Of a DNA stretch of 64,000 nucleotides, positions 1-64,000 are shown in pieces. The notes under the pieces are model-generated. The model saw nothing but the letters and a program-made list of their open reading frames with translations. It made no database searches and had not been told where the DNA came from. Location: assembly GCF_000469155.1 (NCBI RefSeq), contig NZ_AWXE01000004.1:186001-250000 (forward strand). Direction: 5' to 3'. A program made the position numbers and the translations under genes. This stretch comes from Candidatus Micropelagos thuwalensis (GTDB lineage Bacteria > Pseudomonadota > Alphaproteobacteria > RS24). Numbering within the stretch: the stretch's first letter is position 1; the number at the start of each line of letters is the position of its first letter.

Positions 1-259
1 TTAATGCAACTGTTACAATATCTCCAATAGACCTAGCTCGTTGGTCTGTTGTAAACAATCCTGTATTAGCTGAGGTTTTAAAAATACTCCCACTGCTAAT
101 TGTAGGCGCATTATTTGCAACCACTTCATCATAACGTGGCATGAAATTTTCGGAAATTCTATTTTCTTTATATGTTGAACATCCGCTTACAAACCCAGTT
201 GAAATTAACGAAGTTAAAATCACAAGATATTTAAAATATAAACTTTTTTTGTGAGTCAT
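1..259 (-). CDS. flgH: Flagellar L-ring lipoprotein FlgH, N-terminal part (cut by window edge)
   Basis: FlgH forms the outer-membrane L-ring bushing around the flagellar rod. Only the first 86 codons lie in the window; the gene runs off the left edge. The reading starts at ATG 257-259 with a basic, hydrophobic signal peptide and a lipobox-like VSGCS around residue 27. The segment GSIFKTSANTGLFTTDQRAR, followed by SIGDIVTVAL, matches the conserved FlgH region in which a GSLF-type box precedes RRARRVGDILTV. It starts 14 bp after the stop of flgG, so it is co-transcribed with it. The call rests on the motif and on the usual flgG-flgH order. Confidence 0.85.
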   Translation of the reverse strand, partial: MTHKKSLYFKYLVILTSLISTGFVSGCSTYKENRISENFMPRYDEVVANNAPTISSGSIFKTSANTGLFTTDQRARSIGDIVTVAL

Positions 260-273
260 CTTAAATCCTCAAT

Positions 274-1062
274 TTAGAGGTTATTTGAGATGAAGCGGAG
301 CATATCATCAACTGATGTGATCGCTTTCGAGCTAACTTCGTAAGCTCTCTGAGTTTCGATCATATCTACCAATTCTTGCACAACATTTACATTTGAACTT
401 TCAAGTGCGCCTTGGACAAGCTTGCCAAATCCTTGCTCTAGCGGGTTTGAGAGAATTGGCGCACCACTGGCTTCTGTTTCAACTAAAAAATTTTCACCTA
501 TTGGCTGTAGACCAGTTAAATTTGAGAAATCTGCAAGAGTGAGCTGCCCAACTTCCTGCGCACCAACCTGACCAGGAACAGTCACAGATACAGTTCCGTT
601 TGATGATACACTTATTGAAGTCGCTTCATCGGGAATCTGAACTTCAGGCTGAACAATATATCCGCTTGAAGTCACCAATGTTCCTTCCGAGTTTCTTGAG
701 AATGCACCGTTACGCGTATATGCAATTCTGTCATCTGGCAAAAGGACTTGGAAGAAACCTGTACCTTCTATAGCCAGATCAAGAGCATTATCTGTCATCA
801 TGAGACTGCCCTGCGAATGCATTTTTTCTGTATTGGTAATCTTTACTCCAGTTCCTATTGCGAACGATGAATTTAACCTTGTATTTTCAGAAGTAAGGTC
901 ACCAGCGTAACGTCGAACTTGATAGAGCAATGACTCAAAATTAGCACGATCTTTTTTAAAACCTGTTGTATTTACATTAGAGAGGTTGTTGGCAATCACT
1001 TGCATTCGGATTTGCTGGGCGTTTAAACCACTTTTAGCAACGTGCATAGCATTGGCAGTCAT
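274..1062 (-). CDS. flgG: Distal rod protein FlgG
   Basis: FlgG builds the distal rod of the flagellar basal body, between the MS-ring-proximal rod and the hook. The 262-residue length is typical. The N-terminal D0 helix carries the family signature ANNLSNVNTTGFKK (about residues 25-38); the middle has TRNGAFSRNSEGTLV; the C-terminal D0 helix has ALESSNVNVVQELVDMIETQ and RAYEVSSKAI, the classic FlgE/F/G C-terminal box. It is preceded by a strong sigma-54 promoter and followed closely by flgH. The separate promoter means flgG-flgH can be expressed apart from flgBCDEF. Confidence 0.95.
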   Translation of the reverse strand: MTANAMHVAKSGLNAQQIRMQVIANNLSNVNTTGFKKDRANFESLLYQVRRYAGDLTSENTRLNSSFAIGTGVKITNTEKMHSQGSLMMTDNALDLAIEGTGFFQVLLPDDRIAYTRNGAFSRNSEGTLVTSSGYIVQPEVQIPDEATSISVSSNGTVSVTVPGQVGAQEVGQLTLADFSNLTGLQPIGENFLVETEASGAPILSNPLEQGFGKLVQGALESSNVNVVQELVDMIETQRAYEVSSKAITSVDDMLRFISNNL

Positions 1063-1097
1063 TGGAAATCTCCTTCAAAATCAGTCTGAAGAATAAT

Positions 1098-1114
1098 TGC
1101 AAACCCTGTGCCAA
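1098..1114 (-). promoter_or_regulatory. Sigma-54 (-24/-12) promoter of flgG-flgH
   Basis: On the minus strand the sequence reads TTGGCACAGGGTTTGCA. It has the invariant GG of the -24 element and GC of the -12 element at the standard spacing and is close to the TTGGCAC-N5-TTGCA consensus. It lies 36 bp before the flgG start, which suits a short leader. It is the best-matching such site in the window. Confidence 0.8.
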
Positions 1115-1154
1115 ACCATTTTACAGGCGTTTTTTGTTAGAAATTTTAGATTAT

Positions 1155-1913
1155 TTATCTCGGAAGGCGCATTATGGAAGCGCCACTTTCATCAAGCTCT
1201 CTAGCTATAGACATTAATCTTACATTTAACTCGTAATGACGCTGCCGGTGAAGCATTTCAACAAGTTCTTCGGTAGGGTTCACATTGCTAGTTTCAAGAT
1301 ACCCTTGCGCAATTTCAGCTAATTGATCCGGCTGAATATCCCTATTGTCAATAAATCTGATATTGCCATCTCCAGACTTTTTCAAATCTTTTACTTCAGC
1401 CTGAATTGTTCCTATGAAACCAATCTCGTCTCTTTGTCCAGGCTCACCGTCAAGTGGTTCAATAGTAATTCTTCCATCATTACCTATAACTAACTGTCTG
1501 TAGGGAGGGAGAACGATAGGTTGCAAGCCTTGATTTAATATTTTATTGCCTGCCCCATCAACTAAGAATCCGTCTTGATCTACCCTAAAATCACCCCGTC
1601 TAGACAATGCTGGTTCATTATTTTCAGGCATCATCAGAAAGTAGCCACTTCCGTTAATGGCAACATCTTTTTCGTTTTCGGTAAAATCTAATCGACCTTG
1701 ATTATCATCAAATCTATTCTTACCTTCTCTTAAACTAAATGCTCTTGTCTCCAATGACTCAAGAGTTTTAAGGAAACTACTCTCAATCATAGGTGGTTCA
1801 ATATCCTTGCGAAATCCAGGGACATTAACATTCGCAAGATTATTTGACCTTATGGAACTATCTTCCTTGGAATGCTTAATAGCATTTAAAGATAAATGAA
1901 GCAGCCGATCCAT
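1155..1913 (-). CDS. flgF: Proximal rod protein FlgF
   Basis: FlgF is one of the proximal rod subunits of the flagellar basal body. It has the N-terminal rod signature RSNNLANVNVPGFRKD (about residues 23-38), a central GSGYFLM followed by LSRRGDFRVDQDGFLVDGAG, and the C-terminal box GYLETSNVNPTEELVEMLHR. The length of 252 residues fits FlgF. It starts 14 bp after flgE and is the last gene of the flgBCDEF run; the sigma-54 site between flgF and flgG begins a new unit. Confidence 0.9.
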   Translation of the reverse strand: MDRLLHLSLNAIKHSKEDSSIRSNNLANVNVPGFRKDIEPPMIESSFLKTLESLETRAFSLREGKNRFDDNQGRLDFTENEKDVAINGSGYFLMMPENNEPALSRRGDFRVDQDGFLVDGAGNKILNQGLQPIVLPPYRQLVIGNDGRITIEPLDGEPGQRDEIGFIGTIQAEVKDLKKSGDGNIRFIDNRDIQPDQLAEIAQGYLETSNVNPTEELVEMLHRQRHYELNVRLMSIARELDESGASIMRLPR

Positions 1914-1927
1914 TTGCTATCTCTCAG

Positions 1928-4900
1928 TTACATTCTAATATTAATAATAGATTGTGTAAGGGTAGTTGTAGTTTCAATAGCTTTTGCTGAAGCTTGGAAG
2001 TTTCTCTGAGCAGTAATCAAATTAACCAACTCCTCAGTAATATCCACATTGGAACGCTCAAGCGAACCAGATAGAATATTACCAAAGCCCTCAGCACCCG
2101 CCTCACCGACCTGAGGTGAGCCAGATACCGCTGTTTCAACATAGGTGGCATTACCAATCTGTTTCAAACCGTTTTGGTTATTAAAGTTTGCAACAACTAT
2201 CTTACCTAGCGGATTATTTAAACCATTGGTATAGTTAGCGCGGATTGTTCCTGAGGCATCAATCTCCAATCCATCTAGACGACCAGATGTAAAACCATCC
2301 TGATCAACAGCAACAACCGAGAAAGGCTGAGCAAACTGTGTTGAAGCCGAGAAATCTATATCAAGTGAGATAGATACACCCTCTTCCTGCTTCTCGTAAT
2401 GAACTGTATTTTTTGGACTTACGAGTGTACCTGTTTTATCGAATGTTAATTCACCCTCATCAATATAAAGTGGGAAATAACCTTCCACTAAATTAGCTGG
2501 TGGTGACTCAACAACCTCGCCTTCTGCATTAACAAATAATGCAACTCCATCTTTGTTAGTAGCTTGCACAAGGTTAAATATTTGTGGAATAGAACCAACA
2601 CCCAAAGGTACGTCATCAAGACCTAACTTTGTGCTTCCATTCACTTTAATAGTAGAAGTATTACCCCGTGTACCGGTTGTAAATGTAAAGTTATTAGTGT
2701 CAGTATTATAAGAGACTGTCACACCACCAACCGTTTCTCCAGTAACTGGATCTTGAATTTGGTTAATCCTTTCTTCAAGAGCTGTGGCAAGAGTTGATCC
2801 AACATAAGATCCCCCCGGTACGGTAATAATTCCGCTGATACCGTTCACAGAGACGTTAAAAATATTTTCTCCAATTTGACTGGACAGGGTGAAAACCTCT
2901 GAGAGGTTTTCTTGCGCAGTTGTACTTGTCGCAATAGCAGGTAGTGATGCAAGACCTCTACCATTATTGAAAATGATATCAGTTTTAGTGGATCCGACAC
3001 CCATTAGTTGGTTGTCGCCAGCACCAATTGTTCTTTGTGTCAAATCAAAAGTACCATTAACCACAGTTCCGTCAGTATCAGATATCGCATAACGGCCAAT
3101 TTGAATATTTGATGCCTTCTGTTCCTCAGATACTCCTAAGGCACCATCTGCCGCAATATTCTCTCCAGTACTTCCACTCGAAAATGTAAATGTCTTAGTG
3201 TCACTATTATATTCTACCTGAACACCGTAACGTTTATCGTTAAGCTGTATCTCTTCACCATCCGCGACTAAGGTTTCAGCAGTTAAGACTTCACCACCTC
3301 TGATTAGAACAGTAGATGCGTCTTCCTCAGCAGGAATACCCAAGTTATTTGATACATCAGCATTTTCAGCACCGTAAACTTCAAAGGAATTAAAGTTTGG
3401 CTCAGTACCTGTACCCAAAGTTGTACGATCTACTTGGAACTGAAGTCTTTGGTTAATTTCATCATAAGCTACTGTTAGTGGTGGATTCTTCTCATCAACC
3501 CAATCAGAAGTAATAGTCATAGCAGTAGAATTATTTGCTAATTCGAACCCTAACTGCTGAAGTGAGTCTATGGCATTTCCACCTGCATCTGTTAATGCTA
3601 GAATCTCTGTACCAACTTTTATGATACCATTTGCAGCATTACCAGTAACAGTAGTAACTTCAGTGTTTGTATATTTATGTTTAGCAGCAGCAGTTTCACG
3701 GATGATTATTTTTTTACTGGAGAAGTTATCCAATGCACCCTCGTATACGTTATCAGCTCCCTCAAAAAATGCTTCAACGGTATTAGACTGATCACTTAAC
3801 ACATGTGCAGTGGTACTGGTTATATTAAAACCAGTGTCTGGGAGACCTAATCCAGTCGTATTAATAGTTATTGAGGTATTGGCAGTAACATTTGAAATTT
3901 GGAATGTTCGGCCATTTAAGAAAGATGCATTAGCCTCAGTGAATTTACCCGCTATCTGGATTGTTTCACCAGCAGTTAAACCAGAAGTATTTGCTAAGTT
4001 AACAGTTAAAGTATTTTGAGTAGCATCATATTTAATAGTATTTCCATCTCCATCTGCATTTACAACTTTTTTGTCGTCATAAACGTTTAACGAAGGACGT
4101 TCACCATAGAAAGAATAAACTAAAAACTTTGCATTAGCAGTTGCGGCCCCGCGACTAGCTGGGCTTACATAACTATCTAAAGTGTTGTGCGTAAGATTAA
4201 ATATTTGGGTTTGCTCAAGAATATCTGTGATTTGCGCACCCTCTGATCGACCAAATAATTGGCCGGTATTACCAAAGTTAAAAGCGCTCTGATTAGTGGT
4301 ATTAATTGTATCATTTGAGGCCACGATAAATTCATTCAGAGCACTATTCAATCGAGCCTGCGTGTGGGCTAAGAACTGCTCTTTAGTAAAGTCTGGCGAG
4401 GCGCCTGAAAGATCAATATTCTCAATATCAGTAACATATGATGCGGATAGCAAATCGACGGTTATTGCACTTCCTGCAAGTTCTTTCAAACTTGATGTTG
4501 TGCCGTCAGAATTCAATCGGCTAAGGTTGATATTAATTTCGTTATCAACATTTTGAACAATTTGAATTTTTTTGTCATCACCATAGGCAGTGTTAATTGC
4601 CCGCTCCACCTCTTTAGCGAGATCAGCAGCATTATATGTACCTGGACGAATATCGATACTGACCGGCTGGTCACCATCATCAACATTTAATAATAGGAAG
4701 TCTTTACCCCAATAAACATCGTTGGCAGAGCCTGCTTCACGCGTGGCTTTAAACTGCATTGGGTCGGTAACGATTTCAACGAGCTTGTCACCCTCATCAC
4801 CAAAGTCAAAAGCTGTTGTTTCACTCTGAATTTTGGCTGGCTGACTATCCACTTGCTGTTGTAAATCATCAAGCTTGTAAAGCGCAGAACCTTTACCTTC

Positions 4901-5731
4901 CAAAAAGTAGTTATCGTCAGGGACTGATGTGGTTTGCGCACCAAATCTATCAATAAAAATTTGATTTGACGCATCATCAACCGCCGGCACGAGATCCGGA
5001 TTGATAATTGTATCGCCAATCACCAAACGCGTATCGTATTTGTTGGTTGGATCATCCGCAGATGTCGCCTGTGTTTTGATGAAATAAATCGTAGCAATTG
5101 TCGGATTACCCAAATCATCAAAGATTGTGATTGATGTTGAGTTTGTGAAAGTATCCGGGTTATCCGGGTTAAAATTATACCCATCAGCAAACTGCGCCTT
5201 CTCAGTGACAACATCGGCATCGGCAGGCAAGTTCACCCCAAGAGAAATATTAGCCGTCGCTTGCGGATCACCTGAAGTCACAGGTAGTTGCAACGGCACA
5301 GCACTTGTCAAATCTTTCGCAGTAACAGAACCATCCTGGTTAACTGGATAAACCAGCAAGAACTGACCCGCTGAGTCAACAACGTATCTGTCATTGTTAA
5401 CATTCAGTGAACCGTTACGCGTGTAAACAGTCTGGGCTGATGTAAGAGACGGCTTCAATGAGAAGAAACCTTGTCCGGAAATCGCAAGGTCAAGCGCGTT
5501 CAGAGATGAAGCGATGTTACCCTGAGTAAACTGCTGCTTAATCCCTTTAAGAATTGTACCCGAACCAATCGATGAAGAAGCGTTCTGCAATGGTGATGTC
5601 GCGAAGATATCACCAAATTCCGCCCGGCTTCGTTTAAAGCCCGTCGTACCGACGTTGGCAATGTTGTTGGAAGTAGCTGAAATATCAGCCTGTGAACCGT
5701 TCAAACCTGTCAGAGCTGTATAAAACGACAT
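1928..5731 (-). CDS. flgE: Very large flagellar hook protein FlgE (1267 aa)
   Basis: FlgE polymerises into the hook, the universal joint of the flagellum. The N-terminus has GLNGSQADISATSNNIANVG and TTGFKRSRAEFGD; the C-terminus has GSLERSNVDITEELVNLITA and QRNFQASAKAIE. Both are intact and typical. Between them lie about 800-900 extra residues compared with the usual hook protein of roughly 400 residues. The insert contains flagellin/hook IN-type segments such as PGTYNAADLAKEVERAIN (about residue 367) and PGGSYVGSTLATALEERIN (about residue 970), and two related beta modules: VEYNSDTKTFTFSSGSTGEN (about residue 838) and VSYNTDTNNFTFTTGTRGN (about residue 1008). The frame is open throughout, so it is one long gene and not a fusion artefact. 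It follows flgD directly. Confidence 0.95.
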   Translation of the reverse strand: MSFYTALTGLNGSQADISATSNNIANVGTTGFKRSRAEFGDIFATSPLQNASSSIGSGTILKGIKQQFTQGNIASSLNALDLAISGQGFFSLKPSLTSAQTVYTRNGSLNVNNDRYVVDSAGQFLLVYPVNQDGSVTAKDLTSAVPLQLPVTSGDPQATANISLGVNLPADADVVTEKAQFADGYNFNPDNPDTFTNSTSITIFDDLGNPTIATIYFIKTQATSADDPTNKYDTRLVIGDTIINPDLVPAVDDASNQIFIDRFGAQTTSVPDDNYFLEGKGSALYKLDDLQQQVDSQPAKIQSETTAFDFGDEGDKLVEIVTDPMQFKATREAGSANDVYWGKDFLLLNVDDGDQPVSIDIRPGTYNAADLAKEVERAINTAYGDDKKIQIVQNVDNEININLSRLNSDGTTSSLKELAGSAITVDLLSASYVTDIENIDLSGASPDFTKEQFLAHTQARLNSALNEFIVASNDTINTTNQSAFNFGNTGQLFGRSEGAQITDILEQTQIFNLTHNTLDSYVSPASRGAATANAKFLVYSFYGERPSLNVYDDKKVVNADGDGNTIKYDATQNTLTVNLANTSGLTAGETIQIAGKFTEANASFLNGRTFQISNVTANTSITINTTGLGLPDTGFNITSTTAHVLSDQSNTVEAFFEGADNVYEGALDNFSSKKIIIRETAAAKHKYTNTEVTTVTGNAANGIIKVGTEILALTDAGGNAIDSLQQLGFELANNSTAMTITSDWVDEKNPPLTVAYDEINQRLQFQVDRTTLGTGTEPNFNSFEVYGAENADVSNNLGIPAEEDASTVLIRGGEVLTAETLVADGEEIQLNDKRYGVQVEYNSDTKTFTFSSGSTGENIAADGALGVSEEQKASNIQIGRYAISDTDGTVVNGTFDLTQRTIGAGDNQLMGVGSTKTDIIFNNGRGLASLPAIATSTTAQENLSEVFTLSSQIGENIFNVSVNGISGIITVPGGSYVGSTLATALEERINQIQDPVTGETVGGVTVSYNTDTNNFTFTTGTRGNTSTIKVNGSTKLGLDDVPLGVGSIPQIFNLVQATNKDGVALFVNAEGEVVESPPANLVEGYFPLYIDEGELTFDKTGTLVSPKNTVHYEKQEEGVSISLDIDFSASTQFAQPFSVVAVDQDGFTSGRLDGLEIDASGTIRANYTNGLNNPLGKIVVANFNNQNGLKQIGNATYVETAVSGSPQVGEAGAEGFGNILSGSLERSNVDITEELVNLITAQRNFQASAKAIETTTTLTQSIINIRM

Positions 5732-5759
5732 CTTCTATACTCCGTTACTTATCTAATAC

Positions 5760-6449
5760 TTACTTACGAAACTTAATAACTTCAGCAGCGCTGATGGTTC
5801 CGTAATCACGGACATCCAATTGGACACCATCACGACCGTTGCCGGTTGTAGCTGCTAATACATCTGCGAAGACTGAAGGCGAAACAGCCTCAAGCCCGTT
5901 TCCGGTGTCTGCATAGGCTTCAACACGAATAGCGTCGCCTGACTCCAGAATCTCACTTGGAATATCCAACCAGCTGAAACCAACCAGACCCCGCGGCTGC
6001 GCACCCATATCAACCTGATGCAGAATTTCACCCTGCTCATTGGTAAATCTGATATTTGACGTTGAAGCGCTTGACGGCAGATCAACCACACCATGGATTT
6101 CACCATTTTCATCTGGACGCGCCAAGTTACCAGGAACAAGAACTGAATGACCAAGAAGATTAGAAGCGGTTGCAATTCTGAATTCTTGTAATTGATCAGA
6201 CATGCCTTTCAGCGTTTCACCCATATCAGTGATACCTGTAACGGTTGAGAACTGAGCCATTTGAGCAATAAAATCGGCATTATCCATCGGCGCAAAAGGA
6301 TCCTGATTTTGAAGCTGAGTTGTCATCAGTTTCAGGAAATCAGCCTGCCCGAGTTGATCGCGGCGCTTGGTTGTCGCTTCCTCTTGCTTGTTCACCCCTA
6401 ATTTATCAAGGATGGCATTGAGGGATTGATTGCTGTCAATTGTACTCAT
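5760..6449 (-). CDS. flgD: Hook cap / hook assembly protein FlgD
   Basis: FlgD caps the growing hook and is needed for FlgE polymerisation. The N-terminal export and capping region contains [20 protein letters not shown] followed by [18 protein letters not shown], the family signature (about residues 33-70). The C-terminal half has FlgD-type beta segments ([19 protein letters not shown]). At 229 residues it is of normal length. It lies between flgC and flgE in the standard flgBCDE order. Confidence 0.95.
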
Positions 6450-6460
6450 GATTTACCTGC

Positions 6461-6880
6461 TTACTTTCCTAAATTAACCGTTTGCATCATCAAGGCCTTG
6501 ATGGTTGTGATGACTTCAACATTATTCTGGTACTGTCTATTGGCTTCCATCATGTCGACCATTTCCTCTTCTTGAGAAACGGCGGCAACATAAACAAATC
6601 CATTTTCATCTGATTTTGGATGTGACGGCATGTAAACCGCCTCCGGCTCACGCTCAAGCTGAACAATTTCGGTTACACCAGTGGTTGCGACCCCATTACG
6701 TTTGAAGTTCTCAGAATATTCAGTTTCAAAAACTGGGCGAATAGCTTTGTAAGCTGCCTCTCTCGAACCTTCCATGGAACCGGCATTGGCCAGATTACTA
6801 GCAATTGTATTAAGACGAACAAGCTGAGCGGACATGGCGCGACCAGAAATATCAAAAATGTTCTTCAAATCACTCATCAT
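6461..6880 (-). CDS. flgC: Proximal rod protein FlgC
   Basis: FlgC is a small proximal rod subunit. It contains the N-terminal rod box RLNTIASNLANAGSMEGSRE and the C-terminal box EEEMVDMMEANRQYQNNVEV, both diagnostic, in 139 residues. Its start overlaps the last codon of flgB (shared bases 6877-6880), showing translational coupling. The second codon is also ATG, so translation may begin at 6877. Confidence 0.95.
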   Translation of the reverse strand: MMSDLKNIFDISGRAMSAQLVRLNTIASNLANAGSMEGSREAAYKAIRPVFETEYSENFKRNGVATTGVTEIVQLEREPEAVYMPSHPKSDENGFVYVAAVSQEEEMVDMMEANRQYQNNVEVITTIKALMMQTVNLGK

Positions 6881-7263
6881 TCACCTCTAATCGCGGACAT
6901 CAGTCCTTTAATGCGCCCATCAAGAAAATTAAGCGTGGTTTGATAACGTGTCGCGTTTTCTGAGAATTGAAGCTGTTCAACCGCAAGCTCAACGGTATTA
7001 CCATCAAGTGAAGGGTTAATAGGTGAACGATACAGAGCTTGTCCTGTTGAATATGGGGCTGCAAATGGGATATGATCACCATGAGTGGTCTCAAGAGGAC
7101 CGTCTCGCAAATGTTTACGGATTTCAGTGTCAAAATTAATGTCCCGAGCTTTAAAATTTGGCGTTGCGGCATTAGCAATATTCGACGCAATCATCTCATT
7201 GCGACGTCCGCGCAGAGACAGGGCTGAGGCATAAATATTGAGATATTCTTTAATATCGTCCAT
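6877..7263 (-). CDS. flgB: Proximal rod protein FlgB
   Basis: FlgB is the first proximal rod subunit added after the export gate. It shows the FlgB signature RRNEMIASNIANAATPNFKA followed by RDINFD and the C-terminal segment FSENATRYQTTLNFLDGRIK. I place the start at ATG 7263 (MDDIKEYLN), giving 128 residues; an in-frame GTG at 7281 would add six residues. It is the first gene of the leftward flgBCDEF operon and lies directly behind a sigma-54 type promoter. Confidence 0.93.
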   Translation of the reverse strand: MDDIKEYLNIYASALSLRGRRNEMIASNIANAATPNFKARDINFDTEIRKHLRDGPLETTHGDHIPFAAPYSTGQALYRSPINPSLDGNTVELAVEQLQFSENATRYQTTLNFLDGRIKGLMSAIRGE

Positions 7264-7313
7264 TTCCGTTACGTTTCTCACTAGGGCATGAAATCATGCA
7301 GTTACAAGTTCCG

Positions 7314-7330
7314 TTGGTCTGAAAATTGCA
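7314..7330 (+). promoter_or_regulatory. Weaker sigma-54-like element facing the acidic-protein gene
   Basis: The plus strand reads TTGGTCTGAAAATTGCA, with GG and GC correctly spaced but TCT instead of CAC in the -24 element. It points toward the gene starting at 7364. It is nearly a mirror image of the flgB promoter, and the two share the self-complementary TTGCAA at 7326-7331, so only one could be occupied at a time. Confidence 0.4.
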
Positions 7331-7343
7331 ATTCCTATGCCAA
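7327..7343 (-). promoter_or_regulatory. Sigma-54 promoter of flgBCDEF
   Basis: The minus strand reads TTGGCATAGGAATTGCA. The GG and GC dinucleotides are at the correct -24/-12 spacing, and the match to TTGGCAC-N5-TTGCA is strong. It ends about 64 bp before the chosen flgB start. Its -12 element overlaps the -12 element of an opposing site on the plus strand. Confidence 0.75.
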
Positions 7344-7363
7344 GTGCCTTTTAGGAGTTAAAA

Positions 7364-8080
7364 ATGGAAAACTTTGATGTAGAGTTATCAGATAACAAGT
7401 CGAAAATGACTTTGCTTTCACCTGAAATTGTCGAAATACGCAATAAAATCGTCGATAAACTTGAAGGCAAGTCCTTAAAAGACATTCGCTCGAACATAAA
7501 AGACTTTTTAGACAATGAGAAAAAGGAAGAAACACGTCTCGCGGCTCTGGCTGCACGCATTGTTTTGCTCAGAAGGTTTATTTCAGAACTAACTGAAAGT
7601 CAGGAATTACTCGAAAAAGAAGAAATGGATAAACTTGAGAATGAGATTTTTGACAATGATGACAACTTTGAAGATGACAATGAAAGTGATGATTTCGAGG
7701 GTGACATAAATTGGAAACGCCTAAGAATCATAGAAGATTGTGAAGTTAATGGTGTTCGCTTCCCCGCAGGCATTCAAATTGATGTGAAACTTATAGATGC
7801 CGAGCGTTTGCTGGAAGCAGGACAGGCAGAAATGTTAGAAAAGCCAGTTAACCCTGTTGAAGCAGAAACAGAAGAAGCTGAGACAGAAGATGAAGCTGAG
7901 ACAGAAGAAGCTGAAACTGAGGAAGAAACAGCTGATGACACCTCTAAAACACTTGAAGAAGACACTGATGATACAGAAGCTGAAGTTGTTGAGGGAGAGG
8001 ATGATGCAGAACCAACTGAAGAAGAAGATGACACCTCTGATTCAGATGCAGCCGCGTCTGGAGATGAAGAGAGCGACTAG
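7364..8080 (+). CDS. Highly acidic protein of unknown function in the flagellar cluster
   Basis: I do not recognise this 238-residue protein as a named family. Residues 1-95 are charged and look helical, possibly a coiled coil. A short stretch of Asp/Glu follows, then a small folded-looking segment of about 40 residues (NGVRFPAGIQIDVKLIDAER and LLEAGQAEML). From residue 165 on, over half of the residues are Asp or Glu, with EAETE-type tandem repeats. A good ribosome site (AGGAG) stands 8 bp before ATG 7364. It diverges from flgB and overlaps the downstream lipoprotein gene by 17 bp. Its place suggests a flagellar accessory role, but that is inference. There is no signal peptide. Confidence 0.75.
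   Translation: MENFDVELSDNKSKMTLLSPEIVEIRNKIVDKLEGKSLKDIRSNIKDFLDNEKKEETRLAALAARIVLLRRFISELTESQELLEKEEMDKLENEIFDNDDNFEDDNESDDFEGDINWKRLRIIEDCEVNGVRFPAGIQIDVKLIDAERLLEAGQAEMLEKPVNPVEAETEEAETEDEAETEEAETEEETADDTSKTLEEDTDDTEAEVVEGEDDAEPTEEEDDTSDSDAAASGDEESD
7855..7935 (+). repeat. Imperfect tandem repeats coding for Glu-Ala-Glu-Thr units
   Basis: Units resembling GAAGCTGAGACAGAAGA recur several times in a row, encoding EAETEEAETEDEAETEEAET. Such in-frame repeats can change number by slippage and lengthen or shorten the acidic tail of the protein that contains them. Confidence 0.7.
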
Positions 8081-8411
8081 ACCTCACATCGCCTTTCTGG
8101 TGCTGGCAAGTTTTCTTGTCGCTTCCTGTGATGGGCTTTCAAGATTCAAACATCTCAGCTTCACCTGCATGGAAAACCGATTGGGTATTAAAACCATCGA
8201 ACTTTACGTCCGGTCGATAGATAAACGTGTTGTTGTTTCCGATAAAAACGGCACGAGGGAAATTAACCCAATTTCTCTCTCGGATGATATGCTGGAAGCT
8301 GGCGATCAAGAATTAAAAATTCTGATTAATCTGGAAACAGCTAAAGTACAAGCCATGACCAATGATTTGTTTTACACGCTGAGTTGCGGCAAACAAGAAT
8401 TTGAAATGTAA
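8064..8411 (+). CDS. Small lipoprotein of unknown function
   Basis: The 115-residue product begins at ATG 8064 with a short basic head, a hydrophobic stretch and a lipobox (LVASC, Cys at about residue 19), so it should be a lipid-anchored envelope protein. The mature part (ENRLGIKTIELYVRSIDK, then ISLSDDMLEAGDQELKILIN) has no motif that I recognise. Its start lies inside the last 17 bp of the acidic-protein gene, so the two are coupled. A longer in-frame reading upstream is only the repeat region in another frame. It converges on the DUF2802 gene with 8 bp between stop codons. Confidence 0.7.
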   Translation: MKRATRPHIAFLVLASFLVASCDGLSRFKHLSFTCMENRLGIKTIELYVRSIDKRVVVSDKNGTREINPISLSDDMLEAGDQELKILINLETAKVQAMTNDLFYTLSCGKQEFEM

Positions 8412-8419
8412 AACAGAAA

Positions 8420-8878
8420 TTATTCCGTATTCGGCCCGTGAAACCTGACAATCGTATCCGCTTGCTCGGCTGAAAGTCCGGTACCTTCAACAATCTCTGC
8501 ACGTTTAGAACCGCGTTGCGCCATCGCGATTGCCTTACTGATTTGCTCCTGCTGCTGAAACGTATCCGCCATGCGGGTAAATTCGCTTTCAACATTTTTC
8601 ATCCGACGAGATAAATCGGCAAGATCTGTCGGGATTCTATGTAAATCGTTAATCTCTTGATTTTTTGTGACAAATTCTTGTTTCAAATCAGACAAAAGAG
8701 CAATCATGGCCTGAAGCTTCTCATTGGCTTGATCATTAATACGATACACATCATCAATATTCCTCCGCATAGTTCTTGATTGCTGCCAGAGAGCCAAAAT
8801 GGCAAAAACAAAGAAAAATAGTGCTGCAATCTGAAGCAGAAAGGCTATGCCGGTCGGTGATATGATAAAATCTGACAA
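8420..8878 (-). CDS. Membrane-anchored coiled-coil protein with DUF2802-type C-terminus
   Basis: One N-terminal membrane span (about residues 9-30) is followed by a long heptad-rich helix and a C-terminal segment (ISKAIAMAQRGSKRAEIVEG, then TGLSAEQADTIVRFHG). That segment resembles the DUF2802 domain found in flagellar and chemotaxis clusters of gammaproteobacteria. It is the last gene of the flgP-flgT-LysM-flgA-flgM-flgN-like operon. Function is unknown; the context suggests a late or accessory flagellar part. Confidence is good for the gene and moderate for the domain name. Confidence 0.7.
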   Translation of the reverse strand: MSDFIISPTGIAFLLQIAALFFFVFAILALWQQSRTMRRNIDDVYRINDQANEKLQAMIALLSDLKQEFVTKNQEINDLHRIPTDLADLSRRMKNVESEFTRMADTFQQQEQISKAIAMAQRGSKRAEIVEGTGLSAEQADTIVRFHGPNTE

Positions 8879-8904
8879 ATTACTTTAACCAAATCCCTAA
8901 AAGT

Positions 8905-9270
8905 CTAATCTTGACGCTGAACATCGAGTTTATCAACCCACTCGGCCATTTCCTTGCCCAAAGAATTCACCCAAGCCAGTCGAGATTGAGCCATAATCTC
9001 AATTTTTTCAAGTCGTATTAAATTATCTTTGAGCCGGGTGATTTGATCTTCCGTTAAATTTACTTCACCGCCGCTAATAGCAGCTATTTGTAGAGGAAGG
9101 TGTTCATCCAAAACTTTTCCAAGTTCCTTAATAGAATTTTCAATTTCAGAATGGTCTATCTGGGAGGTTTCAGAAGATGAGGGAGATGAATTTGAAACAG
9201 AGATAAGTATACCTTCGAGGCTACGCTCGAAAGCTGATAAAAAATCGTCAAAATGAATACGCGGGTTCAT
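8905..9270 (-). CDS. flgN: FlgN-like flagellar export chaperone
   Basis: This is a 121-residue, mostly helical protein with no signal peptide or membrane span. FlgN chaperones the hook-filament junction proteins FlgK and FlgL. The call rests mainly on position, 13 bp after flgM as in many flgA-flgM-flgN operons, and on the size and helical heptads in the C-terminal half (EDQITRLKDNLIRLEKIEIM). FlgN sequences are weakly conserved, so another small flagellar protein remains possible. Confidence 0.55.
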   Translation of the reverse strand: MNPRIHFDDFLSAFERSLEGILISVSNSSPSSSETSQIDHSEIENSIKELGKVLDEHLPLQIAAISGGEVNLTEDQITRLKDNLIRLEKIEIMAQSRLAWVNSLGKEMAEWVDKLDVQRQD

Positions 9271-9283
9271 AAGCTAGGTATAC

Positions 9284-9577
9284 CTAACTTTTTAACTCCA
9301 CGTAAGCATCTAATAATGCATCGGAAACACGATCTATATCGATAGGGTATTCACCCTTAGATATAGCAGTTTTAATCCGTTCGACAGCCTCAAAGTCAAC
9401 TGGAGGCTCTTTAGATAGGTTCGAAAGATCTGAAACCTTAACAGAAGCCTCTTGACCAGGGGAGGTTACACGTCCCGAAGCAGAAGTTTTCGCTTCTGTT
9501 TCTGTTGACGCTTTCTGAACCACGGATTTATTTTGTGGATCGATGCGACTGACCAAGTTTTTAACTGAATCAACCAT
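9284..9577 (-). CDS. flgM: Anti-sigma-28 factor FlgM
   Basis: FlgM binds FliA (sigma-28) and holds it inactive until the hook is finished and FlgM is exported. The 97-residue protein has the low-complexity, disordered first half and the C-terminal sigma-binding helices (DFEAVERIKTAISKGEYPID, then VSDALLDAYVEL) typical of FlgM. It sits just after flgA. The cognate sigma factor is encoded in the same window (16980-17696), so both halves of the checkpoint are local. Confidence 0.88.
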   Translation of the reverse strand: MVDSVKNLVSRIDPQNKSVVQKASTETEAKTSASGRVTSPGQEASVKVSDLSNLSKEPPVDFEAVERIKTAISKGEYPIDIDRVSDALLDAYVELKS

Positions 9578-9606
9578 TGTTAATCTCCTACACTAACACT
9601 AACGAC

Positions 9607-10371
9607 TTACATGAAGTTCATTTTAGCATTTATTTTGATTTTTTTTCTATTAATCACAAATCCTTCAATAACTGTGTCGCTATTGAGGTTTTTGACCTTA
9701 ATAATATCTCCAACGTGCCCGTTTTCCAGGGCAATTCCTACTGTTGTCACATTTATCCCGGATACCGTATTTTCAATATCAACCTGTTGTTCTGCCTGAA
9801 TCGTCCAATTTGGCACGAGATGGCGAGATAATAGCACTGTTCCCTCCCGTAAAGGTGTTTTGGTCTTTCTACCAAGAACATGTGACAGATCAAAATATCC
9901 ACCAAAACCACTATAATGCGGTAATACGACAGATTTAAGATTTTCTTCAGTCAGTAATTCACCCGCCGATACGCTGTGAGCGAGAACAATACGCGCAGCT
10001 TGGGCATCTTCATTCTCATTATTTAAATTGAGAGTCGTCGTAGAGCCCGTGACACGGGTACGGATATAAGCGGATCTCTCAACCGGATACGCGCAAGAAA
10101 CCCTAATTGTTTTAAAACTTTCATTTGTTGCTATTGTTTCAAGGTTATCAGCACAGGTAAAAAAGAACTTATCATCGCGCACCATTGGTGAGCCCTGAAT
10201 CTGATGTGTTTTCAGATATTCATTTACAGCTTCTTTGATTTCAACCCCAATCACATCACGGATAATCTCATCATCTTGAGCATTATTAAGCGCCCCCTGC
10301 CCCTCAGATGGGACAAAGAAAAGCGTAAGTCCGAAAACCAGATTAATTGCCGAAAAAGAAAATTTCATCAT
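9607..10371 (-). CDS. flgA: P-ring assembly chaperone FlgA
   Basis: FlgA is a periplasmic chaperone for P-ring (FlgI) assembly. An N-terminal signal peptide ends near residue 26. The C-terminal SAF/FlgA domain shows LGRKTKTPLREGTVLLSRHL and VPNWTIQAEQQVDI, then GDIIKVKNLNSDTVIEGFV, the classical C-terminal box. The length of 254 residues is normal. Its start overlaps the end of the LysM gene by 29 bp, so translation is coupled. Confidence 0.9.
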   Translation of the reverse strand: MMKFSFSAINLVFGLTLFFVPSEGQGALNNAQDDEIIRDVIGVEIKEAVNEYLKTHQIQGSPMVRDDKFFFTCADNLETIATNESFKTIRVSCAYPVERSAYIRTRVTGSTTTLNLNNENEDAQAARIVLAHSVSAGELLTEENLKSVVLPHYSGFGGYFDLSHVLGRKTKTPLREGTVLLSRHLVPNWTIQAEQQVDIENTVSGINVTTVGIALENGHVGDIIKVKNLNSDTVIEGFVINRKKIKINAKMNFM

Positions 10372-10816
10372 TTACCTTTCCAGACGAAATGCTAGTGGAT
10401 GAGGTTTTTTGCCCCAAAATCATCGATTGAATCTCATTTACAGAAGGCAAACGCAGTTTCCTTCCCGCAAACAGATAGTTTGGGTTTTGCCTAACAAAAG
10501 CTTTTGGGTTGGCTTTAACAATCGCAAGAGACAAAAACTCTCTGCTTAGTCCGCTATTTCGGTAATATTTGTTCATAATTTTAGACAAAGTCTCATCAGG
10601 CCGAACCAAATGTTCGACAGAATGATTATAATCCTGAACAAAGGCATTATCGCGGTCATTTCCCGAACTACCAATGCTTTGAACACCGTTATATTCAAGT
10701 ACAATTAAAGCCTCGGCAGCTGATTGAGCTGGCGTTAACACTAAAAAAACGCCTAAACTCAAGCTTAGAAGTGTTTTTAAAAATCTTTTAGATGGCCTGC
10801 TTACAATCATCTTCAT
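10343..10816 (-). CDS. Secreted LysM-like protein in the flgT-flgA operon
   Basis: This 157-residue protein has a signal peptide (about residues 1-34, cleavage near AQSAAEA). A LysM-like, FimV-type segment follows: VRPDETLSKIMNKYY, then AIVKANPKAFVRQNPNYLF and AGRKLRLPS. Such domains bind peptidoglycan in the periplasm. It overlaps flgT by an ATGA junction and flgA by 29 bp. Since FlgT and FlgP form periplasmic rings in Vibrio, a peptidoglycan anchor for those rings is a reasonable but unproven role. Confidence 0.7.
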   Translation of the reverse strand: MKMIVSRPSKRFLKTLLSLSLGVFLVLTPAQSAAEALIVLEYNGVQSIGSSGNDRDNAFVQDYNHSVEHLVRPDETLSKIMNKYYRNSGLSREFLSLAIVKANPKAFVRQNPNYLFAGRKLRLPSVNEIQSMILGQKTSSTSISSGKVNDEIFFFGN

Positions 10817-11943
10817 TGACCTAACTCCATAAAGCGAACCGTTTTTCCATCAAAATCCGCATTATTCTTACGTTTATCAAGTGTTTCTAAAAATACGCTG
10901 TTCATCTGCGCTTCAACAACCCGAAACACCGTCCATGAGGCATCATTTCCGGCAACCACAGCAAGGTGGTTTTTTAAGACACCCTTGGCAACACCAAAAT
11001 CGACACGCAACCGATTATCCTGATCAAGGGTAAGTTTTCCTGTAACTGGACGACAGGAAAACTCCTGACCGAAATTCATTACAAAATGTTTGAAATCCTC
11101 AGAAAACTGAGCCAACAGATTATCTCTGGACGGTGCTGTCAGCGTGTTCACCGTATCAAGATAAAACTCGAACCCCATTCGATGCGTCACCGGAAAGGTC
11201 TCCATTGCCACCATCACACCAAGATGGTCGTAAACATCAACATGCACAATAATATCGAGTTGTTTGCTTTTAGCTACATAACCCATATTATTTTTGCGCT
11301 GGCGAATCTCAATCCTTGGCGCAAGGGCAAAATCACCGGAGGCAACCGCGCTTGACGTCATAATAGTGTTATAATCCATCGCACTGCCGACACGTTGCGC
11401 CTTAACAGGATCATAAGTCATATACATTTGATTGACCGGCTCAAGATTTTCTGACTTGTCGATTGCATCGAAAAGAATACTGACCATTTTTTTTGCTATT
11501 CCGGCTGCCCATGAAGGCGCGTTGCGCGCCATATTAATTTGCGGGCTATAAACATGTAGACGGCTTTTCATGGAAGAACTGCAGGAGTCATCAATATGGC
11601 CTGTCACGGCACGAATTTTGACCTCAAAATGATGCTCGGTCTGTTTTTCTTCCAGTAAACTATAATCCAGAATACTGTCTCCGGGGCGAACCAAAACCTG
11701 TTCGGTTAAGTTAGTCATCTCGTCTATAAAGCTATAACCATCTACCCGGGCTTCCCCTTGAAGGGCGGCAAGATAGAGCGCATCTTCCAAAGCCATGCGC
11801 CGTAATTCATCAGACGTGTATTGATCAGACAAAGCGGCACGACCGGTTACCTCAACAATATTCACACCAGCTTGCGCCGGCCCAAAAAAGGAGGAAAGAG
11901 ACAAGACAAAAATAAAGACACATACTTTCAATATGTTACGCAT
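10813..11943 (-). CDS. flgT: Flagellar H-ring protein FlgT
   Basis: FlgT is the periplasmic H-ring protein described in sodium-driven polar flagella of Vibrio; it stabilises the basal body and helps stator recruitment. This 376-residue product has a signal peptide (about 1-25), then VEVTGRAALSDQYTSDELRR and MALEDALYLAALQGEARVDG, the FlgT N-terminal pattern. A middle domain with RIEIRQRKNNMGYV and a C-terminal beta domain follow. Two cysteines (DDSCSSS and FSCRPV) could form a disulphide. It lies between flgP and the LysM gene. I am fairly sure of the family, but alphaproteobacterial FlgT is less documented. Confidence 0.78.
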   Translation of the reverse strand: MRNILKVCVFIFVLSLSSFFGPAQAGVNIVEVTGRAALSDQYTSDELRRMALEDALYLAALQGEARVDGYSFIDEMTNLTEQVLVRPGDSILDYSLLEEKQTEHHFEVKIRAVTGHIDDSCSSSMKSRLHVYSPQINMARNAPSWAAGIAKKMVSILFDAIDKSENLEPVNQMYMTYDPVKAQRVGSAMDYNTIMTSSAVASGDFALAPRIEIRQRKNNMGYVAKSKQLDIIVHVDVYDHLGVMVAMETFPVTHRMGFEFYLDTVNTLTAPSRDNLLAQFSEDFKHFVMNFGQEFSCRPVTGKLTLDQDNRLRVDFGVAKGVLKNHLAVVAGNDASWTVFRVVEAQMNSVFLETLDKRKNNADFDGKTVRFMELGQ

Positions 11944-11984
11944 TACCTCTCGCCCTTCCTAATTTATTAAAGTTTCTGATATAC

Positions 11985-12497
11985 TCAGGTATATCTGTCT
12001 GCAGCCTGGATTAAGCGGGCAATCACATCTCTATCTATTTCAAGAACAATCTCATAAGTATCCGACCCTGTCGGGTTAATACGAACTGTTCGGGCACCGC
12101 GAATAATGCCGGTCACAACACCTCTAAATGTGTCGTTCTGTACCATTAGATCCACAACGGTGGTGTTACTGTCAACTTGCAAACCGTGGATTTGTTCGGC
12201 CAACTCGCGGATGGCTGCCATTCGGGCGGCGCGAATAGCCATAAGACGGCGCTGGGCATCGGATTTACCGGGCTGTGTTGAAACAACCGCATATCCAACC
12301 GCTGTCAGCGTCGGAATGGTTTGGACGTTACCGCCGGAAACCATAGAATAAGATTTAAGCTCCTGCTGAAAAGCCGGGTTATCATCTGGGCTAATAGCAT
12401 TTGAGCTGGTATCAACCACCTGAAGCTCATATCCGCAGGCTGCAACTAGGCAGGAAACGGCGATTGCCGTAAAAAACTTTGTAAAACGTCGTGTCAT
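11985..12497 (-). CDS. flgP: Flagellar lipoprotein FlgP (LPP20 family)
   Basis: FlgP is an outer-membrane lipoprotein that forms part of the outer rings around the L-ring in Vibrio and Campylobacter. The 170-residue product has a signal peptide with lipobox LVAAC (Cys about residue 21). Its LPP20-like domain includes GYAVVSTQPGKSDAQRRLMA, then IRAARMAAIRELAEQIHG and the C-terminal ARTVRINPTGSDTYEIVLEI. It is first in the leftward operon that continues with flgT, and a sigma-54 type promoter lies 39 bp upstream. Confidence 0.8.
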   Translation of the reverse strand: MTRRFTKFFTAIAVSCLVAACGYELQVVDTSSNAISPDDNPAFQQELKSYSMVSGGNVQTIPTLTAVGYAVVSTQPGKSDAQRRLMAIRAARMAAIRELAEQIHGLQVDSNTTVVDLMVQNDTFRGVVTGIIRGARTVRINPTGSDTYEIVLEIDRDVIARLIQAADRYT

Positions 12498-12535
12498 AAT
12501 ACGTACTCCGTGACAAAAATGACTGCTGAAGCAGA

Positions 12536-12552
12536 TGCATCTTTCATGCCAA
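12536..12552 (-). promoter_or_regulatory. Sigma-54-like promoter of the flgP-flgT-flgA-flgM operon
   Basis: The minus strand reads TTGGCATGAAAGATGCA. The -24 element is good, and the -12 element has the essential GC with ATGCA in place of TTGCA. It sits 39 bp before the flgP start and 99 bp from the diverging flhA promoter; the DNA between could bind a shared enhancer-binding activator. Confidence 0.6.
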
Positions 12553-12651
12553 GGCTATCCGATGCCCATACAAATTATAAATTCACCTGATTTTAGGTCT
12601 TCTCAGGGCTTAAGGAGCAACCTCTTCTGAAATTTTATGTGTATACACGAA

Positions 12652-12668
12652 TTGGCATGCATTTTGCC
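12652..12668 (+). promoter_or_regulatory. Sigma-54 promoter of flhA-flhF-flhG-fliA
   Basis: The plus strand reads TTGGCATGCATTTTGCC, a good -24/-12 match with correct spacing. It lies about 150 bp before the chosen flhA start. A 10-bp palindrome GTGTATACAC stands just upstream (12640-12649). This promoter would place the export gate, FlhF/FlhG and FliA under sigma-54 control. Confidence 0.7.
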
Positions 12669-12816
12669 TTAATCCCTTGTGCATAGGCGCGGAAAAGTTG
12701 AATTTTAGTCCAAAAAACCATCTTTTCCGCAGTTTATGCAAGTTAAAGACCAAATGGGCAGTTCTTGTGAGACTGTCGGGTTTTTGACTAAAAATGGGAT
12801 TAGAAAGGGAAATGTC

Positions 12817-14931
12817 ATGGAAATGACGCTCAATTTTTTGAGAAACCAGAATTCAAAGATGATGCTGACCAGCCTTGTCATGCCAATCGGTATTTTGGCG
12901 CTTATTACTATGATGGTTCTGCCTGTTCCTGTTTTTATGCTCGATATTTTCTTTGTCGGCAATATTCTGGTTTCATTACTGATTTTGATGGTTGCTATCA
13001 ATACTTATAGACCTCTTGATTTTTCGAGTTTCCCCTCCCTCTTGCTTATTGCCACTATTTTGCGCCTTGGTCTTAATGTTGCGTCAACACGCGTTGTTTT
13101 GAACGAAGGCCATACAGGTACAGATGCTGCCGGGCGTGTCATTGAAGCATTTGGTCAATTTGTTATTTCTGGCAATTATGCTGTCGGTATTTTCGTCTTT
13201 ATCATCTTGGTAATTATCAATCTTGTTGTCATCACGCGCGGTGCAGGCCGTGTTTCAGAAGTTTCCGCCAGATTTACACTAGATGCAATGCCCGGCAAAC
13301 AAATGGCGATTGATGCGGATTTAAATGCTGGTGTGCTGTCAAATGAAGAAGCCAAACTCCGCCGCGAAGAAATTGCCAGTGAAGCTGACTTTTACGGGGC
13401 CATGGATGGTGCTTCTAAATTTGTAAAGGGAGACGCAGTCGCAGGCATTCTTATTTTGGCGATTAATATTATCGGTGGCTTGACTATTGGTATGGCCCAA
13501 CATAATCTTGGCATTGAAGAAGCCGCCAGCAATTACATTCTCTTATCCATCGGCGACGGGCTGGTTGCACAGATACCTTCCCTGCTGTTGGCAATTTCTA
13601 CCGCGATTATTGTGACCCGTGTCTCAACGACCCAGGACATGGCAAAACATATAGGCAATCAAATCAGCATTTCGCGCGCATGGATACCTGTTGCCGGGGT
13701 TCTGATGCTTATCGGCTTTGTGCCGGGCATGCCGAATTTCTTATTTCTCGGTGCTGCTTTACTGGCTGGTGCCGCAGGGTTTTTCATATTCCGCCGGGAA
13801 CAAAATGAACCGACACAAGAGTCCATTGCTGAAGCCGAGGCAGAAGCAGAAGCTCTTGCAGAAAAGAAACCTGACCAAATTGAACTAGATGATGTTACGG
13901 ATAATTCAGCCGTTTCCGTCCAACTGGGTTATGGGCTTGTCGAAATGGTAGATGATGAGGCTGGCGGACCATTGATAAACCGCATCACAAGCATCAGGAA
14001 ACAGGTATCTCGCACACTTGGATTTGTTGTGCCGCCCGTGCGTATTCGCGATGATCTGACACTCGACGCCAATCAATATCGTATTCGCATAGGGCATACG
14101 ATTGTTGGCGACGATAAGGTCTATCCTGATCGTCTTCTGGCTATTCCAGGAGAGAACTCAAAAATTAAGTTGGAAGGCATTGACGCGAAAGACCCAACTT
14201 TTGGAATGGATGCCATATGGATTAAAGCTACCGACAAAACCAAAGCTGAGAGTGACAGCTATGTTGTTGTCGCCCCAGAGTCCGTCTTGGCCACTCATTT
14301 AAATAAATTGCTGAATAAATTTGCCGGAGACCTAATCGGACAAGACGATGTTCAAATGCTTCTCGATAATCTTGCAAATTCGTCACCTAATCTCGTGCAA
14401 TCCGCAGTTCCAAAACTGGTGCCATTGCACCACCTAACTGGAATCTTACGCGAATTACTGACAGAAAATGTGCCGATAAGTGATCTCAAGCGGATACTTG
14501 AGGAGCTTGCCAATTTGTCTGACAAAAATCTCAGTATCACAGACTCTGCAGAAATTTTACGCCCAGCATTAAGCGGCCTGCTTATTCAACAAGTCGCGCC
14601 GTTAAATTCGACTTTACCAGTGATTACGCTTGATGCAGAACTAGAACAAATGTTGATTACAACTTATCGCCAGCAAAATGAAAGCGATTTGATTATTGAT
14701 ACAGGCCTCGCCCAGCAAATCCTTGGCGAAATTAATACAGTAAATGAGAAGCTGTCTTCCGAGGGACGTCAGCCCGTCATTGTTGTTTCACCTTTCATCC
14801 GTCGTGCCTTCTCAAAACTGGTTCGGCAAAATGTTGAAGATGTTCATGTGCTGTCCTTCAAAGAATTACCGGATAGCCGCAAAATTGAAGTGGTTGCCTC
14901 AATTGGCAACGCCAACCAAGAAACTGAATAG
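12817..14931 (+). CDS. flhA: Flagellar export gate protein FlhA
   Basis: FlhA is the large inner-membrane subunit of the flagellar type III export gate; it binds chaperone-substrate complexes with its cytoplasmic domain. The N-terminal half has about eight membrane spans and the FHIPEP-type signature (RVSEVSARFTLDAMPGKQMA, then IDADLNAG, EEAKLRREEIASEADFYGAM, DGASKFVKGDA). The C-terminal half is the soluble substrate-docking domain. I choose ATG 12817 (MEMTLNFLR) because GAAAGGGA stands six bases ahead; an in-frame ATG at 12736 would add 27 unlikely residues. It is the first gene of the flhA-flhF-flhG-fliA operon. Confidence 0.95.
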   Translation: MEMTLNFLRNQNSKMMLTSLVMPIGILALITMMVLPVPVFMLDIFFVGNILVSLLILMVAINTYRPLDFSSFPSLLLIATILRLGLNVASTRVVLNEGHTGTDAAGRVIEAFGQFVISGNYAVGIFVFIILVIINLVVITRGAGRVSEVSARFTLDAMPGKQMAIDADLNAGVLSNEEAKLRREEIASEADFYGAMDGASKFVKGDAVAGILILAINIIGGLTIGMAQHNLGIEEAASNYILLSIGDGLVAQIPSLLLAISTAIIVTRVSTTQDMAKHIGNQISISRAWIPVAGVLMLIGFVPGMPNFLFLGAALLAGAAGFFIFRREQNEPTQESIAEAEAEAEALAEKKPDQIELDDVTDNSAVSVQLGYGLVEMVDDEAGGPLINRITSIRKQVSRTLGFVVPPVRIRDDLTLDANQYRIRIGHTIVGDDKVYPDRLLAIPGENSKIKLEGIDAKDPTFGMDAIWIKATDKTKAESDSYVVVAPESVLATHLNKLLNKFAGDLIGQDDVQMLLDNLANSSPNLVQSAVPKLVPLHHLTGILRELLTENVPISDLKRILEELANLSDKNLSITDSAEILRPALSGLLIQQVAPLNSTLPVITLDAELEQMLITTYRQQNESDLIIDTGLAQQILGEINTVNEKLSSEGRQPVIVVSPFIRRAFSKLVRQNVEDVHVLSFKELPDSRKIEVVASIGNANQETE

Positions 14932-14943
14932 AGGAGTTAAATC

Positions 14944-16152
14944 ATGCCGACTTTAACCGTTAGTGCCGACGATTCGGCGACAGCAATGGAAGAGATTGTC
15001 CAAAAGTTGGGTGAGAATTCTTACATTCTGTCTACAGAAAAAACCGGTGGGAAAATTCACATTAAAGCCACGAATGACATTAAACCTGAAATTGGTCGTC
15101 CGGCACTGAAGCGTAAAAAGGCTTTTCAAGATGCCATGACACGTGCCGACAGTAATCTGGCTCCCGTTAATGGAACTCAGAACGATATGGTTCTAGAGCC
15201 AAATATTGTAGCCATGTCTGGTGATGCGGTGACAAAAAACATCACATCAAAAGCCGCACAGCAGAGAAGTAGCGAGAAAAATGGTAATGGCGATTACTCT
15301 CCCCGCATTGGCGAGCTGGAGAAGCTTGAAACCAGATTGAACAAAATCACACATATGCTGGATGGCATGATACTGACACGCCGAGAGGAGGCTGAGCTTG
15401 GCATCGGCAGAAATTCGTATATTGCCATGCAACAAGCTGGATTTTCATCAGAACTTGTCTCATCCCTTCGCGATACATTGAACGCACGCGACGAGAAACT
15501 TGGTTGCAAATCATTCCTTCGCGCTCTATCGGAAAGACTGATTGTCACCGATCCTGTAAGCCTCATGGAACAAAAACATATTTTTGTCGTCGGCCCCGCC
15601 GGAAGCGGAAAATCATCCCTCACCGCTAAATTGGCTGTAAAACGCCGTGAAATGAGCATGGATGCAACTGTACGCCTGATTGAAATTGATCAACCCGGCG
15701 TCACCCCTTGTGACGGCCTGAAATATCACGGGCGTCTTCTCAATATGCAAATTAATAAAACAACACCGGAAAGCGCTCCCGAGGAGTATATCGACAGCAC
15801 CGCCCCGACAATCACAGATATCTGCATTAATCCTCATGAGACTCCTGCGGTGCTTGACACGTTAGAAAAGAAACTCGGCTCTGAAAACATGACAGTTTTA
15901 ATTGCCCTACCCGGTGGCGCAAGTGCGCGTCTTATCAGACAACAATGCGCGCTTTATCAATCTTTCAATCCCGTTATTGCACTCACACGTCTTGATGAAT
16001 GTGAAACGGGTCCGGAGGAGTTTTCTGTTTTAGCTGAAATGGGCATGAAGATTGGCGTCTTCACAGGCACACGCGGCTTGGTCGACTCAATAATATTTGC
16101 AAGTATGCCCGCATTGGCGCAATACTTGGAAGATTATTGTTCTGAAGAGTAA
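14944..16152 (+). CDS. flhF: FlhF-type SRP-like GTPase with altered switch motifs
   Basis: FlhF is an SRP-family GTPase that sets the position and number of polar flagella. The N-terminal B domain, a linker and a helical segment precede the G domain. The P-loop GPAGSGKSSLTAKLA (from about residue 217) is intact, and TRLDE in the C-terminal part fits the TKLD motif. The G3 motif, normally DTAGR, is replaced by ALPGGA (about residues 321-326), losing the aspartate. The second SRP motif (DTYRIGA) reads DQPGVTP. GTP turnover may therefore be weak or absent. At 402 residues it is near normal length and starts 12 bp after flhA. Confidence 0.88.
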   Translation: MPTLTVSADDSATAMEEIVQKLGENSYILSTEKTGGKIHIKATNDIKPEIGRPALKRKKAFQDAMTRADSNLAPVNGTQNDMVLEPNIVAMSGDAVTKNITSKAAQQRSSEKNGNGDYSPRIGELEKLETRLNKITHMLDGMILTRREEAELGIGRNSYIAMQQAGFSSELVSSLRDTLNARDEKLGCKSFLRALSERLIVTDPVSLMEQKHIFVVGPAGSGKSSLTAKLAVKRREMSMDATVRLIEIDQPGVTPCDGLKYHGRLLNMQINKTTPESAPEEYIDSTAPTITDICINPHETPAVLDTLEKKLGSENMTVLIALPGGASARLIRQQCALYQSFNPVIALTRLDECETGPEEFSVLAEMGMKIGVFTGTRGLVDSIIFASMPALAQYLEDYCSEE

Positions 16153-16185
16153 ACAGAGTAACTAAATAGTAAGTGAAGAGTTTTC

Positions 16186-16965
16186 ATGGCATATTCTGTA
16201 GCAGTAACAAGTGGCAAAGGAGGTGTTGGCAAAACCAGTATCGCCATTAACCTCGGCATGACCCTTTCTCGAGAGGGTCAGCGTGTTTGCTTACTCGACA
16301 CGGATTTTGGTCTAGCAAACGCCCATATCCTGCTGGGCGTGAATCCACAAAAAACAATCAGCGATTTATTAAATAATCGCGCCACCATGTCTGAATTGCC
16401 GTGCAATGGCCCCGCAGGATTAAAGCTGGTCGCCGGTGGGTCTGGTCTGACAGATTTGTTGAAGATTGACGAAAATATCCGTAATCAAATCATCCGTTCC
16501 ACTGATGCGTTGTGTGATAATCTAGATGTGTTGATTGTTGATGTGCCTGCCGGCGCGACTGACAGCGCAATTGATATTATCGCTGCCGCTGACAGAGTGC
16601 TGGTCGTCCTAGTCGGGGAACCGACAAGTTTCACTGATGCCTATACGCTTATCAAAGCTTGTTCACTGGAAAAAAACACATATCATTTCTCAGTCGTCGT
16701 AAACATGGCCAATAACGCCAACCATGCGAAAGATACCTTTGACCGCTTTAAAAATATTACAGATCGGTTTTTGGATATTGACCTGAGGTTCGCCGGGTAT
16801 TTGCCCTTATCCAGCGCATTGAGGGACTCGATTGTTAAACGTCGTCCAATTATGTCCGACAATGGAAAAACGGCAGAGACACAATCGTTTAAGAAGTTGG
16901 CGCTTACTATCTCCCAGACACCCAAAAACGAAACGCCCGGATTACGTTTCCTAGGTTTGAAGTAA
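16186..16965 (+). CDS. flhG: FlhG/FleN-type MinD-like ATPase
   Basis: FlhG (FleN, YlxH) is a MinD-family ATPase that limits flagellar number and pairs with FlhF. The deviant Walker A motif SGKGGVGKTSIAINLG starts at residue 9. DTDFGLANAHILLG (switch I) and LIVDVPAGATDSAID (switch II) follow. It starts almost directly with the Walker A strand, so the N-terminal activator segment with the DQAxxLR motif, which stimulates FlhF in other bacteria, is missing. The 259-residue length matches the core fold. It lies between flhF and fliA. Confidence 0.92.
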   Translation: MAYSVAVTSGKGGVGKTSIAINLGMTLSREGQRVCLLDTDFGLANAHILLGVNPQKTISDLLNNRATMSELPCNGPAGLKLVAGGSGLTDLLKIDENIRNQIIRSTDALCDNLDVLIVDVPAGATDSAIDIIAAADRVLVVLVGEPTSFTDAYTLIKACSLEKNTYHFSVVVNMANNANHAKDTFDRFKNITDRFLDIDLRFAGYLPLSSALRDSIVKRRPIMSDNGKTAETQSFKKLALTISQTPKNETPGLRFLGLK

Positions 16966-16979
16966 ATAAATGGATTTCT

Positions 16980-17696
16980 ATGTCAGTTAAATATCAAACT
17001 AAGCCCGAAGTTGAAGAGCTGATAACTGATAATTTACGGCTGGTGCAGTCTATTGCCTGGCATCTCCATGCACGGGTCAGCAAAGTCATCGAAATAGACG
17101 ACCTGGTTCAAATTGGCTATTACGGATTGGTTACCGCAGCCCAAAAATACACCCCGCAAGAAGGGGTTAATTTTTCCAATTATGCCAGTCTGCGCATTCG
17201 TGGTGCGATGGTTGACCACCTCAGAAAAAATTCAAATCTTTGTCGCACCACTATTAAAATGCAACAAAGATTTAATCACGCTGAACAAAAACTCATCAAG
17301 CTTCACGGGCGCCAACCAGAGCAAGCAGAGATTGCAGATGAAATGGCAATCTCACTTTCTGAATTGCAGGAATGGCGTAAGAATTTCGCCGCTAATCATC
17401 ATGAGTCCATGGATCAGGTTTATGATGATTTTTCTATAATTTTTGCATCGAACACCAACGACCCCGAGGAAGAGTTACAAAATAAAGACCTTAAAAAACT
17501 TCTTATTGAAGCACTGAAAAAACTCCCAGAAAAAATGGCACTGGTGATACAACTTTATTATGTTGAAGAACTCAATGTATATGAAATCGCCGAAGTTCTG
17601 GAAGTAACAATTGGGCGTGTATCTCAAATCAAGTCCGAGGCAATCAAAAAACTCCGCACCCATATTGCGGAAGCGCAATCCCCAGGCTTTGAATAA
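16980..17696 (+). CDS. fliA: Flagellar sigma factor FliA (sigma-28)
   Basis: FliA directs RNA polymerase to late flagellar promoters. Region 2 is clear (DNLRLVQSIAWHLHARVSKV, then IDDLVQIGYYGLVTAAQKYT and NYASLRIRGAMVDHLRK), region 3 follows, and region 4 ends with YYVEELNVYEIAEVLEVTIG and RVSQIKSEAIKKLR as a helix-turn-helix. The 238-residue length is typical. It is held by FlgM, encoded at 9284-9577. It starts 14 bp after flhG in the same operon, so its own expression is placed under the sigma-54 promoter ahead of flhA. Confidence 0.93.
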   Translation: MSVKYQTKPEVEELITDNLRLVQSIAWHLHARVSKVIEIDDLVQIGYYGLVTAAQKYTPQEGVNFSNYASLRIRGAMVDHLRKNSNLCRTTIKMQQRFNHAEQKLIKLHGRQPEQAEIADEMAISLSELQEWRKNFAANHHESMDQVYDDFSIIFASNTNDPEEELQNKDLKKLLIEALKKLPEKMALVIQLYYVEELNVYEIAEVLEVTIGRVSQIKSEAIKKLRTHIAEAQSPGFE

Positions 17697-17712
17697 ATTT
17701 TGAGGGGCCTGG

Positions 17713-18120
17713 ATGAGCGCAGACCTTCAACAGATTAGAACGATCCACATGACTGTTCAAACAGCCGAAAAGCGTTTGCTCGGTTATAAGGCTGAGGCAG
17801 AATTAAATTTGAGTTGCACATTGGTTAATATTGCGCGTGGTAATTGCTCAGTGAGCATTTATCCAATCGCAGATTTTGCAACCCCGTCCGGCAAGCTTGA
17901 AATAGAAATCCGTCGGCCTGTTATGAATTTAGCTTTCAATCTCCAACAAACCTCGTTTGACAGGCTGTGCGAAGCTTTATCCTATCACCAGCCGCGACCT
18001 GTCGACTTGATGATTTTACTCGATAACGCATTGACTGTGACAATTGACGGTGACCTGTCAATTCAAGAAAAAGAAATTCATCAGATTAGAGATTTAAGCT
18101 GGCGTATTCCGCTGTGTTAA
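17713..18120 (+). CDS. Unknown protein at the end of the flhA-fliA operon
   Basis: I do not recognise this 135-residue protein. It is soluble, without signal peptide or membrane span, and appears mixed alpha/beta with hydrophobic strands (LMILLDNALTVTIDGDLS). A GAGGGGCCT ribosome site and a 16-bp gap after fliA show it is co-transcribed. Position suggests a flagellar regulator or assembly factor. The beta-rich middle and the size leave room for a PilZ-like fold, but the RxxxR and DxSxxG motifs are absent, so I do not assign it. Confidence 0.7.
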   Translation: MSADLQQIRTIHMTVQTAEKRLLGYKAEAELNLSCTLVNIARGNCSVSIYPIADFATPSGKLEIEIRRPVMNLAFNLQQTSFDRLCEALSYHQPRPVDLMILLDNALTVTIDGDLSIQEKEIHQIRDLSWRIPLC

Positions 18121-18139
18121 ACCTATTTTTCAAAAATTA

Positions 18140-18928
18140 TTAGTCAATTAGACGTCGGATCATATCAACATCAGCTTGCATAATTCGTGATGATCCTGAA
18201 AATGCCTGCTGGGCGCGTAAAAGCCGAGCAATCTCATTTGTTGTATCTACATTTGCGGCTTCAAGAGCTCCTGACTGGATAGAACCGGTTCCTGTTGCAC
18301 TGTCTTGCGGCGCAGACACAACCGGTTGGCCTGACTCAGGCGTCACAATATAATTAGTATTGCCGTCATTACGCAGCTTTGTCTCATCTTTGAAAGTTGA
18401 AAGACCAACTGTAGCAACTTTTACGGAGACACCCTGACCATAATCCACTTGGATTGATCCATTAGCAGCGACATTAATAGCTGAAAGGCGCCTTATATTT
18501 TCTTCACTATCAACAACAGTAAATGGAATCTTAACTTCATTGTTCTCTTCATCAAGATATTTAAAGCCATCCATCGTAACCAACTCGCCTTCATTAGTTA
18601 AATTTATAGAACCGTTACGTGTGTATTTAATTTCATCCGGGTTATTTGGGTTTTTAATAGCAAAAAACCCTTCACCATTAATCGCCAAATCAAGAGCTGC
18701 ATTAGTCATAATAAATGAGCCTTGCTGATGAGCGCGTCTTGGTTCAAGCCTTTGGACACCATTGCCGAGCTGCAAATTTGATGTCCGATTTTTCTCTGTA
18801 GCGTAAATATCTTCAAAAATAGTATCACTGCGCTTAAAGGAGACGGTTCCCGCATTAGCAATATTATTCGAGATTACCGCAATATCTTGGAGCGCTGCGT
18901 TCATTCCTGATTTGTATATAGCAACCAT
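18140..18928 (-). CDS. Orphan FlgE/F/G-family rod or hook protein
   Basis: The 262-residue product has the axial-protein N-terminal box (VISNNIANAGTVSFKRSDTI), a central AINGEGFFAI followed by YTRNGSINLTNEGELV, and a C-terminal box (SGALEAANVDTTNEIARLLR). It is a flagellar axial protein by family, but genes assigned to flgB, flgC, flgE, flgF and flgG already lie in the window, so this is an extra member. It stands alone, facing the fliA operon tail to tail, with its own sigma-54 type promoter. It may be the true FlgF or a lineage-specific rod extension; phylogeny would decide. Confidence 0.85.
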   Translation of the reverse strand: MVAIYKSGMNAALQDIAVISNNIANAGTVSFKRSDTIFEDIYATEKNRTSNLQLGNGVQRLEPRRAHQQGSFIMTNAALDLAINGEGFFAIKNPNNPDEIKYTRNGSINLTNEGELVTMDGFKYLDEENNEVKIPFTVVDSEENIRRLSAINVAANGSIQVDYGQGVSVKVATVGLSTFKDETKLRNDGNTNYIVTPESGQPVVSAPQDSATGTGSIQSGALEAANVDTTNEIARLLRAQQAFSGSSRIMQADVDMIRRLID

Positions 18929-18957
18929 GTTTCTGTCCTATTAATTCAGCTAAAAAG

Positions 18958-18974
18958 TTCAAATTTCGTGCCAA
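18958..18974 (-). promoter_or_regulatory. Sigma-54-like promoter of the orphan rod/hook gene
   Basis: The minus strand reads TTGGCACGAAATTTGAA. The -24 element is perfect; the -12 element lacks the usual GC (TTGAA for TTGCA), so activity is less certain. It lies 30 bp before the start at 18928. The same element-to-start distance at the other flagellar sites supports it. Confidence 0.5.
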
Positions 18975-19063
18975 AGTGATTTTTCTGGAGAATTTAATCT
19001 TTGTTGATTTCTTTATTCATTTTTGCTTTAAAAAAAGCTGAGATTTCGTCTTTAGGTGTAACT

Positions 19064-19450
19064 ATGTCAAACAGTTCTCGTGCTTTAGTCCCCATTGAGA
19101 AGAAGTTACCGTCCTTACGTCGTAAGAAGCGTAAGAAGGGTGATGCCTTTGCACTTGTCGAAAAGGACGTTTTTCTCCGCGACAGAGCAATGGTTCGCCG
19201 CTATTTACCTGATATTCTTGGAAAAGTTCTTGCACGAGTATGGATTGATGTGGACTTTCATGATTTATTTTCTGAAGACCCGCAAAGGACACTTGAGGAT
19301 AATGGCGTCCATCTTCCTGATAATATGTATCTAGAGTTCCAAAAACCTGACTCTGATCGCCCCCGTATTGTCGTTTACGAGCAAAAACCGAATTCAAAAT
19401 TTAAAGTTCGGGTGTTTTATTTACAGCTCGTTATGATGGCCGGCAGGTGA
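19064..19450 (+). CDS. Small protein with NHLP/nitrile-hydratase-like segment
   Basis: The protein is 128 residues from ATG 19064 (MSNSSRALVP); an upstream in-frame ATG at 19001 seems less likely. The first 30 residues are very basic (LRRKKRKKGD). The second half (RVWIDVDFHDLFSEDPQRTL, then EDNGVHLPDNMYLEF) resembles the NHLP leader and nitrile-hydratase alpha N-terminal pattern, in which a D-F is followed by DP..L...G..LP. No RiPP-modifying enzyme lies nearby. Its stop overlaps the start of the Sel1-repeat gene (TGATG). The family link is my pattern reading and needs a profile search. Confidence 0.55.
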   Translation: MSNSSRALVPIEKKLPSLRRKKRKKGDAFALVEKDVFLRDRAMVRRYLPDILGKVLARVWIDVDFHDLFSEDPQRTLEDNGVHLPDNMYLEFQKPDSDRPRIVVYEQKPNSKFKVRVFYLQLVMMAGR

Positions 19451-20085
19451 TGCGCGCCCTTTTTTTAGGACTTTTACTAGCATGTACAGTTAATTTTCCT
19501 GTATTGAGCGACAGTCATAAAAGCGTGCTTCCACATAAAGTTATTGACCCTGACAAGGCCTACCGCGTCGCCGTCGAAGCCGTCAGAGATAAAAAATACA
19601 CCATTGCAGTTGAGCATTTTGAAATGCTAGCTGAACAATCCCAATATGACGCCCAGTATAATCTTGCCCTTTTATTGAAGCAGGGGCTTGGAATTCCGCA
19701 AAATTACCCCGAAGCCCTGAAATGGACATGGCTAGCTCATCTTGGTGGTGTTAAGAAAGCTCAAGGGCTCGCAGATATGCTATTAGATCTTGTGCCTGAA
19801 AAGCGACAAGACAAAACCCGCGATCAGGTCTCAGACATTTTAACTGAACGTATCGAGTCAGGTGATTTAAACGCTCTGACACAATTTGCCAGATTTCACT
19901 TAGATGTCCTTGTCGAGCCAGATTATGAAACCGCTTATAGTTGGTATTCTGTCGCCGCCGCCTTCAAAATGCCTGGCGGTATTAGAGGGCGTGAAGACGT
20001 CATTGACGAGGTTGACCCCGAAAAACTGGTCGAGTTGCAGGACGAAGCCACCGAAATTTTTAAAAATCTTACTTCTCCTGAGTAA
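19450..20085 (+). CDS. Secreted Sel1/TPR-repeat protein
   Basis: The 211-residue protein starts at ATG 19450 within the TGATG junction with the preceding gene; a GTG start at 19447 would add one residue. The signal peptide runs to about residue 22. Sel1-like repeats follow: AQYNLALLLKQGLGIPQNYP then EALKWTWLAHLGG, and later DYETAYSWYSVAAAF. Sel1 proteins act as adaptors in the envelope. With the preceding gene it forms a two-gene unit next to the flagellar cluster. The exact partner is unknown. Confidence 0.75.
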   Translation: MRALFLGLLLACTVNFPVLSDSHKSVLPHKVIDPDKAYRVAVEAVRDKKYTIAVEHFEMLAEQSQYDAQYNLALLLKQGLGIPQNYPEALKWTWLAHLGGVKKAQGLADMLLDLVPEKRQDKTRDQVSDILTERIESGDLNALTQFARFHLDVLVEPDYETAYSWYSVAAAFKMPGGIRGREDVIDEVDPEKLVELQDEATEIFKNLTSPE

Positions 20086-20126
20086 CCAAAGCAGTCTAAA
20101 ATAAGCTAATGCTTAAGGAGTAAATT

Positions 20127-20327
20127 ATGCTTGTAAAAGTTCAATGGATTATTGACGGTGTTGCCGAAATGGAAGCCGATTCACTTGAAGAAGCCGAGCT
20201 TATCGTCAATGAAACACTCAATAAAGTTGTCGCGGAGAACCCTGTCATTTTTGAAAAGCTCGGCGCACGCGCTATCCAAGGCAAAGGTTATCTTGCTGGA
20301 TCGGATGAAATTTCAGAGGAAGAATAA
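20127..20327 (+). CDS. Small acidic protein, unknown function
   Basis: This 66-residue protein has an excellent ribosome site (TAAGGAGT) seven bases before ATG 20127. It opens with a beta strand (MLVKVQWIIDGVAEMEADSL), then a helix, and ends in acidic residues. There is no signal peptide. It lies 41 bp after the Sel1 gene and 1 bp before the next small gene. Regular codon use and the ribosome site support a real gene; I cannot name the family. Confidence 0.65.
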   Translation: MLVKVQWIIDGVAEMEADSLEEAELIVNETLNKVVAENPVIFEKLGARAIQGKGYLAGSDEISEEE

Positions 20328-20328
20328 A

Positions 20329-20607
20329 ATGCGTTTAGTTAGATGGGTGGGGGCGATTTATTATGTGGCACTGTGCTTTGTGGCACTGAGTTTGGCGGTA
20401 ACGCAAGTTTCTGCAGCAGGGAAAACTTACAAATCTTCGAAAGACGAAGAAAAACCAGAATATGAAATTTGCAGACTCAAAGAGTTGTTAAGGGAAGAGG
20501 AAGGCAATAGCTGCGTCTATTCCCGCCAAAGCGGGGGAAGAGAAGTCGTCATTAAAATTGACAATAGCGTTATATGCCAAGCTCAATTCCGATGTAAAAA
20601 AGAATAA
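20329..20607 (+). CDS. Small secreted cysteine-containing protein, unknown function
   Basis: From ATG 20329 the frame gives 92 residues: a basic head (MRLVRWVG), a hydrophobic signal segment ending near VSAAG, and a short mature part with four cysteines (EYEICRLKELLREEEGNSC, then NSVICQAQFRC). Paired cysteines suggest one or two disulphides in the periplasm. The start lies 1 bp after the stop of the preceding small gene. A longer in-frame reading upstream overlaps that gene and is unlikely. Confidence 0.6.
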   Translation: MRLVRWVGAIYYVALCFVALSLAVTQVSAAGKTYKSSKDEEKPEYEICRLKELLREEEGNSCVYSRQSGGREVVIKIDNSVICQAQFRCKKE

Positions 20608-20719
20608 ATTTATTCACAATTTGACTACACCTCATGTCGTCTATGCACGCACGGGTTATCCGAATCGTTTTCTAAAGTGGTATATTGGTATCCTAATCGA
20701 ACCAAAGATTGGGAAAAAA

Positions 20720-21343
20720 ATGCTAATAATCAATATGCGTGAAAAGCGTTCACAAAGAGGACGGATAAACTTTTTTCATCTAGCCAGTATTTTTGGCTTG
20801 CTTGTTATTTTGTTACTGAGCGTTATCAATAAATCCAGCGCTCAACAGGTAAATCAAGTTGAAACCCTTACCGAAAGCGAAGTAGTTAAAATTGCCAGCC
20901 GATGGTTTGGCATGTCATCAGAGTCAGTAGCTGAGGTCATGGATGTTATTTTTAACAAGCATGGCGGGCCTTCCGCTTATATTCGTGGCGAAGAAGCTGG
21001 GGGTGCTTTTGTTTTAGGCGCCCGGTATGGGCGCGGTGAACTGGTTATGTCAGACGGGCACACCGAACCTGTTTATTGGCGTGGCCCGACGATTGGCCCC
21101 GATTATGGCGGTAATGCTGCTAAAACATTTACGCTGATTTATAATCTGCAAAACCCTGAAGATTTGTTCCGTCGCTATCCAGGTGTGGATGGCTCGGCAT
21201 TTTTCATTGCAGGTCTGGCGGTTAATTTTCAGGAACGTGGTGAGGTTATTTTAGCGCCCATCCGAGCAGGTGTTGGCGGGCGTTTAGGGGTTAATGTGGG
21301 TTATCTCAAATATTCGCGTGAACCCGGCAAGATACCTTTTTAA
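20720..21343 (+). CDS. eipA: EipA-family (DUF1134) envelope protein
   Basis: EipA proteins are alphaproteobacterial periplasmic proteins required for envelope integrity in Brucella and Caulobacter. The signature is clear: GGAFVLGARYGRGEL, VYWRGPTIGPDYGGNAAKTF, YNLQNPEDLFRRYPGVDGSA, and the C-terminal ILAPIRAGVGGRLGVNVGYL ending KYSREPGKIPF. I choose ATG 20720 (GGGA six bases ahead); ATG 20735 is possible, and the longer in-frame reading from 20558 overlaps the previous gene. A signal/anchor segment spans about residues 18-37. It converges on the next gene with a 4-bp overlap of the ends. Confidence 0.88.
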   Translation: MLIINMREKRSQRGRINFFHLASIFGLLVILLLSVINKSSAQQVNQVETLTESEVVKIASRWFGMSSESVAEVMDVIFNKHGGPSAYIRGEEAGGAFVLGARYGRGELVMSDGHTEPVYWRGPTIGPDYGGNAAKTFTLIYNLQNPEDLFRRYPGVDGSAFFIAGLAVNFQERGEVILAPIRAGVGGRLGVNVGYLKYSREPGKIPF

Positions 21344-21744
21344 TTTTTTTGCGTCTTCAGTCGAACACGTCCGATTTCTTGACCGGTCTTCATATTCACC
21401 AACAATAGAAAATCGCCTTCAGCATCGCGCAGATGTAGGATAATTTTTCTGTCATTGATTTCAGTCGCCATGAGTGCCGCCCCCTCGGGGACATTGATAA
21501 TATTTTCAAAGCCCGGTTCGCTTATGGATATTTTTCCATTTATGGTTTCAGGTCTTGGGGATGGTGAGTCATCCGTGACGCGTTTGATAATCGTACCGAC
21601 AACCACGGCAAGACCGCCAACCAAAAGGATACCCAGCACAATAACCGTGATGAGCAACGCCCGGACACAACCTGTCCGTTCAGGCATATCTATTGTTGTT
21701 TCTGCATTTTCATTGGCGGCGTTTTCTGGTTTATTCTGAGTCAT
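21340..21744 (-). CDS. Single-pass membrane protein (DUF6476-like)
   Basis: The 134-residue protein has a cytoplasmic N-terminus rich in Asn and Glu, one membrane span (about residues 29-52) and a periplasmic C-terminal beta domain ending LLVNMKTGQEIGRVRLK. Proteins of this layout next to an RluA-family gene are common in alphaproteobacteria, and I believe the family is DUF6476, though I could not check. Its start codon overlaps the rluD start on the opposite strand (shared CATG at 21742-21745). Confidence 0.7.
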   Translation of the reverse strand: MTQNKPENAANENAETTIDMPERTGCVRALLITVIVLGILLVGGLAVVVGTIIKRVTDDSPSPRPETINGKISISEPGFENIINVPEGAALMATEINDRKIILHLRDAEGDFLLLVNMKTGQEIGRVRLKTQKN

Positions 21745-22756
21745 GTCCGATACCTGTTTTACCTACATCACCACAAATGATGATGACGGCAAACGTCTAG
21801 ATGCTTTACTGGCTTCTCAGCTTGAGTTTTCTCGCGCCCGCCTGCAAGGGCTAATCCGTGAAGGTCAGGTTATCGTGATACGCCAGCAACAGGAACACAC
21901 CATAAAAGACCCTTCATGGCGGGTCAAACCCGAAGACGAAATCACCCTCACCTTACCGCCGTTAAAAGACAGTTCGGTCAAGCCCGAAGACATCGCACTG
22001 GATATCCTGTTTGAGGATGACAGCGTCATCGTGATTAACAAAGCAGCGGGGCTGGTCGTGCATCCCGCGCCGGGCAGTCCGGACGGGACGCTGGTAAATG
22101 CCCTTCTCGCGCATTGCGGGGACAGCCTTTCCGGTATTGGCGGGGAGAAGCGCCCCGGCATTGTGCATCGCCTCGATAAAGATACAAGCGGCGTGATGAT
22201 TGCCGCCAAAACTGACAATGCCCATAACGCACTGGCAGAACAGTTTGCCGCCCATGGGCGCGATGGGCGGTTACAACGGCGCTATCAGGCATTGGTCTGG
22301 GGGCAAGTTATGCCTCCAGTCGGACGTGTTGAGGCGGCCTTGGCGCGCCATCCAACCAACCGCAAGAAAATGGCTGTTTCGCATCACGAAACCGCGCGCT
22401 TTGCCGCAACGGACTACACCGCGCTCCATAACTGGACGCATGTTCCCATTTCAAACCTTACCTGCATACTTGAGACCGGGCGCACGCATCAGATAAGGGT
22501 GCATATGGCGCATATCGGGCATCCAGTGATTGGTGACGAGATGTATGGCAGCAGCCAGCGCAGTCGCCTCAATACGCTACCCGAAAAAACCGCCGCGACC
22601 ATTGCCGCACTCGGACGACAAGCGTTACATGCGGAATTACTGGGTTTTGAGCATCCCGAAACGCAAGAACCCATGACCTTCACCGCCGCCCTACCCGCCG
22701 ATATGCAAGCCGTGCTGGACGTGCTGAATGAGGGTGAAACACACCCCGACGACTAA
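21743..22756 (+). CDS. rluD: RluA/RluD-family 23S rRNA pseudouridine synthase
   Basis: The enzyme converts uridines in 23S rRNA to pseudouridine. An N-terminal S4 domain (DDDGKRLDALLASQLEFSRA, then RLQGLIREGQVIV) is followed by the catalytic domain with VNKAAGLVVHPAPG and the active-site HRLDKDTSGVMI containing the essential Asp (about residue 142). The later RTHQIRVHMAHIGHPVIGDE is also typical. Length is 337 residues. RluA, RluC and RluD are hard to tell apart by eye; the S4 domain favours RluC/RluD. It is followed 40 bp later by rpoH. Confidence 0.9.
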   Translation: MSDTCFTYITTNDDDGKRLDALLASQLEFSRARLQGLIREGQVIVIRQQQEHTIKDPSWRVKPEDEITLTLPPLKDSSVKPEDIALDILFEDDSVIVINKAAGLVVHPAPGSPDGTLVNALLAHCGDSLSGIGGEKRPGIVHRLDKDTSGVMIAAKTDNAHNALAEQFAAHGRDGRLQRRYQALVWGQVMPPVGRVEAALARHPTNRKKMAVSHHETARFAATDYTALHNWTHVPISNLTCILETGRTHQIRVHMAHIGHPVIGDEMYGSSQRSRLNTLPEKTAATIAALGRQALHAELLGFEHPETQEPMTFTAALPADMQAVLDVLNEGETHPDD

Positions 22757-22759
22757 CCC

Positions 22760-22795
22760 CTTGTTTTAGGGCGGTTTATTCTCCATATATGGAGA
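22760..22795 (+). promoter_or_regulatory. rpoH leader: sigma-32-like promoter and SD-covering palindrome
   Basis: CTTGTTT at 22760-22766, a 14-bp spacer and CTCCATAT at 22781-22788 resemble the heat-shock promoter pattern CTTGAAA-N13-15-CCCCATNT. The last part is also a perfect 16-bp palindrome, TCTCCATATATGGAGA (22780-22795), whose right arm contains the rpoH Shine-Dalgarno GGAG. In a longer transcript it could fold and hide the ribosome site. The two readings exclude each other on a single RNA, since the promoter would start the RNA almost at the start codon. Confidence 0.5.
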
Positions 22796-22796
22796 T

Positions 22797-23762
22797 ATGA
22801 CGGATATTGTTAAAAAACCTGCTGAAGCAGTCAAAAAGCCGGAGAAACCGGCGCGTTCCACCGCGCTGACAGCCAGCCTGTCGCCGGATGGTAGTCTGTC
22901 GCGTTATTTACGCGAAATCCGAAAATATCCGATGCTGGAAGCCCAGCAGGAATATATGCTGGCGAAGCGCTTTGCCGACCATCAAGACACCGACGCCGCG
23001 CACCAGCTTGTTACCAGTCATTTGCGCCTTGTTGCCAAAATCGCTATGGGCTATCGCGGCTATGGCCTGCCTCTTGGTGAGGTTATTCAAGAAGGCAATA
23101 TCGGCCTGATGCAGGCGGTCAAAAAGTTCGATGCCGAACGTGGTTTCCGGCTGGCGACCTATGCGATGTGGTGGATACGCGCCTCCATACAGGAATATAT
23201 TCTGCGGAGCTGGTCGCTGGTGAAAATCGGCACAACGGCGGCACAAAAGAAACTGTTTTTCAATTTGCGAAAGGTCAAAGGCCAAATTGATGCGATTGAT
23301 GGGGGGCAACTCACCCCTGAGCAGGTCAAGGAAATCTCGGATCGTCTGAATGTATCGCCAGAGGATGTCCAGCAGATGGACGGGCGCATGTCCGGCAGTG
23401 ATCGCTCGCTCAACGCGCCGATTGCACAGGGCGAGGATGAGAGCGGCGAGTGGCAGGACTGGCTGGAAGATGACCGTGATGACCCCGAAACCGCGCTTGT
23501 CGTCAGTGATGAAATGGATGTGCGCCGCGAGATGATGCAACAGGCGATGTCGGTGCTGAATGACCGCGAGATTGATATTCTAACAGCGCGCCGCCTGAGC
23601 GAACCCGCCGCCACGCTGGAAGAACTGAGCCAGAAACATGATGTGAGCCGTGAGCGCATCCGCCAGATTGAAACCCGCGCCTTTGAAAAACTCCGCGACG
23701 CCATGGTCGCCAATAACGCATCCCAAAATAGCGACGTCATCGAAGGCGAAGTAATTGGGTGA
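22797..23762 (+). CDS. rpoH: Heat-shock sigma factor RpoH (sigma-32)
   Basis: RpoH directs transcription of chaperone and protease genes. Region 1.2 (SLSRYLREIRKYPMLEAQQE) is followed by region 2 (HLRLVAKIAMGYRGYGLPLG, then EVIQEGNIGLMQAVKKFDAE and TYAMWWIRASIQEYILRSWS). The RpoH-specific segment SLVKIGTTAAQKKLFFNLRK is present and diagnostic. Region 4 ends in ATLEELSQKHDVSRERIRQI. The length of 321 residues is slightly over the typical 290-300. The upstream leader carries possible heat control signals. Alphaproteobacteria often have more than one rpoH; only one is here. Confidence 0.95.
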   Translation: MTDIVKKPAEAVKKPEKPARSTALTASLSPDGSLSRYLREIRKYPMLEAQQEYMLAKRFADHQDTDAAHQLVTSHLRLVAKIAMGYRGYGLPLGEVIQEGNIGLMQAVKKFDAERGFRLATYAMWWIRASIQEYILRSWSLVKIGTTAAQKKLFFNLRKVKGQIDAIDGGQLTPEQVKEISDRLNVSPEDVQQMDGRMSGSDRSLNAPIAQGEDESGEWQDWLEDDRDDPETALVVSDEMDVRREMMQQAMSVLNDREIDILTARRLSEPAATLEELSQKHDVSRERIRQIETRAFEKLRDAMVANNASQNSDVIEGEVIG

Positions 23763-23928
23763 GGTTACTACTCAGCCGCAATATATGAAACTAAAGGTTT
23801 ATCATCGTATGTTCTGTTATCCAGAACTCTACCATTTTTCTTTTTCTGAACACCCCCTCTTGCATCGCTTTCGTGGTTTTGGCATGCTCCAGTAATCAAA
23901 AAACAAAAGAATCCCACAAGGACACATC
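23763..23928 (+). other. Intergenic region with a small inverted repeat
   Basis: There are 166 bp between rpoH and the symporter gene. A 6-bp stem GTTCTG/CAGAAC (23811-23826, loop TTATC) is followed by TTTTTCTTTTT, which could act as a weak terminator for rpoH. A TTGGCAT sequence near 23876 lacks a -12 partner. I see no RNA gene or further ORF. Confidence 0.35.
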
Positions 23929-25365
23929 ATGCAAAGCACGCTTCTCATCATCATTGGCTTATATCTGCTCATGCTCCCCGTCATCGGGATTATAGGTCGG
24001 CGTATGTCGCAGGAGAGAACCTTGCGGGACTTTTATCTTGCTGGGGGTGGATTAACCGCCCTGCCATTATTTTTCACACTTTACGCCACGCAATATAGTG
24101 GCAACACCCTCTTCGGCTTTGCAGGCAATGCCTATCGTGAAGGGCCGGTGATATTTTTCGCAGCACTCGGCATGGCCATGGCGATTGCATCTTATCTGCT
24201 GTTTGCCCGCCCTCTGCAGGATCGCGCGCACAAGCACAACTATGTGACGCCGGCTGACTTTCTGCGTCATCGCTATAACAGCGCGTGGCTCGTGCGATTG
24301 GTGAATATTTTGCTTGTCGCCACTTTGGCAAGTTATATCCTGACCAATTTCAAAGCTGTGGGTTTGCTTGCCGAACGCCTCACAGACGGGGAACTTCCCA
24401 TGCTCTATGCGGTTCTGGGGCTTGCGATTGTAATGGCGTTTTATGAAAGCCTTGGCGGTATGCGCAGTGTCGTCATGACGGATGTTATTCAAGGCGCTCT
24501 TCTGCTCATCGGGTGTCTTGGTGTGCTGGTGGCAACCATTGCGACGTTAGGGGGAACGGGTGAATTACTGACCGCTGTTTCCTCTCACCCTGAAAACGCA
24601 CAGGGCTTTACCGAAAGGCAATGGACCCGCGGCATATCCGTAATGTTACTTTTCGGCACAGGCGTCGCCATGTATCCGCATGCCATTCAACGTATTTACG
24701 CCGCTAAAAGCTGGGTGGCTTTAAGCACCAGCTTCCGGTTTATGTTTTTCGCTCCCCTGCTCACAACCGTGCCAATCATCCTAACGGCAATGGCGGGATA
24801 CCAGCTTGTCCCCGGCATGGCAGATGCCGAAGCTGACCAAATTATTCCGCGTCTGTTATTTTTGCTGATGGATAAATTCCCGATATTAAAAATCCTGCTC
24901 GCTTTGTTTATGGCGGCGGCGATAGCGGCCATTATGTCAACCATTGACTCTGCCCTGCTTTCGCTCGGTTCAATATTCACGCAAGATGTGTTCCGCCCGC
25001 TTGCCCCCGAAACCTCGCAAGCCACGCTCACAAAAATTGGCAAGGGCCTGTCATGGGGTTTGATGTTAATGATGGCGGTGCTGGCGACCATATTGCCGCA
25101 ATCCATCTGGATATTGATGGTCATCAAGCTTGAGATTATGTGCCAGATATTCCCCGTAATCGTGCTTGGTGTTCATACGCAAAATCTATCCGCCCGCCCC
25201 CTGATTGCTGGAGTTCTGGTCGGGTGTGTCGCTACCTATATGCTGAGATGGGGCATAGATGTTGACCTTGGCGGCTGGCATGCGGGGATTGTCGGACTTG
25301 GGCTGAACATCGCAACCATCGGCATGTTTTCGCTGTTTGAAAAACCGCGCACTCAAGAGGCCTAA
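23929..25365 (+). CDS. Sodium:solute symporter (SSF family)
   Basis: This is an inner-membrane Na+-coupled transporter with about 12-13 hydrophobic segments over 478 residues. The N-terminus shows DFYLAGGGLTALPLFFTLYA and the SSF region YATQYSGNTLFGFAGNAYRE. The middle has the signature ESLGGMRSVVMTDVIQG, and AAAIAAIMSTIDSALLSLGS is the conserved sodium-site helix. The substrate cannot be read from the sequence; proline, pantothenate and other carboxylates are all transported by relatives. It converges on purA with 24 bp between ends. Confidence 0.88.
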   Translation: MQSTLLIIIGLYLLMLPVIGIIGRRMSQERTLRDFYLAGGGLTALPLFFTLYATQYSGNTLFGFAGNAYREGPVIFFAALGMAMAIASYLLFARPLQDRAHKHNYVTPADFLRHRYNSAWLVRLVNILLVATLASYILTNFKAVGLLAERLTDGELPMLYAVLGLAIVMAFYESLGGMRSVVMTDVIQGALLLIGCLGVLVATIATLGGTGELLTAVSSHPENAQGFTERQWTRGISVMLLFGTGVAMYPHAIQRIYAAKSWVALSTSFRFMFFAPLLTTVPIILTAMAGYQLVPGMADAEADQIIPRLLFLLMDKFPILKILLALFMAAAIAAIMSTIDSALLSLGSIFTQDVFRPLAPETSQATLTKIGKGLSWGLMLMMAVLATILPQSIWILMVIKLEIMCQIFPVIVLGVHTQNLSARPLIAGVLVGCVATYMLRWGIDVDLGGWHAGIVGLGLNIATIGMFSLFEKPRTQEA

Positions 25366-25389
25366 CACCGTTTTACGATGAACTACGGC

Positions 25390-26685
25390 TCAATCCTCAA
25401 ACGGATCCTTGACCAAAATGGTGTCTTCGCGTTCTGGGCTGGTGGATAGCAAAGTCACCGGCGCGCCGATAAGCTCTTCAATATAACGGACATAACGTAC
25501 GGCATTTGCAGGCAAATCCGCCCAGCTACGCGCACCAAAGCTGGTTTCATGCCAGCCCTGCAGGGTTTCAAAGACTGGTTCAATCCGTGCCTGTGCCGCC
25601 GCATCAGCCGGTAACCAGTTTATTGGCTCTCCATCCAGCATGTAGCCAGTGCAAATTTTAATCTCGTCAAAGCCATCCAGCACATCCAGCTTGGTCAAGG
25701 CAATGCCGTCAATTCCGCCGGTCTGCACAGCCTGTTTCACCAACACCGCATCAAACCAGCCACAACGCCGCTTGCGCCCGGTTACTGTGCCGAACTCATG
25801 CCCGCGCTCACCCAGTTTCTGGCCAATTTCATTATCTTGCTCGGTTGGGAACGGCCCTTCACCCACACGGGTCGTGTAAGCCTTAGTAATCCCAAGCACA
25901 TGCGACAGCGCCGATGGGCCAATGCCCGAACCAATTGCCGCCTGCCCTGCAACCGTATTGGAAGAAGTAACAAACGGATAAGTCCCGTGGTCAATATCAA
26001 GAAGTGTGCCCTGCGCGCCTTCAAAAAGGATGCGCTTACCTTGACGGCGCGCTTCATGCAATAAGCGCCAGACTGGTTCTGCATAGGGTGTAATTTTATC
26101 CGCCACATCGCGCAGCTTTTGCAATAACGCATCTGCATCGGCATCTGGCTGACCAAAACCACGTCGTAACGCATTATGGTGCTGGAGCAAATGCTCAATC
26201 TTGGCAGGCAAAGCGTCAAGGTCGGTCAAATCGCGCACCCGCAAGGCACGCCGCCCGACTTTATCTTCATAGGCAGGCCCGATACCCCGCTTGGTCGTCC
26301 CGATTTTGCTGCCCTCAGAAGCGGCACTTTCTCGCGCCGCATCCAAATCTTGATGAACGGGCAAAATAAGCACTGCATTTTCAGCAATTTTGAGATTATC
26401 AGGCGATATCGCAACACCCTGATTGTGCAGGGTTTCAATCTCGGCAAGCAATGCCCAGGGATCAATCACAACTCCATTGCCGATAACGGAAATTTTTCCT
26501 TCGCGAACAATACCTGAAGGCAGGAGCGAAAGCTTATAGACCATTCCATCAATGACCAGTGTATGACCCGCATTATGACCACCCTGAAAGCGCGCAACAA
26601 TATCAGCACGCTCCGACAGCCAATCAACGATTTTACCTTTGCCCTCGTCGCCCCACTGCGACCCGACAACGACTACATTGGCCAT
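25390..26685 (-). CDS. purA: Adenylosuccinate synthetase PurA
   Basis: PurA converts IMP and aspartate, with GTP, to adenylosuccinate, the first step from IMP to AMP. The GTP-binding signature [17 protein letters not shown] lies at residues 8-24 with the catalytic Asp of the WGDEGKG motif. [12 protein letters not shown] and the second signature GIGPAYEDK (about residue 136) follow, then [12 protein letters not shown]. The length of 431 residues is standard. It follows serA in the same direction by 33 bp. Confidence 0.97.
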
Positions 26686-26718
26686 GCTTCACCTCTTGTT
26701 AAACCCACTAAAGCCCCT

Positions 26719-28296
26719 TCAAAAGACCAGTGCTTTTGCTAGTGTAACCTGCTCCAGAGCCATCACTTCGTCAAGTATATCCGTGCCGATTTCATTATCG
26801 ACAGCAATCAAAGCAATCGCATTGCCGCCTGGCTTTTCACGTCCAAGATTGAACGAGGCAATGTTGATACCATGCGCCCCAAGTAAAGAACCAATGCTAC
26901 CAATAATACCCGGTTGGTCATTATTGGTGATGAACAGCATGCGTGGCGCCAGTTCGGCTTCCATATTAATGCCCGTTAGCTGAATGAGGCGCGGCTTACC
27001 GTCTGAGAACACAGTTCCAGCGAAAGAACGCTCAGAATTTTCGGTTTTCACAACAAGACGGATATAGCTATCAAACGCTCCTGTTGAGCCTCGCTTGGTT
27101 TCCGCAACATCCATGCCCCGCTCTTTGGCAATAGCAGGCGCACTCACCATATTGACTTCCGACATAAGAGGCCTCAATAAACCTGAAATCATCGCGGAAC
27201 TCAGGGGCGCACAATTCAATTCGCTTACCTCACCGGCATATTCTATCGTCACTTCCTTGATGCTACTCGCAGTCACCTGACCTGCCAGCAGACCCAACTG
27301 CTCAGCAAGCGTCACAAACGGTTTGAGCTTGGGTGCTTCCTCAGCAGAAATGCTCGGCATGTTAATGGCATTCGTAACTGCACCAGACATCAGATAATCT
27401 GAAAGCTGTTCGGCGACCTGAATAGCGACATTGACCTGAGCTTCTTCGGTTGCTGCGCCCAAATGCGGCGTGCAGACAACATTATCCATACCGAAAAGCG
27501 GATTCTCCTTAGCGGGTTCTTCCTCAAATACATCCAACGCCGCGCCGGCAACCTGCCCGCTTTCCAGCGCAGCTTTGAGATCACTTTCAACAATCAGCCC
27601 ACCCCGCGCACAATTAATAATCCGCACGCCTTTTTTACATTTCGCCAACGCATCAGCATTAATAATGTTACGAGTTTTATCCGTAAGCGGTGTGTGCATT
27701 GTGATGAAATCTGCCCGCGCCAGCAACTCATCCAGCTCGACTTTTTCAACGCCAATATCAATCGCCTTTTCGGCTGTTAGGAACGGGTCAAAAGCGATAA
27801 CTTTCATTTTCAGGCCAATGCCGCGTGATGCCACAATCGTCCCAATATTTCCGCAACCGATAACGCCCAGTAATTTGCCGGTCAGCTCGACACCCATAAA
27901 TTTAGACTTCTCCCATTTGCTTGCCTGTGTGGAGGCATCCGCTTCTGGGATTTGTCGCGCAAGCGCAAACATCATGGCAATCGCATGCTCAGCTGTTGTT
28001 ATGGAATTACCGAAGGGCGTATTCATAACGACCACGCCATTATTTGTGGCGGTTGGGAGGTCAATATTATCAACACCAATACCCGCACGACCAATAACTT
28101 TCAGATTTGTTGCGGCTTCCAGCACCGGTGGCGTAACCTTCGTAGCCGACCGCACAGCAAGCCCATCATAATCGCCAATAATTTTAATCAGTTCGTCGCG
28201 CTCCAGCCCGACATTAACATCAACCTCAAGGCCACGTTCTTTAAATATTTCTTCGGCACGTGGGCTCATTTTATCTGCAATAAGAACTTTAGGCAT
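26719..28296 (-). CDS. serA: D-3-phosphoglycerate dehydrogenase SerA (long form)
   Basis: SerA oxidises 3-phosphoglycerate to 3-phosphohydroxypyruvate, the first step of serine synthesis. At 525 residues it is the long form: a substrate domain, an NAD domain (GVIGCGNIGTIVASRGIGLK, dinucleotide-binding loop at about residues 145-151), the catalytic Arg/Glu/His set including NCARGGLIVE and TPHLGAATEEAQ, an intervening ASB domain, and a C-terminal ACT domain (ITNNDQPGIIGSIGSLLGAH) that usually senses serine. It is 2 bp downstream of serC in one operon. Confidence 0.97.
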   Translation of the reverse strand: MPKVLIADKMSPRAEEIFKERGLEVDVNVGLERDELIKIIGDYDGLAVRSATKVTPPVLEAATNLKVIGRAGIGVDNIDLPTATNNGVVVMNTPFGNSITTAEHAIAMMFALARQIPEADASTQASKWEKSKFMGVELTGKLLGVIGCGNIGTIVASRGIGLKMKVIAFDPFLTAEKAIDIGVEKVELDELLARADFITMHTPLTDKTRNIINADALAKCKKGVRIINCARGGLIVESDLKAALESGQVAGAALDVFEEEPAKENPLFGMDNVVCTPHLGAATEEAQVNVAIQVAEQLSDYLMSGAVTNAINMPSISAEEAPKLKPFVTLAEQLGLLAGQVTASSIKEVTIEYAGEVSELNCAPLSSAMISGLLRPLMSEVNMVSAPAIAKERGMDVAETKRGSTGAFDSYIRLVVKTENSERSFAGTVFSDGKPRLIQLTGINMEAELAPRMLFITNNDQPGIIGSIGSLLGAHGINIASFNLGREKPGGNAIALIAVDNEIGTDILDEVMALEQVTLAKALVF

Positions 28297-28298
28297 AA

Positions 28299-29462
28299 TT
28301 ACAGCTCCTCTTTAGCGGTAGCAAAGGCCCAGTCGAGCCATTGTGTGAGAATTTCAAGGTCAGCAGTTTCAACAGTTGCACCACCCCAAATACGCAATCC
28401 CGGGGGAGCGTCACGATAGGCACCAATGTCATAGGCTGCGCCTTCGGCATCGAGTAACGCCGCAATACCCTTTGCGAAAGCGGCCTGTGCGTCCTCATCC
28501 ATCGCAATGACGTCAGAATCCACAATTTTCAGGCAGATAGATGTGTTGGAGCGATAAGCTTCCTCAGCACAGAGGAAATCAACCCAATCCGTCAGGGCGA
28601 CCCAGTCGGACAGAACAGCAAGATTATCCGCTGAGCGTTGCAACAAAGTCGGCAGGCCACCAATATCTTCAGCCCATTTTAACGCATCGACATAATCCTC
28701 AACCGCCAGCATGGACGGCGTGTTAATCGTCTCACCTTTAAAAATACCCTCAATCAGCTTACCGCCTTTTGTGAGACGGAAGATTTTTGGCAGAGGCCAT
28801 GGCGGTGTATAGCTTTCGAGCCGCTCCACAGCGCGCGGCGAGAGAATAAGCATACCGTGAGCCGCTTCACTTCCCATGACTTTTTGCCAGCTAAAGGTGG
28901 TGACATCGAGTTTTTCCCATGGCAAATCCATGGCAAAAGCAGCAGAAGTTGCGTCACACAGAGTTAGACCGGTGCGGTCATCGGCAATCCAATCACCATT
29001 TGGCACTTTAACACCGCTTGTCGTGCCGTTCCATGTGAAGGCAACATCGCGGCTAAAATCCACCTCTGAGAGATCAGGCAAATCACCATAAGCGGCTTCC
29101 ATCACGCGAATATCGTCAAGCTTCAACTGCTTGACAGCATCGGTAATCCAGCCCTTACCGAAACTTTCCCAACCCAAAATATCCAATCCGCGTTCGCCAA
29201 GAAGTGACCACATTGCCATTTCATATGCGCCCGTATCCGAGGCGGGCACGATACCGATATGCCAGCCTTCCGGTACATTTAAAACATCACGGGTGCGGGT
29301 GATGGCTTCCAACAGACGAGATTTGCCCGGCTTGGAGCGATGCGATCTTCCGAGAACAGCGTTATTAAGATGGGTAAGGTCGTAACCCGGACGCTTAGCG
29401 CAGGGACCCGATGAAAAATCGGGATTTGCCGGAGACGTCTCCGGTTTGATCAAGATAGTCAT
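28299..29462 (-). CDS. serC: Phosphoserine aminotransferase SerC
   Basis: SerC transfers an amino group to 3-phosphohydroxypyruvate, giving phosphoserine. The 387-residue protein is the alphaproteobacterial type with [17 protein letters not shown] near the start, [17 protein letters not shown], and the PLP lysine in [20 protein letters not shown] (about residue 196). It is the first gene of the serC-serA operon and sits directly behind the serC RNA leader and a promoter, which together explain its regulation. Confidence 0.95.
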
Positions 29463-29516
29463 GTCTCTACCCTTTCAGATAGTTGCCCTTCGGTGGGGAA
29501 GGGTGTCCCACGCGGA
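29463..29516 (-). ncRNA. serC-type RNA leader (cis-regulatory)
   Basis: The minus-strand leader just before the serC ATG folds into two hairpins. The first is CCCTTC with GAAGGG (loop CCCACC); the second is CTATC with GGTAG (loop TGAAAG) and covers the likely ribosome site AAAGGGTAG. The arrangement and position match the serC RNA motif described upstream of serC in alphaproteobacteria. A ligand is not known. The leader begins about where the promoter at 29517-29545 would start transcription. Confidence 0.65.
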
Positions 29517-29545
29517 GATATAGGAGGTTTTGATCCTTAGAACAA
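29517..29545 (-). promoter_or_regulatory. Housekeeping promoter of serC-serA
   Basis: On the minus strand TTGTTC (-35, 29540-29545) and TATATC (-10, 29517-29522) are 17 bp apart. Transcription would begin near 29510, so the whole mRNA leader would be the two-hairpin RNA element. Confidence 0.5.
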
Positions 29546-30032
29546 GTGAGAAATTTAAAATGCTGTTTCTATGTGGATAAATCGGTGAAATCTGGAGCCT
29601 CCCGCCAACACAGAAAAGAGAATTTTAAGGAAAGGGGCCGGGGTGTCAAAAATCGAACAAAAACGACAACAGCGTATTCAGTTCAACTTTTCGGCATAAC
29701 CATATCGCCATCACCCCGACCCTCCGCGCTCAAAATAAATGCGAGAGGTGGTCTGGAGAACAGGGGTGCGACCATCGCGCCACTGTCCCAAAGTATTTGA
29801 GCGTACGCAAAAGAGATAAACAGACATTAACTGCAAACAATAAAAAAGGCTCAATGCCCCGCCTAAACTCACGGAAAATCACATCAAACCTTATACGCAA
29901 TTTAAATTGCAACTACTTTTAGGGGATTAAAACCCCACCGACCTAACGTCCGAAGGGCGGTAATTAACATTAACAAAATTTAACATTAAATGGAAGGGGT
30001 TAGGATGTTCTCTTTTATCATGAATTATAATT
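29546..30032. other. Gene-free stretch between serC promoter and fkbM
   Basis: About 490 bp hold no convincing gene. Short open frames exist on both strands but lack ribosome sites and recognisable protein features. Visible structure is a GGGG/CCCC hairpin (GGGGATTAAAACCCC, about 29921-29935), a CGTCC/GGGCG hairpin near 29950, and a direct repeat TTAACATTAA at 29964-29973 and 29980-29989. No tRNA fold was found. Confidence 0.5.
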
Positions 30033-30959
30033 TCAAGAGGGGTCGCGCGATAGCATCAAATTATTTTTGCTGATGCGGTGGCTGGCATAGCCGCGCGTTG
30101 CTGCAACGGCAACAATATCGACATCCCAGTGGCGGACGTTGTTTTCGATGATAATCACACGCGGCAAAAGCGCGTCTGGCGCGATGTCGAAAAACGGTAA
30201 CATGACTTTTTCTTCAAAGCCTTCAACATCCACTTTCATGCCGTCAATCCGCTTCAGCCCTTGTGCGTCAACCAACTGCATGAGGGAGATAACAGGCACT
30301 TCCACGACTTTATCTGCTGCAATCGCGTCTGCGGGATTATCTAAAGAGCCTGTTATATCTGCCTGCACCATTCTTGTTTCGCCCAGATTATCACCATGTA
30401 AGGTCAGGGACAGAGTCCCTTCATGATCGGCAATCCCTGCTTCAACCGCCGTAATATTATAGGTCGGGTTTAACGCGGCATTAAACGCCAGCCGCCGATA
30501 AATATAAGGATGCGGTTCAACAGCCAAAATGCGCGTATCCGCATGCGCCACAAAGGCTTCCCCCACAGAAATACTATACAAGCCGACATTCGCCCCAATA
30601 TCGAGAAACACTGCCCCCGGCGCAGCAAGCGCCTTAAGCGCCTCACGTTCGGCAGGGTCAAAAAGCTGGGTGGCAAATAACACCCGCTTCTCAGAAACAT
30701 TATTATGCGGGTAAATTCGCAGACGCGCACCAAACAAGGTGACATCCGCACACTCGCCCATCATCAACAAACCGATACGGCGAAATAAATAGGTCAGCCG
30801 CTTACCGAACCAACTCAGCCCAAGATTTTGTGTGAGTGATATCAGCCCCGCCGTGACTGCAGACGGTTTACGCGACCCGAAGTCACTTGTGTCATCAATA
30901 GGGATTTGTGAAGAAGCAGACAGCTCACTTCGTACAGACACACGGTCAGATACAGACAT
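30033..30959 (-). CDS. FkbM-family methyltransferase
   Basis: FkbM-type enzymes are SAM-dependent methyltransferases, often acting on sugars of surface glycans or on natural products. The 308-residue protein has the SAM motif AVFLDIGANVGLYSISVG (about residues 94-111), ILAVEPHPYIYRRLAFNAAL, and the family box RIDGMKVDVEGFEEKVMLPF. The first 50 residues are Ser-rich and not conserved. It stands alone, with spaces on both sides, between the serine operon and thiD. The substrate is unknown. Confidence 0.85.
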   Translation of the reverse strand: MSVSDRVSVRSELSASSQIPIDDTSDFGSRKPSAVTAGLISLTQNLGLSWFGKRLTYLFRRIGLLMMGECADVTLFGARLRIYPHNNVSEKRVLFATQLFDPAEREALKALAAPGAVFLDIGANVGLYSISVGEAFVAHADTRILAVEPHPYIYRRLAFNAALNPTYNITAVEAGIADHEGTLSLTLHGDNLGETRMVQADITGSLDNPADAIAADKVVEVPVISLMQLVDAQGLKRIDGMKVDVEGFEEKVMLPFFDIAPDALLPRVIIIENNVRHWDVDIVAVAATRGYASHRISKNNLMLSRDPS

Positions 30960-31062
30960 AGACGCGACTCTTACTTACGCAACAAATTACTGATTGAAAC
31001 TATGACAAGTGTTCTACCAGATGCAAGACGTTATATGAGGTATTAAAATTTACGCTTTAATT

Positions 31063-31908
31063 TTAAGGGTCTTGTGACTTTTCCAGCACAGGATGTGCAT
31101 GGTTCAAAGGCTTGTTATGCCCTGTTCCCAAAGAAGAGTTGGCTGTCTCAATCGCTCTGCGAACATAGCCCAGTCCGCGCTCAACTGCAGCTACAAGTGC
31201 CAGACCCTGACCCAAGCCTGTCGCAATAGAGGAGGCAAGCGTACAGCCCGTGCCATGCGTGTTCTTGCTATCGAAGCGTGGGTTTTCAAATACCGTAAAA
31301 CCCGATTGCTCGGCGAGTAAATCCGTCACCACTGCCTCATTGCCGTGACCGCCTTTAATCAGCGCGGCTTGTGCACCATCAGTCATTAAACGATCAGCAG
31401 CATGTTTCATATCATCCAGCGTCTCGACACCACGATTGGTCAGAATCTCCGCCTCAGGCATATTGGGTGTAACCAGAGCAGCTTGTGGCAACATAAGACT
31501 TTGCATGGCACTCACCGCCTGCTCGGTTAACAGACGATCCCCAGAGCTTGCCACCATGACCGGGTCAATCACGGCAGGGTTGAGGAAATCATCCAGCAAA
31601 GGGGCAACCGCCTCTATCACTTCAGTGCGCGCCAGCATGCCTGTTTTTACCGCATCTGCACCAAGGTCAGACAAAACCGCCATCATCTGCGCCGCCACGA
31701 AATGGGGAGGAACATCCATAATATCTTTAACGCCGTGTGTGTTCTGAACAGTCAGCGCCGTCACAGCCGTCATGGCAAATCCGCCCAAAGTTGTCACTGT
31801 TTTAATATCTGCTTGCAAGCCCGCGCCGCCACCAGAGTCTGAACCGGCGACAATCAAAATTCTTCCGTTCGGGTAGAGTGCTGTCGGGGACGTATCGCCA
31901 GCGCTCAC
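31063..31908 (-). CDS. thiD: Hydroxymethylpyrimidine (phosphate) kinase ThiD
   Basis: ThiD phosphorylates HMP and HMP-phosphate for thiamine synthesis. The ribokinase-like fold starts with [20 protein letters not shown] and continues through [34 protein letters not shown] and the C-terminal anion-hole motif [16 protein letters not shown] with the catalytic Asp/Cys region. The 281-residue length is slightly long for ThiD. It overlaps glmM by 4 bp. No other thiamine genes or thi-box leader lie next to it, so salvage is as likely as synthesis. Confidence 0.92.
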
Positions 31909-33251
31909 GCGGCAACTTCCTCAATCGTGGTGACAATCTCACCAACAAGCTGGCGGACAAGCGCTTCGTCATCCCCCTCGCCCATTACGCGGATAACCGG
32001 CTCAGTTCCGGATGGGCGTACCAGCAAGCGCCCATGATTACCCAGCTTCGCCTCGGCATCACGAATTGCCGCCTGAACTCGGTCATGATCAAGCGGCGCA
32101 CCCGAGTTAAAGCGCACATTTTCCAGTAATTGTGGCAGAGGCTCAAACATATTACCAATCTTGCTCATTGGCTGACCGGTTTGCTGCATTACCGCCAGAA
32201 CTTGTAGGGCAGCGATCAGGCCATCACCTGTTGTAGAATAATCACTCATAATCATGTGGCCGGATTGTTCACCGCCAAGATTGAAACCAAGTGCCCGCAT
32301 GCGCTCCACAACATAACGATCACCAACATTCGTGCGTATGAGATCCAAATCCTGGCTTTGCAGATAGCGTTCCAACCCAAGATTGGACATAACAGTCGCC
32401 ACAAGCCCGGGCGCGGTAAGACGCTCATGATGTTTCCAATCCGTCGCAATCAGTCCCATAATCTGATCACCGTCAACTATTTTGCCGTTTTCGTCGCAAA
32501 TAATCACACGGTCCGCATCCCCGTCGAGCGAAATGCCAATATCGGCTTTTTCCTGTAAAACGGTTTCCCGCAAAAGGGCTGTATCAGTAGAGCCGCAACC
32601 TTTATTGATATTCACTCCATCTGGGTCGACGCCAATCGAGATAATATCTGCACCAAGTTCCCAAAGCGCTGTCGGCGCAACCTTATAAGCCGCCCCATGC
32701 GCACAATCGACAACAATTTTCACGCCACCAAGATTACCCTGCCGTGGGAATGTCCGCTTTGCAAATTCGATATAACGCGCCTGAGCGTCGTCGATTCTCT
32801 TAGCACGCCCCAGCCCATCAGCAGACGCAACATGCTCTCCAACGCCGTCATCCATAAAGCCTTCAATTTCAGCTTCAAGTTCATCGGACAGCTTATATCC
32901 GTCCGGCCCGAATAGCTTAATACCGTTATCTTCAAATTTATTATGCGAGGCAGAAATCATGACCCCAACATCAGCACGCATACTGCGCGTCAGAAAGGCC
33001 ACAGCTGGTGTCGGGATAGGGCCAAACAAAAACACATCCATACCCATTGAGGTAAAACCAGCAACCAGGGCAGGCTCAATCATATAACCTGAGAGGCGCG
33101 TGTCTTTACCAATCACAACCCTGTGCCGATAGCTACCACGCCGGAAAACGCGACCAGTCGCCATACCCAGCCTGAGTGCCATTTCACCGGTCATATTACC
33201 TTTATTCACAGTGCCACGAATACCATCAGTACCAAAATATTTGCGAACCAT
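31905..33251 (-). CDS. glmM: Phosphoglucosamine mutase GlmM
   Basis: GlmM interconverts glucosamine-6-P and glucosamine-1-P for peptidoglycan and LPS precursors. I start at ATG 33251 ([15 protein letters not shown]), the family N-terminus; an in-frame start 66 bp upstream adds a non-conserved stretch. The catalytic phosphoserine loop is [19 protein letters not shown], metal binding is DGDADR ([11 protein letters not shown]), the sugar loop is GGEQSGHMI, and the phosphate site is [15 protein letters not shown]. It sits between folP and thiD, and the ftsH-folP-glmM order is widely conserved. Confidence 0.96.
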
Positions 33252-33330
33252 TGCCTGACCATAATTAAGTAAACGAATCAACTGCTTATTAGTGCCAAAC
33301 TGTTGCGCTAATATCAAGTCACGCTAAATT

Positions 33331-34146
33331 TCATTTTTTTACAAAACCTGACAGATGCCCCTTAATTTTTAGCGCATCGCTGAGTTGAGAGGGATCATGT
33401 GTGCGGATGTAGTCCACACCTTTCGCCGCCGCCCATAACTCAGCAGCCAGCGTCACCGGCGCGCTGTCTTCTACTGAACGCCCACTAAGCGCCCGCAAGA
33501 AGCTTTTGCGGGAAACCGAAACAAGTATGGGTAAGCCAAATATTTTTTTCAGTTCATCAATACGCGCCAGCATTGTGAGCGATGGCTCAGGCGTGTCACC
33601 CAAAAAAAATCCCATACCAGGGTCAATCACTATTCGGGTTTGATCAATTCCAGCTTTCATCAGTTCCGTCAGTCGCGTGTCGAAAAAACGGCAAATATGG
33701 TCAAAAATATCTCCTGCAGGCGGCGCAGTCCGCGTGGCAGCGCCGGCAGATTGAATAGCATGCATGACAACAAGTCGACAATCAGACGCCGCAAGGTCTG
33801 AATAAAGGGCTGGGTCAGCAAACCCATGAATATCATTCATCCAATCAACATTTTGTTGCAAAGCCCATCTCTGGGTTTGCGTTTGATAGCTGTCAATGCT
33901 GATGGGAATATTAAGCGCCTTTAGAGCCGGAACAATAGTGGTAAGACGATCAATTTCAGTTCGCGCTGAAACAGGGGTGCTATCTGGATGGCTGGAGGCC
34001 GGGCCAATATCTATTATTTCCGCCCCACCAGCATGCAAGGTAAGTGCTTGCTTTAATGCTTTTTCAGAGTCGAGATAAGCGCCGCCATCCGAAAAACTGT
34101 CCGTTGTGATGTTTAAAATCCCAAATAGACAGGGAATATGAGTCAT
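33331..34146 (-). CDS. folP: Dihydropteroate synthase FolP of the Sul (sulfonamide-insensitive) type
   Basis: Dihydropteroate synthase joins p-aminobenzoate to dihydropterin pyrophosphate in folate synthesis. The 271-residue protein has GILNITTDSFSDGGAY, but the usual DVGGESTRPGA loop reads DIGPASSHPDS (about residues 47-57), and DPGxGFGK reads DPGMGFFLG. NDIHGF, VVMHAIQS, SVSRKSFLRALSGR and the ending DYIRTHDPSQL follow. All of these are hallmarks, as I recall them, of the Sul1/Sul2 enzymes and not of E. coli FolP, and the length equals that of Sul2. It lies 6 bp after ftsH and before glmM, so it is the resident folP and not a mobile insert. Whether it resists sulfonamides is inference. Confidence 0.9.
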   Translation of the reverse strand: MTHIPCLFGILNITTDSFSDGGAYLDSEKALKQALTLHAGGAEIIDIGPASSHPDSTPVSARTEIDRLTTIVPALKALNIPISIDSYQTQTQRWALQQNVDWMNDIHGFADPALYSDLAASDCRLVVMHAIQSAGAATRTAPPAGDIFDHICRFFDTRLTELMKAGIDQTRIVIDPGMGFFLGDTPEPSLTMLARIDELKKIFGLPILVSVSRKSFLRALSGRSVEDSAPVTLAAELWAAAKGVDYIRTHDPSQLSDALKIKGHLSGFVKK

Positions 34147-34152
34147 CGCAAA

Positions 34153-36066
34153 TCAGGTGCTTTGCGGCTTAGCATCACCGACATTTTTGGACTTACCCAC
34201 TGAGGGGACTGCCGAAAGCGCACCGGGGCCGGAGTCGGTATCTGTTGGCTCGGGTCTATGAGGCGGGTCACCCTTCAGCAAAGCTTCAATTTCGTCACCA
34301 CTCAATGTCTCATATTCAAGGAGACCATTCGCAATAATATGCAAATCATCAATATTTTCACGAATTATGCTCTCAGCCTTCTTGTAGCCTTCATCGACAA
34401 ATTTACGAGTCTCAGAGTCAATCTTGCTCTGGGTTTCGTCGGAAGTGTTCTGTGTCCGCGTGACGGAATGACCCAGGAAAACCTCCTGCTCATTGTCACC
34501 ATATGCCAGAGGGCCCAATTCATCACTCATGCCAAATTGCGTCACCATCGCTTTCGCCATATTGGTTGCCATTTGAATATCGGATGAAGCGCCAGAAGTA
34601 ACTTTCTCATGTCCGAAAATGACCTCTTCAGCTATACGCCCGCCCATAGCGACAGCCAAATCGGCTTTCAACTTAGCGCGGGTGACGGAGAGTTGGTCGC
34701 GCTCGGGTAAACGCATGACCATACCAAGTGCCCGTCCTCTTGGAATAATAGTCGCCTTGTGAATAGGATCAGACGCTTCAAGGTTAAGTGCGACCAGCGC
34801 ATGGCCGCCCTCGTGATAGGCCGTCAGTTTTCTTTCTTCATCCGACATCACCATTGAGCGCCGTTCAGCACCCATCATAACTTTGTCCTTGGCATCTTCA
34901 AATTCAGCCATGGCAACAGTGCGCTTATTGCGTCGGGCTGCAAGTAAGGCTGCCTCATTGACCAAATTAGCGAGATCTGCGCCAGAGAAACCCGGTGTTC
35001 CACGGGCAATCGTACGGGCATCAACATCAGCCGCCAATGGTACTTTTTTCATATGAACCTGCAAAATGCGTTCGCGACCAATAATATCCGGGTTCGGCAC
35101 AACCACCTGACGGTCAAAACGACCTGGACGCAATAAAGCAGGGTCAAGCACATCCGGACGGTTCGTGGCAGCAATCAGGATAATACCTTCATTTGCCTCA
35201 AAACCATCCATTTCAACCAACAGCTGGTTTAGGGTTTGCTCACGCTCATCATTTCCGCCGCCAAGACCAGCACCTCTATGACGTCCAACTGCGTCAATCT
35301 CATCTATGAAGATAATACATGGCGCATTTGATTTAGCTTGTTCAAACATATCCCTAACTCGGCTTGCACCGACGCCGACAAACATTTCAACAAAATCAGA
35401 ACCTGAAATAGAGAAAAATGGAACATTCGCTTCACCAGCAATAGCCCGGGCCAGTAGCGTTTTACCTGTCCCTGGGGGGCCTACCAACAATGCGCCTTTC
35501 GGGATGCGTCCACCAAGCTTTTGGAACTTTCCCGGGTCTTTCAAAAATTCAACGATTTCCTGAAGATCATCTTTGGCCTCGTCAATACCGGCAACATCTT
35601 CAAAAGTAACACGACCATGCGCCTCATTGAGAAGTTTAGCTTTTGATTTGCCAAAGCCCATCGCCTTTCCACCACCGGACTGCATTTGGCGCATAAAAAA
35701 CACCCAGACACCAATCAAAAGAAGCATTGGGAACCACGACAACAAAATACCCCAAATAGTAGGCGCGTTACTTGTATCAGGCTTAGCGGTAATGCTCACG
35801 CCGCGTTCAGTAAGCCTATTAATGAGAGTCGGATCATTAGGGGGCGCATAAGAACTGAACCGTCGTCCATCGGCGAGCTTACCGGTAATAGAGTCACCAG
35901 AAATCACAACCTCTTCAACATTGCCGGCTTCAACCTCGGCAACAAATTGAGAGAAATTAATTTCACGCGCATTTGAACTTGTTGGACTTTCCTGAAAAAA
36001 GTTAAACAGGGATACCAGCAGCAGCCCCACAACGACCCAGACAATCAAATTTCTCGTATTATTCAA
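34153..36066 (-). CDS. ftsH: ATP-dependent membrane protease FtsH
   Basis: FtsH degrades misfolded membrane proteins and regulators such as sigma-32. Two N-terminal membrane spans (about residues 7-23 and 105-125) flank the periplasmic domain. The AAA module has [18 protein letters not shown] (about residue 195), Walker [12 protein letters not shown] and the SRH ([20 protein letters not shown]). The zinc protease site is [13 protein letters not shown] (HEGGH). The 637-residue length is standard, and the C-terminal tail is Pro/Ser rich. It follows tilS and precedes folP and glmM, as in many Gram-negatives. Confidence 0.97.
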
Positions 36067-36166
36067 AGGCTCACCTTTTTATATTTACGGTTACGGATAC
36101 ATATAAGATAGGAATATCAGCATCAAAATGCCAGTACTTGAGATATTTTATTTTCACATGCGGCAT

Positions 36167-37486
36167 TTAGAACCAAATTTTGTCGTCAAATTGAATATCC
36201 TGATGCGTCAAAACCCCTTTTGCCGCCAAAATATGGCTTTTCTTGCGATATGTTAGCCAAACTGACGGCAAGGCATGTATAGCAGCGACAGGCAAGTTTT
36301 TCGGCACATCATTCCCTAAGTGACGAATAGCTTTTAAACCTGCTGCGCCCAAAGGCTTGATGCTTAGAGTGCCTTTGAGCATGGTTTTTTTGGCGACACG
36401 AACAGAAGTACCGTTATCCCAGACAAAAAATTCTCCGGGTTTAATGATAACGGGTTCTGGCAAGCCACTAAATTCTCGAAATATCAGCAAGCCATTAAGC
36501 CTGAAACGTATAACAAAACCGTTAACTGTTTTGCCCCCATCTTTTGGCGGGCGTGATTTTAGGAAAACATCGTTCAAAATACGTTGAACCGACTCCGCTC
36601 GAGGCGGATAGCCACCATAGGGGGTGAGCAATCTATTGATGGTGCGGCGTAAAATATCCTCCGGCTGGTCGTGCAAAGACGCATAGGTAAGATGCGCGAT
36701 ACCATATTCATCCAATCGCACCGCCGCCTGCATAAAATTTTCAGTAACCTGTTCAAGCGCTTGCCGCGCCTGCAATAATCGCCCTGCCGTTTCCGCAAGA
36801 CGGGTAGCCGTCATACCTTCTTGGGCAAATAAATCCATTTTATTCCTGATGCGGACCCGTGCAAATCGCTGGTTAGAATTGCTGGGGTCTGAAATCGCTT
36901 CCAGCCCAGCCTTTGCAATAGTTTGGTGGAGACGCTCACGCGGAATATCCAGAAATGGGCGGAGTAAAGCCACCCCATTACTATTTCTGACACGCTGCAT
37001 CCCAGATAGGCCATCAAGCCCGGAGCCACGGGCCAGACGCAATAAAAATGTCTCGGCCTGATCTTCAAGATGATGCGCTGTTACCAGATAATCCACTTTA
37101 TTTTTATGACACCAGTCAAACATCAATCCATAGCGAATATTCCGCGCAGCTGACTGAATATCATTTTTAGGAATTGCACCCTTGTGAGTCAAAATTTTAC
37201 ATACCAGATCGGATGCTTTCGCCAGCTTGGTGACATAGCGGGTTTCCTGCACCGCAGCACGACGTAGACCATGATTTACGGTCAGAATGGAGAAATTCCA
37301 GTGCTTGTTTTTCTTTTTAGCTTCAGCCGCCAATACGAGCAAAGATAAGGAATCTGCACCGCCTGAAACAGCTAGGGCAAAATGGGCGGGCTTATTCTTG
37401 GAAAGTTTCGTCAACGCGGCAAGTTTTTTGACAAATGCCGCACCGGTTAGAGGGGTTATAGACTTGCGGGGGCTCATAGGCGCCAT
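36167..37486 (-). CDS. tilS: tRNA(Ile)-lysidine synthase TilS
   Basis: TilS attaches lysine to C34 of the CAU-anticodon tRNA-Ile so that it reads AUA. The PP-loop motif is AVSGGADSLSLLVLAAE (about residues 38-54), followed by LTVNHGLRRAAVQE, YLVTAHHLEDQAETFLLRLA and RGSGLDGLSGM, all typical. I start at ATG 37486, 11 bp after the cpoB stop with AAGG upstream; an in-frame start at 37615 would overlap cpoB by about 120 bp and is unlikely. The 439-residue length fits. It is followed by ftsH. Confidence 0.92.
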   Translation of the reverse strand: MAPMSPRKSITPLTGAAFVKKLAALTKLSKNKPAHFALAVSGGADSLSLLVLAAEAKKKNKHWNFSILTVNHGLRRAAVQETRYVTKLAKASDLVCKILTHKGAIPKNDIQSAARNIRYGLMFDWCHKNKVDYLVTAHHLEDQAETFLLRLARGSGLDGLSGMQRVRNSNGVALLRPFLDIPRERLHQTIAKAGLEAISDPSNSNQRFARVRIRNKMDLFAQEGMTATRLAETAGRLLQARQALEQVTENFMQAAVRLDEYGIAHLTYASLHDQPEDILRRTINRLLTPYGGYPPRAESVQRILNDVFLKSRPPKDGGKTVNGFVIRFRLNGLLIFREFSGLPEPVIIKPGEFFVWDNGTSVRVAKKTMLKGTLSIKPLGAAGLKAIRHLGNDVPKNLPVAAIHALPSVWLTYRKKSHILAAKGVLTHQDIQFDDKIWF

Positions 37487-37496
37487 AACCGCAACC

Positions 37497-38720
37497 TTAG
37501 CTTGAACATTCTGCCCGTTGGCTTTCAATTTCAGCGCGACGGACGATTGCCTGCGGCGCATCCGGGAAACGAGCTGAAAGTTCGGCAAAGGCATCACAGC
37601 CTGTCTTTTTTTCACCCATTACGACGAGCGTCATACCTAATTTCAAAAGGCTATCCGGAGCTTTAATACTGTCACCATAATTCGTGTATCCGGCGAGAAA
37701 CGCGGCAGTGGCATTTTTATAATCTCTCTGCACATAAAAGGTTTCCCCTAACCAGTACTGAGCGTTCCCGGCAAGACGATCACGCGGATAAAGATCGAGA
37801 AAATTCTGCAACTCAGCCTGCGCTTCCTGATAAGCACCCATTTGCAACTTTTTCAAAGCCAAGTCGTAAATTTCTTTTGGCGTGCCAGATGAGGCATCAC
37901 TTCCACCCTGACCACTCGCCTGATTTCCTGCCGTCCCTGCCGCCCTATTCGCCTTCGAGGTAATCAGCGGCGTGTCAAGCGCTGTTTCGCCAATTAAGGT
38001 GACGGTTTCAGCTTTGGCAAGCAATTCGACAGACTCTGGTGGACTTACGGGCATTGTCCCAAGAACTTGCGGTTCAGATGATGTATTTTGCTGAGCTTTT
38101 GACCCAGCGCCGGCTGCAGCAAGTTCTAACTGCTGGAATCGAAACTCGGAGTCCGCCGAAACCTGTTCAAAACGCTCGCTGAATTTCGTGAGGCGAAAGG
38201 AGACATCATCTAACTTGCCGTTAAGGGCGCGCATAACTTCTTCAATCTGGGTCAGTCTTACGCGCAAATCCGCAATCGCCGCACCACCTGCAGCGCTTTC
38301 TTCGGAGGACATGCTATCACCCTGAAATGTGCCGCCCGGTAGGGACGCAAGTGCAGAAAGCCGGTTTTCTATGCTTTCTAACCGTCCCAAAAGCTCCTGA
38401 CCTGTACCACCTTCCAAGCTACTTCCACCACCGGTAAGGCCAGGGCCCATTGGCATCATTTCCAGACGTCTATTCAAAAGCTGTAAGGCTTCATCAATGG
38501 CAGCGATGCGTTGTTCTAAAGTTTGATTGGCGCTAGATTGATTATCACTGTCGGACGAATCCAAAAATTGAACCGTGTCTTCTAAACCGCTTGAGGGAGT
38601 TGTCGATTGAGCTTTTAAACTAGAGATGGATGCACCACAAACCAGCACCATGAGAGAAAACTGGAACAACCTATAAACAAGGTCAGACACTCTTTTTTGG
38701 GTCATAAGTTTATCACGCAT
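37497..38720 (-). CDS. cpoB: Tol-Pal-associated periplasmic protein CpoB (YbgF)
   Basis: CpoB (YbgF) links Tol-Pal with peptidoglycan synthesis during division. The signal peptide ends near SLKAQS. A coiled-coil trimerisation segment follows (LEQRIAAIDEALQLLNRRLE, then later heptads), then a Gly/Ser-rich linker, then C-terminal TPR repeats (YDLALKKLQMGAYQEAQAEL, FLDLYPRDRLAGNAQYWLGE). I start at ATG 38720, preceded by GGAGG; an alternative TTG start lies 6 bp upstream. At 407 residues it is longer than E. coli CpoB, because of the linker and coiled coil. A terminator stands between pal and this gene. Confidence 0.9.
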   Translation of the reverse strand: MRDKLMTQKRVSDLVYRLFQFSLMVLVCGASISSLKAQSTTPSSGLEDTVQFLDSSDSDNQSSANQTLEQRIAAIDEALQLLNRRLEMMPMGPGLTGGGSSLEGGTGQELLGRLESIENRLSALASLPGGTFQGDSMSSEESAAGGAAIADLRVRLTQIEEVMRALNGKLDDVSFRLTKFSERFEQVSADSEFRFQQLELAAAGAGSKAQQNTSSEPQVLGTMPVSPPESVELLAKAETVTLIGETALDTPLITSKANRAAGTAGNQASGQGGSDASSGTPKEIYDLALKKLQMGAYQEAQAELQNFLDLYPRDRLAGNAQYWLGETFYVQRDYKNATAAFLAGYTNYGDSIKAPDSLLKLGMTLVVMGEKKTGCDAFAELSARFPDAPQAIVRRAEIESQRAECSS

Positions 38721-38774
38721 AATCAACCTCCATTGCAGCCAATATATATACAGAAAAAAGGCTAATATAAGGCA

Positions 38775-38800
38775 TAAAAAAGGGCACTCGAGAGTGCCCT
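38775..38800 (-). terminator. Rho-independent terminator after pal
   Basis: Minus-strand hairpin AGGGCACTC/GAGTGCCCT (9-bp stem, 2-nt loop) is followed by a run of T. It lies 26 bp past the pal stop. It would end the yebC/ruv/tol-pal transcript and make cpoB depend on a separate promoter or read-through. Confidence 0.85.
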
Positions 38801-38825
38801 TTAATAAAAATAGAATAATCGCTAT

Positions 38826-39293
38826 TTACTGGATAACAGAAACCGAGCGACGGTTTTTGGACCAGCAAGCATCTTCTGCACACAGGGACACAGGGCGTTC
38901 TTTACCCCATGAGACAGTCTGAAGACGAGACCCGTCAACACCGAGACTAATCATGTAATCCTTAACGGCATTAGCACGACGCGCACCGAGGGCAATATTA
39001 TATTCTCTGGTGCCACGTTCATCTGCATGCCCCTCAATAGTAAGAGATTTGCTGTTTGTTTTTAGCCAATCTGCTTGACGCATGATTGTAGAACGGGCTT
39101 CTGCAGAAAGCGCCGCAGAGTCAGTCGCAAAGAAAACCCTATCACCAACATTTCTGACAAGTTCTTTAACTGCACTTTCATCACTTGAACCGCCGTAGCT
39201 TCCACTGACAGTCCCACTTGCAGAACAAGCTGCGAGAAGAATGCTTGCCCCTAAGGCAACGACAATATTAGAAGATCTAAATAACTTTCTCAT
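38826..39293 (-). CDS. pal: Peptidoglycan-associated lipoprotein Pal
   Basis: Pal anchors the outer membrane to peptidoglycan and binds TolB. The lipobox LAACSAS (Cys about residue 23) is followed by a short linker and an OmpA-like domain: VFFATDSAALSAEARSTIMR, LTIEGHADERGTREYNIALG, and RRANAVKDYMISLGVDGSRL (peptidoglycan-binding Asp/Arg set). The length is 155 residues. It is downstream of tolB in the standard tolQRAB-pal order. Confidence 0.97.
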   Translation of the reverse strand: MRKLFRSSNIVVALGASILLAACSASGTVSGSYGGSSDESAVKELVRNVGDRVFFATDSAALSAEARSTIMRQADWLKTNSKSLTIEGHADERGTREYNIALGARRANAVKDYMISLGVDGSRLQTVSWGKERPVSLCAEDACWSKNRRSVSVIQ

Positions 39294-39431
39294 AACCTGC
39301 TCCTAAACCAGCCTAAAAAAGAGAAAAAAACGTTTGTGAACAATCCTGCCCACATACAGAATTACTCTTAATCAAAAAAGCAAGCATTTTCAACGCATAA
39401 AATCCATTTTTTAATCAATGTTGCTATTTCT

Positions 39432-40757
39432 TTATCTTATGAGCGGTGACCATGCCGGATCAGATGCAAAACCTGGGGTTTTCAAAGCGCGTTCATTGTA
39501 ACCGGTGACATCCACCGTCCATAGACCTGGCCCAGCTTTCTCGCCTTTTTGCTCGCGAAAGAATGTGAGGACACGCCCATTAGGCGACCATGCAGGCCCC
39601 TCATTATGGTAGCCCTCAGTCAAAATTCTTTCACCTGACCCGTCGGGCTTCATCACCCCGATTAAAAACCGTCCTTTCAATTGCTTGGTAAAAGCAATCA
39701 GGTCACCGCGCGGCGACCATACCGGTGTGGCATAGCGGCCTTCGCCGTAGCTGATACGCTGCACATTTTTACCATCTGCATCCATGACATATAATTGCTG
39801 ACGCCCCGCACGGTCACTTTCAAAAACAATGCGTTCGCCATCAGGTGCATAACAAGGCGCAGTATCAATCGCCAGCGTATTGGTTAATCTGCGGGTGATG
39901 CGTGTCCGCAAATCAAGCGTGTAGATATTTGAATTACCGTTACGCTCCAAACTCATGATTATTTTTTGTCCATCTGGTGAAAAGCGGGGCGCGAAAGTCA
40001 TACCGGGAAAATCTCCGACAATTTCTTGTTGCCCGGTCTCGATATTAAGAAGAAACACTCTTGGCTGACCTTTGGCATAGGAAAGATAGGTAATCTCCTG
40101 CGCCGTCGGACTAAAACGCGGGGTTAGCGCCAATGACTGACCTGTTGTGATAAGTCGTGGATTGTGACCATCCTGATCCATGATTGCGAGGCGTTTCACA
40201 CGTCTATTCTTAGGGCCGGTTTCATCTACATAAACGATGCGGCTATCAAAATAACCTGTCTCACCCGTTAAGCGCTCATAAATGGCATCGGCCACCAAAT
40301 GCCCGACCCAGCGCCAGTTAGACGGTGTAGAGATGAGTTGAAGTCCCATCATTTGTTGTTCGGCAACGACATCCCACAAGCGGAACTCAATACTTATTCT
40401 GCCATCTTCAAGATTGGACACTTTCCCAATAACCAAAGCTTGCGAATTGATGATACGCCAATCACCAAAGCGGGGACGTGCATTGACCCGCAAATCCTTC
40501 TCGATGAAACCAGCAGGGTTGATTGATTGAAATAATCCTGAACGGTTGAGATCTGATTTAACGACATTGGCTATATCCGCCCCAATCATGCTGGGTTGGT
40601 CGTCCTGCCCCTGAAATGGGTTAATTGCAATCGGGAGTGGGTCTACATTGCCTTGCGTAATATCAATGCGTAGCAAATCCTGAGCAAAGCTGACAGAAAT
40701 TTGGGCCGCCAACACCGCTAGAACCACAACCATTTTACGCATTATGATTTTAATCAT
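39432..40757 (-). CDS. tolB: Periplasmic beta-propeller protein TolB
   Basis: TolB is the periplasmic partner of Pal and TolA. The signal peptide (to about residue 25, SVSFAQD) is followed by an N-terminal domain and a six-bladed propeller with repeated blade strings such as [53 protein letters not shown] and [16 protein letters not shown]. The 441-residue length is standard. It starts at ATG 40757 with AGGAG ahead, 24 bp after tolA. Confidence 0.96.
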
Positions 40758-40781
40758 TTCTTTGCTCCTCTTATTTGCTCT

Positions 40782-41624
40782 TTAGCCATTTAACATCTTA
40801 CTCGGGTCAAAATTAAGTTCCATTTCGCGCCAGCTTTCATATTTTTCCGGTGGCATTTTATAAGGCTGGCATCTTTCAATCGCACGTAAAACACTTTCTG
40901 CAGCACTCAGGAAAAAACTGTCAGTCAGTTGGGCACGATTTATAATTTTTTTAGCAATAGGACGCCCTGTGGGATCAAGTTGAACCCGCACGCGTACCAG
41001 TAAATTTTCAGCATTCTTAGCGCCTGCAGGCACAGACCAGCAAGCGCGGATTTGCGCTCTGAAGGCATCTATTTCGCTCAAACTCATTCTTTCACCCGGC
41101 GGGAGATTTGCCAGGGGCTTGGGTGGTGTCGGCTCTGGAAGATCGGGTGTCTTATCCAAAAGCGCTTGCACAGCAGCAGTATCCAATAGCGGCTTACGTT
41201 CAGGTTTCGCAGGTCGGGGGCGCGCAAGCGGCACAGCATCTCCGACCAGATTAACCGGCGCAGGCAATTGTTCGGGAGGTGTCTCAGCCGCTTTCGGTTT
41301 TGGCTCAGGCAAAGGCATCGCGTCTGTATTATCAACTTGTGCAGGCGGTGCTGCTTCTTGTCGGATATATACCGGAGGTTTTTCGATTTCTTCAGCTTGG
41401 TCAGTTTTTTTCTCTGGCTGAGAGTCCTGGCTCGTCATCCTTGTGAATTCCTCAATCGTTATGACATCAATCGGCAAGGCATAATCTGGAAGACTGATTT
41501 TTTCGGGGGTCGGCAAAACAATGAAAGCGGATAAACCGACAAGGATATGCAAAACAGTCGAGAGAGTAATCTCTCTATTAAGAGAGGATGACCGAAGATA
41601 ATCAGCTCGGTTTTGCCGCAACAT
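40782..41624 (-). CDS. tolA: TolA-family envelope energiser
   Basis: TolA spans the periplasm from the inner membrane to Pal/TolB. An N-terminal membrane helix (about residues 21-40) precedes a Pro/Glu/Lys-rich linker and a C-terminal TonB/TolA domain (IRACWSVPAGAKNAENLLVR, then VRVQLDPTGRPIAKKIINRA and AIERCQPYKMPPEKYESWRE). The linker is shorter than in E. coli, giving 280 residues, which is common in alphaproteobacteria. It follows tolR directly, with no gap. Confidence 0.9.
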   Translation of the reverse strand: MLRQNRADYLRSSSLNREITLSTVLHILVGLSAFIVLPTPEKISLPDYALPIDVITIEEFTRMTSQDSQPEKKTDQAEEIEKPPVYIRQEAAPPAQVDNTDAMPLPEPKPKAAETPPEQLPAPVNLVGDAVPLARPRPAKPERKPLLDTAAVQALLDKTPDLPEPTPPKPLANLPPGERMSLSEIDAFRAQIRACWSVPAGAKNAENLLVRVRVQLDPTGRPIAKKIINRAQLTDSFFLSAAESVLRAIERCQPYKMPPEKYESWREMELNFDPSKMLNG

Positions 41625-42095
41625 TTATTTATTGCCCTGCCCGGATTTCAAATCTGTGACCAGGGCAACTTTTGAAAAGCCAGCCGCATTAATGCGCGCC
41701 ACAACATCCGCCACATCGCCATAAGCAACGTCTTTATCACCACGCACGTAAATCCGTTCTTCATAGCCGGTATCTGAAATGGCGCGCAATTTAGACACAA
41801 GATTAGATGTTTCAATGGCGGTGTCTTGAAGAAAGACCTTACCATCCGCCTTAACAGTTATGGCTAATGGTTCGTTATCGCCAGTAAGTGGCTTCGCCCC
41901 TGTTTTGGGCAGATTAACCGGCACACCAACTGTCAAAAGCGGGGCAGCGACCATAAATACAATCAGCAAAACAAGCATCACATCTACCATTGGCGTGACA
42001 TTAATTTCGCTCATAGGTGCCTGATGCCGCCGCGAATGACGCGTGGCGCGGGTTCGCGAAGTACTATTTTGATGTGAGTTCATGTTAATTGCCAT
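41625..42095 (-). CDS. tolR: Tol-Pal proton channel subunit TolR
   Basis: TolR works with TolQ to use proton motive force for Tol-Pal action. The cytoplasmic N-terminus precedes one membrane helix with the signature MSEINVTPMVDVMLVLLIVF (about residues 28-47), including the conserved proton-handling Asp. The C-terminal periplasmic ExbD-like domain ends in SKVALVTDLKSG. The 156-residue length is typical. It lies between tolQ and tolA. Confidence 0.95.
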   Translation of the reverse strand: MAINMNSHQNSTSRTRATRHSRRHQAPMSEINVTPMVDVMLVLLIVFMVAAPLLTVGVPVNLPKTGAKPLTGDNEPLAITVKADGKVFLQDTAIETSNLVSKLRAISDTGYEERIYVRGDKDVAYGDVADVVARINAAGFSKVALVTDLKSGQGNK

Positions 42096-42113
42096 GATAT
42101 ATCCTTCTGGGGA

Positions 42114-42860
42114 TTAACCGGATTGGCGATCAAGAAAAATGGAAAATTCATCTGCAAAATAATCCAGACGCGCAACATAACGGTTAATATCCGAAGTGAA
42201 TTTGTTATAGGCAATGACAGCCGGAATGGCCGCGAGCAGACCAAGGCCTGTTGCGAATAGTGCTTCCGCAATCCCCGGCGCAACCACGGCCAGATTGGTA
42301 TCTTGGGTCAGCGCAATCGCTTGAAAACTGTTCATGATTCCCCAAACTGTGCCGAACAAGCCTACAAATGGGGCAATGGCACCGACTGTTGCAAGAAATA
42401 GTAAGCGGTTTGAAATCGCCCCAACCTCTTGCGCAACCGCACCGTTTAGCGTTCGATCCACACGGTTAATCAATTCCGGGGTTATTTTTTTCTCATTACC
42501 ATCTGAGGAGGTTCTGACCCACTCTCTCATACCAGCCAGAAAAACCCGCGCCATAGGGTGGTCGGCACGCTCATTGATGCGCTTGTAGAGATTGGATATG
42601 TTTTCGCCTGACCAGAAAAGTTTTTCAAATTCATCCGCTTTGCGAAACAGCCGACGCATTGTCATTGTTTTTTCAATGATGATTGCCCAACTTTGTATTG
42701 ATGCCATCACAAGGCCAATCATGACAATTTTCACGACCCAGTCAGCACGCAAAAACAAAGAATAAAGGCCGAAATCTGAGTGCATTAAATCTGGATTAGA
42801 AAGCACCGAAGCCTGCTCCACCAGAGTTGGATCGCTCACAACATCAAGCAATTCATTCAT
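42114..42860 (-). CDS. tolQ: Tol-Pal proton channel subunit TolQ
   Basis: TolQ is the multi-span channel protein of the Tol system (ExbB/MotA family). Three membrane segments are visible (about residues 33-56, 145-170 and 180-205), with the family region FLATVGAIAPFVGLFGTVWG then IMNSFQAIA, and PGIAEALFATGLGLLAAIPA. The length is 248 residues. It is the first tol gene after ybgC, in the normal order. Confidence 0.96.
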   Translation of the reverse strand: MNELLDVVSDPTLVEQASVLSNPDLMHSDFGLYSLFLRADWVVKIVMIGLVMASIQSWAIIIEKTMTMRRLFRKADEFEKLFWSGENISNLYKRINERADHPMARVFLAGMREWVRTSSDGNEKKITPELINRVDRTLNGAVAQEVGAISNRLLFLATVGAIAPFVGLFGTVWGIMNSFQAIALTQDTNLAVVAPGIAEALFATGLGLLAAIPAVIAYNKFTSDINRYVARLDYFADEFSIFLDRQSG

Positions 42861-42915
42861 CCGTTTTAATCTCCTGCATTATATCTTATTGTTTTGCAGG
42901 ATAAATGTGACCAAA

Positions 42916-43401
42916 CTAGGGCTTATTAATAAAATTCAGAAAATGCTCTTCTTGCGTCAAATGCGGTTCAAGGAGACTTGTAACATCCTTGGGCATTCTC
43001 ACCGGACGACCTGCAGCCGTGATACAAGCAACATGAACATCAGCGCGCCATAGAATTTGAGAACCCAGCATAATGGCCTGCTTGATATGCAAGCGCGCCC
43101 CTTTAATGAAAATATATGCTGAGATAACCGCCAACCTGTCATCAATTTTAGCGGGCGCGAGAAAATCAATGTTCATGTTCACGACTGTAAAAGCCAGAGG
43201 ATCGGGGCGACTAAAAAGATCAGAATGATGAATACCGCATGCATGTAGAAATTCTGACCGCCCACGCTCCGCAAACCGCAAATAGTTGGCATGATATACA
43301 ACGCCCGAGAAATCTGTATCTTCGTAATAGACCCGCACCGTCAGATTATGAATGCCGTTTTGGATACTCTGTTGAAGCGGGTCGCCCATATCAGTTATCA
43401 T
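42916..43401 (-). CDS. ybgC: Tol-Pal-associated acyl-CoA thioesterase YbgC
   Basis: YbgC is a hot-dog-fold thioesterase usually encoded first in the tol-pal operon. The active-site signature is [20 protein letters not shown] (catalytic Asp in the TDFSG turn), followed by [15 protein letters not shown] list ATG 43401, which overlaps the ruvB end by 11 bp; ATG 43389 is equally possible and would leave a 1-bp gap. An in-frame start at 43440 lies well inside ruvB and is unlikely. It joins the ruv and tol parts of the cluster. Confidence 0.9.
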
Positions 43402-44467
43402 CCCGCCCAGAATTAAATAAATCTTCCGACGGAGGATCATTTAAGACAGATTTTGTTTCTGGCGGCGTAAGTCCCAAATGCGTAAAAGCCACGGGCATCA
43501 ACATCCGACCGCGTGGTGTCCGATTTAAAAAACCAAGCTGTATAAGGAAGGGTTCAACAATATCTTCCAACGCGTCGCGGGGTTCACCAAGTGCGGCAGC
43601 TATCGTATCAATTCCAACTGGCCCTCCAAGAAACTTCTCAGCCACAGTTAGAAGATAGCGATGATCCAATGCGTCTAGGCCACGGCTATCCACCTCAAGT
43701 TTCACAAGGGCTTCATCGGCAATTTTCGCCGTAATTTCCCCAGCATTCGCAACTGTTGCAAAATCACGCACGCGCCGTAAAAGCCTACCAGCAACCCGCG
43801 GCGTACCGCGTGAGCGTCGCGCCACTTCACGTGCGCCCTCATCATTAATCGCCAACCCCATCAGACCTGCATTGCGCCGGACAATATGCTCAAGCTCTTC
43901 CAATTCATAAAAGCCAAGATAAATTTGAATGCCAAATCTGTCTCTTAAAGGGGTCGTTAGCAAACCAGCACGGGTAGTCGCCCCAACAAGCGTAAAAGGG
44001 GGCAGGTCAATTTTTACCGATCGTGCCGCTGGGCCTTCCCCAATCATTAAATCCAGCTCGAAATCTTCCATCGCCGGATAAAGGACTTCCTCCACAGCTG
44101 GGCTTAAGCGGTGAATTTCATCAATAAACAGAACATCATTGCTTTCAAGGTTTGTCAGTAAGGCAGCTAGATCACCTGCTTTCGTAATCACTGGCCCAGA
44201 TGTTGCCCGAAAGCCGACCCCTAGCTCGCGAGAAACGATTTGCGCCAAAGTTGTTTTACCAAGCCCCGGCGGCCCCGCAAAAAGTACATGGTCCATCGCG
44301 TCACCCCGTGACTTAGCGGCCTGAATAAACACTGAAAGATTGTCACGCCCCTTATGTTGACCGACAAATTCTGCAAGTCGTTGCGGGCGCATCGCTGAGT
44401 CCTGATCGTCACGTTGCTCGGGGGCAGAGATTTGTCTTTCATCATCTCTCTCAACCATTTTCAGCAA
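43391..44467 (-). CDS. ruvB: Holliday junction helicase motor RuvB
   Basis: RuvB is the hexameric motor that drives branch migration with RuvA. The AAA domain has [20 protein letters not shown] (Walker A), [20 protein letters not shown] (Walker B), [20 protein letters not shown] (sensor and arginine finger) and a C-terminal winged helix ([14 protein letters not shown]). The 358-residue length is normal. It overlaps ruvA by 17 bp, so translation is coupled. Confidence 0.97.
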
Positions 44468-45113
44468 GCTCCTTCAGGGCACGTTTAATCAAGGCTTCGG
44501 TACTTATCGTAGCGGCCTCGTCATCTGATTGGTTCATCTGACCCATGACTGTCATGACCGCGACATGTGCCTGACTTCTCGCATAGCCTAAATTTGTAAG
44601 CGCCGACAATGCATCACTCACAGTCGAATTCACATCCGGATTATCTGCAACACCAGCATCATGACCTGCCCCGCCAACAGGCGCACCCTGTCCCGCCACA
44701 ACAAAAGAGGCTTCAGGTATTTTATCTTTTAGCTCCTGCACAATCCGCTGGGCAACTTTCGGCCCGACACCCGGCGCACGCGACACCATGGTCTTGTCTT
44801 GCGTCATGACGGCTTGCGATAACTCGCCAACTGACAAAACACTTTGAATAGCGAGCGCGACTTTCGCTCCGACCCCTTGCACGCCGAGCAGGAGTTTGAA
44901 CCAGCTTCTTTCTTCTTCAGACAAAAAACCAAAAAGTCGGAACTGGTCTTCACGCACATAAGTTTCAATTGCCAGCGTCACCATTTCACCCTGACCGGGC
45001 AGGCTGGAGAGCATCCGCCCCGACCCTTCAACCAAATAGCAGACGCCATTAACATCAATCAAAACCCAACCATCGCCAACACCATCTACCAGACCTTTGA
45101 GACGCCCAATCAT
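44451..45113 (-). CDS. ruvA: Holliday junction binding protein RuvA
   Basis: RuvA binds four-way junctions and loads RuvB. Domain I starts [20 protein letters not shown], domain II has the HhH motifs ([20 protein letters not shown] and [20 protein letters not shown]), and domain III ([20 protein letters not shown]) contacts RuvB. The length is 220 residues. It overlaps ruvC by 4 bp (ATGA). Confidence 0.96.
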
Positions 45114-45652
45114 GATTTCACCTTCAGAGGTGTAGCTTGCGTTACCAAATTATCAGTGATCCTCTCATCAAGATCGCCCGCATGTGCATGTGTGATGGCA
45201 ATGGCAAGGGCATCGGCAGCATGTTCGCTTTCTGGCTTGGCTTGAGGCAGAAGTGTTTTCACCATTGCATTTATTTGGTGCTTATCGGCATGGCCCGCCC
45301 CCGTGATGCTGCGCTTAATAAAATTAGGCGCATATTCAAAAACCTTCATTCCATTCTGCGCTGGAACGAGCAGACACACGGCACGCGCCTGCCCTAGCTT
45401 CAAGGTCGCCACCCCATCCTTATTGACGAAACTATTTTCAACAGCGGCCTGATGCGGGTGATGTGTCTCGACAACATCCTCCAACCCGCGCATGAGTTGC
45501 ACCAATCTGTCGGCGAGATCGTCCTTGGCGTTTGAGCTAATCGTGCCATTTGCGACATGAATCAATTTACCGCGCACGACATCAATGACTCCCCAGCCCA
45601 GATTTCTGAGCCCCGGATCCAGTCCTATCAATCGGCGCGATTGGGTCATCAA
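45110..45652 (-). CDS. ruvC: Holliday junction resolvase RuvC
   Basis: RuvC cuts Holliday junctions symmetrically. The catalytic acidic set is visible: RLIGLDPGLRNLGWGVIDV (first Asp about residue 12), AAVENSFVNKDGVATLKLGQ (Glu), and HAADALAIAITHAHAG (the C-terminal acidic residue). The length is 180 residues. It is the first ruv gene, 36 bp after yebC. Confidence 0.96.
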   Translation of the reverse strand: MMTQSRRLIGLDPGLRNLGWGVIDVVRGKLIHVANGTISSNAKDDLADRLVQLMRGLEDVVETHHPHQAAVENSFVNKDGVATLKLGQARAVCLLVPAQNGMKVFEYAPNFIKRSITGAGHADKHQINAMVKTLLPQAKPESEHAADALAIAITHAHAGDLDERITDNLVTQATPLKVKS

Positions 45653-45688
45653 ATTTCCCTCAGGCGTATCGTGCTAAACCCCACCGCG

Positions 45689-46435
45689 TCAGGCAGAGAG
45701 TTTTTCCAGAATCTCGTCAGCAATATCAAAATTGGCATAGACATTTTGTACATCATCCAAATCGTCCAACGCTTCCATCATTCGTAGGACTTTTTCTGCC
45801 GTTTCCTCATCCACGGAAATTTCATTTTGAGGCTTCCAAACTATTTGAGCTGATGGCGGAGGGCCCAGCGCTCCCTCCAACGCGGCTGCCACATTATGCA
45901 ACTCTTCCATCGCACATAAAATTTCATGTGTGTCGTCACTGCTTTCAACATCTTCTGCCCCGGCCTCAATAGCGGCCTCGAAAACAGCATCAGCATCGGC
46001 AATGTCCCCCGGATATTCAACGGCCCCGCGACGGTCAAACATAAAAGACACCGAGCCTGTTTCCCCAAGATTCCCTCCAGATTTGGTAAAAACAGTTCGC
46101 ACATCGCCCGCGGTGCGGTTTCGGTTATCGGTCAATGTTTCAACAATGACACCAATCCCACCGGGGCCAAAACCCTCATAGCGAACTTCCTCATAATTTT
46201 CGCCACCTGCATCGGCACTCTTTTTAATCGCGCGCTCAATATTATCTTTAGGCATGTTTTGCGCCCGTGCGGCAGTAATAGCGGTTCGTAGCCGAGGATT
46301 AGAGTCCGGGTCAGGCATGCCCATTTTAGCAGCAATGGTAATTTCTTTGGATAGCCGCGAGAAAACCTTGGCTCGTTTTTTATCTTGAGCCCCTTTACGG
46401 TGCTGAATATTTTTAAATTTGGAATGACCTGCCAT
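45689..46435 (-). CDS. yebC: YebC/PmpR-family protein (TACO1-like)
   Basis: YebC proteins bind the ribosome or DNA and have been linked to translation of proline-rich stretches and to transcription control. The signature is [20 protein letters not shown] at the start, followed by [20 protein letters not shown] and [20 protein letters not shown]. The length is 248 residues. It comes directly before ruvC, the usual place. Confidence 0.95.
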
Positions 46436-46499
46436 GAATGTGTTCCGGTTTTTTACAATTTAATCTGCCGAACATACCATGCCCGACGGGTGATCAAAG

Positions 46500-46517
46500 G
46501 AATCATACCTATGATTC
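46500..46517. repeat. Inverted repeat between ymdB and yebC
   Basis: GAATCAT/ATGATTC (7-bp perfect arms, 4-nt loop) stands in the 135-bp gap between ymdB and yebC. It has no T-run on the minus strand, so it is not a clear terminator; it could be an operator or an mRNA hairpin. Confidence 0.4.
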
Positions 46518-46570
46518 GTTTATTCTACCTGTTGTTCACGACCTGCCAAAGGATAAAAAGAAGCTATGCC

Positions 46571-47374
46571 CTAGACAGCCTGATCTAGCCGACCACCATA
46601 ACGGAATGGCCGGGCTGTAGCAGCCAACCCGTCCGACCTTGTTTCCACCATCAGACCGCAAAGCGTCACCTCGCCCATAGCCGGCTTAAAAGGCCCGCCC
46701 CGCATTTTAGTCATGAGACGGCGCATTGGCTCTTCTTTCTCCATGCCGATCACGCTGTCATAATCACCACACATACCGGCATCAGTCTGATAAGCCGTAC
46801 CATTTTCAAAAATCTGTACATCTGCGGTTGGCACATGCGTATGCGTCCCCACAACAAGGCTGGCTCTCCCATCGCAGAAATGCCCCATTGCCATTTTTTC
46901 AGAACTTGCTTCACCATGAATTTCAACAATCACGGCATCAGTAGCTTCACCTAATGGGCAAGCGGCTAGCTCTCTCTCAACCGCAGCAAACGGGTCTTCC
47001 AAGGTTTCCATATAAAGTTGCCCCTGCACCGTGATGATGAGCACCTGTTCACCCTTTTCGGTTGTGAACAACCCAGCCCCTTTCCCCGGTGTGTTAGCGG
47101 GATAATTCGCAGGACGCAAAAGTCGAGGCTCTCTGTCGATGTGAGTTAATGTTTCCCGCTGATCCCAAACATGGTTACCCAATGTGATAACATCAACGCC
47201 GGCATCAAAAAGGCTGTTGGCAATGGTTTCGGTAATACCGAAACCACCGGCGGCATTTTCACCATTAACGACAACAAAGTCGATGTCCTTATCGCGTCGT
47301 AAGGTTGGTAATTCATCAATTACGGCTTCACGGGCAGCCCGACCCACAATATCGCCCAAGAATAAAATTTTCAT
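46571..47374 (-). CDS. YmdB-type metallophosphoesterase (TIGR00282 family)
   Basis: This is a calcineurin-like metal-dependent phosphoesterase; family members cleave 2',3'-cyclic nucleotides in some bacteria. Metal ligands are seen in ILFLGDIVGRAARE (Asp about 8), VVNGENAAGGFG (Asn/Glu), VITLGNHVWDQRE (Asn-His), VEIHGEASSEKMAMGHFCDG (His) and VVGTHTHVPTADVQI (His-His). The length is 267 residues. It overlaps the cyclo-ligase gene by 4 bp (ATGA). Confidence 0.9.
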   Translation of the reverse strand: MKILFLGDIVGRAAREAVIDELPTLRRDKDIDFVVVNGENAAGGFGITETIANSLFDAGVDVITLGNHVWDQRETLTHIDREPRLLRPANYPANTPGKGAGLFTTEKGEQVLIITVQGQLYMETLEDPFAAVERELAACPLGEATDAVIVEIHGEASSEKMAMGHFCDGRASLVVGTHTHVPTADVQIFENGTAYQTDAGMCGDYDSVIGMEKEEPMRRLMTKMRGGPFKPAMGEVTLCGLMVETRSDGLAATARPFRYGGRLDQAV

Positions 47375-48012
47375 TTCACCGCCTCAAAATGGTGAACACC
47401 CGAAGGTGTTAAAACGAAATCAAGTTTCTCATCATGCTCTTCATGAGGAATTAGATCAAATAATTGCGTTTCAAACGCAATTCCTACAACCAGAACCTTT
47501 CCCTGAGCCCTGAGTGTTTTCAGCGCACGGTCATAATACCCCCCACCACGACCCAGACGGTTGCCGTAATTGTCAAATGCCAGCAGAGGCGCAATCACCA
47601 AATCCGGCGTCACAATCGAAGACTCCGGCGCGGGTTCTTGCATATCAAATTTGCCGATCACCAAATCATCGCCTGGTTGCCAGGCCCTAAAGGATAAAGA
47701 TACATCTTTTTCGATACGCGGGAGGGCTGTCTGCCACCCCTCATTATGTAGAAAGGTCACGATTGGCAACGGGTCAATTTCCGACTTATCCGCTGAATAA
47801 GCCGCACCAATAAGCCGACGGCGGTCAGTTTTTAGCACGACGGATACTGTTTCATAAATAAACCCGCGAAACACATTCAGCAGTTCCAGCTTGAGGTCAT
47901 CCGTGTCAAATTTTTTGGCTTCCTGCCGCTTTTGGATAGCGAGCTGGCGGATGTCTTGTTTTTGTTTCTGTATATCTTTTGCCAATAATGAGGCCTGATT
48001 GATAGATGTCAT
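47371..48012 (-). CDS. 5-formyltetrahydrofolate cyclo-ligase
   Basis: The enzyme recycles 5-formyl-THF to 5,10-methenyl-THF with ATP. The diagnostic C-terminal part reads DLVIAPLLAFDNYGNRLGRG followed by GGYYDRAL, with GIAFETQLFDLIPHEEHDEK and LDFVLTPSG. I start at ATG 48012 (213 residues), although the ribosome site is poor and an upstream start is possible. It lies just after the 6S RNA gene, as its E. coli counterpart ygfA/fau does. Confidence 0.9.
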   Translation of the reverse strand: MTSINQASLLAKDIQKQKQDIRQLAIQKRQEAKKFDTDDLKLELLNVFRGFIYETVSVVLKTDRRRLIGAAYSADKSEIDPLPIVTFLHNEGWQTALPRIEKDVSLSFRAWQPGDDLVIGKFDMQEPAPESSIVTPDLVIAPLLAFDNYGNRLGRGGGYYDRALKTLRAQGKVLVVGIAFETQLFDLIPHEEHDEKLDFVLTPSGVHHFEAVK

Positions 48013-48112
48013 TAAGCTATGGGGACACGTGCTGAACACGTTTCAACTTTCTAAATGTTGGGTTCTTGTGAAAAATCCTGGACAACCCTTAGTCGGAGTT
48101 GTCTCTGACAAC

Positions 48113-48285
48113 GAGCCTGATCCCCGGAGACCTACATAAGTAGGTGGGCACCATGTGCAAAAGACCACGGTCTAGCGCAGGGACAGTTCCCTTAAGGATC
48201 GTAAGGTCCCGAGCGTTATCGACCCGCTATTCAGGACAACTCCTGAGGTGAACATAGAACGAAGCCCACCCCCATTCAAGGCAGC
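48113..48285 (-). ncRNA. ssrS: 6S RNA (ssrS), alphaproteobacterial type
   Basis: 6S RNA mimics an open promoter and sequesters sigma-70 RNA polymerase. On the minus strand between zapA and the cyclo-ligase, the same place as in E. coli, a closing stem pairs GCCTTGA with TCAGGC and then GGTGGGC with GCCCACC. A terminal stem pairs GGGAC with GTCCC around the open region CCTTACGATCCTTAA. A 3'-side hairpin ACCTACTTATGTAGGT fits the alphaproteobacterial form as I recall it. The ends are approximate. A GTTGTC/GACAAC hairpin (48098-48112) follows and may mark the 3' end. Confidence 0.75.
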
Positions 48286-48316
48286 AATTTCCGATACTTT
48301 CGGGGGATAAGAGTGA

Positions 48317-48679
48317 TTATTTTTCGAGATGTTCTGAAAGTGCCTGAATTTTTTCTGTCGCGCTTACCAAAGATGTCGCCATGAGCTTTTCGAATTCTTT
48401 TACCTGTTTTTCAAGCTCCATGCGGGTTTTGCCAGCAGCCTCAACATCCTGACGAACACCTTCTATCTGGTCATTCAGTTGATTAAGTTCATCACACAAG
48501 GTCAGCCCAACCAAAACCAGCAAATGCGAGTCCCCAGCACCACTGACATTTTTTTTAACCTCACCCAGCCTGGCTGCAAGATCCTCTGCTAAACGGCTTA
48601 CGCGTTGCTCTTCCCCATCTGCACATGCAATGGCAAAAGGCCTGCTATTTATAGAAATTGTCAGTTCAGCCATGTTCAC
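48317..48679 (-). CDS. zapA: Cell division protein ZapA
   Basis: ZapA binds FtsZ and promotes Z-ring assembly. The N-terminal domain (LTISINSRPFAIACADGEEQ, then RVSRLAEDLAARLGEVKKNV) and the long C-terminal helix are typical; HLLVLVGLTLCDELNQLNDQ is the family box. The length is 120 residues. It overlaps the coiled-coil gene upstream by 14 bp and is followed by the 6S RNA. Confidence 0.9.
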   Translation of the reverse strand: MNMAELTISINSRPFAIACADGEEQRVSRLAEDLAARLGEVKKNVSGAGDSHLLVLVGLTLCDELNQLNDQIEGVRQDVEAAGKTRMELEKQVKEFEKLMATSLVSATEKIQALSEHLEK

Positions 48680-48935
48680 TCACACCATTCATCAGTTGAT
48701 CCAGTTGCTTCATAGCAGCATCTATTTGCTGTTCGGCTTTGCTTTGCGCGGCAGCTCCAGCAGAAATCTGTTTTTTTAGAGATGAAATTTCACTCCGCAT
48801 ATGAGCAGCCTCTATGTTCAGCGCATCCAAATCAGATTTCACTTTTACCGCTTCAGCTATGCGATCAGGCAGGCGCTCTTCTAAAACCTGCAAGGCCTCA
48901 TTAAAATGTTTCAGCGCTGTTTGGATATCCTGCAT
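48666..48935 (-). CDS. Small coiled-coil protein upstream of zapA (DUF4164-like)
   Basis: The gene spans 89 residues from ATG 48935 (MQDIQTALKHFNEALQ), which has a GGAGA ribosome site; an in-frame start at 48992 is less likely. Almost the whole protein is one helix with heptads and no membrane span. Alphaproteobacteria often carry a DUF4164 coiled-coil gene before zapA, and I assume this is it. A division-related role is inference from the 14-bp overlap with zapA. Confidence 0.7.
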   Translation of the reverse strand: MQDIQTALKHFNEALQVLEERLPDRIAEAVKVKSDLDALNIEAAHMRSEISSLKKQISAGAAAQSKAEQQIDAAMKQLDQLMNGVSEHG

Positions 48936-49169
48936 TATCTTTGATTCTCCATTGTACAAGCATAGGGTGTTGAGGGGAATTCGGTCAACCATCTAGCTTT
49001 TTGCAAATTGAGTAAAATTTAAATATTTATCACAAAATCAGTCAGTTATTTGAGCTCTTCAGTAATGCTGACACGCAAGTTAAATCTTTACATTGACTCC
49101 TTGTCGGTCGGTCGCCATTGTAGCGACGTCGTGACGAGTGCATTTGTGAATTAGATTGATTTGTCACAT

Positions 49170-49204
49170 ATGTCATTTAATTCTTGATGGTGTAATAATG
49201 ACAT
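49170..49204. promoter_or_regulatory. Inverted repeat, possible operator of the tkt-gap-pgk-fba operon
   Basis: ATGTCATT (49170-49177) and AATGACAT (49197-49204) form a perfect 8-bp inverted repeat with a 19-bp spacer, 24 bp before a -35/-10 pair. The placement suits a dimeric or tetrameric regulator such as a LysR- or LacI-type protein. No regulator gene lies beside it. Confidence 0.35.
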
Positions 49205-49227
49205 TTTCAACCAGCGCGCCTTTAAGG

Positions 49228-49257
49228 TTCGCATTCAACAATACGAGATGCTATAAT
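49228..49257 (+). promoter_or_regulatory. Housekeeping promoter of tkt-gap-pgk-fba
   Basis: TTCGCA (49228-49233) and a perfect TATAAT (49252-49257) are 18 bp apart. Transcription would begin near 49264, giving a leader of about 27 nt before the tkt start. Confidence 0.55.
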
Positions 49258-49290
49258 TTTGCTTAGAAACAGAATTTAGATTCCCAGCCC

Positions 49291-51285
49291 ATGAGCGACA
49301 ATCCAAAAATCAGACATAACATGATGGCAAATGCCATAAGAGTCCTCTCCATGGATGCGGTACAAGCCGCGAATTCAGGTCACCCAGGGTTACCTATGGG
49401 AGCAGCAGATATAGCCACCGTGCTATTCACCAAATTCCTCAAAATCGACCCACGTCAACCTGATTGGCCTGATAGAGACAGATTCGTCCTTTCAGCCGGA
49501 CATGGCTCCATGTTGCTTTATTCGCTTCACTATCTGATGGGTTTTGAGGATATGACGCTGGATGAAATTAAAAACTTTCGCCAGCTTGGATCGCGCACGG
49601 CTGGTCACCCAGAATATGGTCACGCCGCAGGTATCGAAACCACAACTGGCCCACTCGGTCAGGGTCTTGCAACATCTGTCGGTATGGCGCTTGCTGAGCG
49701 TATGCTGAACAGCCGTTTCGGAGATGATCTGGTTAACCATTATACTTATGTCCTGGCTTCCGATGGCGACCTCATGGAAGGTATCAGCCATGAGGCCATC
49801 AGCCTTGCCGGACATTTAAAATTGTCAAAGCTAATTGTGCTTTATGATGATAATGACATCTCGATTGACGGGCCGCTTAACCTTGCTGAGTCCGGCGATG
49901 CTCTTGGGCGTTTTGAGGCTGCCGGTTGGTTTGCAGAGCGCATTGATGGCCATGACCCGGACGCCATTGAAGCTGCTATTTCCGCCGCACAAACACTTGA
50001 CAAACCAACCCTGATAGCCTGTAAAACCACTATCGGTTACGGCGCGCCCAATAAACAGGGCACGTCCGGCGTTCACGGCGCACCTCTTGGTGATGAAGAA
50101 ATCAGCCTCACACGCGAAGCACTTGGCTGGACATCCGAACCTTTTGATATCCCCTCAGACATTCTTGATAGCTGGCGCATGGCAGGTTTGAAACATGTGT
50201 CTGAGCGAAAGGCATGGCAGGAACGCCTCGACGCACAGGACAGTGAAGTGAGTAATCGCTTCACACGTGTCGTTTCTGGCGACCTGCCTACGCGTTTGGA
50301 GAAAGCGGTTCAGGAATATAAGCAAAGCCTTGCTGAGAACCCCAGCAAGCTCGCGACACGAAAGTCCTCTGAGGATGCGTTGAAGGCTATCGTCCCTACC
50401 GTACCAGAAATGATTGGCGGTTCCGCAGATTTGACCGGATCTAACAACACGCGCACCCCCGAACAGGAAGCTGTCAGTGCTGATAATTATGGTGGCAGCT
50501 TTATTCATTATGGCATTAGAGAGTTCGGCATGGCTGCTGCTATGAATGGCATGGCACTCCATGGCGGGTTTATTCCTTATTCCGGCACATTCCTTGTGTT
50601 TTCTGATTATTCCCGCCCTGCCTTGAGACTTGCCGCACTCATGGAACAGCGTGTTATCCATGTTTTGACACATGACTCCATCGGTCTTGGTGAAGACGGC
50701 CCCACGCACCAACCTGTCGAGCATCTCGCAGCCTTGCGGGCCATTCCTAATCTGCTGACCCTTCGTCCGGCAGATGCGACTGAAACGTTAGAATGCTGGC
50801 AGATTGCCTTGGAACAGTCACGCACACCATCAGCCATGGCCCTAACCCGTCAAGGACTACCCGCAGTAAGGCTTGAATATTCGGAGAAAAACCTATCTGC
50901 CAAAGGAGCTTACGAACTGGCCTCCGCAGATGGCGATGCTTTGGTTACACTTTTGGCAACAGGCTCAGAAGTTCATCTTGCTGTAGAGGCCAAACAACAG
51001 CTGGAAGCCGAAAATATCGGAACCCGAGTAATTTCAATGCCGTGTTTTGAACTTTTCGACAAACAAAAATCAAGTTACCGCGACGACGTATTGGGTAACA
51101 CACCTGTACGCATCGCGATTGAAGCTGCAATCCGACAAGGCTGGGATGCCTATCTCAGACCTGGTGACGGCTTTATCGGCATGGAAAGCTTTGGCGCCAG
51201 CGCTCCGGCGGAAAGGCTATTCGAACATTTCGGAATCACTGTTGATACAATTGTAAAAAATGCTAAAGACAGGCTGGACACATAA
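49291..51285 (+). CDS. tkt: Transketolase
   Basis: Transketolase moves two-carbon units in the pentose phosphate pathway using thiamine pyrophosphate. The TPP domain has [40 protein letters not shown] and [20 protein letters not shown] (GDG-type motif). The pyrimidine domain has [20 protein letters not shown] with the catalytic Glu, and [20 protein letters not shown] is characteristic. The length of 664 residues is standard. It is the first gene of the four-gene sugar-phosphate operon. Confidence 0.97.
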
Positions 51286-51304
51286 AATTATCCTGAGGGG
51301 TTAG

Positions 51305-52312
51305 ATGGTTACGAGGGTTGCAATTACCGGATTTGGGCGTATTGGTCGCCTGACACTCCGAGCTTTACTTGAAAGCAAAAGAAAAGACATAAAACTAGTC
51401 GCCTTAAACGCGACAGGTACGCCAGAAAGAGTTGCCCATCTATTTGAGTATGACTCAATTCACGGGCGTTATCAGGGCAAAATCACGACCACGCGTAACA
51501 GTATTAATTTTGGTAATGGTGCTGTTAAACTTGTCAATGCGCGCGACCCGAAAGACTTACCCTGGAAAGAACTCGACATTGATGTCGTCTTGGAATGTAC
51601 GGGGGCATTCAACACTAAAGAGCAAAGCATGGCGCATATTGAAGCCGGCTGTAAGCGCGTCCTGATTAGTGCCCCCACCAAAACCGCAGACTTGACGGTT
51701 GTCTATGGCGTAAACCACACCAAACTTCGTAAAAAACATCAGGTTATTTCTAATGCCTCCTGCACAACAAATGCTTTGGCGCCACTCGTGGCTGTGCTGG
51801 ATAAAAAAATCGGCATTGAAAATGGTTTTATGACAACCGTTCATGCGTATACGGGCGACCAACGACTGGTTGATAACCGTCATAGCGACCCACGCCGCGC
51901 TCGTGCTGCAGGACAATCCATGATACCAACTTCTACAGGAGCAGCAAAATCTCTGGGGATGGTTATACCAAATATGGAGGGGCGTCTTGGGGGCACTGCG
52001 ATACGGGTGCCAACACCAAATGTCTCCTTGATCGATTTTGTTTTTAAAGCAAACAAAAAAACCACCATTGAAGCCGTAAACAAAATAATGATACAGGCCA
52101 GCAAAACCAATCTTAAAGGCATTATGGGAATCTGTGAATTACCCCTCGTGTCATGTGACTTTAATCACAACCCACATTCTTGCGTTTTTGACGTAACGCA
52201 AACCCAGCTCGTGGGGGAAGATCTCATGCGGGTACTGGCCTGGTATGACAATGAATGGGGCTTTTCAATGCGTATGCTTGATACTGCCGCAGCTATAGGA
52301 AAACTTGGATAA
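51305..52312 (+). CDS. gap: Glyceraldehyde-3-phosphate dehydrogenase
   Basis: GAPDH interconverts glyceraldehyde-3-P and 1,3-bisphosphoglycerate. The Rossmann loop is ITGFGRIGR and the active site is SNASCTTNALAPL (Cys about residue 153), with PTSTGAAKSLGMVIPNMEGR and WYDNEWGFSMRM. Residues that normally select NAD are changed: the usual Asn-Asp pair after the second strand is N35-A36-T37, and the Leu-Pro pair near residue 191 is Asn-Arg. This suggests NADP use or dual specificity. The length is 335 residues. It is 19 bp after tkt. Confidence 0.96.
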   Translation: MVTRVAITGFGRIGRLTLRALLESKRKDIKLVALNATGTPERVAHLFEYDSIHGRYQGKITTTRNSINFGNGAVKLVNARDPKDLPWKELDIDVVLECTGAFNTKEQSMAHIEAGCKRVLISAPTKTADLTVVYGVNHTKLRKKHQVISNASCTTNALAPLVAVLDKKIGIENGFMTTVHAYTGDQRLVDNRHSDPRRARAAGQSMIPTSTGAAKSLGMVIPNMEGRLGGTAIRVPTPNVSLIDFVFKANKKTTIEAVNKIMIQASKTNLKGIMGICELPLVSCDFNHNPHSCVFDVTQTQLVGEDLMRVLAWYDNEWGFSMRMLDTAAAIGKLG

Positions 52313-52316
52313 CAGG

Positions 52317-53549
52317 ATGACCACTGCCCGACCTTTGGATGACCTTCTGTCTCAATCGGATATTCAGGGTAAAAAGGTTTTTTTACGCGCAGATTTGAAT
52401 GTCCCTGTTACACCACAAGGTACGATAAGAGACGCCACGCGGCTTGACCGCTTACTCCCGACAATACAAGAATTATCCGATGCCGGCGCTCGGGTCGGCA
52501 TACTTTCTCATTTTGGCAGACCCAATGGCGAGAAAAATGCTGCCATGTCACTAAAGCCCATCGCGCAAACGCTATCGTCAATTTTGAATAAAGAAGTCAG
52601 TTTCTGCGCGGATTGTATCGGCCATCCTGCCATGACAGGTATGGATAATCTGGCAGCCGGTGAGTTGACAGTTCTTGAAAACACCCGCTTCCATCCTGGT
52701 GAAGAAGCTAATGACGAAGCTTTTATAAAATCTCTGTCCGCACCTGCTGATGCTTTTGTTAATGATGCTTTCTCTGCGGCTCACCGCGCTCATGCCTCAA
52801 CAGAGGGTTTGGCACGCTTTTTACCGTCCTTCGCCGGACGATCTCTTCAAAAAGAACTTGAGGCTTTGGAGATAGTTCTAGCTCACCCAACGCGTCCGGT
52901 CATGGCCGTTGTCGGGGGGGCAAAAATCTCCACCAAACTTGATCTATTATTTAACCTTATCAGCAAAGTCGACACGCTCGTCATTGGCGGTGGCATGGCC
53001 AACACTTTTATGGCGGCCAAAGGTATCGCCATTGGACGGTCATTATGCGAAGAAAGCATGTTCGACAAGGTTCGGGATATTCTGCAAGCCGCACAAGATA
53101 GTAACTGCGAAATCTTATTACCCGAGGATGTTGTCTTGGCTGAAAACTTCGCTGACACGGATTCACCCGTGAGTTGTCAAGCAACAGAAGTACCCGAAGA
53201 CATGATGATACTTGATGCCGGGCCTCTGGCAGTCAATAAAATAAAAGTGGCGATAGAACGATCAAAAACATTGGTCTGGAACGGGCCGCTAGGTGCTTTT
53301 GAGTTAACACCTTTTGATGAAGGTACAAAAATCGCAGCGCAATTTGCCGCGCAACAGACAATTGCTGGCAAGCTTGTATCTGTCGCGGGTGGTGGCGATA
53401 CAGTTGCAGCACTTAACCATTCAGATGCCGCCGACGGGTTTACATATATTTCCACAGCCGGTGGCGCATTTCTTGAATGGCTGGAAGGAAAAACACTTCC
53501 GGCAATTGATACTTTACAGCATAATAGGCTTGATAAACGTTTAGGTTAG
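52317..53549 (+). CDS. pgk: Phosphoglycerate kinase
   Basis: PGK makes ATP from 1,3-bisphosphoglycerate. The N-domain has KKVFLRADLNVPVTPQGTIR and LSHFGRPNG; HRAHASTEGLARFLPSFAGR follows; the C-domain nucleotide site has AVVGGAKISTKLDLLFNLIS, VWNGPLGAFELTPFDEGT and SVAGGGDTVAAL. I start at ATG 52317, 4 bp after the gap stop; an in-frame TTG at 52305 would overlap gap by 8 bp. The length is 410 residues. Confidence 0.96.
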   Translation: MTTARPLDDLLSQSDIQGKKVFLRADLNVPVTPQGTIRDATRLDRLLPTIQELSDAGARVGILSHFGRPNGEKNAAMSLKPIAQTLSSILNKEVSFCADCIGHPAMTGMDNLAAGELTVLENTRFHPGEEANDEAFIKSLSAPADAFVNDAFSAAHRAHASTEGLARFLPSFAGRSLQKELEALEIVLAHPTRPVMAVVGGAKISTKLDLLFNLISKVDTLVIGGGMANTFMAAKGIAIGRSLCEESMFDKVRDILQAAQDSNCEILLPEDVVLAENFADTDSPVSCQATEVPEDMMILDAGPLAVNKIKVAIERSKTLVWNGPLGAFELTPFDEGTKIAAQFAAQQTIAGKLVSVAGGGDTVAALNHSDAADGFTYISTAGGAFLEWLEGKTLPAIDTLQHNRLDKRLG

Positions 53550-53551
53550 AG

Positions 53552-54571
53552 ATGAATAAAAAGTCACTTGAAGAGATAGCTCAGAAAATGGTTGCAGACG
53601 GGAAGGGAATTCTCGCTGCGGATGAAAGCACCGGCACAATCAAAAAACGTTTTGATACGATTGCCCTTGAATCGACTGAAGATAACCGTCGTGATTATCG
53701 CGAAATGCTGTTCCGTTCGGATGAAGCGATGCAATCAGCCATTTCCGGCGTTATTCTTTATGATGAAACCATTCGCCAAAAAGCAGCAGACGGCACAACA
53801 CTTGTCAGCTTGATTGAACGTGCAGGATCAATTCCTGGCATCAAAGTCGATGCCGGTGCCAAAGATATGGCAGGTCACCCGAACGAGAAAGTTACAGAAG
53901 GTTTGGACGGGCTACGCGAACGCCTTGAAGAATATTTCAAACTCGGCGCCCGTTTCGCCAAATGGCGCGCGGTCATCAATATCGGTGACGGCATACCAAG
54001 CCGTGCCTGCATAACAGCTAACACACACGCACTCGCCAGATATGCCGCGCTGTGTCAGGAAAACGGGATTGTCCCTATTGTCGAGCCGGAAGTGATTATG
54101 GACGCCCCACACACAGTCGAGACATGTTATGAGGTCACATCATCTGTTCTCACAGCTCTCTATGCTCAGCTTGATGAACAGAACGTGCATCTTGAAGGCT
54201 CCATCCTTAAACCCAATATGATTGTGTCCGGCACGGAATGCCCAACACAAGCAAGTGTTCAGCAAGTTGCTGAGATGACATTGGATTGTTTTAACAAATG
54301 TGTTCCTCAAGCTGTGCCAGGGATTGTTTTTCTCTCCGGCGGTCAGTCGGATGAGTTGGCAACAGCTCATCTCGATGCGATGAACAAAATGGGACCGCAT
54401 AGATGGAAAATCAGTTTTTCCTATGGACGCGCACTTCAGGCCGCACCCCTTAAAACATGGGGCGGGAAACCTGAAAATATTATAGCCGCGCAAGCCGCTT
54501 TTACGCATCGCGCCGCAATGAATAAATTGGCAGCTTTAGGTGAATGGGATGCCAATCTTGAAAAAGGTTAA
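53552..54571 (+). CDS. fba: Class I fructose-bisphosphate aldolase
   Basis: The enzyme cleaves fructose-1,6-bisphosphate to two triose phosphates through a Schiff-base lysine. It is the animal/plant-like class I form: GKGILAADESTGTIKKRFDT near the start, AKWRAVINIGDGIPS, NGIVPIVEPEVIMD, and the Schiff-base region EGSILKPNMIVSG (Lys about residue 222). FLSGGQSDELATAHLDAMNK is also typical. The length is 339 residues, and the last gene of the operon ends at a shared terminator. Confidence 0.95.
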   Translation: MNKKSLEEIAQKMVADGKGILAADESTGTIKKRFDTIALESTEDNRRDYREMLFRSDEAMQSAISGVILYDETIRQKAADGTTLVSLIERAGSIPGIKVDAGAKDMAGHPNEKVTEGLDGLRERLEEYFKLGARFAKWRAVINIGDGIPSRACITANTHALARYAALCQENGIVPIVEPEVIMDAPHTVETCYEVTSSVLTALYAQLDEQNVHLEGSILKPNMIVSGTECPTQASVQQVAEMTLDCFNKCVPQAVPGIVFLSGGQSDELATAHLDAMNKMGPHRWKISFSYGRALQAAPLKTWGGKPENIIAAQAAFTHRAAMNKLAALGEWDANLEKG

Positions 54572-54584
54572 AACCTTTTCAAGA
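54556..54584. terminator. Two-way terminator shared by fba and tlyA
   Basis: TCTTGAAAA...TTTTCAAGA forms a strong hairpin with GGTT/AACC extending the stem and a short loop. It spans both convergent stop codons (fba at 54571, tlyA at 54579), so each gene's last codons form part of the stem. T-runs occur on both strands. Confidence 0.65.
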
Positions 54585-55358
54585 TTTCACAGCACCAATT
54601 AAAAATTCTTTATTCCCTTTTGGCCCCTCAATGGGACTGTGCGTAATGCCTTTGACCGACCAGCCGGGTTGCGTCGCCAACCAGGTTTCAATTTTATCGC
54701 AAACTTGTTGATGCACGATCTCATCGCGGACAACCCCACCCTTACCAAGCGCAGCGCGCCCAGCTTCGAATTGGGGCTTGATAAGCGCTATCAACCAGCT
54801 GTCAGCTTTCGCCATGTCCAATACTGTCGGCAAAGCCAGTTCCAAAGAAATAAAACTGACATCGCAAACAATAGCAGTAACCTGAAATCCTGGTGGCAAA
54901 TATTCTTGTGTGAAATGTCTGGCATTCACTTTTTCAAGCGAGGTGACCCGCGCATCATTCGCTAAATCAACATGTAATTGCCCATGCCCCACATCAACAG
55001 CCAGACAATGCGCCGCCCCCTGTTTTAATACAACATCGGTAAAGCCACCTGTCGATGCCCCAAGATCCACGACCATTCGGCCTGATACAGGGAAGTCAAA
55101 AACCTCAAGTCCGTGTGCGAGCTTCAACCCACCGCGCGAGACAAAATCATGGCTGTGCCCTGTTACAGTTATCGTGGCGTCTGGTTTTACTTTGCCAGCA
55201 ACCTTGTCGACAACGCGCCCTTCAATCTGGACATATCCTTCTTTGATTGCTGCTTGAGCTTGTGACCGGCTATTGAAGTAACCCTGCTCAACAAGAAGCG
55301 CGTCAAGACGCATAGAGGATGAAAAAGTTTTGTGACCTGTCGCCCGGGCATCAGACAT
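54579..55358 (-). CDS. tlyA: TlyA-family rRNA 2'-O-methyltransferase / hemolysin A
   Basis: TlyA proteins methylate 16S and 23S rRNA on ribose; the old name is hemolysin A. The N-terminal S4 domain (RLDALLVEQGYFNSRSQAQA, then AIKEGYVQIEG) precedes an FtsJ-like SAM domain (MVVDLGASTGGFTDVVLKQG, about residues 95-114, and VCDVSFISLELALP). LIKPQFEAGRAALGKGGVVR is the family box. The length is 259 residues. Its start overlaps the dxs stop (TAATG). Confidence 0.93.
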   Translation of the reverse strand: MSDARATGHKTFSSSMRLDALLVEQGYFNSRSQAQAAIKEGYVQIEGRVVDKVAGKVKPDATITVTGHSHDFVSRGGLKLAHGLEVFDFPVSGRMVVDLGASTGGFTDVVLKQGAAHCLAVDVGHGQLHVDLANDARVTSLEKVNARHFTQEYLPPGFQVTAIVCDVSFISLELALPTVLDMAKADSWLIALIKPQFEAGRAALGKGGVVRDEIVHQQVCDKIETWLATQPGWSVKGITHSPIEGPKGNKEFLIGAVKS

Positions 55359-57289
55359 TAGGCGCGTTTTGGATTGAGATCGATAATTGTTTTTTCGCTG
55401 CGGCCAATAACCTCTTTGACTGCATCATAAATATTATCGCCATTAAGACCGGCTATGTCATACATCCGCTCTGGCGAGTCCTGATCGATAAAGATGTCCG
55501 GTAAAGTCAAGGTACGAACCTTAAGGCCGGCATCAAGCACACCCTCTTCTGCCAAGAAATGCAAAACATGTGCGCCAAAACCACCAAGGCCACCTTCTTC
55601 AACCGTGATAAGAATCTCATGCTCGCGCGCGAGTTGTAAAATCAACTCTTTATCGAGTGGTTTCATAAAGCGAGCATCCGCGACTGTAGTGCTATGACCT
55701 TCTTTATCGAGCCGGTCAGCAGCAAGACACGCTTCACCCAAGCGTGTGCCATAACTTAATATTGCAATCTGCTGACCTTCACGAACAATACGGCCTTTGC
55801 CAATTTCGAGCAGTTGCGGTTTTTCAGGCATTGCTATGCCTGTTGCCGACCCGCGCGGATATCGGAACGCCGACGGACGATCATTTATATGAACAGAAGT
55901 ATGTACCATATTGACCAACTCAGCTTCATCGGCGGCGGCCATCAAAACGAAATCTGGTAAAGCGCCGAGATAAGCCATATCAAATGACCCTGCATGTGTC
56001 GGGCCATCAGCACCCACAAGTCCTGCACGGTCTATTGCAAACCGAACGGGTAATTTCTGAATAGCGACATCATGAACAATCTGGTCATAACCCCGCTGGA
56101 GAAAGGTTGAATAAATCGCCACAAAAGGCTTAAGCCCTTCCGTCGCCATACCTGCAGCAAATGTAACGGCATGCTGTTCGGCAATGCCAACATCAAAACA
56201 CCTGTCCGGATAGATGTGGGCAAATTTATCTAATCCTGTACCGTCCGGCATCGCAGCGGTTACGGCCACAATATTATCGTCTGTTTCAGCTTCTTTAATC
56301 AGACTTTCCGCAAAGACAGACGTATAGCTTGGAATATTTGTGCTTGGCTTTGATTGTAGGCCGGTCACAATATCAAATTTTGAAACACCGTGATATTTGT
56401 CGGTGGCAGCTTCCGCAGGTGCGTAGCCATGGCCTTTTTGGGTAACGACATGTACCAGTATCGGCCCTTCTGAACTGTCCCTGACATTTTCAAGAACCGG
56501 CAAAAGATGATCAAGATTATGCCCATCAATCGGCCCGACATAATAAAACCCGATTTCCTCAAACAGAGTTCCACCCGTCCAAAAGCCACGTGTATATTCT
56601 TCCATTTTCCGGCTGGCTTCCTTGATTGATCGTGGCATTTTAGAAGCAATACCCTTAAGAGATTTTCTTAGCTTTCTATATCCACTTCCCGATAACAGCC
56701 GCGCCAAATAAGCGCTCATCGCCCCTACTGGTGGCGCAATCGACATATCATTATCATTAAGAATAACGATCAGACGCCCGTCCATAGCCCCGGCATTATT
56801 CATGGCTTCATAAGCCATACCGGCACTCATCGCACCGTCTCCAATAACCGCGACAACATTATTATCGGTTTCTTTAAGGTCCCGCGCCACCGCCATACCC
56901 AGCCCAGCAGATATGGACGTGGAACTATGCGCTGCTCCAAATGGGTCATAAGGACTTTCAGCGCGCTTCGTAAAACCTGAAAGGCCGCCACCTTGTCGCA
57001 ATGTGCGAATACGATCTCGCCTACCGGTCAGAATTTTATGAGGATAGGCTTGATGCCCGACATCCCAAATTAATCGATCATCGGGGGTGTTAAAAACATA
57101 ATGCAGCGCCACCGTCAACTCGACAACACCAAGCCCGGCACCAAGATGCCCCCCCGTTTCAGAAACAGCCGAAATGGTTTCCGCACGAAGTTCGTCAGCC
57201 AGTTGACTAAGCTGATCTTCGGATAAATTTCTAACTTCTTCGGGAAGTCGGATTTTATCTAGCAATGGTGTTTCGGGTTTCTTACTCAC
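55358..57289 (-). CDS. dxs: 1-deoxy-D-xylulose-5-phosphate synthase Dxs
   Basis: Dxs joins pyruvate and glyceraldehyde-3-P to make DXP, the first step of the MEP isoprenoid pathway. The TPP-binding motifs are [40 protein letters not shown] and [20 protein letters not shown] (GDG). The pyrimidine domain has [20 protein letters not shown] with the catalytic Glu, then [20 protein letters not shown]. The length of 643 residues is standard. It lies in the conserved xseB-ispA-dxs-tlyA order. Confidence 0.97.
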
Positions 57290-57318
57290 GTCTTTCGTTA
57301 ACCAATATTAATGAGGGT

Positions 57319-58212
57319 CTAATGCCCTCTGATAATCACATAATGCGCAGCTTCCCGTAATGCATCAGCTTCGCTTCCAAAATTTTCAAGATGCCCTATG
57401 GCTTGTTCGACCAGAATACGCGCCTGATCTTTCGCCCGGTTAAGGCCAAGCAAAGAGACAAAAGTTACTTTACCAGACGCTTCGTCCTTACCGGGCGTTT
57501 TGCCGATGTCATCCTGACAAGCTTCGACATCTAGCAAATCATCAGCAATTTGGAAAGCTAAACCGATGTCATGAGCATAAGCAGTTAAGGCACTTCGGAT
57601 GCTGTCAGGCACTTGCCCCATAATACATCCTGCATCTACGGAATACTCAATAAGTGCGCCTGTTTTCATTTTTTGAAGCCTCGTTAGTGCCCCAGCATCC
57701 AGTGCCAACCCGGGGCTCATCAAATCAAACATCTGACCTCCGACCATGCCGCGCGCACCGAGAGCTTTGGAGAAGCCAGAAATCAAGTCTAGCCGGACAG
57801 CTTTGCGCGGATGGGTTTGCTTATCTGCCATGATTTCAAAAGCAAAGGTCAACAAGGCATCCCCTGCAAGAATAGCCGTTGCCTCATCAAAAGCTTTATG
57901 GAGGCTCGGGCGACCACGGCGCATATCATCATCATCCATAGCTGGTAAATCGTCATGCACCAGTGAATAGGAGTGCGCGCATTCTATTGCCGTTGCCACT
58001 CTGGCATAGTGGGCTTCCTCAACATTAAATAATTTGGCTGTCTGGATACATAAAAAAGCGCGAAGTCGTTTGCCACCACCCATCAATGTGTATTTCATCG
58101 CCTCAATCACGCGTCCTTCGGGCGCATCAGGCACCACTAGGAATTCCCCAAGCTTTTGATCAATTAACCCGGAAGCATGTTTCAAGGCAGTCTCTAAATT
58201 CGGGGTGTTCAT
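57319..58212 (-). CDS. ispA: Geranyl/farnesyl diphosphate synthase IspA
   Basis: IspA condenses IPP with DMAPP and GPP to make farnesyl diphosphate. The first Asp-rich motif is HDDLPAMDDDDMRRGRPSLH (DDxxxxD, about residues 90-101), and the second is AFQIADDLLDVEACQDDIGK (DDxxD). GGKRLRAFLC and GGQMFDLMSPG are also typical. The length is 297 residues. It is 29 bp upstream of dxs, which supplies the precursor pathway, and 2 bp after xseB. Confidence 0.95.
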   Translation of the reverse strand: MNTPNLETALKHASGLIDQKLGEFLVVPDAPEGRVIEAMKYTLMGGGKRLRAFLCIQTAKLFNVEEAHYARVATAIECAHSYSLVHDDLPAMDDDDMRRGRPSLHKAFDEATAILAGDALLTFAFEIMADKQTHPRKAVRLDLISGFSKALGARGMVGGQMFDLMSPGLALDAGALTRLQKMKTGALIEYSVDAGCIMGQVPDSIRSALTAYAHDIGLAFQIADDLLDVEACQDDIGKTPGKDEASGKVTFVSLLGLNRAKDQARILVEQAIGHLENFGSEADALREAAHYVIIRGH

Positions 58213-58214
58213 TA

Positions 58215-58472
58215 TCAGCCTATATCTAGCGGCTCTGTTCCGGGGTCTTCGCCATCACCTGTGCCGGTAATTTTTTCAATTTTACTCTGTGCATCTTTAA
58301 GTTTGGTCTCGCAATGTAAGCGCAAAAGATTTCCACGCTGATAAATTTGTATAGACTCTTCAAGAGCCACATTCCCGCTTTCCAGGCTATCCACGATTTC
58401 TTCAAGAGCTTCGAGTGCTTGCTCAAAACTCATCTGGGAGATTTCTTTCTGCATTTCCTTTTGATCGGACAT
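58215..58472 (-). CDS. xseB: Exodeoxyribonuclease VII small subunit XseB
   Basis: XseB is the small subunit of exonuclease VII, which degrades single-stranded DNA. The 85-residue protein has the family motif MSFEQALEALEEIVDSLESG followed by NVALEESIQIYQRGNLLRLH. The C-terminal end is acidic and not conserved. It is placed just before ispA, as in most Gram-negatives. The large subunit XseA is not in the window. Confidence 0.93.
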   Translation of the reverse strand: MSDQKEMQKEISQMSFEQALEALEEIVDSLESGNVALEESIQIYQRGNLLRLHCETKLKDAQSKIEKITGTGDGEDPGTEPLDIG

Positions 58473-58486
58473 TTATTTATCCTGAC

Positions 58487-59548
58487 TCAACTTGCTACAA
58501 ATTTAAGCCTGCCATCTTCATCCAGTGATCTGTTTAAAAGGCCACGACGATACAGACAGTTTAAGTGCGCCATGCTCTCACTTATGGCCATAATAAACAA
58601 GCCTTTGTCTATAGGACGCTTAAACAGAATCGAAAAAAGTGCCGGATCAGCAGGGCTTCGCGGGGTTTCACAAGCCGCTAAAAGCTTTGCCAACCTTTTT
58701 TCATGCCCGTCTATTAGCGACTGCAAGCGATTATGGACACCATAAAAAGGTTCATTATGCGACGGTAAAACCAGCAAATCTTCAGGGAAAACAGATTTAA
58801 GTTTTTTGCAACTCTCAATCCAATCTTCAAGATTATTGGCATCCGGTTCATTCGGAAAGACACCAACATGAGAGGATATACGCGGTAAAATCTGATCGCC
58901 GGAAATTACGACTTTCAAAGACGGGCAGAAAAAACACGCATGCTCCGGAGAGTGCCCATTTCCTACAACGACTTTCCAAATGCGCCCATTAATCAATATC
59001 TCTTCATCATCACTTACACGATAGAAGTTTTGAGGCAGGTCATAAATCGCAGCGCCAAACATACCAAAACGCTTTTTATAGCCTTCAATAATCTCGTCAG
59101 GAACACCAACTTGATAGAGAAAATTCAGAGCTTCTTTCGGGGCTTCCTTGTCTGTATCAGCGGTAAGCACACGACAGGTCAGATATTCCAGTCGCGTCAT
59201 AGAGAGCATGACACCGAATTTATCAACCATCCAACCTGCCAGACCAATATGGTCGGGGTGCATATGCGTCACAAGAATTTTACTGACGGGCTTGCCCTGA
59301 AATGTCTTGTCGAAAACATTTTCCCAAATTTCTTTGGTACGGTCATTATTCAGTCCCGTATCAACAATGACCCAAGAGTCACCATCTTCCAACAGCCAAA
59401 CATTTATATGATCCAGTGTCTCAAACAGAGGTAGACGCAACCAGTGAACGCCCTCTGCTACCTCACGAATTTCAGCGGGTTCTGGTTTATCATCAAATAA
59501 ATAGGTCAGGCCGTGAGCGTTCTCTACAACCGTTTTTTGTTCTTCCAT
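58487..59548 (-). CDS. Metallo-beta-lactamase-fold hydrolase
   Basis: This is a zinc-dependent hydrolase of the MBL fold. The metal motif is LVTHMHPDHIGLAGWMVDKF (HxHxDH), with GWVIVDTG-like WVIVDTGLNNDRTKE before it, VVGNGHSPEHACFFCPSLKV and VISGDQILPRIS after, and a C-terminal winged-helix-like tail. I start at ATG 59548 (353 residues) with AAGGA ahead; an in-frame start at 59605 lacks a ribosome site. Substrate is unknown. It diverges from the SDR gene. Confidence 0.88.
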   Translation of the reverse strand: MEEQKTVVENAHGLTYLFDDKPEPAEIREVAEGVHWLRLPLFETLDHINVWLLEDGDSWVIVDTGLNNDRTKEIWENVFDKTFQGKPVSKILVTHMHPDHIGLAGWMVDKFGVMLSMTRLEYLTCRVLTADTDKEAPKEALNFLYQVGVPDEIIEGYKKRFGMFGAAIYDLPQNFYRVSDDEEILINGRIWKVVVGNGHSPEHACFFCPSLKVVISGDQILPRISSHVGVFPNEPDANNLEDWIESCKKLKSVFPEDLLVLPSHNEPFYGVHNRLQSLIDGHEKRLAKLLAACETPRSPADPALFSILFKRPIDKGLFIMAISESMAHLNCLYRRGLLNRSLDEDGRLKFVAS

Positions 59549-59635
59549 TTCATCATCCTTGGAGGTGAAGGGTCGATTGCCCAAATCAGCAAACTTATAT
59601 AGCATATATCATCTGAGTAAACAAAAGGGCGCCGA

Positions 59636-60592
59636 ATGGCAGAGAAAAAAACAGCTAAATCACAAACTAAAACACCCGCGAAAAAACCGGTTACAAAAAA
59701 AGTGCGCCAAACAGGTAAAACAAAAGTTAGAAAACCAAAAAAAGGGTTGAACAGGCGCACAGCGCTTATTACGGGTGCTTCGGCAGGTATCGGACATGAC
59801 TATGCTACTCTGCTTGCTGAACAAGGTTTTGATTTGGTCATTACGGCCCGCCGCAAGGACAGATTGCAATCTCTGGCAGACAGGCTAGAAGCGGCTTATA
59901 ATGTGGATGTTCATATTTTTCCAGAAGACCTGAGCGAACCACGCGCCCCAAAACAACTCATGGAAAAAATTACCAAAGAGGGTCTGAGCATTGATTTTCT
60001 GGTCAATAATGCCGGTTATACAGTTCCTGGCAATTTTGACATGGCAAAATGGCAATCGCATGCAGATATGCTTCAGACCATGCTCACCACACCGACAGAA
60101 CTCTGTCACCTACTCAGTATCGGCATGGCAGAACGCGGTTATGGGCGGATTGTGAACATCGCATCCGTAGCAGGTCTTTTGCCCGGTACGCCCGGCGGTA
60201 CGCTTTATGGTCCGGTAAAAAGCTATCTGATTAAATTTTCACAGGCATTGTCAGCCGAATATCATGATCAAGGTATTCATGTTCAGGCGCTTTGCCCTGG
60301 TTTTGTTTTAAGCGAATTCCACGATATTGCGGGTAATCGTGAACAAATGAACCGCCTCCCAAAATTTATGTGGCTGAACGGGCCGGATGTGTGCCTCAAG
60401 AGCTATGAGTCCGTAATGGAAAATAAAGGCCCAATAGTTGTAAATGGTCTGTTTTATAAAATTCTGGCTACCATTGTGAAAATTTTGCCATCAAATCTGG
60501 CAACTAAATTTCTGTCTTTGCATAATCGAAACGCAAAACCCCTTGCGCGTGATATCCGCGACTCGGCATCACAATCTGATAAGGCCCGTTAA
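59636..60592 (+). CDS. Short-chain dehydrogenase with lysine-rich N-terminal tail
   Basis: The classical SDR core has TALITGASAGIGHDYATLLA (cofactor loop, residues 43-62), LVNNAGYTVPG, and the active site LYGPVKSYLIKFSQALSAEY (Tyr and Lys of YxxxK) with NIASVAG supplying Ser. Unusually, about 38 residues precede it, rich in Lys, Thr and Pro (KPVTKKVRQTGKTKVRKPKK). No better downstream ATG is available, so the tail is probably real. It could bind nucleic acid or membrane phosphates. Substrate is unknown. The length is 318 residues. Confidence 0.85.
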   Translation: MAEKKTAKSQTKTPAKKPVTKKVRQTGKTKVRKPKKGLNRRTALITGASAGIGHDYATLLAEQGFDLVITARRKDRLQSLADRLEAAYNVDVHIFPEDLSEPRAPKQLMEKITKEGLSIDFLVNNAGYTVPGNFDMAKWQSHADMLQTMLTTPTELCHLLSIGMAERGYGRIVNIASVAGLLPGTPGGTLYGPVKSYLIKFSQALSAEYHDQGIHVQALCPGFVLSEFHDIAGNREQMNRLPKFMWLNGPDVCLKSYESVMENKGPIVVNGLFYKILATIVKILPSNLATKFLSLHNRNAKPLARDIRDSASQSDKAR

Positions 60593-60597
60593 TCGGC

Positions 60598-61560
60598 ATG
60601 AGCGTGTTTCCGGCAAATGCAGAAAATATCGAAAGGCTTGCCAATGTCATTGGCACGGGGGAGGCAGTCGCATTTCCGACAGAAACGGTTTACGGCCTGG
60701 GTGTAGATGCACGTAATGACGAGGCTGTCGCCAAGGTTTTTGAGATTAAGGGCCGACCACAATTTAACCCTCTTATTATTCATGTCCGTAATCTTGCCCA
60801 AGCTGAGACACTTGGCGTTTTCTCTCCTCTTGCTAAATCACTTGCCACCGCGCATTGGCCCGGCGCATTGACACTTGTTGTTCCCCGCAAACCGAATAGC
60901 AACAGTGGAAGCCAAGTCAGCTTGCTGGCCTCTGCAGGATTATCGAGCTTAGCGCTAAGAGTCCCAGCGCATCCAATTGCTCAAGCATTACTAATAGCAA
61001 CTCAATGCCCTATTGCAGCACCCAGCGCCAATAAATCCGGCCATCTCAGCCCAACACAGGCTGTTCATGTGACCAAAGATTTTCCCGACCTGCCCACGCT
61101 GGACGGTGGCGCTTGTACCAAAGGACTGGAGTCAACAATTATCGGTTGTCTGGAAGACGAACCTGTTCTGCTTAGGCGTGGCAGTCTTAACACCAACGAG
61201 CTTGAAGAAACGCTGGGCTTTCAACTGACCTATTTGCCTGAAAATGACACCCAGACGGCACAACTTACACCGGGACGGCTCGCACGGCATTATGCCCCTC
61301 AGGCTGGTCTGCGCCTTAACGCCCAAACCGTCGAACCGGGCGAGGCGTTACTCGCTTTTGGAAATGACATACCTTTTCATGAAAGCCACTGCCTTAACCT
61401 CAGCCCCGCGCGTAATCTAACAGAAGCGGCGGCAAATCTTTTCAGCTTTTTACATGAGCTGGATAGCAGAGCTGACCGGATTGCTGTGATGCCAATACCT
61501 GAAGAGGGGTTGGGCGCAGCAATAAATGACAGGCTGAAAAGAGCTGCCGCATCAAAATAA
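60598..61560 (+). CDS. Threonylcarbamoyl-AMP synthase (Sua5/TsaC, YrdC domain)
   Basis: The protein makes threonylcarbamoyl-AMP for the universal tRNA modification t6A37. The YrdC domain has AVAFPTETVYGLGVDARNDE, VFEIKGRPQFNPLIIHV and LTLVVPRK, then ALRVPAHPIAQALLIATQCP and IAAPSANKSGHLSPTQAVHV. A C-terminal Sua5 domain follows (TPGRLARHYAPQAGLRL), so this is the long Sua5 form at 320 residues. It starts 5 bp after the SDR gene and converges with a 9-bp overlap on the SRAP gene. Confidence 0.94.
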   Translation: MSVFPANAENIERLANVIGTGEAVAFPTETVYGLGVDARNDEAVAKVFEIKGRPQFNPLIIHVRNLAQAETLGVFSPLAKSLATAHWPGALTLVVPRKPNSNSGSQVSLLASAGLSSLALRVPAHPIAQALLIATQCPIAAPSANKSGHLSPTQAVHVTKDFPDLPTLDGGACTKGLESTIIGCLEDEPVLLRRGSLNTNELEETLGFQLTYLPENDTQTAQLTPGRLARHYAPQAGLRLNAQTVEPGEALLAFGNDIPFHESHCLNLSPARNLTEAAANLFSFLHELDSRADRIAVMPIPEEGLGAAINDRLKRAAASK

Positions 61561-62292
61561 ATCAAATTGCGCGTTTTGCTGGTCTTTGTTTTCTATCTCC
61601 GGCACGGCGGCTAATAAATCCGGGGCATTATTGGCAACCTTATTGACGGCATCTGACACCGGATAGAATTTAAAATCTTTCTCAGGCGCAGGTACAAGCA
61701 ATGGCAGTAAGCTCTCGGATTTGACATCAGGTGTATCCAACCATTCAGCCCAATGTGTAGCCTCCAAAATCACCGGCATTCTATGATGTATTGGGGTTAA
61801 TGTTTCATTGGCGGCAACAGTCAAAATGGCACATGTTTCGATTTCGCTGCCATCTGCGCCCTGCCAAAACTCCCAGATGCCCGCCATCATGAAAGGCGAC
61901 TCATCCTGCCGCCGAATACAATAAGGCTGGTTTTTAGCTTTACTACTTCTTTTCCATTCATAAAACGCATCGGCAGGAAACAGGCATCGCCGTGACTTGA
62001 AAGCTGATTTAAAAAAAGGTTTCTCGGTAACGGTTTCACTTCGGGCATTGATTTGCGGACGGCTGGACATTTCGGTAATTTTTTCGGCCTTCATCCAACC
62101 CGGGACCAGCCCCCATTGAAGGCGCGCACATTCATATTGCCCCGCCCCGCTTATCACCGCTGAGTCGCGAATAATCGGCACTGGATGACTAGGCGCGATA
62201 TTGTAGGAAGCCGGAAAATTCGGGGAATTTGCAAATGGCAGAAGCCGTTTTAACCCCTCTGGCGGAGTCTCCAGCGCATAGCGACCACACAT
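61552..62292 (-). CDS. SRAP-family abasic-site protein (YedK/HMCES-like)
   Basis: SRAP proteins form a covalent bond through Cys2 with abasic sites in single-stranded DNA. The catalytic set is complete: MCGRY at the start (Cys2), SYNIAPSHPVP (Asn), MSSRPQINARSET, FYEWKRSSK with Glu, and ETLTPIHHRMPVIL (His). The length is 246 residues. Its start shares a base with the DUF192 stop at 62292. Confidence 0.93.
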   Translation of the reverse strand: MCGRYALETPPEGLKRLLPFANSPNFPASYNIAPSHPVPIIRDSAVISGAGQYECARLQWGLVPGWMKAEKITEMSSRPQINARSETVTEKPFFKSAFKSRRCLFPADAFYEWKRSSKAKNQPYCIRRQDESPFMMAGIWEFWQGADGSEIETCAILTVAANETLTPIHHRMPVILEATHWAEWLDTPDVKSESLLPLLVPAPEKDFKFYPVSDAVNKVANNAPDLLAAVPEIENKDQQNAQFDLF

Positions 62293-62750
62293 CAGCGACT
62301 ACCTCCGTTGGATTCAAGACGGATAAAATGACCGGGCTTAATTCCAAGTACTGCAGACTGACCGGCATTAATTTCTAATACATAAGCAACAGGCTTTTGT
62401 GAGCGCGTGCGTTCCTGCGACAGAGTATCTTCTCGCGTTACAATGCTCTCAATTTCCCCATTCAGGCGAATGAAAATCATATCTAATGGAACAAATGTAT
62501 TGTGCATCCAAAAAGTTGCAATACGTGGCGCCCCCATGACAAATAACATGCCCTGATCCACCGGCAAAGATGTACGGTACATCAAACCGCGAGACATTTT
62601 TTCGGATGTGTCAGCAAGCTCAACTTTAAAATCGGCAATTTTCTGCTTGGTTTCTGACTCAATGGTCAGCGTCAGTAATTTCTCCGACTGCGCGGCAGCC
62701 TCAATAGACGACAAAGAAATCAGACAGGTCAGAAGAAACAGCCAGCGCAT
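62292..62750 (-). CDS. Secreted DUF192 protein
   Basis: The signal peptide spans about residues 1-21. The DUF192 domain follows with VELADTSEKMSRGLMYRTSL, GMLFVMGAPRIATFWMHNTF and VPLDMIFIRLNGEIESIV, ending VAYVLEINAGQSAVLGIKPG. The domain is widespread in bacteria and archaea but has no known function. The length is 152 residues. It lies 9 bp after the dihydroorotase and before the SRAP gene. Confidence 0.92.
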   Translation of the reverse strand: MRWLFLLTCLISLSSIEAAAQSEKLLTLTIESETKQKIADFKVELADTSEKMSRGLMYRTSLPVDQGMLFVMGAPRIATFWMHNTFVPLDMIFIRLNGEIESIVTREDTLSQERTRSQKPVAYVLEINAGQSAVLGIKPGHFIRLESNGGSR

Positions 62751-62759
62751 GGCTTATCC

Positions 62760-64000
62760 TTAAAGGTTGAACACTATGGGACGCCCGGTTGATGGCGTCA
62801 CGAGTTCAGCCTCCCACATGACGCGCTTGCCACGCACCATTGTGCCAACGGGCCATCCTTTAATTTCGTCACCCGTGAAGGGTGACCAGCCACATTTACT
62901 TTCGAGCCAGCCCTCATCTATAATTTGTTTTTTGTTCAAATCTACAAATGTCAAATCAGCATCATTGCCCAGCTTCACCTCACCTTTCGAGGCAAAACCG
63001 AACAGCTTATGCGCATTATAGCTGGTTAGTTCCACCAGCCTTTGCAGACTCAGCTTGCCCTCCGCCATATGGTTAAGCATGAGTGGCAAAAGTGTCTGCA
63101 CCCCCGGCATACCGGAAGGCGAATGGGGATAGGCAGATTGTTTCTCTTCAAGTGTGTGGGGCGCATGGTCTGACCCGACAACATCAACAATACCTTGCTC
63201 CAATGCTTTCCAGAGCGCTGCACGGTGGCGTTTCTCACGGATGGGGGGATTCATCTGGGCAAATGTGCCCAATCTTTGATAACAGTCCGGTGCTGCTAGA
63301 GTTAGATGCTGAGGTGTGACTTCTACCGAAGCAATATCCCTATTGGCTGCAAGGATCATCATTTCTTCTTCTGTCGTGATATGCAGCACATGAATTTGTT
63401 TTCCAGCATTTCGCGCCAGATTAATCAACCGTCGGGTGGAGGAAACAGCAGTTTCTACATCGCGCCAGACAGGGTGCGTTTCAACCTTGCCGAGTTGAGC
63501 CTCTGCACGCCGTTCGCGCAAGCGGAACTCATCTTCGCTATGAAAGGCTGCGCGTCTTTTAATGGCCTTCAGGATACGCCCGACCCCATCATCATCGGCA
63601 ACAAGCAAATTACCTGTAGACGATCCCATAAAGACTTTAACACCGCACACACCGGGAAGTTTTTCTAAGTCCGGCAGCGTCTCGGCATTATCAGGGGTGC
63701 CGCCAACATAAAAAGCAAAATCGCAATGCATCCGATCTTGACCAATAGCAACTTTTCCAGCAACGGCTTCTGCTGTTGTTGTCGGTGGCTTCGTGTTTGG
63801 CATTTCAAAAACCGCTGTAACCCCGCCCATAACAGCAGCCCTGGAACCGGACTCTAAATCCTCTTTTGCGCCCAGTCCTGGTTCACGGAAATGAACCTGT
63901 GTGTCGATCACACCGGGAAGAATGGTCAAACCGGTTGCATCAATCACCTCATCCGCAAGTTCACCCACCTCAGAGTCAGAAAAACGATCCAAGGCCGCGA
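62760..64000 (-). CDS. pyrC: Dihydroorotase PyrC/AllB-type, 5' end outside the window
   Basis: Dihydroorotase closes carbamoyl aspartate in pyrimidine synthesis. The gene runs off the right edge; the frame is open to the last base, so the TTG-started reading at 63992 is only a fragment. Metal sites are seen in GVIDTQVHFREPGLGAKEDL (HxH), HVLHITTEEEMMIL, VTPQHL and VGSDHAPHTLEEKQSAYP. The family also includes allantoinase-like enzymes; the HFREPG motif and NPPIREKRHRAALW favour dihydroorotase. Confidence 0.9.
   Translation of the reverse strand, partial: AALDRFSDSEVGELADEVIDATGLTILPGVIDTQVHFREPGLGAKEDLESGSRAAVMGGVTAVFEMPNTKPPTTTAEAVAGKVAIGQDRMHCDFAFYVGGTPDNAETLPDLEKLPGVCGVKVFMGSSTGNLLVADDDGVGRILKAIKRRAAFHSEDEFRLRERRAEAQLGKVETHPVWRDVETAVSSTRRLINLARNAGKQIHVLHITTEEEMMILAANRDIASVEVTPQHLTLAAPDCYQRLGTFAQMNPPIREKRHRAALWKALEQGIVDVVGSDHAPHTLEEKQSAYPHSPSGMPGVQTLLPLMLNHMAEGKLSLQRLVELTSYNAHKLFGFASKGEVKLGNDADLTFVDLNKKQIIDEGWLESKCGWSPFTGDEIKGWPVGTMVRGKRVMWEAELVTPSTGRPIVFNL

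Follow-up and report, generated by a model that had tools for sequence, protein, structure and literature searches.

Is a chromosomal folP gene that closely resembles the mobile sulfonamide-resistance gene sul2 an imported resistance determinant, or the resident dihydropteroate synthase (DHPS) gene of its host? This question is raised by an open reading frame at positions 33331 to 34146 (minus strand) of the window, i.e., the whole 64,000-nucleotide stretch of DNA analyzed here. Our analysis makes it highly probable that the gene encodes a resident, vertically inherited Sul-type DHPS at its native locus, which is predicted to be intrinsically insensitive to sulfa drugs.

The folP locus and its product

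The open reading frame reported by the first-pass annotation, which gave no strand, is real and runs on the minus strand from an ATG at 34146 to a stop at 33331; its identity as a Sul-type DHPS of 271 residues is supported by the ORF itself, a phmmer search of the PDB, the NCBIfam model TIGR01496 and a whole-genome search. The gene occupies the ftsH-folP-glmM position that had been proposed for it, all three genes being on the minus strand: in the ORF list and in the locus comparison, ftsH (34153..36066) ends 6 bp upstream of folP and glmM (31905..33251) is the next gene downstream. The likely glmM start lies near 33251, the ORF caller having chosen a TTG at 33317 (ORF 31905-33317). Neither a mobile-element gene nor a GC break was seen in the neighborhood of folP. 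Elsewhere in the window, an Rfam serC leader (RF00517, 65.3 bits; 29462-29513, minus strand) lies immediately 5' of serC-serA. Positions 1-20000 hold an apparent flagellar cluster, with FlgF/FlgG-, FlgE-, FlhA-, FlhF- and FliA-like ORFs recognized by eye and a hook-like ORF (1928-5731) whose 1267 aa make it unusually long, and have a GC content of 39-46%, compared with 46-52% in the rest of the window.

The host is an alphaproteobacterium with a genome of 1.96 Mb (99.4% complete), in the whole of which only folP and a 1248-aa frame match Pterin_bind. Since the latter is read as cobalamin-dependent methionine synthase (MetH), folP is the only DHPS gene of the genome and its product must therefore perform the housekeeping role; FolK is encoded elsewhere in the same genome. 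The protein scores above the cut-offs of both TIGR01496, the NCBIfam DHPS equivalog (254.6 bits, curated cut-off 162.6), and PF00809 (Pterin_bind; 210.2 bits, cut-off 25.5). By analogy with the Sul1-3 structures and with the resistance conferred by the folP of P. lavamentivorans (see below), it would act as the resident DHPS of a streamlined alphaproteobacterium, converting DHPPP and pABA into 7,8-dihydropteroate.

The resemblance of this FolP to the Sul proteins is, at the level of sequence, far beyond chance. In the PDB search it scored 305.9 bits with Sul2 (E-value 2.1e-90), 279 with Sul3 (2.9e-82) and 262 with Sul1 (5.9e-77), compared with 141 bits (4.8e-40) for the best ordinary DHPS; its identity is 57% to Sul2 and 46-49% to Sul1 and Sul3. 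Its length equals that of Sul2, as had been remarked (the Sul2 model NF000295 is as well 271 residues long), and all the short strings highlighted previously are found in the protein, namely DIGPASSHPDS, DPGMGFFLG, NDIHGF, VVMHAIQS, SVSRKSFLRALSGR and RTHDP. Two of these segments are of particular relevance: loop 2, DIGPASSH (residues 46-53; 33988..34011, minus strand), which reads DVGGESTR in ordinary FolP, and DPGMGFFLG (residues 175-183; 33598..33624, minus strand), the Sul signature with its two-residue insertion in helix alpha6.

Distribution and descent of Sul-type folP

The expectation that the window FolP would group with Sul1-3, apart from ordinary FolP, is borne out by protein trees. 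In a tree of 92 rows it falls within the Sul group (97/99), with ordinary FolPs forming a separate group (100/100), and in a denser tree it joins Sul1-3 at 96/98. When the loop 2 and alpha6 motif columns are removed, the 38 Sul-motif rows still lie on one side of a 100/100 branch; therefore, the signature itself is not the source of the grouping. In the denser tree, proteins of the window's family adjoin members of the Parvibaculum family (93/88) and Sul1 is weakly placed beside the latter (83/95), while Sul3 is nearest to proteins of Bacteroidota and Spirochaetota. Four DHPSs from Planctomycetota (L070, L074, L076 and L114), which branch basally in the Sul group, carry the alpha6 Phe insertion together with an ordinary-like loop 2 (GAESTHP, with Thr at position 52) and possibly represent an intermediate form.

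In our reference set the window's order consists of one family (f1), with 28 genomes from six genera and genome sizes of 1.1-2.0 Mb. A Sul-type match is present in 26 of these genomes, the remaining two being 74% and 77% complete, and DPGMGFFL is found in all 23 readable genes, so Sul-type folP is fixed in the order. The ftsH-folP-glmM arrangement occurs in every f1 locus long enough to show it, and within the host's genus folP is 81-87% identical, diverging together with its neighbors. The nearest named relative among the matches listed, an uncultured alphaproteobacterial MAG (CALKOC010000048.1), shares 84% identity in FolP and 98% in FtsH. With a locus that is syntenic across the order, the earlier description of the gene as a chromosomal and not a mobile copy stands.

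Across the class, the exact motif was found in 27 of the 386 alphaproteobacterial genomes sampled, from nine families (f1, f5, f10, f38, f52, f116, f118, f121 and f136), and nearly all of the Sul-type folP genes sampled lie in ftsH-folP-glmM. Family f10 is that of Parvibaculum, as the genomes behind loci L050 and L057 recur in it with the same coordinates. The Parvibaculum order, in which all 37 folP matches are Sul-type by score, holds only f10, and the host order holds only f1; the host thus lies outside Rhodobiaceae/Parvibaculaceae. Among the matches listed and the tree rows, Sul-type FolPs are also present in Myxococcota/Deltaproteobacteria, Planctomycetota, Bacteroidota and Spirochaetota. 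The chromosomal reservoir of Sul-type genes, previously known from two families, therefore comprises at least nine families of Alphaproteobacteria and takes in these other phyla as well. Lewinella sp. W8 (L039) and a Treponema MAG (L051), which belong to different phyla, encode closely related Sul-type DHPSs in addition to an ordinary FolP, which suggests lateral spread.

The mode of inheritance was assessed on an rpoB tree (about 1140 RpoB residues), a thin species tree insofar as it relies on a single protein marker. On this tree, a single clade (95/98) takes in 22 of the 23 Sul-type genomes; within it, f1, f10, f52 and f136 group together (99/96) and are all-Sul, as is f116, which adjoins them (86/98). 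The window's order is separate from the Parvibaculum family and close sister to it; of the two options suggested earlier, that the gene belongs to that lineage or to a close sister, the second is supported. Three genomes with ordinary folP lie unresolved inside the Sul-type clade, and the lone Sul-type genome outside it, G346 (f38), has a sister (G064) with an ordinary folP. Some transfer or loss of Sul-type folP has therefore occurred in Alphaproteobacteria, and a minimum of four changes of folP state is required. In G346 (L069/L139) the gene sits between ftsH and glmM in the reverse orientation, and its product groups with deltaproteobacterial proteins in the denser FolP tree, so this looks like an in-place lateral replacement.

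The four changes and the replacement in G346 would also be expected if Sul-type folP had entered Alphaproteobacteria several times by replacement within ftsH-folP-glmM, in which case the window copy would not be orthologous with that of Parvibaculum. We regard such a history as unlikely, considering the concentration of Sul-type genomes in a single rpoB clade, the all-Sul subclade formed by f1, f10, f52, f136 and f116, and the adjacency of f1 and f10 in the FolP tree. The data are read most simply as a single ancient origin close to the base of the clade, with a few losses or replacements afterwards. From the rpoB tree we infer that vertical descent is the main mode of inheritance, and the window folP would have been passed down within ftsH-folP-glmM from an ancestor common to Parvibaculum and several other families.

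As the Sul trait appears to have been inherited mostly in place in Alphaproteobacteria, it should be much older than sulfa drugs. The nine-family distribution and the rpoB clade further indicate that the published Rhodobiaceae folP is part of an older and broader reservoir. In this regard, transfer from Leptospiraceae into the ancestor of Rhodobiaceae has been proposed (PMC6335563). A single old origin in the rpoB clade would mean that this transfer needs a deeper date, and the presence of Sul-type FolPs in several other phyla opens the question of the donor again. A more tentative idea, which we consider possible though rather doubtful, is that the Sul-type active site became fixed in the distant past of an alphaproteobacterial clade spanning several orders and has been maintained by natural selection for a reason other than drugs, e.g., the discrimination of natural pABA analogues; if true, the Leptospiraceae-to-Rhodobiaceae transfer would have to be re-dated to a much older event.

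Active site and predicted sulfonamide insensitivity

Structures and mutants of the Sul enzymes have shown that the additional Phe of helix alpha6 admits pABA and excludes sulfonamides, that loss of this Phe abolishes resistance and that charge changes at the signature Leu, made in Sul1 and Sul3, weaken it (PMC10328974). The window FolP carries the two-residue alpha6 insertion with both residues conserved, Phe180 and Leu182 corresponding to Phe179 and Leu181 of Sul2. The pABA-site residues that had been singled out for comparison with the Sul structures are present, and the protein agrees with Sul1-3 at all the active-site residues examined: Asn12, Ser17, Phe18, Ser52, Asn104, Ile106, Asp175, Met178, Lys214, Ser215, Arg248 and His250, as well as loop 2. 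In the 21 ordinary FolPs compared, the two inserted positions are missing throughout, and position 52 is Thr in 19 and Ser in 2. An AlphaFold (AF2) model of the protein (pLDDT 92.6) is closest, among PDB entries, to the Sul2 product complex (TM 0.96-0.97, rmsd 1.0 A), with Sul chains occupying ranks 1 to 15, a match that serves as a consistency check and not as independent proof, as Sul-like sequences were included in the input alignment.

On this basis, the Phe-containing turn added where helix alpha6 begins and the altered loop 2 would be expected to let pABA bind as usual but to collide with N-substituted sulfonamides, which are bulkier; with such a clash, the enzyme should be intrinsically insensitive to sulfa drugs. 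The Sul1-3 structures make this a strong inference by analogy, as do published susceptibility data: in E. coli, the folP of P. lavamentivorans raised the sulfamethoxazole MIC from 8 to >512 mg/L, while that of R. sphaeroides had no effect (PMC6335563).

A Sul-type build is no guarantee of insensitivity, because two further f5 genomes encode Sul-type FolPs in which Gln or Leu replaces the key Phe and the remainder is kept (L279 in G160, DPGMGQFLG; L280 in G327, DPGMGLFLG), a predicted natural loss of the trait. Such relatives lend some credit to the reading of the window protein as an ordinary, sulfa-sensitive DHPS merely built on a Sul-like scaffold. The window protein, unlike these two, keeps the key Phe; with Phe180, Leu182, Met178 and loop 2 as in Sul1-3, and with resistance conferred by two homologues of the same motif in a published test (PMC6335563), we hold a sulfa-sensitive enzyme to be quite improbable. 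Intrinsic insensitivity would then be predicted for whole bacterial lineages, and metagenome counts of resistance based on folP should not score the genes of Sul-type lineages as acquired sul.

Comparison with known Sul systems

That the chromosome recently acquired a mobile sul gene, or a descendant of one, might be suggested by Sul2 being the nearest named protein and by the true sul1/sul2 copies present in many sequenced genomes among the matches listed, but this is rejected as exceedingly improbable in view of an identity to Sul2 of just 57%, the conservation of locus and gene order among all close relatives, the divergence of folP alongside its neighbors and the lack of any mobile-element gene or GC break seen nearby. 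The resistant-type folP of this host is an old chromosomal gene and no recent import.

As the first-pass annotation stated, mobile sul genes have been traced to chromosomal folP of Rhodobiaceae and Leptospiraceae, with a glmM remnant beside sul2 (PMC6335563). A candidate closer to sul2 was found in the Parvibaculum sp. MAG E19 (L050:4990-7246, JAUSLL010000003.1). Its FolP is 90-91% identical to Sul2, and the start of its intact GlmM is identical to the 81-residue sul2-linked glmM remnant (81/81). The DNA match with sul2-glmM is colinear, with 84.7% identity over 1155 bp, and runs from 11 bp before the sul2 ATG to the end of the remnant. This genome is the best of the approximately 25 to 30 Parvibaculum genomes searched, the next ones reaching 81% and 75%; P. 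lavamentivorans shares 63% nucleotide identity with sul2 according to the 2019 study (PMC6335563). Judged by these identities, it is the closest chromosomal source or relative of sul2 found, and as its folP-glmM comes close to matching the sul2-glmM segment, it is now possible to narrow down where sul2 came from and to put this to a direct test. For Sul3, the nearest relative found was in a Paludibacteraceae MAG (Bacteroidota; L054:5001-5786), whose only DHPS is 70-72% identical to Sul3, compared with 57% for the best Leptospirales protein; this copy may itself be lateral, since such a match occurs in just 2 of 198 sampled genomes of its order.

The window folP would thus belong to the chromosomal pool that gave rise to the mobilized sul2, without being mobile itself. 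It resembles the plasmid-borne Sul2 (PDB 7s2j, 7s2k) in length, pABA-site residues and predicted structure, but it lies on the chromosome between an intact ftsH and an intact glmM, and its score against the Sul2 model NF000295 (325.3 bits, cut-off 575) places it outside that named mobile protein. With Sul1 and Sul3 it shares a common signature, although these are mobile. The Leptospiraceae folP has the Sul motif as well, but lies at another locus, without a glmM neighbor (PMC6335563), and on another branch of the tree. The chromosomal folP of Rhodobiaceae and P. lavamentivorans shares with it the Sul motif insertion, the ftsH/glmM setting and the alphaproteobacterial chromosome (PMC6335563), whereas the window gene belongs to another order and its product shares approximately 49-56% identity with the FolPs of the Parvibaculum family included in the comparison.
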